This document shows, piece after piece, positions 1 through 23,830 of a stretch of 23,830 nucleotides of DNA. The position numbers and the translations under genes were made by a program. Position 1 is the first letter of the stretch. The number at the start of each line of letters is the position of its first letter. Source of the stretch: Chloroflexota bacterium (GTDB lineage: Bacteria; Chloroflexota; Anaerolineae; B4-G1); NCBI GenBank assembly GCA_024232355.1, contig JAAEPW010001114.1, forward strand, positions 1 through 23,830. Reading direction: 5' to 3'. The notes beneath the pieces were generated by a model that was not told the origin of the DNA, made no database searches, and saw only the letters and a list, made by a program, of their open reading frames with translations.

Positions 1-896
1 ACCAGGCAGTTCCCGTACTCTTGCTCGTTGTAAATGTTGGGGTGCTCACCGACGGTCTCGGCTTCGGTACATCCTCCTGGGTCGGCATGCCACTGACCGC
101 TGCCGGACACGTGCGCCTCGCCCGACCAGTTGACGCCGTCAGACGAGGTGCGCATGTACGAACCCGCTCCCCACTCGTAGACGATGTAGGCCCGGTCAAC
201 GTCGAAAAAGACGCGCGGGTACTGCTGCTGGTTGGGGTGGTCGGCGGTGCACGGGCAGGTGGTGCAGGGGAAGAGGCAGCGCGGATCCTCCAGGCCAAAG
301 GTCAGACCGCCGTCGTGGCTCTTCCACAGCGTGACACAGCCAGGGAATGGAGCGGGGTCGCCGCAGCGGTCCACCACGCCCGCTGACTGGTGGCTGGCGT
401 GCAGGTAGGACCAAAACTCTGTCCCGCCCCGGTAAACGGTGTCCGACTCGCCCACGGGCAGCCCCACGTCGAAGGATTCCATCACCCACTCGGCGGACCC
501 GGCCCAAAAGTGGTCCAGTGTGGCGAACGTCCGACCGGGTGGAGGGGCCGGGGAAAAGGCGGGTTGGGGTACGGGTGTCGGAGGGACAGGTGTGGGCGTG
601 TCGGTAGGAGGCGGTGTGGGAGACGGCGGCGGAAGTGTAGGTGTATCGGTAGGCGTAGGTATGGGAGTCTCGGTGGGTGTCGGTGGCGGTGTGTCGGTGG
701 GGATGGATGTCACTGTCGGGGTGGGAGTGTCCGTCGGAGGCGGTGGGGGCGAGGGCGTTGGCGACGGCAGTTGAGTTGAAGTAGGCGTCAACGTAGGAAC
801 AAGGGTGTAGACGGGTGTAGGCAATGGCGCACAGCTCGTGATGGCGAGCAGAGCACAGAACAGAATGATTATTGCGCGGAGATTAGACACGGTCAT
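1..896 (-). CDS. Secreted lipoprotein with Thr/Pro linker and Asp-box (BNR, sialidase-like) motifs, 3' truncated by window
   Basis: The minus strand is open from an ATG at 896 to the left edge, giving 298 residues without a stop. The N-terminus is a lipoprotein signal peptide with a hydrophobic core and lipobox ITSC (Cys22). A low-complexity Thr/Pro linker follows at about residues 24-120. The visible globular part carries two Asp-box motifs, SHDGGLTF (192-199) and SSDGVNW (250-256), which mark sialidase/BNR-type beta-propeller blades, and many cysteines. It is probably anchored outside the membrane as a glycan-binding or surface protein; the ligand and activity are unknown. The start overlaps the end of the upstream DUF4013 gene by 14 bases, so the two are probably co-translated. 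A GTG at 890 in the same frame is an alternative start. Plus-strand Gly/Val-rich ORFs here are the complement of the Pro/Thr linker. Confidence 0.8.
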
Positions 897-1650
897 CAAC
901 CTCGGAATCTTGATCAGATAAATTTGCAACGCCGTCGCGATAGGTACAGGCAAAGAGCGCGCTGGAAACAAGCATCACATACGCAGTCAGTATGCTGAAC
1001 ACAAACGGCACCAGACAGCACAATATGATGGTGAGATACAAGAACTGGGCCACAAAAGTCGTCGCAAACCACACGCCCATCATGATCACATAGGAAAGTA
1101 TAAAACCCGGAAGATTGGCTCGCAAGATCGGCCACCATTCCCCCACTCGGAAAGCGGCGGAAAAATCGTCCTTGGCTGCTACGTGTATCATTGCCACCGG
1201 GGCTATGATACCTGTCACGAGACCAATGAACATCGCCATCCCCATGATCCCCATTCCGCCCATCATACCCGCAACGAACACCCACTCTCCAATACGCGAT
1301 TCCACCAATTCAATGACAAGAACAGGAGCCATCATCAACGTGTACCCACCGGCGAGCAACACGAGGCTGGGAAGCGAGTAGACAAATCCCACGCCAAACA
1401 ACTTGATTCCCTTGACGAACAGGTCGTTCCAATCATCCCATTCGGGCAAGTATGGCTCACCGTCTTCTCGTACGATGCGCCGGATGATCCGCTCACAGTA
1501 CCCGGTCAAGAAAATCATGGGGACCAAGATAGGAATGACCATGCCGACCAACGCGAGCAAAGACGCTATGAGCAGCTTTTGTTTCCAATCCGCATCTTTG
1601 AACGGGTACGTGAACAAATGCTGAATTCCTTCAACTGTTGATGTGGTCAT
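883..1650 (-). CDS. DUF4013 family multi-pass membrane protein
   Basis: This 255-residue integral membrane protein resembles the DUF4013 family. It has a short N-terminal segment rich in aromatic and charged residues ([13 protein letters not shown]) before the first membrane span, as is usual in that family. Hydrophobic stretches lie at about 25-50, 84-110, 124-155 and 178-230, enough for about six helices, and the tail is acidic. The start ATG has a strong ribosome binding site, AAGGAGG, 5 bases upstream. DUF4013 has no established biochemical role. It lies downstream of the tryptophanase gene, separated by a perfect 15 bp hairpin, and overlaps the following lipoprotein gene. The membrane assignment is firm; the family name is from recognition. 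Confidence 0.8.
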
Positions 1651-1724
1651 TAGATCCTCCTTTCAATATTAGTCGATCTAGCTCCGTATCATTTCTTTCT
1701 GCTGACGATGCCGTCGCGTACAAG

Positions 1725-1758
1725 AGACAGCGGAAGTCTCAGAAGACTTCCGCTGTCT
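1725..1758 (-). terminator. Perfect 15 bp inverted repeat after tryptophanase gene
   Basis: Arms AGACAGCGGAAGTCT (1725-1739) and its exact complement (1744-1758) enclose a 4-base loop. It starts 8 bases beyond the tryptophanase stop codon and 75 bases before the DUF4013 start. No T-run follows on either strand, so intrinsic termination is not certain. It could be a transcript-stabilising or attenuating hairpin. Confidence 0.6.
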
Positions 1759-1766
1759 GGACCGTA

Positions 1767-3143
1767 TTACAATGGTTCAAAGTGCGCCGTAAAGTGACGT
1801 AATAGCGGCGGTGTGTAGGTGTAGCGCATACCCCGAATATCGTCCCGCTTTTCATAGATTTCCTGGCAGACCTCGACCACGTAATCCAGGTGCGCTTGGG
1901 TGTAGACGCGGCGCGGGATCGCCATCCGCAGTAATTCTAGATCCGGGTAGATCATCTCGCCCGTGTCGGGGTCCTCGCGGGCAAAGGCCACGCTGCCGAT
2001 CTCTACCCCGCGGATGCCGCCCTCGGCGTAAAGCGCAGAGCCGAGCGCTTGTCCGGGGAGTTCGGGTTGGGGGATGTGGGGCAGAAAGCGTTTGACGTCC
2101 AGGTAGACGGCGTGCCCGCCGGGAGGCTCCAAGATAGGAATGCCGGATTCCGTCAGCCGGTCTGCCAGGTACTTGGTGTGGCCGATACGATAGGCCAAGT
2201 AGCGCTCGTCGATCCCTTCCCACAGGCCGCGGGCCAGGGCTTCCAGGTCTCGCCCGGCCAGGCCGCCGTAGGTGGGGAATCCCTCGCGCACGACCATCTC
2301 CTGGCACACCCGCCGGTGCAGGTCCTCGTCGTTCATCGCCAAAAAACCGCCAATGTTGACCAGCGCGTCCTTTTTGGCCGACATGGTGCAGCCATCGGCG
2401 TAGGAGAAAATCTCGCGGGCGATATCAATGATGGGCGTGTCGGCATAGGCCGGGTCGCGCAGTTTGATAAAATAGGCGTTCTCGGCGTAGCGGCAGGCGT
2501 CGAGGAAAAAGGGAATGTCGTATTTGTGCAGAATCTCGCCGGTGGCCCGAATATTGGGCATCGAGACCGGCTGGCCGCCGCCCGCGTTGTTTGTCACCGT
2601 CAGCATCCCCAGCGGGATGTTTTCCGGCCCCACCTTTTTGATGAACGCCTCCAGCTTTTCCAGGTCGATGTCTCCCTTGAAGGGAGCCTGGCTGGTGGGG
2701 TCGAGGCCCTCTTTGGCCAGGAGATTGACTGGATCGCCGCCCCGGACCATGACGTTGGCCTGGGTGGTGTCAAAGTGCATATTGTTGGGGACCGACTGGC
2801 CCGGACTGACCGTGCATGCAAAAAGCACGTTCTCAGCGGCCCGGCCCTGGTGGGTGGGCACAAAGTAACGAAAACCGGTGATCGCCTGGATCGCCTCCTC
2901 CAAGTTGAAGAAATTGCGACAGCCAGCGTAACTCTCGTCACCGGCCATGATTCCGGACCACTGATTATCCGACATTGCCGACGTGCCCGAATCGGTCATA
3001 AAATCGATATAGACGTCCTCGGCTCGCACGGCAAAGAGATTGTAGTTGGCCTCTTTCAGAATCTCCTCCCGCTCGGCGCGAGTGGTCTCACGAATAGGCT
3101 CAACAACTTTGATTTTGAACGGTTCGACGGGGAATTTGGCCAT
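1767..3143 (-). CDS. tnaA: Tryptophanase (tryptophan indole-lyase), PLP-dependent beta-eliminating lyase
   Basis: This 458-residue fold-type I PLP enzyme matches the tryptophanase/tyrosine phenol-lyase family over its whole length. Tryptophanase splits tryptophan into indole, pyruvate and ammonia. The PLP lysine is in SAKKDA (Lys258); LTDSGT (50-54), PTHQGR (96-101), AGGGQPVS and FPTYGGLAGR are family blocks. Two positions separate the sister enzymes: HFDTTQ has the Asp found in tryptophanase where tyrosine phenol-lyase has Thr, and VEIGS is the tryptophanase signature where tyrosine phenol-lyase has an Arg (MERG). Other blocks (TMSAKKDALVNIGGFL) look more like tyrosine phenol-lyase. The start is the ATG preceded by AAGGAG; it matches the family N-terminus (KFPVEPFKIK). 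A longer reading frame upstream has no support. It appears monocistronic, with its own promoter region; no TnaC leader peptide was recognised. Confidence 0.9.
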   Translation of the reverse strand: MAKFPVEPFKIKVVEPIRETTRAEREEILKEANYNLFAVRAEDVYIDFMTDSGTSAMSDNQWSGIMAGDESYAGCRNFFNLEEAIQAITGFRYFVPTHQGRAAENVLFACTVSPGQSVPNNMHFDTTQANVMVRGGDPVNLLAKEGLDPTSQAPFKGDIDLEKLEAFIKKVGPENIPLGMLTVTNNAGGGQPVSMPNIRATGEILHKYDIPFFLDACRYAENAYFIKLRDPAYADTPIIDIAREIFSYADGCTMSAKKDALVNIGGFLAMNDEDLHRRVCQEMVVREGFPTYGGLAGRDLEALARGLWEGIDERYLAYRIGHTKYLADRLTESGIPILEPPGGHAVYLDVKRFLPHIPQPELPGQALGSALYAEGGIRGVEIGSVAFAREDPDTGEMIYPDLELLRMAIPRRVYTQAHLDYVVEVCQEIYEKRDDIRGMRYTYTPPLLRHFTAHFEPL

Positions 3144-3165
3144 GATTCGATGTTCTCCTTTTTTG

Positions 3166-3224
3166 ATTATATGGACTAGATGCTGGCTACAGGACTGTAG
3201 CACAGGCTACAAGATTGTAACACA
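3166..3224 (-). promoter_or_regulatory. Candidate tnaA promoter with tandem 20 bp dyads (operator or activator sites)
   Basis: Two 20 bp tandem units, 3185-3204 and 3205-3224, match at 17 of 20 positions, and each holds a dyad (CTACA-4-TGTAG; TACA-4-TGTA). A perfect TATAAT lies at 3171-3166 on the minus strand, but no good -35 box sits 16-18 bases upstream; that place is taken by the proximal dyad. This fits an activator-dependent promoter. A caution: a start about 7 bases after TATAAT would fall almost on the AAGGAG at 3160-3155, leaving a very short leader. Confidence 0.4.
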
Positions 3225-3575
3225 CTTTATTGCCGCGTGTCAATTGCCTTTTGTCATTTACTCGTTACAAACTTGATTGACTGACAAATCATTACTACTC
3301 GGGCTGCTGCAAAATTGGATGTTTTAGGCTCGCAGCCCTCGTCCCGAGGGCGGTTCTGGCGAGAGTGTCACATTTTGAGCAATTATTTGCCGCACAAGCC
3401 GTCCCCGGGACGGGGACTAGGAGCCTCGGTTGACCAGTAACTATAAATCTTTCTAGGATGCAGATGCGGGCAATTGTAGGTTTCACCAGATCATTCACTG
3501 AACCTGTCTGGAAAATCAAAGAATTTACGTTGATCTGTGTTCATCAGCGTCCTATCCCAGTCAGGGTTGTGTCAG
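3225..3575. other. Non-coding stretch between radical SAM gene and tnaA, with two GC hairpins
   Basis: No convincing gene lies here; a 74-codon minus-strand frame has no ribosome binding site or recognisable protein. Two compact palindromes stand out: GCCCTC-5-GAGGGC at 3335-3351 and GTCCCC-5-GGGGAC at 3401-3417. Neither is followed by a clear T-run. They resemble the short palindromic modules found in other gaps of this window. Confidence 0.5.
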
Positions 3576-4556
3576 TTAACCAGTTGCTGCTTGTACGGCC
3601 AACGTGCAACAGCTCTCGATGAACGAGGTGCGCAGCCCCAGCTCGTCGGCTAGACGCACGGTGGCGGGGTCAGGGTAGGCGACGCTGTTAACGCCCGCCA
3701 GCACGGACCGCCGTTCCATTTCGACTTTGGCTGGGCCGGATGGACGCGCGCAGCCCATCGTCAGGGGAGTAGTGGGGTGGAGCAGGCGAGCTACGGCGGC
3801 CAAGCGCCCGACGGCCTCAGGGTCCACCAGCGGTGCGTCTGCCATCGGCGTGCGAGATAGCGGGCGCAGCACGACGATCACGACGACCTCTGCTCCCGCC
3901 TGCTGAATCATCTCCAAGGCAGCCAGTTCGCCGCGCAGTTGACCATAGTAGAGGCCCGCGATAACGTGCGGGGCGACTGGCACCTCCAGTTCGCGCAGCA
4001 TCGCCAGCGTCTCGGCATAATCGTCGGGCGAACGGTCGAGGTGGAGCACCTCGCGGATGGTGGCCGCGTCGCCAATGACGTCAAAGAGTACCTGGTCAAC
4101 CCCGACTGCTTTCAGGCCCTCGGCCGTCTCCCGGTCCAACAGGCCGGTGTGCACGAGGACGCGCAATCCTAACCCTTTGAGTTGGGCGATGGCGGGCAGG
4201 TGAGCCTTGATCGGAACCGCGCCGTCGACATCGGCGCCGCCGCTGATGAGCACCCCCTCGCAGCCCTGCTCGATCAACTTGTGCCCCTGGGCCAGCAGCG
4301 CGTCGGGTGTGGGGGCGGGCCGCATCCCGGTCAAAAGCCGCCCCTTACAGTGCTCGCACATCAACTCGCAGTCGCGCCCGGTTAGGCTGATGCTGGCAAA
4401 GCGGTGCGGGGTGTTTTGATAATGTTCGGTATCGTAGCGCTTGGCTCCCGGCACGGCGAATGTGAGGTCGTCTGGGTGATGGGCGCGACGTGCTTCCCAG
4501 GCCGCGGATTGCAGTTCTTCCCAGGTTTGGTTAAAGAGAGTTTCGGATTTGTTCAT
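3576..4556 (-). CDS. Radical SAM protein, LipS1/LipS2-type lipoyl synthase component
   Basis: This 326-residue radical SAM protein has the cluster motif C-x3-C-x2-C (Cys63, Cys67, Cys70 in DCELMCEHC), a glycine-rich SAM-contact segment (LISGG), and conserved C-terminal blocks MGCARPSGPAK and AGVNSVAYP with a final ESCC. It resembles the biotin-synthase-like proteins now called LipS1/LipS2, which together insert two sulfurs into a protein-bound octanoyl group to make lipoyl. I infer this role from the second radical SAM gene 12 bases upstream and the lipoate ligase and LipT-like genes in the same region. I cannot tell which of the two is LipS1. The start is the ATG with GGAG 6 bases upstream; a TTG four codons earlier is less likely. 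It is the last gene of a tight run starting at the thioredoxin/CcdA gene. Confidence 0.75.
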   Translation of the reverse strand: MNKSETLFNQTWEELQSAAWEARRAHHPDDLTFAVPGAKRYDTEHYQNTPHRFASISLTGRDCELMCEHCKGRLLTGMRPAPTPDALLAQGHKLIEQGCEGVLISGGADVDGAVPIKAHLPAIAQLKGLGLRVLVHTGLLDRETAEGLKAVGVDQVLFDVIGDAATIREVLHLDRSPDDYAETLAMLRELEVPVAPHVIAGLYYGQLRGELAALEMIQQAGAEVVVIVVLRPLSRTPMADAPLVDPEAVGRLAAVARLLHPTTPLTMGCARPSGPAKVEMERRSVLAGVNSVAYPDPATVRLADELGLRTSFIESCCTLAVQAATG

Positions 4557-4568
4557 ACTTTTCTCCAA

Positions 4569-5609
4569 CTATGGGGCATTCTCCTGTGGACCATAATCCT
4601 TCAACTGGTAACGAACCAGCTCCACATCCTCCGGCTCGGGCAAAAAAGCATAGTTGCGGATCGGGCGACCGGGCCGCTCGTTGCCAAAGGGCCGATTGCA
4701 AGCCACCACGCCGTCGGGGCCGGAGCAGCCAGAGGTCATGAACGGTTCGCCGTACTGGATCAGTTCGTCGGTCCGGGTGCCAAAATCGACCACCTGTCCC
4801 GCGTTGTTGAATTCCATCTTTTCGCAACGACCGTGTCCCTTGTTGATGATATAGCGCGCCAGTTGCACCCGCCGGTACTGGCCATACGTGGGCTGCGGGT
4901 GATCGTCCATCGCTGTGCCGCCCTCGGGGAAGAAGGAAAAGAGATGCGTGTAGGCACCCATATCCTGGGCGCGTTGGATGGTGGCGATCATCTCTTGCTC
5001 TGTCTCGCCCAGCCCGGTGATGAGGTGTACGCCGACGTTGTCGTGGCCAAAGATGCGGGCCGATTCTTCCACCGTGGCCCAATAGTGCTCCCACTTGTGT
5101 GGCCCGCCGACCTCTTTGCCCCGGTAGCGCTCGAAAAGCTCGGGCGTGGCGGCATCTATGGCGACGCCGATCATGTCGGCCCCCGCTTTCTTGATTTCGG
5201 CCAAGCGAGATAGATCGTGGATGAGGGTCGGAGCGATCAGGGCCGAGATCGGACGGTCGGATTCTGTGTGAAAGCGGTGGATGATGGTGTTCATATCGTC
5301 AAAAGCTTGGCGATGGGTGATCATCCCCACACAGACGCGCTTGAGCCGGCGTCCCTCCCGATTCAGCCGGGTGATAATGTCGTCCACGGCGTAGGTGGGC
5401 CAGTCCACGCGGATAAAGGTGCGCTTTTCCGAGTTCACCTGGCGCTGCCGGCTGAGGCCGCAGAACCCGCAACTGCCCACGCAGCCGTCGGGATAGGTCA
5501 CAAGCAGGTTCAGGCCGGTCAGATAAGAGTTTCGGCGGAACATGGCTCCCCGGTATCCTAGGGCCATCGCTGCCGCCAAACTGGTTTGTACATGTTCTGG
5601 ACTTTGCAT
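4569..5609 (-). CDS. Radical SAM protein, LipS1/LipS2-type lipoyl synthase component (second of pair)
   Basis: This 346-residue protein has the radical SAM motif C-x3-C-x2-C (Cys43, Cys47, Cys50 in GCVGSCGFC), a central barrel-like region (VGVHLITGLGETEQE), and a C-terminal pair of cysteines (Cys295, Cys304) in TSGCSG...ACNRPFGN, which may ligand an auxiliary cluster. With its neighbour it fits the two-protein lipoyl synthase (LipS1+LipS2) that replaces LipA in many archaea and some bacteria; both partners are radical SAM enzymes consuming SAM and a sacrificial iron-sulfur cluster. The start is the ATG after AAGGAG with 6-base spacing. The reading frame extends far upstream, but that part overlaps the acetyltransferase-like gene in another frame and is not coding. 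The downstream radical SAM gene begins 12 bases after its stop. The radical SAM assignment is firm; the LipS role is inference from context. Confidence 0.75.
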   Translation of the reverse strand: MQSPEHVQTSLAAAMALGYRGAMFRRNSYLTGLNLLVTYPDGCVGSCGFCGLSRQRQVNSEKRTFIRVDWPTYAVDDIITRLNREGRRLKRVCVGMITHRQAFDDMNTIIHRFHTESDRPISALIAPTLIHDLSRLAEIKKAGADMIGVAIDAATPELFERYRGKEVGGPHKWEHYWATVEESARIFGHDNVGVHLITGLGETEQEMIATIQRAQDMGAYTHLFSFFPEGGTAMDDHPQPTYGQYRRVQLARYIINKGHGRCEKMEFNNAGQVVDFGTRTDELIQYGEPFMTSGCSGPDGVVACNRPFGNERPGRPIRNYAFLPEPEDVELVRYQLKDYGPQENAP

Positions 5610-5632
5610 AATTTGCTCCTTGCTTTTCAGTT

Positions 5633-6481
5633 TTACTGGGATGTTTCCCAAGATGTTGTTACTGTCAGTGCAGCGTGCACTGTGTCCACGTCCATACCAA
5701 AATGCTCGCCCACGGTTTTGGCCACGTGCCCATCCAAGAGATGCTCCGTTCGTTCTCCCTCCCAAAAAGATTCGATGCACAGCGGCGTCTCGGAAGAACA
5801 AAAGCGCCAAGCCCGGTCGTTCACAACCTTGCAAATGATGATGCGATCCAAAAAGTGGCCGTTCGAGCCATAGTCGGCCGTTGTCGCGGCGCGATAGGCG
5901 TCGTCGGATATGGGCGTGTCGATCAACGTATAGCAGTTGGGCTTGGGGTGTTTGGTGCGCTCGACCTGGCACACACCCTCTCCATCGGGGCGCACGGTGT
6001 AGGTGTGGAACGCGCTGTCCCGCTGGGTCGGGGCGGATGGGTCGATGCGCAACGGGATGTAGAGGGGGATTCCGCCATCGACCAGCCAGCGTTCGCCGTC
6101 AATGTGCAGCACGATGGCCGCGTGGCACCCGATCTTTTCGCCCATATTGTTGATGGTCAAATAGCCCTCATAGCCCAGTGAGCGCAGCAAGCTGAACAGG
6201 GCATAGTTACTCTCGAAACAGGTACCCCCGCCGCCGTGCGTCATCGCGTCGGCCCAGAACTCGTCGGGCCAGCGCGGGCAGTCGGCTGTGTGGGGCGTGC
6301 GGGCGCGTTTGGCGATGCGAAAGGCGCTCTCCCACGGCACGGTGCGGGTGTAGGCTGTGACAATGGTTTCGATGAGATCGAGGGTCGGAGACGCTGCGAG
6401 CACGCCCAGATAGGATAATGCGGCGCGCGTCAGTTCGGGCGACAGAGGGGCAGTGATGGTTTTCTTCAATGCGTCTGACAT
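5633..6481 (-). CDS. Arylamine N-acetyltransferase (NAT)-fold protein
   Basis: This 282-residue protein carries the Cys-His-Asp triad of the NAT superfamily: Cys88 in GGGGTCFESN, His120 in GCHAAIVL, Asp135 in WLVDGGIP. NAT enzymes move acyl groups from acyl-CoA to amines through the cysteine; some family members act in biosynthesis with carrier-bound acyl chains. Its length fits a NAT core. It overlaps the upstream NfnA-like gene by 16 bases and lies 23 bases before the first LipS-like gene, so it is part of the same transcript. A role in acyl or lipoyl handling is possible, but only from location. The start at MSDALKK is chosen because residues before it read as out-of-frame Arg/Gly-rich sequence overlapping the upstream gene. 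The ribosome binding site is weak, suggesting translational coupling. Confidence 0.75.
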   Translation of the reverse strand: MSDALKKTITAPLSPELTRAALSYLGVLAASPTLDLIETIVTAYTRTVPWESAFRIAKRARTPHTADCPRWPDEFWADAMTHGGGGTCFESNYALFSLLRSLGYEGYLTINNMGEKIGCHAAIVLHIDGERWLVDGGIPLYIPLRIDPSAPTQRDSAFHTYTVRPDGEGVCQVERTKHPKPNCYTLIDTPISDDAYRAATTADYGSNGHFLDRIIICKVVNDRAWRFCSSETPLCIESFWEGERTEHLLDGHVAKTVGEHFGMDVDTVHAALTVTTSWETSQ

Positions 6482-7302
6482 TTCTGCTTCCACCGTTCCA
6501 CGGCTTGTCCCTCTTCCTTCAAATACATCTGCTGGCGAGACATTGCCAGGTCCCAATCCACTTGGTGTCCGTCGAATTCTGGGCCATCCACGCACGCAAA
6601 GCGGGTCTCGCCGCCCACCTGCACGCGACAGGCCCCGCACATCCCCGTGCCATCGATCATGATCGAGTTGAGGTTGACAGTAGTGGGCACGCCGAACGGC
6701 TGGCTGGCGAGAGCGCAGAATTTCATCATGATCGCCGGGCCGACGGCCCAGATATGGTCGATGGGGTGTTCCGCTTCCAGCAACTCTTTCATCGGAGCGG
6801 TGACCAGGTCCTCGCGTCCATAGGAGCCGTCGTTGGTGCAGACGATCAACTCGTCGCTGACGGCTCGCATTTTATCCTCCCAAAAGAGCAGGTCCTTGTT
6901 CCGCACGCCGATGATCGAGAGCACCGTATTGCCCGCCTCCTTTAGCGCGCGGGCGATGGGATAGATGGGCGCGATGGCAAAGCCTCCCCCCACGCAGATC
7001 ACCGTGCCATAGCGTTCGATCTCGCTGGGGATGCCCAGGGGGCCCGTAAAGCTGGCAAAGCGGTCGCCCACCTGCATCTCGCCCATCTCCATCGTCGTCT
7101 TGCCCACCTCTTGCACCACGAGGGTGATGGTCCCGCGCTCCCGATCGTAATCGGCCACCGTCAACGGGATGCGCTCGCCCTTTTCGTGGAGGCGGACGAT
7201 GATGAATTGGCCGGGACGGGCCTTGCGCGCCACGGCGGGGGCCTGCACCTCGAACAGTTTGGTGACGGGAGTCAGATTTTCTTTGGCTATTATGTGAAAC
7301 AT
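6466..7302 (-). CDS. NfnA/SudB-like ferredoxin:NAD(P) oxidoreductase FAD/[2Fe-2S] subunit
   Basis: This protein has the ferredoxin-reductase fold: FAD-binding domain (RIPLTVADYDRERG), NAD-binding domain (CVGGGFAIAPIYPIARAL) and a C-terminal [2Fe-2S] segment DGTGMCGAC...FACVDGPEFDGH (Asp217, Cys222, Cys225, Cys237). This matches the small subunit of NADH-dependent ferredoxin:NADP oxidoreductase (NfnA) and sulfide dehydrogenase SudB, 278 residues and full length. Its usual partner NfnB/SudA is not in the window, so it may serve another flavoprotein or supply electrons to the radical SAM genes downstream. The chosen start (MFHIIAKENL) agrees with the family N-terminus. In-frame ATGs at 7380 (overlapping the upstream stop as ATGA) and 7371 would add 26 or 23 residues and may be used, since they have AAGGA upstream. 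Confidence 0.85.
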   Translation of the reverse strand: MFHIIAKENLTPVTKLFEVQAPAVARKARPGQFIIVRLHEKGERIPLTVADYDRERGTITLVVQEVGKTTMEMGEMQVGDRFASFTGPLGIPSEIERYGTVICVGGGFAIAPIYPIARALKEAGNTVLSIIGVRNKDLLFWEDKMRAVSDELIVCTNDGSYGREDLVTAPMKELLEAEHPIDHIWAVGPAIMMKFCALASQPFGVPTTVNLNSIMIDGTGMCGACRVQVGGETRFACVDGPEFDGHQVDWDLAMSRQQMYLKEEGQAVERWKQKCQTH

Positions 7303-7376
7303 GTTGTGGGTGCTCTCCAACGGATGGCAACGGTCAGTTTTTGCGGGATTGAGAGTCAGCTTGAATTCCATATAGG

Positions 7377-9446
7377 TCATTTCCTTCTTTTGGAATGTTT
7401 CGGTCGTTTTGTCACCTGCGCGGCGGGAGTCGATTTTTCCAGAATTTGCGCGACGATCACCCCGATAGCAATGATGACGGCTACCACAACCAACACTGTC
7501 CATCTCTGTTCTGCGGAAACGCCAAACTGTTTTGCCGTTTCCCAGGCCATCAGCAGCGTCAGGCCGATGAATAACGCGGCCGTGCTGGCCTTGATCTTGG
7601 CGACGTGACGGGCGACGAATAGCCCCAACTGCTCCGACGTGGTGCCGAAATAGCTAAACAGGAACACGACGACCAAGGGAAGGATGAACATCAAGCAATA
7701 GAGCACCAGGTAGAGAAAAGCCTGGTTGGCAAGATCGGGGTTGCTCGTCATGTACATGAGTGTGGGATAGTACACTTGTCCTGTGCAGGCCAACTCGATC
7801 AGCGAGATCACAAAGCCGAGTACAAAGGACATTGCCACAAAGGCCTGCACTTGCACGTTCTCACGGATTACCTTGTTGACCATCCGGCGCAAGTTTGCAG
7901 GCAGCTTGAGCGTCATGTCGCTGGCCTGGCCCCGGCGCGCCCTGAAAAAGTCGCGAAAGGTAAGAATAGCCAGAACCCCACAGATCAGCGTGGTGAGCAA
8001 GTAAACCCAGCGTCCCAACAGGGGAAAGATTTCGAGTGTTTGGATCACTTTGAACATGCCGATCCCAACCAGCAGATAAGTGAGAAACACGCCCAAGGCA
8101 AACGCCGCCCCTACGAACAGGATGTCGCGTCCCTGGCGGCCGGTCAGGGTCATATAAGAGATGAGGAAAACCAGGGTGGCAAACGCGCACGGGTTCAGTC
8201 CATCGATCAGGCCCGCCCCCAGAATGGTGAATGCACCCCAGCTCTTAAATCGCTCAATTATTGTTATTGTAGGATCTGTTGGATCAAAATCGCTCCAGGT
8301 GGGCTCGGCTCCGTTGGGAACATACTTGTCTATCACAGCCACCATGTTGCGGAGATTGGCTTCTGTATCGACGAGCACGTCTTGGCCGATAAACAGCATC
8401 GGCGCGACGAGATGTTTATCTTCCGGCACACCATATTCATTGGATAACCACTCGTTGAGTAGCGTGTTCTCTTCATCCTCGATGGAAAAGCGCTCGATCT
8501 GCACCTGGGGATACCGTTCTTTGATCACGTTGAGATCATAGTTGGTGCTGGCACATTCGGCGCAACCGGCCTTTTCGAAATAGGCGATGTAAATGGGTTG
8601 TGCTTCTGGCACAGGTGTTGGGAGCGCGTCTTCTCCTATCTCGTCCAACGACGGAAGCTGGGAACCCCCTTCGGCCAGATATTTTTCCACCAAGCCCGGC
8701 AGCTCGCGCTCGATCTCGTCGAGACCCACCAGCATCTGTCGATCTATGAGAACCTGCGGCGTGCCGGGGGGAGGATCGAGTACTCGTAACGCATCATTCA
8801 GTTCACCCAGAGTCTCGACGTTCTCGGGGATGCTTGTGTCCAGGGTATAGACTTCGACCCCGTCGCCGTACGTTTCGCCCAGTGAGACGACAATGTCGTT
8901 CAATGAATCAAAGTTGGATTGAGTCGGTTCAAAGACAATCAAAATCTGGACGGCCGGCGTCGGAGTGGGCAGTATCACCTCGGGCAAATTCTCCAACGAG
9001 GTATAGTCCACGCCACCCTGGGCCAGGTACGCGTCAATGAGGGATTCAAGCTGCTCGGGAATTTCACTGCCCCCAATTAGCACCTTGTCGCCAATGACGA
9101 GCGCGGGAACCGATCCTTGTCTCTCTTCTGGCACCCCCAGCTTTGTCTCAAGCCCCAGAAATGTGAGGTACTTGTCCGTGTCGTTCCAGACCTCGATGTA
9201 TTCGTACTCGACCTGATCGCCATACTTTTCATAGACCTGGGGCAGAAAATCATCCATCACATCGTGGCAGTGCGGACAGGTCTCGCCGTAGAACAGGTAA
9301 AAGCGAACGACAGGCTCTTCCTGCGCGTTCGCTTCCTGCGCGTTCGCTTCCTGCGCGTTGACCCTTGACCCGCTACCCAGCGTCAAGGATAGCGAAAGCA
9401 GTGTCAAAATGAACAACCATACAAACGTATTCGAGTTTTTCCTCAT
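7377..9446 (-). CDS. Membrane thiol-redox protein: three thioredoxin-like domains plus CcdA/DsbD-type domain
   Basis: This 689-residue protein begins with a signal peptide followed by a 5-residue unit repeated three times (NAQEA). Domain 1 is thioredoxin/glutaredoxin-like with CPHC (57-60). Domain 2 (about 165-265) has the same architecture and VLIDRQMLVG but no CxxC. Domain 3 has CAEC (295-298). The C-terminal part (about 400-670) has about six to seven membrane helices with the CcdA/DsbD cysteines, one in LNPCAF (Cys420) and one in ELACTGQ (Cys554). CcdA/DsbD proteins carry electrons from cytoplasmic thioredoxin to outer thiols, so this fusion probably passes reductant to its own extracytoplasmic domains. 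The start has AGAGGT 8 bases upstream. The stop TGA overlaps an ATG of the NfnA-like frame, and the lower-strand order suggests one transcript through to the radical SAM genes. Confidence 0.85.
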   Translation of the reverse strand: MRKNSNTFVWLFILTLLSLSLTLGSGSRVNAQEANAQEANAQEEPVVRFYLFYGETCPHCHDVMDDFLPQVYEKYGDQVEYEYIEVWNDTDKYLTFLGLETKLGVPEERQGSVPALVIGDKVLIGGSEIPEQLESLIDAYLAQGGVDYTSLENLPEVILPTPTPAVQILIVFEPTQSNFDSLNDIVVSLGETYGDGVEVYTLDTSIPENVETLGELNDALRVLDPPPGTPQVLIDRQMLVGLDEIERELPGLVEKYLAEGGSQLPSLDEIGEDALPTPVPEAQPIYIAYFEKAGCAECASTNYDLNVIKERYPQVQIERFSIEDEENTLLNEWLSNEYGVPEDKHLVAPMLFIGQDVLVDTEANLRNMVAVIDKYVPNGAEPTWSDFDPTDPTITIIERFKSWGAFTILGAGLIDGLNPCAFATLVFLISYMTLTGRQGRDILFVGAAFALGVFLTYLLVGIGMFKVIQTLEIFPLLGRWVYLLTTLICGVLAILTFRDFFRARRGQASDMTLKLPANLRRMVNKVIRENVQVQAFVAMSFVLGFVISLIELACTGQVYYPTLMYMTSNPDLANQAFLYLVLYCLMFILPLVVVFLFSYFGTTSEQLGLFVARHVAKIKASTAALFIGLTLLMAWETAKQFGVSAEQRWTVLVVVAVIIAIGVIVAQILEKSTPAAQVTKRPKHSKRRK
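9315..9359 (-). repeat. 15 bp unit repeated three times in coding sequence (NAQEA repeat)
   Basis: Three head-to-tail 15 bp units at 9345-9359, 9330-9344 and 9315-9329 encode NAQEA, NAQEA, NAQEE just after the signal peptide of the thioredoxin/CcdA protein. Two units are identical and the third differs by two bases. The in-frame unit length means copy number can change by slippage without breaking the gene. Confidence 0.85.
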
Positions 9447-9514
9447 TGTAAATTACCTCTTGATCTGATTTTATTGTAGTCAATTCTGGACTTGGTGCTC
9501 CCGGTCATAATTGG

Positions 9515-10030
9515 CTACAGATGCTTTCTCATATGCACGACTTGGAACTCTTTGCCGTCGATCTCGCCTACAGTCTCATTGAAAACCTCAAAGCCGATTC
9601 TTTCATAGACATTGATCGCACGTTTGTTAAAGGTCGCCACTCCCAACCGGACGTATTCACCCGTATAGTTGTGTTTTGCGACCGCAAATTCAATGCACGC
9701 CGATACAAACCCGGTTCCCAAACCAAGCCCTGTGAATTCAGGTTTGAGCCCAAACCCGATCCACATTTCCGCGCGATTCAGTTTCTCATCATCGAAATCG
9801 TCGTACTCGATGTAATCGTCATTTTCGTCAAAGAACTCTGTCGTAAGCTCGCCAAGCAAATCTCCCTTTTCGTTGAGAACGGCAAACAATCCCTTTCCCC
9901 AGCTTTCCGAGCCCAGCATATGATCGGCTTCATTGGCATAATCATAGATCGAATACTCGCCGTCGTACTTCCAATGAGTGACGATCTCGTTCGCATATTC
10001 TTGGTTCATTGGGATAAAATTATATTTCAT
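9515..10030 (-). CDS. GNAT family N-acetyltransferase
   Basis: This 171-residue protein shows the GNAT core: an acetyl-CoA-binding segment in the region GLGLGTGF (R/Q-x-x-G-x-G/A type) after a beta strand (AEMWIGFGLKPEF), and the C-terminal motif VRLGVATFNKRAINVYERIGFE, typical of this superfamily. The substrate cannot be read from the sequence. The ATG at 10030 comes one base after the stop of the selenoprotein gene, with GAGG inside that gene's end, so it is translationally coupled. A longer frame upstream overlaps the selenoprotein gene and is not supported. The N-terminal half is unusually acidic (FFDENDDYIEYDDFDDEK). Confidence 0.85.
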   Translation of the reverse strand: MKYNFIPMNQEYANEIVTHWKYDGEYSIYDYANEADHMLGSESWGKGLFAVLNEKGDLLGELTTEFFDENDDYIEYDDFDDEKLNRAEMWIGFGLKPEFTGLGLGTGFVSACIEFAVAKHNYTGEYVRLGVATFNKRAINVYERIGFEVFNETVGEIDGKEFQVVHMRKHL

Positions 10031-10031
10031 A

Positions 10032-10919
10032 CTATTTCTTACCTCGTCGCAAACCGCGCAGGAATTTCCCAATGTAGCGCCCCATGTCGACAGTGATCGG
10101 GGGCGGTGCCTCTGGATGCGAATCGTGCAATGCTTGTTCGAGTGGGTCGGGCCACTTTTCTGGAGAATGAACGATCGTCCCCGGCGACTCGGCCTGCTCC
10201 AACACCTCCAACGCTTGCTGGATGACGTGCATTTGCTGTTCTTTGTTATTGGGTTGCCCTAGGATGTGACCAAACGGGAACTCGATTCCCAATGTCCTTG
10301 GAACGCCGATCTTTTCGGCCCAAAAGGGCATATTGGTCACCATGACGGTCGACATTCCGGCTGCTTCGAACGTACGTGCCAGCACGGGCACGTTGGCCGC
10401 GCACTCGGGTCACGCGGTGGTGAGAAGGACACAGTCCACCTCTTCGGCAAGGAGCTTTTCGGCCACCTGTGGGCCATAGACGTCTCGCCAGCCCGTCAAG
10501 TCTGCCGGAAAGCCTTGGTAGCCCATAAAAGAGTACGCGTGACGCGCGAGTCCGCCGATCTGGCTTTGCTCAACAAGCTCTTGAAACCGTTGGATCGGGA
10601 GCAGGATGTTCATGTCTTTGAGCACATCGCGTTTGTTGATGTGAAGGTGACCGACGTCCACCTCTACCGGTTCCATATCTGTGGGGAGGGTGCGAAAGCT
10701 CGGGTCACCCCAGGCAGGCTCTCGCCGCTCCCGCTCCAGATCAAATGAAGGCTCCTGCCCTTTGTGATACAGGCCGCCCGAAGTCACCAGTCCAAATCGG
10801 CATTGGTTCAAGGGCTGGGAGAGTAGGGTCCAGGGAATGGGCAACTCGGCCTGGACCCGAGTCAGCTTGTAGTATCGGGTGATCAATCGAGACACGTATT
10901 TGAAACTATCTACTGGCAT
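10032..10919 (-). CDS. Selenoprotein of the PrdB/GrdB (D-proline/glycine reductase selenoprotein B) family, UGA read as selenocysteine
   Basis: Two adjacent same-frame segments, 10413-10919 and 10032-10409, are joined by a single in-frame TGA at 10412-10410. Read as selenocysteine (Sec170) it gives LLTTA-U-PEC, a U-x-x-C redox motif at the place where PrdB/GrdB-family proteins carry Sec. The flanks match the family on both sides: CRFGLVTSGGLYHKGQEPSF, DVGHLHINKRD with the NILLPIQRFQELV block, HAYSFMGYQG before the UGA, and TNMPFWAEKIGVPRTLGIEFPFGH after it. A hairpin with SECIS features follows the UGA at the expected distance. The total is 295 residues, nearer PrdB than the longer GrdB. No PrdA/GrdE or GrdA partner is present, so the substrate is unknown. 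The start is the ATG with GAGG 5 bases upstream; a TTG immediately before it is less likely. Confidence 0.85.
10374..10393 (-). promoter_or_regulatory. SECIS-like hairpin downstream of the UGA codon
   Basis: On the transcript a perfect 7 bp stem, ACGUGCC (10393-10387) with GGCACGU (10380-10374), encloses the 6-base loop CGUGCU. The stem begins 16 bases after the UGA and the loop GU lies about 25 bases after it. A small stem-loop with a GU in its loop at this distance is what bacterial SelB recognises in formate dehydrogenase mRNAs. It was found by eye; folding and covariation are untested. Confidence 0.75.
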
Positions 10920-10931
10920 CAAGACCTCAAT

Positions 10932-11056
10932 CTTTGCTTGTCCGAAATCGCCGGGCGCTGAACCGCCCGGCTCAAAGCTAAACCCTGCTCCGCAGGCTCA
11001 TCCGCAGCCTCGCAGGAGGGTTTTGCTTTGAGCACGATGGTTTAGCATCGTGCGGT
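10932..11056. repeat. Structured intergenic element with three nested or serial palindromes
   Basis: Between the LipT-like gene and the selenoprotein gene lie GCCGGGCG-6-CGCCCGGC (10950-10971), a 16 bp stem with one mismatch (CTCAAAGCTAAACCCT 10971-10986 with 11017-11032) whose loop holds a further AGGCT/AGCCT stem, and GCACGATG-6-CATCGTGC (11032-11053). The three stems abut and share a base at each junction, so the whole could fold as a compact multi-branch RNA. No T-run follows on the minus strand. It resembles an intergenic repeat module rather than a gene. Confidence 0.6.
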
Positions 11057-11093
11057 GAGCTGGATCCAAGAACATTCTCAAATTAAAAACAAC

Positions 11094-12158
11094 TCAACGC
11101 CTCTTGCGCCGACCATACGCCTTGAACGCCACCCACGTTTCGCGGACGACGTCGCTCAACGATGCCGCATCATCACTCCAACGCTCGTCGAGATAGCGCC
11201 GTTTGTTCAGCGCGTGGCGCAGCGGGCCGCCCATAAAGGCCGACCACTCTTGCTCGTACCCATCTAATGCCGCGAGATCGTCATCTTTGATCACCTGGGC
11301 AGCCGCCTGACCAGCCAGCGTACCACTGACAACAGCCGCAAATATCCCCGCGCCCGTGACCGGGTGCGTGTGACCGGCGGCATCGCCTACCAGCAGAACG
11401 TTCCTTTCGCGCAGGCGAGCGACCGATCCACCCGAAGGCACCGGCCCGGCAGTGCGGCCCACGATCATGCCCGGCGTGATCTCTAATTGTGCCAACAAGT
11501 GCTCCAACGCCTGGCGCGGATCGCCTCCCATCTTCCGGTTGACGCCCACGCCCACGTTGGCCGTCTCGCCCTTGGGAAAGAGCCAGCCGTAGCCGCCCCG
11601 GTACACGGGGTCGAAATAGACCTCGGTAAAGTCCTGCGGCGCTGGGAGCACGGCCTCGACCTGCAAGCCGTCGATGAACTCGGCGTTTGTGGGTCCGATC
11701 CACTTGCCCACGGTCGAGCGGGGGCCGTCGGCACCGATAACAACGCGGCATTCGATCTCAACATCCTTGTTCCGCTGCCGGACGATGACGCTGCGATCCG
11801 TCCGTTCCACCGCCCGTGTGCCGGTCCACACCTCGGCCCCGGTCCGGCTGGCAACAACGGCCAGTGACCTGTCGAACGCGGCCCGGTCGAGGACGTACCC
11901 GGCGGCGGGGGTTTCCACGGTCTCGCCGTCGGGCAGATGAGTGTGCAGCTTGCGGATGCGTTGGGCGATGCAGCGCTCCGGCATGGTCACGTAACTCACA
12001 ATTTGCGCCGGGACGTACTCGGCGCACTGCACCGGCAGCCCGACGATGGGCCGCTGCTCGACCAGCAGCACGCGCGTTCCTCCGTCAGCCGCGACGCGGG
12101 CCGCAGTGCTGCCCGCCGGTCCCGCACCGACGACGAGCACGTCAAACCGTTCAGTCAT
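11094..12158 (-). CDS. FAD-dependent oxidoreductase of the geranylgeranyl reductase family, LipT-like
   Basis: This 354-residue flavoprotein has an N-terminal FAD-binding motif (VLVVGAGPAGSTAARVAADG) and the second family motif VLLVGDAAGHTHPVTGAGI, with GYVLDRAAFD and GADGPRSTVGKW between, as in geranylgeranyl reductase-like enzymes. LipT, a protein of this family, is encoded beside sLpl and LipS1/LipS2 in lipoate assembly loci, and its stop-start overlap with the lipoate ligase here (ATGACTGA, 8 bases) points to that role. A role in lipid reduction cannot be excluded from sequence. The ATG at 12158 is preferred over the one at 12167 because GGAGG lies 9 bases before it. The C-terminus is basic (KAYGRRKRR). 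Confidence 0.8.
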   Translation of the reverse strand: MTERFDVLVVGAGPAGSTAARVAADGGTRVLLVEQRPIVGLPVQCAEYVPAQIVSYVTMPERCIAQRIRKLHTHLPDGETVETPAAGYVLDRAAFDRSLAVVASRTGAEVWTGTRAVERTDRSVIVRQRNKDVEIECRVVIGADGPRSTVGKWIGPTNAEFIDGLQVEAVLPAPQDFTEVYFDPVYRGGYGWLFPKGETANVGVGVNRKMGGDPRQALEHLLAQLEITPGMIVGRTAGPVPSGGSVARLRERNVLLVGDAAGHTHPVTGAGIFAAVVSGTLAGQAAAQVIKDDDLAALDGYEQEWSAFMGGPLRHALNKRRYLDERWSDDAASLSDVVRETWVAFKAYGRRKRR

Positions 12159-13743
12159 CCTGTACATCCTCCGCTTGCGGGGCCGTAGGCGCTACCCGTG
12201 CCACGACTCGTTCCAATAAATCGAGCTTGAGATAGGTCTGGTTCTCAAACTGCCCGGCGTAGGCGTCCTGCTCCTTGCCCAGATCGTAGCAGGTGGAGCT
12301 GTCCACGTCCACCAGGATGCCGGGCAGGCCGATGCGTTCGAAATCGTCGCGGTGCTTGGCATAAAAAGGCTCGCAGCAACTGCCCACGAACGCCTCCACG
12401 CCGTTTTGTTTCAACTGTTCCAACGTCTCTTCCAGGTTCTCGTAATTCTGGATCGAGACGGGAGTCAGGCCATACTTTTCGGCGAGGTGATAGCCGTCGC
12501 CGATGCAGCACTCGCCGCATAGCGAACAACCATCCTGGAAACGATATTCACAGCTGGGGAGCTTGGCGCAATAGGGCAAGAGCAACGCCGTACACTTGGT
12601 AATTTCGGGCAGCGATTTGACCACCGAGAAAATATAGTTCACCTCGTCGGGATGGATGTCGTATTCAAGATAGTCGGTCTTTTCCAGGGCCTCGCGCAGC
12701 GTGCGCACCATGTCGGCAGCGGTGACGCCCGGAATCTCGACCTGCTCTGTGGCAAAGAAATCCTCCACGACGCCGCGCACCGTCTCTACGTCGGCCCGCA
12801 CGCCCTTGAGCCGCGCCTCCAGGTCGAGGATGGCCCGCCGGGGGTAGGCGAAAAAGTCGCCCGTGATGAACGCCTCCCGGATGCGCTTGGCCTGCGCGTT
12901 GACCACCAACGCGGCCCGGATCAGCCCGCCGGGGCTTTTGTAGAGGGCGCGCAGTTCGTCTCGCCGGGTCAGCGAGCGGCGCACGCCGTATACCCATTCA
13001 TCGGATTGAAAGTGGGGCAGCTTTTGGGCCAGCAATTCCCGTTCAAAGGGCACCAATGGTCCCGGCTCAAAGCGGACACCCAGCACCTCGGCGAACCCCT
13101 CCGCCAGCGCGGCCTTGATCTGTGCCAGCGGCGGCACCGCGTCCAGTTTCCAGGCCAGGCAGGTGACCCGCTCCCGAACCGAATCGATCTCTTTGTCCTT
13201 TAACTTTTCCGTGGGGATGCGCAGGGCGCGCAGCATCACGTCCACGTCAAAATCGACCAGCAGCGTACCCTGAAAGAGAAACGCGCCGTCGAGACTGGTG
13301 CCGCCAGTGCCAGAGATTTTGCGTCCGTCCACCTCAATATCGTTCTTGGGACGAAAGGCCGCACGCACGCCCAACTTTTCCAGGCCGCGGATGGCCCCCT
13401 GGCACAACATCTCGTACAGCTTTTCGACGCCAGGAGGAAACCGGGGATCGTCCTGTGAGGCATAGACCTCCCAGCCCAACTCGCGCTCGCCCCAGTAGAG
13501 CCCGCCGCCGCCCGTCAGCCGCCGGTTGATGTCGATGCCGTGCTCCTCGCAATAAGAGATGCGAATCTCTTGCTCCACCGACTGGTGGTAGCCGACGAGA
13601 GTGCAGGCGGGAGAAAATTGCAAAAAGCGCAGCGTGTTTGGCACTTGGTTTTGGCTGCGCGCCGTCAATACGACCTCGTCCAAGGCCATATTCTCAGCTG
13701 CTGGTAGCGGCTCGGTATCCAATAATCGCCAGGTTTCTGTCAT
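12151..13743 (-). CDS. lplA: Lipoate-protein ligase fused to a DUF116 Cys-rich domain
   Basis: This 530-residue fusion has three parts. Residues 1-250 are a lipoate/octanoate-protein ligase with RRLTGGGG (74-81), PKNDIEVDGRKISGTGG and the conserved lysine Lys142. Residues 255-335 resemble the ligase C-terminal accessory domain (GGLIRAALVVNAQAKRIREA, ITGDFFAYP). Residues 355-490 match DUF116, with ten cysteines, mostly in CTALLLPYCAKLPSC, GCSLCGECC and GSCCEPF, plus VDVDSSTCYD; these could bind an iron-sulfur cluster or metal. Lipoate ligases attach lipoate or octanoate to lysine of carrier proteins. The fusion and the overlap with a LipT-like gene suggest the ligase works in the LipS-type pathway. 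The start is the ATG; a TTG before it is less likely. The upstream binding site is weak (AAAGG, 11-base spacing). Confidence 0.88.
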   Translation of the reverse strand: MTETWRLLDTEPLPAAENMALDEVVLTARSQNQVPNTLRFLQFSPACTLVGYHQSVEQEIRISYCEEHGIDINRRLTGGGGLYWGERELGWEVYASQDDPRFPPGVEKLYEMLCQGAIRGLEKLGVRAAFRPKNDIEVDGRKISGTGGTSLDGAFLFQGTLLVDFDVDVMLRALRIPTEKLKDKEIDSVRERVTCLAWKLDAVPPLAQIKAALAEGFAEVLGVRFEPGPLVPFERELLAQKLPHFQSDEWVYGVRRSLTRRDELRALYKSPGGLIRAALVVNAQAKRIREAFITGDFFAYPRRAILDLEARLKGVRADVETVRGVVEDFFATEQVEIPGVTAADMVRTLREALEKTDYLEYDIHPDEVNYIFSVVKSLPEITKCTALLLPYCAKLPSCEYRFQDGCSLCGECCIGDGYHLAEKYGLTPVSIQNYENLEETLEQLKQNGVEAFVGSCCEPFYAKHRDDFERIGLPGILVDVDSSTCYDLGKEQDAYAGQFENQTYLKLDLLERVVARVAPTAPQAEDVQDD

Positions 13744-13824
13744 CAATCAATATGCCTTTAAGAAATAGAGTGTTTCATCCGGAACTGGAATCATCGTTCC
13801 ATAGCTAAATGTTGCCTTGCCAAT

Positions 13825-14652
13825 TTATGGTGTTCTGCTGACAAATTGGTCATTTTCCCAAACGTACATTGCGGCTTCTCGCGCCTCACAACGGGTCGTT
13901 GCTTCAGCGGCATGTACCAAAATATGGCCGTTGTCAGTGATTTCCCACTTGTCCCATTCCGGGTACGCACACCAATCGCTTAATCTGACCTCAAATACTG
14001 TTTCAAGCACATTGTCTTTCCACTGCCAGACAGTCAACAGCTTTGCAGTATGGTCTGCTCCACCAGAATTTCCTGCCACCAACACAAACTTTTGATCGTT
14101 GGCACTCGAAACATCCAGAGTGCGTACTAATGGCTCTACGGAGCCTGGCATACCAAACCGAGCATAATCATTGTAAGGACTGGGCCATACCAAAGTACCT
14201 TGCCAAGTCTCGGTCTCGCTATCCCAGATGTAAACAGTGCTTACACCACCCCAACCACCGCAACGAAGCATTTGTGTGTGCAGAATCAGTTCATCTACAC
14301 CATCAGCGCTCAAATCTACAGGTTGAACTGTAGGATCATATATGAGACAATTAGGAGGCGGATTTGATCGAATCAATCTGGCAAGTTGCCCAAGCTCTTC
14401 TAGTCTTTGTGTCTGGCTGGAAATCGGCAACTTGGAATCAGTACAATTGTTCAAAAATGCTTCTCCAGCTTTGACCACTTGAGGAAAAAGCACCATCCCC
14501 TCGAAACCTGTGTAAGTAGTCATGTCTGGCCACTCGACTATGTCTCGGAATGACTGTTGACATTGTTCCGGCAGCATTGAGACTTGGTTCCGACTACAAC
14601 CAGCAACCGACAATAAAAGTATCAAGAGGCTAAATGTCAATGTCTTTGCCAT
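13825..14652 (-). CDS. Lipoprotein of unknown function
   Basis: This 275-residue protein starts with a lipoprotein signal peptide and lipobox VAGC (Cys19). The mature part holds a calcium-like motif DLSADGVDELIL (about residues 113-124), as in FG-GAP or VCBS repeats, and a possible beta-propeller pattern (VYIWDSETETWQG, VWQWKDNVLETVFEVRL). No catalytic motif is visible and I do not recognise a family. It begins 16 bases after the stop of the hydrogenase maturation protease gene, with no clear ribosome binding site. Base composition is more AT-rich than in the neighbouring genes. Confidence 0.75.
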   Translation of the reverse strand: MAKTLTFSLLILLLSVAGCSRNQVSMLPEQCQQSFRDIVEWPDMTTYTGFEGMVLFPQVVKAGEAFLNNCTDSKLPISSQTQRLEELGQLARLIRSNPPPNCLIYDPTVQPVDLSADGVDELILHTQMLRCGGWGGVSTVYIWDSETETWQGTLVWPSPYNDYARFGMPGSVEPLVRTLDVSSANDQKFVLVAGNSGGADHTAKLLTVWQWKDNVLETVFEVRLSDWCAYPEWDKWEITDNGHILVHAAEATTRCEAREAAMYVWENDQFVSRTP

Positions 14653-14668
14653 TGTTCATTATTTGCAC

Positions 14669-15130
14669 TTAATTCGTCAACTCTTTCAACACCGCCTCCG
14701 CCGCGCGCGGAATCGTCGCCTCTACCGTGGGCGTGCATTCTTCGCCAAAGGTCAAGACTTCTTCCACTTCGATGGCAATGATGATAAAATCCTCATCCGT
14801 GGGCAGCGTCAACCCCATGCCGCGCCCCAAGGCCAACGCGCCGGGCAGAGAAACGTCGTGCGTCGAGCCCGAGTGCATCGACACCTTCAAGTCGTTGGGG
14901 TGTATGCGATACATGTCGCCCGGCTTGCCATCACGGGTCTGGATGGCGTCCACCATGATGACCCGCTCGTAGCCGCCGATGACGTCCAGCAGCCGCAGCC
15001 CGCCCACGCTCGCCTCGACAAAGTCCACGTCGTTCCGTTGATAGCGTTTCGCCGCTTCTTGTGCCACGTAAATGCCGATCCCGTCGTCGCACAGGATCGT
15101 GTTGCCCATTCCCAACACCAGTGTTTTCAA
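14669..15130 (-). CDS. [NiFe] hydrogenase maturation endopeptidase (HycI/HoxW family)
   Basis: This 153-residue protein belongs to the peptidase M52 family, which removes the C-terminal tail of the large hydrogenase subunit after nickel insertion. The expected nickel-sensing residues are present at near-HycI positions: Asp16 in CDDGIG, Asp61 in MVDAI, His91 in STHDVSLPG. The N-terminus LVLGMGNTILCDDGIG is typical. The start is TTG at 15130-15128: GAGAGG lies 8 bases upstream, the protein then begins at the family N-terminus, and an upstream in-frame ATG would add 11 unconserved residues. Its substrate is probably MvhA, about 6 kb away, whose C-terminus carries the matching cleavage motif. Context, not sequence, links the two. 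Confidence 0.88.
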   Translation of the reverse strand: MKTLVLGMGNTILCDDGIGIYVAQEAAKRYQRNDVDFVEASVGGLRLLDVIGGYERVIMVDAIQTRDGKPGDMYRIHPNDLKVSMHSGSTHDVSLPGALALGRGMGLTLPTDEDFIIIAIEVEEVLTFGEECTPTVEATIPRAAEAVLKELTN

Positions 15131-15154
15131 AATAATATTCCTCTCAATTCTAAA

Positions 15155-15261
15155 GCCGAGCAATGAATTGCCCGGCTGGTAAACGAAATGCGATAAATCG
15201 CATTGGTCGTCAACACGTTTTTAACGTGTTTCCCCAATCATGCCGCGAATTCATTCGGGGC
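15155..15261. repeat. Array of four small palindromes downstream of the DUF3795 gene
   Basis: Four stem-loops follow one another: GCCG/CGGC with GCAAT/ATTGC (15155-15176), AATGCGAT-2-ATCGCATT (15187-15204), AACACGTT-3-AACGTGTT (15212-15230) and GCC...CGAAT-2-ATTCG...GGC (15242-15261). The last two, as one 52 bp segment (15211-15262), recur at 15637-15688. Confidence 0.6.
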
Positions 15262-15286
15262 TAATTGGAGAAACCCCAAGATCACT

Positions 15287-15595
15287 TTACTGCGCGGGGA
15301 ACGTTCCCAACTCTATGTATGAATCTTCCCCTCTTGCCCAAGCTTTCAAATTGGCCAGTCTCTCACCATTGTCACCGTGCTCAGGGTGATCAAAAGCTTG
15401 TTGAAGTATGTCGCAGGGAAGACTCGGGCAGAAACCACAGTGCTCTATACCCTTTTCGATGGAACACTTGGCAACAGAACACTCACCCCAGAACATTTTG
15501 CCCTTGCACAATTGACATCCCAGGCAATGGGTTTCTTCCCTCCATGCACAAGTCCCGCAATAAGCACCACATCGGCCAATAAAGTCTCGATTCAT
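15287..15595 (-). CDS. DUF3795 small cysteine-rich protein
   Basis: This 102-residue protein begins RDFIGRCGAYCGTCAW and has many cysteines in CxxC-like pairs, including THCLGCQLCKG, CSVAKC and HCGFCPSLPC. This pattern and the opening GRCGAYCGTC match DUF3795, whose cysteines probably bind metal or an iron-sulfur cluster; function is unknown. The start ATG has AGGA 7 bases upstream. The gene is flanked by 52 bp direct repeats, downstream and upstream, and by unrelated neighbours, so it may be a single-gene unit. Confidence 0.85.
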   Translation of the reverse strand: MNRDFIGRCGAYCGTCAWREETHCLGCQLCKGKMFWGECSVAKCSIEKGIEHCGFCPSLPCDILQQAFDHPEHGDNGERLANLKAWARGEDSYIELGTFPAQ

Positions 15596-15636
15596 CTAGA
15601 GATCCTTTTCTGTGTTTGTATTCCGCTGCAACAGAC

Positions 15637-15688
15637 TAGTACGTTTTTGACGTGTTTTCTGTGTCAGGCCGCGAATTCATTCGGGGCT
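15637..15688. repeat. Second copy of the 52 bp palindromic repeat
   Basis: This copy matches 15211-15262 with no gaps; the last 20 bases before the final T (15668-15687) are identical. It lies between the DUF3795 start and the methyltransferase stop. A degraded third copy, sharing AATTCATTCG and its flanks, lies near 17292-17314. Confidence 0.65.
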
Positions 15689-15690
15689 CG

Positions 15691-16542
15691 CTATGCCTTC
15701 TGTGCAAGGATAGCCATCAAATAGCCCTCTGAGGGAAAATTGCCCCCGCTCTCACCCAACGCCGGGTAAAACTCTACATTCCCAAACCCACATTCAGCCA
15801 ACAGCGAGCGGTATTCGTCGTCCGTATAAGCCTGCATACTGGACGAATAGCGCGTCACCTCACCGGTCGCAGCATCGATGATATAGTATCGTTGAATCGC
15901 TACGTTGTGCTCCGCATCCCAGAAATTCTCCTGCAAGCCCAAGTGCGGTTCCGCCGAAAACAACCCTTTCTCTGTCGAAGACCACGAAGAGGGCTGCTCC
16001 CCCAGCTTGACGACGGCGTCAAACGTGTGCGGCTCGAAAATCAGGAAACCACCGGGCACCAAGGCGCGGCAGGCTTTTTCAAGAATAGCCCTCGCATTCT
16101 CGGCGCGGAAGACGTTAAACTCGCCAAAGATCGACATCACGAGGCCATACTCGTCGCCATAGTCCGCCGTCCGGATATCCTGGTGGGTGTACGTACAGTC
16201 GATGCCTGCTTCTGCGGCTTGCTCTTTAGCATAAGCGATGGATGCCGGGGAGAAATCGATTCCCACACAATGGTGTCCAAGTTTCGTCAGCCGGTGCGTG
16301 TACAACCCAGGCCCACAGCCGAGATCAAGAATGCGCGTCGGGTTCCCCTTGAGCACCTGATTGTGAATCCAGTCGACGTGCTTGTCGATGATCTCAAAGC
16401 GACGGCTGGCCGCATCGTGCTCTTGAGACAGGTGCTCGTCGAGCATTCGACTGCTAAAGTCCGGGTCATTCCACGGGATCTTTTCTCCCTCGGCCCACGG
16501 TTTGGGGACGCTTTGCCTATGAATGATATCCATTAACTTCAA
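15691..16542 (-). CDS. Class I SAM-dependent methyltransferase
   Basis: This 283-residue protein has the SAM-binding motif I ILDLGCGPGLYTHRL (about residues 70-84), the acidic end of strand 2 in CVGIDFSP, and a motif III-like segment CRALVPGGFLIFEPHTF. It is a soluble methyltransferase; the substrate is unknown and the neighbours give no clue. The start may be TTG at 16542, since GGAG lies 9 bases before it; the ATG at 16533 would be 18 bases from that site. The gene is flanked by the palindromic repeat downstream and a lipoprotein gene upstream. It is full length for this family. Confidence 0.85.
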   Translation of the reverse strand: MKLMDIIHRQSVPKPWAEGEKIPWNDPDFSSRMLDEHLSQEHDAASRRFEIIDKHVDWIHNQVLKGNPTRILDLGCGPGLYTHRLTKLGHHCVGIDFSPASIAYAKEQAAEAGIDCTYTHQDIRTADYGDEYGLVMSIFGEFNVFRAENARAILEKACRALVPGGFLIFEPHTFDAVVKLGEQPSSWSSTEKGLFSAEPHLGLQENFWDAEHNVAIQRYYIIDAATGEVTRYSSSMQAYTDDEYRSLLAECGFGNVEFYPALGESGGNFPSEGYLMAILAQKA

Positions 16543-16584
16543 TGTGATTTTCTCCTTTGCTGGACAATAGTACCTGAAACCGCA

Positions 16585-17226
16585 TCAGTCCAGCAGTACA
16601 GTGCAGTACTCGTTGATCAGGAATAGCCAGTCGTATTCGCCGTTTGCTTCGAGCTTTGCTCCTGCCAACGCAACAAAGAGCAGAACCTGCTCACCTTCGG
16701 CAACTTCCGCAGAGAGATAGCCTAGAACCCCCGACTGGACTGGCAGCCAGTATTCGCCGGAATCCTCGACGATCAACAACTCTTCCTCGAACAGTTCCAC
16801 GCTAGGCTGCTCGAGGTTAAATGCCTGAAGCCACCAACCGATGCGCTCTTTCCGGTCGCTCGTGATGAGCCTACGCTCACCTGTCAAAGTTACTAGTACA
16901 CGCGAGGGGTAGAACTCGGCAGACATGATGTAGTCCGGTGTGTCCTTTATGTAACCGCTCTCTGTGTCCATGATATCGCCGAGAGAGCGTGGTAGATAAT
17001 GAGGCCAAAAGTCAGGACAGATGCAGGCCGCCAGCGGTGCGCATGTAGGTGTAGATGTTGGAAGCGGCTCGGTCGCGGTAGGCACGGGAGTGTAAGTCGG
17101 TGCGGACGTCAGCGTCGGAGAAACGGTGTCAGTAGGTGCGATGGGTGACAGGTCGCAGGCTAGCGCGGTGAAGAAGAGCACTAAAGCGCTTGCCGCTAAG
17201 ACAAATATACCACGACGTGAAGTCAT
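16585..17226 (-). CDS. Lipoprotein with Thr/Pro-rich linker, function unknown
   Basis: This 213-residue protein has a signal peptide with lipobox ALAC (Cys24), then a Thr/Pro/Ser linker (about 28-65) and a globular C-terminal half with no recognised family. The linker resembles that of the lipoprotein at the left end. The segment APLAACICPDF follows the linker and holds cysteines near the membrane anchor. The start is the ATG with GGGGG 5 bases upstream; the TTG one codon before is less likely. It is probably an outer-surface protein of a monoderm-like Chloroflexota cell, but that is inference. Confidence 0.75.
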   Translation of the reverse strand: MTSRRGIFVLAASALVLFFTALACDLSPIAPTDTVSPTLTSAPTYTPVPTATEPLPTSTPTCAPLAACICPDFWPHYLPRSLGDIMDTESGYIKDTPDYIMSAEFYPSRVLVTLTGERRLITSDRKERIGWWLQAFNLEQPSVELFEEELLIVEDSGEYWLPVQSGVLGYLSAEVAEGEQVLLFVALAGAKLEANGEYDWLFLINEYCTVLLD

Positions 17227-17320
17227 CAAGTCCCCCTATGTTTGGATAGCCAGTTCCAGTCACGCCTGGCGTCCAACATGCTTTCCGTGCCAAGCCTCAA
17301 ATTCATTCGAAGCCATCTAG

Positions 17321-17409
17321 GCCACAAAAAAAGATTGGCAGATTGGCATTATAGACGGGTCGGCGAAATTACGCAACCGTCCCACCTATAATGACCAACC
17401 TACCAATCT
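17321..17409 (-). terminator. Intrinsic-type terminator of the encapsulin/sufS unit
   Basis: Read on the minus strand, the 78 bp imperfect hairpin (17409-17332) is followed directly by a run of seven T bases. Many mismatches are T/C changes that would be G-U pairs in RNA. It lies about 100 bases after the sufS stop and is the same element that follows mvhA. Confidence 0.6.
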
Positions 17410-17493
17410 GTTAGTGTTCGCTCAACTATTGTAGCGAGGTATGGAAACCTCGGCTACATTGCTATCGCAGCAAGTGACTAGTCCATATTTTGC
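17321..17493. repeat. 173 bp direct repeat, copy A (after sufS)
   Basis: This segment matches 20826-20997 over its length with about ten differences and two single-base indels. It contains a 78 bp imperfect inverted repeat (17332-17409) and a smaller stem TGTAGCGAGGT/ACCTCGGCTACA (17430-17458). Its right end (near TCCATATTTTGCT) resembles the 3' end of mvhA in copy B, so it may carry a remnant of that gene. Confidence 0.88.
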
Positions 17494-17510
17494 TGAGAAA
17501 AAGTGCCAAT

Positions 17511-19055
17511 CTATTCTGAATCATCCTCCTTCCCTTTTACCTTTAGAATAGCTGCGGTCAGCGCGTCAATTTCCTCAAAAGTGTTGTAGAACGCCAATGA
17601 CGGGCGTACCGTGCTCTCCAACCCCAGGCGCCGCAACACCGGTTGAGCACAATGATGCCCAGCCCTGACCGCGATGCCTTCTCTATTGAGTCGTTGCCCT
17701 ACTATCTCATTGGGAATGCCATTCAACACAAATGAAAGTACGCTGACCTTGTGCGGGGCAGTACCAATCAGACGCAGCCCTGGAATCTCGGCCAGCGCCT
17801 GGGTGGCGTACATCAGGAGCGCTTCCTCGTGCTGTATGGCCGCGTGAAACCCAATGCGCTCAAGATAGTCAATCGCCGCCCCCAATCCAACGGCATCGGC
17901 GATATTCCCCGTGCCAGCTTCAAACTTGTGCGGCAGGCTGTTATAGAGCGTACGCTCGAAACGGACGTCCTGGATCATATTGCCCCCGCCTTGCCAGGGC
18001 GGCATCATCTCTAACAACTCGGCCTTGCCGTACAAAACCCCAATCCCGGTTGGGGCAAACAGTTTATGTCCAGAAAAGACAAAAAAGTCACAATTGCTAA
18101 CTTGCACATCCACCGGCATATGGGGGATAGATTGCGCTCCGTCGACCAGCACCCGTGCGCCCACGGCGTGCGCCATCTGCGTCATCGCCAACACCGGATT
18201 CACGGTGCCCAACACATTCGAGACCTGCGTCACGGCCACCAGCTTGGTCCTTGAATTCAGCAGTGCGGCGTACTCATCCAAAAGAATTTCCCCTGCGTCA
18301 TTCATCGGAGCCACCCGCAGCACAGCGCCGGTGGCCTCGCACACCATTTGCCAGGGCACAATGTTGGCGTGATGTTCCATCACAGTGACGACGATTTCAT
18401 CCCCTGGGCGCAGGAAGGTTCTGCCGTAGGATTGAGCGACCAGATTGATTCCCTCGGTGGTGCCGCGGACAAAAACGATCTCTTGCGTATCCTTGGCGCC
18501 GATAAAGGCACGTACCTTTTCGCGCGCCTGTTCGTACGCTTCGGTGGCACGATCCGCCAATGTATGCACACCCCGGTGAATGTTAGAGTTGTCGCGCTCG
18601 TAAAAGCGACTGAGGGCATCGATCACGGCGCGGGGTTTTTGCGTGGTGGCGGCATTATCCATCCAGATCAGGGGTTTGCCGTGCACGCGCTGGTGCAGAA
18701 TCGGGAAATCTCGCCGGATGATATGTACGGGGAAACTAGTAGCCGGCGGCTCTTTAGATGCGGTCATGTTGACCGTAGAACGTTCTCTGGTCCGCTGAGG
18801 GTCGTCCAAAAAATAAAAGCGACCCGTCTGATGTTGTTCGGAGAGAGAGGGCGTAGCAAAGTCCGCCAGAGTGATGTCTGCTCCCTCGTTCTGATCAGCG
18901 AGTTCCTGTGCGTCAATGTCCGGAGCCGAGCTGTCTCCCTCTCGTTCCGGCCTGGATTCCACTGGCTCGCCGGTGTAAAACATATTGGCCAGTTGTTGAA
19001 CGATATCGGGGGCGAGCCATTCCTTTGGTATGTTACTTTCTGGTGGGATATTCAT
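17511..19055 (-). CDS. sufS: SufS-type cysteine desulfurase with N-terminal encapsulin-targeting extension
   Basis: This 514-residue PLP enzyme has the SufS core from about residue 109 (FPVHIIRRDFPILHQ, MDNAATTQKP). The PLP lysine is in FSGHKLFAPTGIG and the catalytic cysteine in RAGHHCAQP. It takes sulfur from cysteine as a persulfide. The first 108 residues are extra: low-complexity, acidic, probably disordered, with MFYTGEP and RFYFLDDP as likely short motifs. Such extensions load desulfurases into family 2 encapsulins, and the encapsulin gene immediately upstream overlaps it by 23 bases. No clear Shine-Dalgarno site precedes the ATG, so translation is probably coupled. The stored product may be sulfur, as reported for family 2A systems; for 2B this is inference. 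Confidence 0.9.
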   Translation of the reverse strand: MNIPPESNIPKEWLAPDIVQQLANMFYTGEPVESRPEREGDSSAPDIDAQELADQNEGADITLADFATPSLSEQHQTGRFYFLDDPQRTRERSTVNMTASKEPPATSFPVHIIRRDFPILHQRVHGKPLIWMDNAATTQKPRAVIDALSRFYERDNSNIHRGVHTLADRATEAYEQAREKVRAFIGAKDTQEIVFVRGTTEGINLVAQSYGRTFLRPGDEIVVTVMEHHANIVPWQMVCEATGAVLRVAPMNDAGEILLDEYAALLNSRTKLVAVTQVSNVLGTVNPVLAMTQMAHAVGARVLVDGAQSIPHMPVDVQVSNCDFFVFSGHKLFAPTGIGVLYGKAELLEMMPPWQGGGNMIQDVRFERTLYNSLPHKFEAGTGNIADAVGLGAAIDYLERIGFHAAIQHEEALLMYATQALAEIPGLRLIGTAPHKVSVLSFVLNGIPNEIVGQRLNREGIAVRAGHHCAQPVLRRLGLESTVRPSLAFYNTFEEIDALTAAILKVKGKEDDSE

Positions 19056-20454
19056 AATAGTTCGCTACGTCCACATTCTCGAGCACGCCCAGCGCGTCAT
19101 CTACCAACACCACGACCGAATAATAGAGCGTCATCAGATAGTTAGCGATGGCTTTTTGATCAATCCCCATAAAGCGAATTGACAATCCTGGCATAATCTC
19201 GCCTTCAGTGCCGCTTTGATGCAGTCCTACCACCCCCTGTTCTGATTCCCCCACCCGCATGAGCAGGATACTGGTGGTAGGGCTTCCGGTGGCGTGATTG
19301 AGCATCAATTTATCGCACGGAATCAGAGGTACGCCGCGCCAGGTTATGAATGACGAGCCGAAAAGCTCAATCGCCACCGGTGGCACCCCGCGCCAGGTAC
19401 ATTCCCGTCCAAAGGCCGCGATTGCCCTGGGGTGAGCCAAAAAGAAGGCGGGTTTCTTCCAGACTTTGGTTAGCAATTCGTCCATATCGTCGGGTGTTGG
19501 CGCTCCGGCGCGCGTATGCACCCGCATCGAACGCGGCGCTGCATAGAGCAAGCCGAATTCTGGATTGTTGATCATTTCCCATTCCTGGCGTTCTTTGAAC
19601 GTCTCAGTAGCCAGGCGTACCTGTTCGGCATATTGCAGGTGAGGATCGTTATATAGATCCAGCACGCGAGTATGAATCTTGACAGCGCCTTGAATAATGT
19701 TGAGGGCATATTCTTTGGGATACTCGTCGTAATCCACGACGGTATTGGTGATGTCGGCGTCTTCGCTATGGAATGACGATACGTCGATCAGGCTTTCGCC
19801 GAATTCATTCATAATCAGATCTTTGAGTTCGTAGCGTTGTTTGACCACGTCCTGAAAGCGCGCCTTGATTGCCGGGTCTCGATCCAGAATCGTCAGAAAC
19901 TGCTCTCGTTCCAGCGTCAGGCACATGCACGGCGTCAGGGCCTTGACACTCGCCATGCGGGGCTTATCTTCCATCAAGGCAACCTCGCCGAAATAGTCGC
20001 CTGCACCGCTAATCTTGATCGAAACGTTCTTGTCGTACAGGTTCTTGGCATAGATCTCAACCTTGCCCTGCGCCACAATATAAAACGTGTCCCCTGGCTT
20101 GCCTTCATCGATGATAGTGTCGCCGGCGTTAAACGGGGTGCTTTCAAACTGTTGGCAGATCGATGCCAACAGTTCGTCATCGGCTTCTCGAAATAACGAC
20201 AACGCGCGTAGATCTTGGGGCTGCAATTTCACTTGATCGTCGACAACCGTAAACCTGATTATCTCGTCGGTGGGGAGTAACGTCTTGTGCCGGTTCACTC
20301 GGTATGTGCCGCCCTGCACGTTGACCCAGGGCAGCAACTTGAGAAACCAGCGCGGCGTAATCCCCAGCATCTGGGGTCGTGTCTTGGAGATGGTGGCCAG
20401 ATTGCGGGCCGCCATAGTCTTGATGCTGTAGGGTTTAAAGGTTGATTCAGCCAT
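19033..20454 (-). CDS. Family 2B encapsulin shell protein with cNMP-binding domain
   Basis: This 473-residue protein combines an HK97-fold shell protein with a cyclic-nucleotide-binding domain near the N-terminus (about 83-205; the phosphate-binding motif FGEVALMEDKPRMASV at 155-170 keeps the Glu and Arg). The remainder matches family 2 encapsulins (QVRLATETFKERQEWEMINNPEFGLLYA, DELLTKVWKKPAFFLAHP, ECTWRGVPP, VGLHQSGTEGEIMPGLSIRFMGID). Encapsulins assemble into hollow protein shells holding enzyme cargo; cNMP binding may gate or regulate the shell. The cargo is the SufS-type enzyme in the overlapping downstream gene. The start MAESTF is chosen because AGGAGG lies 6 bases before it; the frame upstream is open but has no family match. 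Confidence 0.92.
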   Translation of the reverse strand: MAESTFKPYSIKTMAARNLATISKTRPQMLGITPRWFLKLLPWVNVQGGTYRVNRHKTLLPTDEIIRFTVVDDQVKLQPQDLRALSLFREADDELLASICQQFESTPFNAGDTIIDEGKPGDTFYIVAQGKVEIYAKNLYDKNVSIKISGAGDYFGEVALMEDKPRMASVKALTPCMCLTLEREQFLTILDRDPAIKARFQDVVKQRYELKDLIMNEFGESLIDVSSFHSEDADITNTVVDYDEYPKEYALNIIQGAVKIHTRVLDLYNDPHLQYAEQVRLATETFKERQEWEMINNPEFGLLYAAPRSMRVHTRAGAPTPDDMDELLTKVWKKPAFFLAHPRAIAAFGRECTWRGVPPVAIELFGSSFITWRGVPLIPCDKLMLNHATGSPTTSILLMRVGESEQGVVGLHQSGTEGEIMPGLSIRFMGIDQKAIANYLMTLYYSVVVLVDDALGVLENVDVANYYEYPTRK

Positions 20455-20516
20455 TGTTCCTCCTCTTTTCTGTATATAGCATTGTGATTCCTTGTGACCT
20501 CTCAGCAAACGAGAAC

Positions 20517-20541
20517 GCCCACCACTACCTTGACGGTGGGC
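20517..20541 (-). promoter_or_regulatory. Hairpin in the encapsulin leader
   Basis: A perfect 7 bp stem (20517-20523 with 20535-20541) closes an 11-base loop, 63 to 87 bases before the encapsulin ATG. The role is unknown; it could affect translation or mRNA stability. Confidence 0.4.
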
Positions 20542-20655
20542 AGGCAACTTTACGATAACGAGCGGTCTGTTTCGCAACACTTGGTATTCACATCAAGGTA
20601 CCCTTTCCTGGTTGTGGTCTCGATCTATTCGAGGTTGCGAGGCGTTTGCACTGCA

Positions 20656-20683
20656 AGTATACTCTTGTTTCAATCGAGCGCAA
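20656..20683 (-). promoter_or_regulatory. Possible sigma-70-type promoter of the encapsulin cassette
   Basis: On the minus strand TTGCGC (20683-20678) and TATACT (20661-20656) are 16 bases apart. The -10 is good and the -35 moderate. It lies after the mvhA terminator and about 200 bases before the encapsulin ATG, the right place for an independent promoter. Confidence 0.35.
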
Positions 20684-20825
20684 ATGAGCGATTGGCTACG
20701 CCGTGCAGATCGACCGGCAGGATTTGCGCCGATTAGGCGACAGAGCGATGCGTGCTCATCATACCATAGGGACGCGCGAAACCTGGTCCCAGATGCCACA
20801 GCGGAGAATTGCTGTGCCATCCATC

Positions 20826-20913
20826 GCCACAAAAAAGATTGGCAGATTGGCATCATAGACGGGTCGGCGAAATTACGCAACCGTCCCACCTATAATGACC
20901 AACCTACCAATCT
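20826..20913 (-). terminator. Intrinsic-type terminator of the mvh hydrogenase operon
   Basis: On the minus strand the 78 bp hairpin is followed directly by six T bases. It begins about 70 bases after the mvhA stop codon. A smaller stem (20934-20962) lies between the two. Confidence 0.6.
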
Positions 20914-20997
20914 GTCAGTGTACGCTCAACTATTGTAGCGAGGTATGGAAACCTCGGCTACATTGCTATCGCAGCGAGCGACCTACTCCATATTATG
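20826..20997. repeat. 173 bp direct repeat, copy B (after mvhA)
   Basis: This is the partner of 17321-17493. Its right end covers the last codons and stop of mvhA (to about 20997), so similarity between the copies extends into that coding end. It contains the same 78 bp imperfect inverted repeat (20836-20913) and smaller stem (20934-20962). Confidence 0.88.
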
Positions 20998-22452
20998 CTT
21001 CAAAACCCGCACCACCTCACCATCAGAGTCGCGGCGGATGCGCACCTCTAGCGGCATCTGGCCGGGCAGGGTGTGCGTGGCGCAGCCAAAGCACGGGTCG
21101 TAGGAGCGGAAGGCCATCTCGACCATGTTCAACTTGCCCTCGTCGACCTCGCCGCCCTTGATCAACGCCTGCGCCGCTTTCTTGACCGAGATCGAGATCG
21201 GCGCATAGTTGTTGGTCGTGCCGACAACGAGATTGGCCCGCGTCACGATGCCGCGCTCGTCGGTGAAATAGTGGTGTGTCAGCGTGCCGCGCGGCGCTTC
21301 GACGATGCCCACACCCTCGGTCGGGGTTTCTGTGGGGATGTTGCGCACGTGCGGGTCGGTGATGCCGGGGTCCCGCGTCAGCTCGACGAGGCGCTCGGCA
21401 GCGTAGAGCAGCTCGACCAGGCGCGCCCAGTGAGTGACCAGGGTGCCGTGCACCGGCTTGCCGCCCAGCGTCGAATACAACTCTTCGTAGGCTTCCTGCG
21501 CCTTGGGCGTGGCCATACCGTCGGAGGCGTTGAGCCGCGAGAGCGGTGTGGCCTGGTAGACGCCGCTGTCCATACCGGTCGTGAATCCCTTCCAACCTAT
21601 CTTTTTCAGATAGGGGAATTTGAGGTATGTCCAAGGCTCCACGTGCTCGGCGATGATGTCCAGATACTCGTCCGGGCCGTACTTGACAAACTCGTTCCCC
21701 TCGGGGTCCACGACGCGCACTTTGCCATCGTAAAAGTTGACCTTGTTGTTCTCGTCCACCATCCCCATATAGTACATGGGCGTGGTAAAAGCGTCCGAAA
21801 GGATCAGGTCCAGATACGCCTGGTTCCCCAGCACTACGTCGCGGAAGAGTTGCAGACTGAACAACGCAAAGTCGATCAACTCGAGGCCGGTGGCCTCGAA
21901 CTGAGCACGTTCTTCCTCGTTGATCGCCTTGCTCACGCCGCCGGGGATCGCGCTGATGGGATGGATGTGCTTTCCACCCAACTGGCCCACAATGTCCATC
22001 GCCTTGCCACGGGCAGCGATGACGGCGCCACCGGTCTCCAGGCCGACCTTGTGGATCAGGCCCAGGATGTTGCGCTCGGCAACGGGTGCCGTCGGCCCCA
22101 ACACAAAGTCGGGGGCGGCCAGGATGTAAAAGTGGACGGTGTGGTCGGCGACGTAAAAGGCCGAGTAGAGCAGCTCTCGCAGCATTTTGCCCGCTGGGGG
22201 CACCTCGACGTTATAGACCGCGTCGCAGGCTTTGGCCGACGCCATGTGGTGTGCCTCCGGGCAGACGCCACAGATGCGGGGCGTGATGCGCGGCAGCTCT
22301 TCCACAGGCCGACCTTCAGAGAACTTTTCGAACCCACGCAACTCGGGGATGATCAGATAGGCATTGGCGACATCTCCATCATCGTTCAGGAAAATGTCGA
22401 TCTTGCCGTGCCCCTCTAGGCGGGTTATTGGATCGATACTTATCTTTTTCAT
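20983..22452 (-). CDS. mvhA: F420-non-reducing-type [NiFe] hydrogenase large subunit
   Basis: This 489-residue protein holds the nickel-iron active site of a group 3 hydrogenase. The N-terminal ligand motif is [11 protein letters not shown] (Cys61, Cys64) and the C-terminal one DPCFGCATH (Cys454, Cys457, His460). All four nickel ligands are cysteines, not selenocysteine. After His460 a tail of 29 residues remains, which a HycI/HoxW-type peptidase would remove; such a gene is at 14669-15130. With MvhG and MvhD it oxidises H2 and passes electrons to a heterodisulfide reductase-like HdrA, which would be expected upstream. The start ATG overlaps the mvhG stop (ATGA). A terminator follows. Confidence 0.93.
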
Positions 22453-23423
22453 TCAACTTTCTCCAATTTTTTCCGGTGCAGCAGAGACGCTGGCAAGCCG
22501 AAACGGTAGAACGTGCCGACCGGATCTGCGATCTCGCCCACGATGCGGGCGGCTTCTTCCTCGGTGTCGGCATCTACGACAGAGGCCACCGCCGAGAGAA
22601 GCGCTGCGCCCTGGTCGATCACGCCCGGTGCCGGGCCGTAACAGCCACGGCAGGGCAGGTCGACGGTGGTGCATAGCGCGCCACAGCCGCCCCGCGTCGC
22701 CGGGCCAGAGCAGATGATGCCCTGGTCAAAGAGACAGGCGTCGTGGTCGGGGATGATCTCGTGCGGGCGGTAGAATTTCTTGATGCGTTTCTCCTCCCGG
22801 CTGTGCTTGCACTCGTCGCACACAGTTTTGTCTGGGCTGGCTCCGACCACGCTTCCCGCGGGCGGCAGGTTGCCGGTCAGGATCGCCTCGACTACGGCCC
22901 AGATCTGCGGGGCCTGCGGCGGGCAGCCGGGGATATAGTAATCCACCTTTGCCACCTGATCCAGCGTCTTGACCGTGTTGTAAAAGTAGGGAATGGTCAC
23001 CTCACCCTCGGGCATCTGGTAAGAAGTCTGCGGCAGAATGCCGTCGGGGTTGACCGTCGATTCCGACGTCAGGTACGCGCGCTCAAAGATCGAGTCCCGG
23101 TCGAACAGGTTGCCCAGCCCCGGGATGCAGCCCTCGTGGGCGCACGATCCAAAAGCGACGAACACCTTGGACTTTTTCCGCATCAGGTGAGCCATCTCTT
23201 CGTTCTCGCTGGTGCGGATGGCGCCGTTAAAGAGAAAGACGTCCATGTGCCCATCGGGCATCGCCTCGACGTCCTTGTACTTGGCATCCACCGCTACCGG
23301 CCAAAAGAGAATGTCGGCCGCTGCGTCCAGGTCAATGATCTTTTCCCGTAACTCTACGATGGCGATCTCGCATCCACCGCAGGAGGCGGCCCAGTAAAGT
23401 CCTAATTTCAGTTTATCTGCCAT
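22449..23423 (-). CDS. mvhG: F420-non-reducing-type [NiFe] hydrogenase small subunit
   Basis: This 324-residue protein carries the iron-sulfur clusters that link MvhA to MvhD. The proximal-cluster cysteines are in ASCGGCEIA, GSCAHEGCIP and GCPPQ, and the C-terminal part adds cysteine clusters: VCDECKHSREEK, CLFDQGIICSGPATRGGCGALC and PCRGCYGPAPG. There is no twin-arginine signal peptide, as expected for a cytoplasmic group 3 enzyme. The start has AAGGAGG 8 bases upstream and lies 3 bases after the mvhD stop. The stop overlaps the mvhA start. Confidence 0.92.
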   Translation of the reverse strand: MADKLKLGLYWAASCGGCEIAIVELREKIIDLDAAADILFWPVAVDAKYKDVEAMPDGHMDVFLFNGAIRTSENEEMAHLMRKKSKVFVAFGSCAHEGCIPGLGNLFDRDSIFERAYLTSESTVNPDGILPQTSYQMPEGEVTIPYFYNTVKTLDQVAKVDYYIPGCPPQAPQIWAVVEAILTGNLPPAGSVVGASPDKTVCDECKHSREEKRIKKFYRPHEIIPDHDACLFDQGIICSGPATRGGCGALCTTVDLPCRGCYGPAPGVIDQGAALLSAVASVVDADTEEEAARIVGEIADPVGTFYRFGLPASLLHRKKLEKVE

Positions 23424-23426
23424 GGC

Positions 23427-23830
23427 CTAGTCCTCCTTGCTCTCTAGTTGTTTATTCCAGTCGAGCGGGCCGAGTTCGCGCACCTGCTCGGTGAAATCGT
23501 GCACCAGTTGGGCCCACTTGGGGGCCTCTGCGCCCGATATCCAGCCCCAGTGGAAGCGGCCTGCCTCGACGCCATACTGCGCCAGCAGAGCCTCCACCAA
23601 CGGCATACGCCGGAAGGTCTTGAAATTTCCATTGTTATAGTGGCAATCGCCGGGCGGGTGGCAGCCAGAGACGATAACTCCGTCCGCGCCCTCGACGAAC
23701 GCCTTGAGCACAAAGACCGGGTCCACGCGCCCCGTGCACATCACGCGAATCACGTCCACGTTGGGCGGCTGCTTCATCCGGCTGACGCCAGCCGTGTCGG
23801 CGGCAGAGTAGGTGCACCAGTTGCACAAAA
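23427..23830 (-). CDS. mvhD: MvhD/FlpD-type hydrogenase iron-sulfur subunit, 5' end cut by window
   Basis: The visible part is about 134 residues and starts inside the gene at the right edge: the first readable codon, TTG, is the Leu of the family motif LCNWCTYSAADTAGVSR. Further family blocks are RVMCTGRVDPVFVLKAF and GADGVIVSGCHPPGDCHY, with the [2Fe-2S]-binding cysteines among them. MvhD carries electrons from the hydrogenase to HdrA. Only a few residues seem to be missing. An HdrA gene or fusion just to the right would fit the usual order, but is outside the window. Confidence 0.9.
   Translation of the reverse strand, partial: LCNWCTYSAADTAGVSRMKQPPNVDVIRVMCTGRVDPVFVLKAFVEGADGVIVSGCHPPGDCHYNNGNFKTFRRMPLVEALLAQYGVEAGRFHWGWISGAEAPKWAQLVHDFTEQVRELGPLDWNKQLESKED

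Follow-up and report, generated by a model that had tools for sequence, protein, structure and literature searches.

A PrdB-like gene of Chloroflexota predicted to encode a stand-alone selenoprotein

Introduction

The closest described relatives of the gene reported here are the selenoprotein subunits of D-proline reductase (PrdB) and of the glycine, sarcosine and betaine reductases (GrdB). In D-proline reductase, it has been proposed that the pyruvoyl group of PrdA binds D-proline and that the selenocysteine (Sec) of PrdB, found at position 152 of 242 in the C. sticklandii protein, attacks the alpha carbon to give a selenoether. This intermediate would be resolved by a PrdB cysteine and the selenol restored by PrdC, while in glycine reductase electrons arrive via thioredoxin (PMC3091704, in its available part).

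PrdB with its UxxC motif is a listed selenoprotein family (PMC13188914, PMC9312934, available excerpts) and has been encountered repeatedly in environmental sequences. The Sargasso Sea set holds 42 Sec and one Cys PrdB sequences, described by the D-proline reaction in the available text (PMC1088965), and the GOS set 235 Sec and 110 Cys sequences, assigned to PF07355 in the excerpt at hand (PMC2398784). The selenoproteins listed for Anaeromyxobacter dehalogenans and for a Geobacter in the accessible part of PMC1794560 also include a 'proline reductase'. Since PrdB selenoproteins with UxxC have already been reported, Sec is expected in a member of the PrdB/GrdB superfamily; the missing partner subunit and the breadth of the group in Chloroflexota, which are described below, are less expected. 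A literature search returned no paper on a PrdB-like selenoprotein without PrdA, or on the Chloroflexota group.

The gene was found in a stretch of 23,830 nucleotides from a Chloroflexota bacterium, analysed as a whole and hereafter called the window. As compared with PrdB (TIGR04483), the window protein is homologous at residues 29-253 and likewise carries UxxC, but it is longer at both ends, and neither PF09338, the pyruvoyl-subunit family, nor PrdA was found in 20 relatives of the window gene. With the GrdB proteins (PF07355, TIGR01917/01918) it has in common UxxC and a homologous C-terminal part; however, GrdB profiles span 431-435 positions, while the window protein, of 295 residues, matches the C-terminal part of each only, and GrdA, present beside GrdB in glycine reductase, was not found in the 20 relatives. 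The selenoproteins called 'proline reductase PrdB' in the Sargasso Sea and GOS sets, to which the window protein is likened by their published descriptions as far as the available text gives them, likewise carry UxxC, and in both sets, as in the Chloroflexota genes read below, Sec forms outnumber Cys forms.

The gene and its read-through product

The gene lies on the minus strand and comprises the following features:

10925..10928, minus strand: GAGG, 5 bases ahead of the ATG, which we take to be a Shine-Dalgarno-like site
10919..10032, minus strand: PrdB-like gene of 295 residues with predicted Sec at codon 170 (TIGR04483, E 5e-43)
10919..10917, minus strand: start codon ATG
10412..10410, minus strand: in-frame TGA, codon 170, the predicted Sec codon of a UxxC motif (U-P-E-C) with Cys173
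10034..10032, minus strand: stop codon TAG

The original prediction was that of a gene split by one in-frame TGA, and its coordinates proved exact: the TGA at codon 170 is the sole interruption of the 295-residue frame in 10919..10032. The read-through protein scores 147.2 bits with TIGR04483, whose equivalog cut-off is 300, and 23.5 bits with the Pfam family GRDB (PF07355), a narrow margin over the gathering cut-off of 22, the latter profile being matched at positions 221-346 of 347 only. These profile matches place the protein in the PrdB/GrdB superfamily. It is probably not a D-proline reductase, because it reaches 147 of the 300 bits and because the pyruvoyl family and GrdA were each found in 0 of the 20 relatives.

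It had been considered that an eroded downstream half would betray a pseudogene. As measured against the closest relative (locus L018), pN/pS is 0.186 before the TGA and 0.205 after it. Against three further loci, constraint is somewhat weaker after the TGA than before it (0.256/0.356 for L001, 0.259/0.362 for L002 and 0.346/0.383 for L005, before/after), these comparisons being made at 0.65-0.84 synonymous differences per site, near saturation. Judged from these ratios, the half downstream of the TGA is under purifying selection similar to that acting on the upstream half.

An AlphaFold2 model of the read-through product, computed from 67 sequences with Cys in place of Sec, consists of one confident fold (pLDDT averaging 96.2 across the full 295 residues) in which residue 170 sits between a strand (163-167) and a helix (171-186). 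Across the 67 aligned rows, G49, D72, R76, H91, D102, P108, G133 and Sec/Cys170 are invariant, as are C173, E185, T191, P207, R208 and G221. Fold searches returned no clear relative.

Codon 170 is TGA or a cysteine codon

In a protein database search, 1,189 of 2,380 candidates matched at E <= 0.001, and the best 120 were considered. Among these, 117 (one being the window's own) are 169-182 residues long and cover 57% of the query; public annotation therefore ends them at or near the TGA. The three others do not simply end there: P0002 is without the UxxC stretch, P0005 is without the Sec side of it and P0085 has Trp at the Sec position. All three are perhaps gene-calling artefacts, or real variants.

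A genome scan recovered 21 loci in 20 metagenome-assembled genomes (MAGs) whose titles name Anaerolineae, Anaerolineales, Ardenticatenales, Dehalococcoidia or Chloroflexi, the closest (L018) being 74% identical to the window gene. One of the loci numbered in this work, L024, contains an additional in-frame TAG. Codon 170 was read in 69 genes, namely the window gene, 19 of the scan loci and 49 further Chloroflexota genes, the last obtained by searching 301 Chloroflexota genomes (69 with a match). It is TGA in 59 genes and TGC or TGT in 10, so that every one of the 69 carries a predicted Sec or a Cys and none carries anything else, as expected if the position is a genuine Sec site. The 10 Cys genes are every stop-free listed match that spans the codon, other listed matches, mostly with one TGA, being left out. 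In a quick, unrooted tree of 67 rows built without the codon-170 column, the Cys genes form one side of a single branch (SH-aLRT 100).

A SECIS-like hairpin follows the TGA

Bacterial SECIS elements carry a G (GU) in the apical loop of a hairpin located just 3' of the UGA. The window gene contains a candidate of this kind:

10374..10393, minus strand: SECIS-like hairpin of 7 bp, stem 10393..10387 / 10380..10374, loop 10386..10381 (CGUGCU)

The stem starts 16 bases after the TGA and its 6-base loop includes GU, exactly as claimed at the outset in both position and loop. Folding of the bases after the TGA had been suggested as a check: for the window sequence taken singly, the energy is typical of shuffled controls (z +0.33 for 45 nt and -0.96 for 60 nt). 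A stem with at least the observed score occurred there in 374 of 20,000 synonymous recodings drawn with the window's codon usage (2,479 had a best stem of at least 7 bp), at 72 of 5,887 codon positions taken from the remaining genes of the window and, within the PrdB-like gene itself, at 8 of 275. Given these counts, the hairpin on its own is about a 1-3% event. Rfam gave no match anywhere in the window.

Despite this ordinary single-sequence fold, the hairpin is taken to be real because the comparison across TGA and Cys genes is decisive. The best stem has 6-8 bp in all 59 TGA genes and scores at least 15 in 58 of them, while none of the 10 Cys genes reaches 15 (highest 14.5). Mean scores are 18.0 for the Sec genes and 10.65 for the Cys genes (Mann-Whitney p 3.5e-7), and mean minimum free energies -11.4 and -6.3, respectively.

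Covariation was assessed in two alignments. The first (A2, 27 distinct rows) was made from the subfamily of the window gene together with the sister subfamily. All 27 rows form the six inner pairs, while 8 form the outermost one, and two inner pairs are changed on both sides (pair 21-38 as C-G or U-A, pair 23-36 as U-A, U-G or C-G). For three of five covariation measures, no more than one of 500 shuffles did as well, whereas two of them, both-side pair changes and further pair types, were not above shuffles. The second (A3, 25 distinct rows) holds the other, more distant Sec genes; four pairs are changed on both sides, and for each of the five measures no more than 3 of 500 shuffles did as well. 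In this group, the hairpin is placed differently, about 5 bases nearer the UGA, and most of the loops have 3 bases. Two genes, L069 and L071, have unrelated stem sequences at nearly the position seen in other genes of the A3 type.

The codons bear a corresponding imprint. Across 20 sequences, synonymous choice is frozen at codons +7 to +9, counted from the TGA (GTG for 17 of 17 Val, CCC for 20 of 20 Pro and GTG for 19 of 19 Val), and mean synonymous diversity is 0.25 at codons +6 to +12, as compared with 0.53 at +1 to +5 and 0.59-0.68 upstream, at +13 to +20 and at later codons; hairpin codons +10 to +12 do vary synonymously. At the sequence level, the conservation of the hairpin and the lack of a comparable one in Cys genes fit what is predicted for a SECIS, unlike what protein-level constraint alone would produce.

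Selenocysteine machinery in the relatives

A lack of Sec machinery would have spoken against the reading of the TGA as Sec, and the opposite was found in the relatives: SelA and SelB, both over their cut-offs, and tRNA-Sec were each detected in 16 of the 20 MAGs. SelB exceeded its cut-off in 2 of 14 controls and SelA in 1 of 14; tRNA-Sec was counted at 59 bits or more in the relatives, the model at a lower cut-off having matched in 5 of 14 controls. All 20 relatives have SelB over cut-off or tRNA-Sec of at least 59 bits. In G018, the MAG of the closest relative, SelA and SelB are present and no convincing tRNA-Sec was found, a 50-bit match there being a tRNA-Ser. SelB was also sought in two further sets of 10 genomes. 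All 10 chosen for a TGA-form gene had it over cut-off, as did 6 of the 10 chosen for a Cys-form gene, one genome of the latter group (G313) holding TGA forms too.

Collectively, the exchange of Sec and Cys, the conserved and covarying hairpin and the Sec machinery of the relatives sustain the prediction of a selenoprotein with SECIS, and the PrdB-like gene almost certainly encodes a real selenoprotein with a bacterial SECIS, as far as comparative sequence data can establish it.

No pyruvoyl partner was found in 20 relatives

That no other glycine or proline reductase gene lies nearby holds for the window, in which no ORF matched another family of these reductases (19 ORFs scanned with Pfam and one more with NCBIfam, overlapping minor ORFs being left out). 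Partner subunits were searched in the genomes of the 20 relatives, which represent the window's subfamily only. PF09338 was found in 0 of 20, as compared with 4 of 4 control genomes, and GrdA (PF04723) in 0 of 20, as compared with 3 of 4, the four controls having been picked for several GrdB-like matches. PrdA (TIGR04480) was also found in 0 of 20; this model stayed below its cut-off everywhere and matched weakly in 5 of 10 other genomes, which is why PF09338 is the better partner test. The suspicion that the protein stands outside glycine and proline reductase is thereby strengthened, with the reservation that MAGs are incomplete and absence of a partner is consequently not proof. Very probably, the gene encodes a full-length selenoprotein which acts stand-alone, without pyruvoyl partner. 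Among the other Chloroflexota, one genome (G189) shows an unusual expansion, with 18 PF09338 matches, seven TGA-bearing PrdB/GrdB-like matches and no GrdA match.

Redox genes in the neighbourhood

Two genes follow the selenoprotein gene on the same strand:

9515..10030, minus strand: GNAT acetyltransferase, with one base between the selenoprotein stop and its first ATG
7377..9446, minus strand: thioredoxin-like domain joined to a membrane part of weak similarity to ArsG transporters, all matches lying below curated cut-offs

The GNAT gene is inferred to be on the same transcript as the selenoprotein gene, and the thioredoxin-domain membrane protein is a possible candidate reductant. Neither gene belongs to a cluster common to at least three loci when the window is compared with 20 loci from relatives, of which several are short. 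The proposed tie to lipoate and thioredoxin/CcdA genes was not borne out, no such cluster recurring in at least three of these loci.

Other redox genes occur locally, their identities having been obtained by scanning one member of each group. Three of the 20 relative loci have a Redoxin/AhpC-TSA gene 0.8-3.4 kb upstream, and a SelR (methionine-sulfoxide-reductase) gene is found on the opposite strand near three sister-subfamily loci. In another subfamily, a thioredoxin gene precedes the PrdB-like gene by about 100-125 bases in six near-identical genomes, which count as one event given the tree. Nine of the 20 relative loci (L001, L002, L004, L005, L008, L014, L015, L017 and L019) also have a gene of the GDPD (glycerophosphodiesterase) family 0.1-4.2 kb upstream, on the same strand in six and the opposite strand in three.

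Proposed mechanism and alternatives

By analogy with known systems, a mechanism can be proposed. UGA codon 170 would be read as Sec, the SECIS 16 bases downstream recruiting SelB and Sec-tRNA as in the known bacterial mechanism. Sec170 and Cys173 would act together as the redox pair of UxxC, where the helix begins. As in PrdB and GrdB, Sec may attack an electrophilic substrate, after which Cys173 would resolve the adduct to a selenenyl-sulfide, to be reduced by a thioredoxin-like donor. Catalysis would proceed without pyruvoyl subunit, unlike in D-proline or glycine reductase, and the substrate must therefore differ from theirs. This cycle of Sec attack, Cys173 resolution and thioredoxin-like reduction is an analogy which could prove right or wrong with about equal likelihood.

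The main rival to such a cycle on another substrate is a peroxidase-like role, in which Sec170 and Cys173 of a thiol-dependent peroxidase or disulfide reductase would act on peroxides or disulfides rather than on a carbon substrate. The UxxC pair itself and the thioredoxin, SelR and Redoxin/AhpC-TSA neighbours at some loci are consistent with this role, as is a title cited in PMC3091704, in its available part, which reports peroxidase activity of GrdB. However, these redox neighbours do not recur broadly, and the polar residues D72, R76, H91 and D102, far from UxxC in sequence and invariant in the 67 rows, suggest a specific substrate pocket. As they returned no clear relative, the fold searches do not decide on this reading, which we regard as possible but rather unlikely.

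It is improbable that the protein is instead a subunit of a D-proline or glycine/betaine reductase whose pyruvoyl partner is encoded at another genomic site and escaped detection because the MAGs are incomplete. The TIGR04483 match, the GRDB score just over cut-off and a UxxC arrangement and proposed chemistry as in PrdB (PMC3091704, available part) are all in keeping with such a subunit. Moreover, one control genome, G251, holds a sister-subfamily gene (L023) together with PF09338 and GrdA genes on another contig, and other subfamilies may thus differ from that of the window. Against this stand a score below half of the PrdB equivalog cut-off and, in the window's subfamily, the 20 relatives in which PF09338, PrdA and GrdA were all sought and none was found.

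A pseudogene, a sequencing error or an ordinary stop between two separate short proteins is very hard to sustain: public annotation does end at the TGA in 117 of the best 120 homologues, yet the codon recurs in 59 of 69 genes of many MAGs with Cys in the remaining 10, constraint is similar across it and one predicted fold spans it. Least probable of all is a genome-wide reassignment of TGA to Trp or Gly, which the Trp of P0085 might evoke, as genes without the TGA carry Cys in 10 of 10 cases and, in L018, a TGA comes after the homologous region has ended. Six other ORFs of the window, of which five have family matches, likewise terminate in TGA, which is thus not globally recoded.

Returning to a stand-alone selenoenzyme, we tentatively suggest, as a reading somewhat less likely than not, that these genes represent an unrecognised Chloroflexota class with PrdB-like Sec chemistry and a substrate needing no pyruvoyl activation. 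If this is true, much of what is called 'proline reductase PrdB' in environmental sequences would represent this enzyme or relatives of it rather than D-proline reductase. The Sec codon truncates more than 100 such genes in standard annotation (117 of the best 120 homologues), and many are named after D-proline reductase. Should the protein indeed act alone, a selenoprotein family that is common in the environment may conceal a reaction not yet described, and the number of PrdB sequences would be no measure of proline reduction of the Stickland type. Given the predicted SECIS and the split between Sec and Cys forms, expression and testing of the protein should be straightforward.

Other genes of the window

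Several other genes of the window deserve mention. At 3576..5972 and 12151..13746, LipS1-like and LipS2-like lipoyl synthases are encoded along with a lipoate-protein ligase (LplB-like and DUF116 parts), possibly a non-classical lipoyl assembly set; the synthases score just below their NCBIfam cut-offs (221.6 of 230 bits for LipS1 and 231.7 of 270 for LipS2). At 17511..20580, a Family 2B encapsulin shell gene overlaps a class-V aminotransferase gene, presumably cysteine-desulfurase-like, and the two are possibly shell and cargo. The end of the window (20983..23828) encodes a NiFe hydrogenase large subunit related to VhuA/VhuU, a small subunit and FlpD/MvhD. VhuU can carry Sec at the position equivalent to that of the DPCFGC motif, and the large subunit has Cys at this site. 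A HycI-type maturation protease is encoded at 14669..15163.
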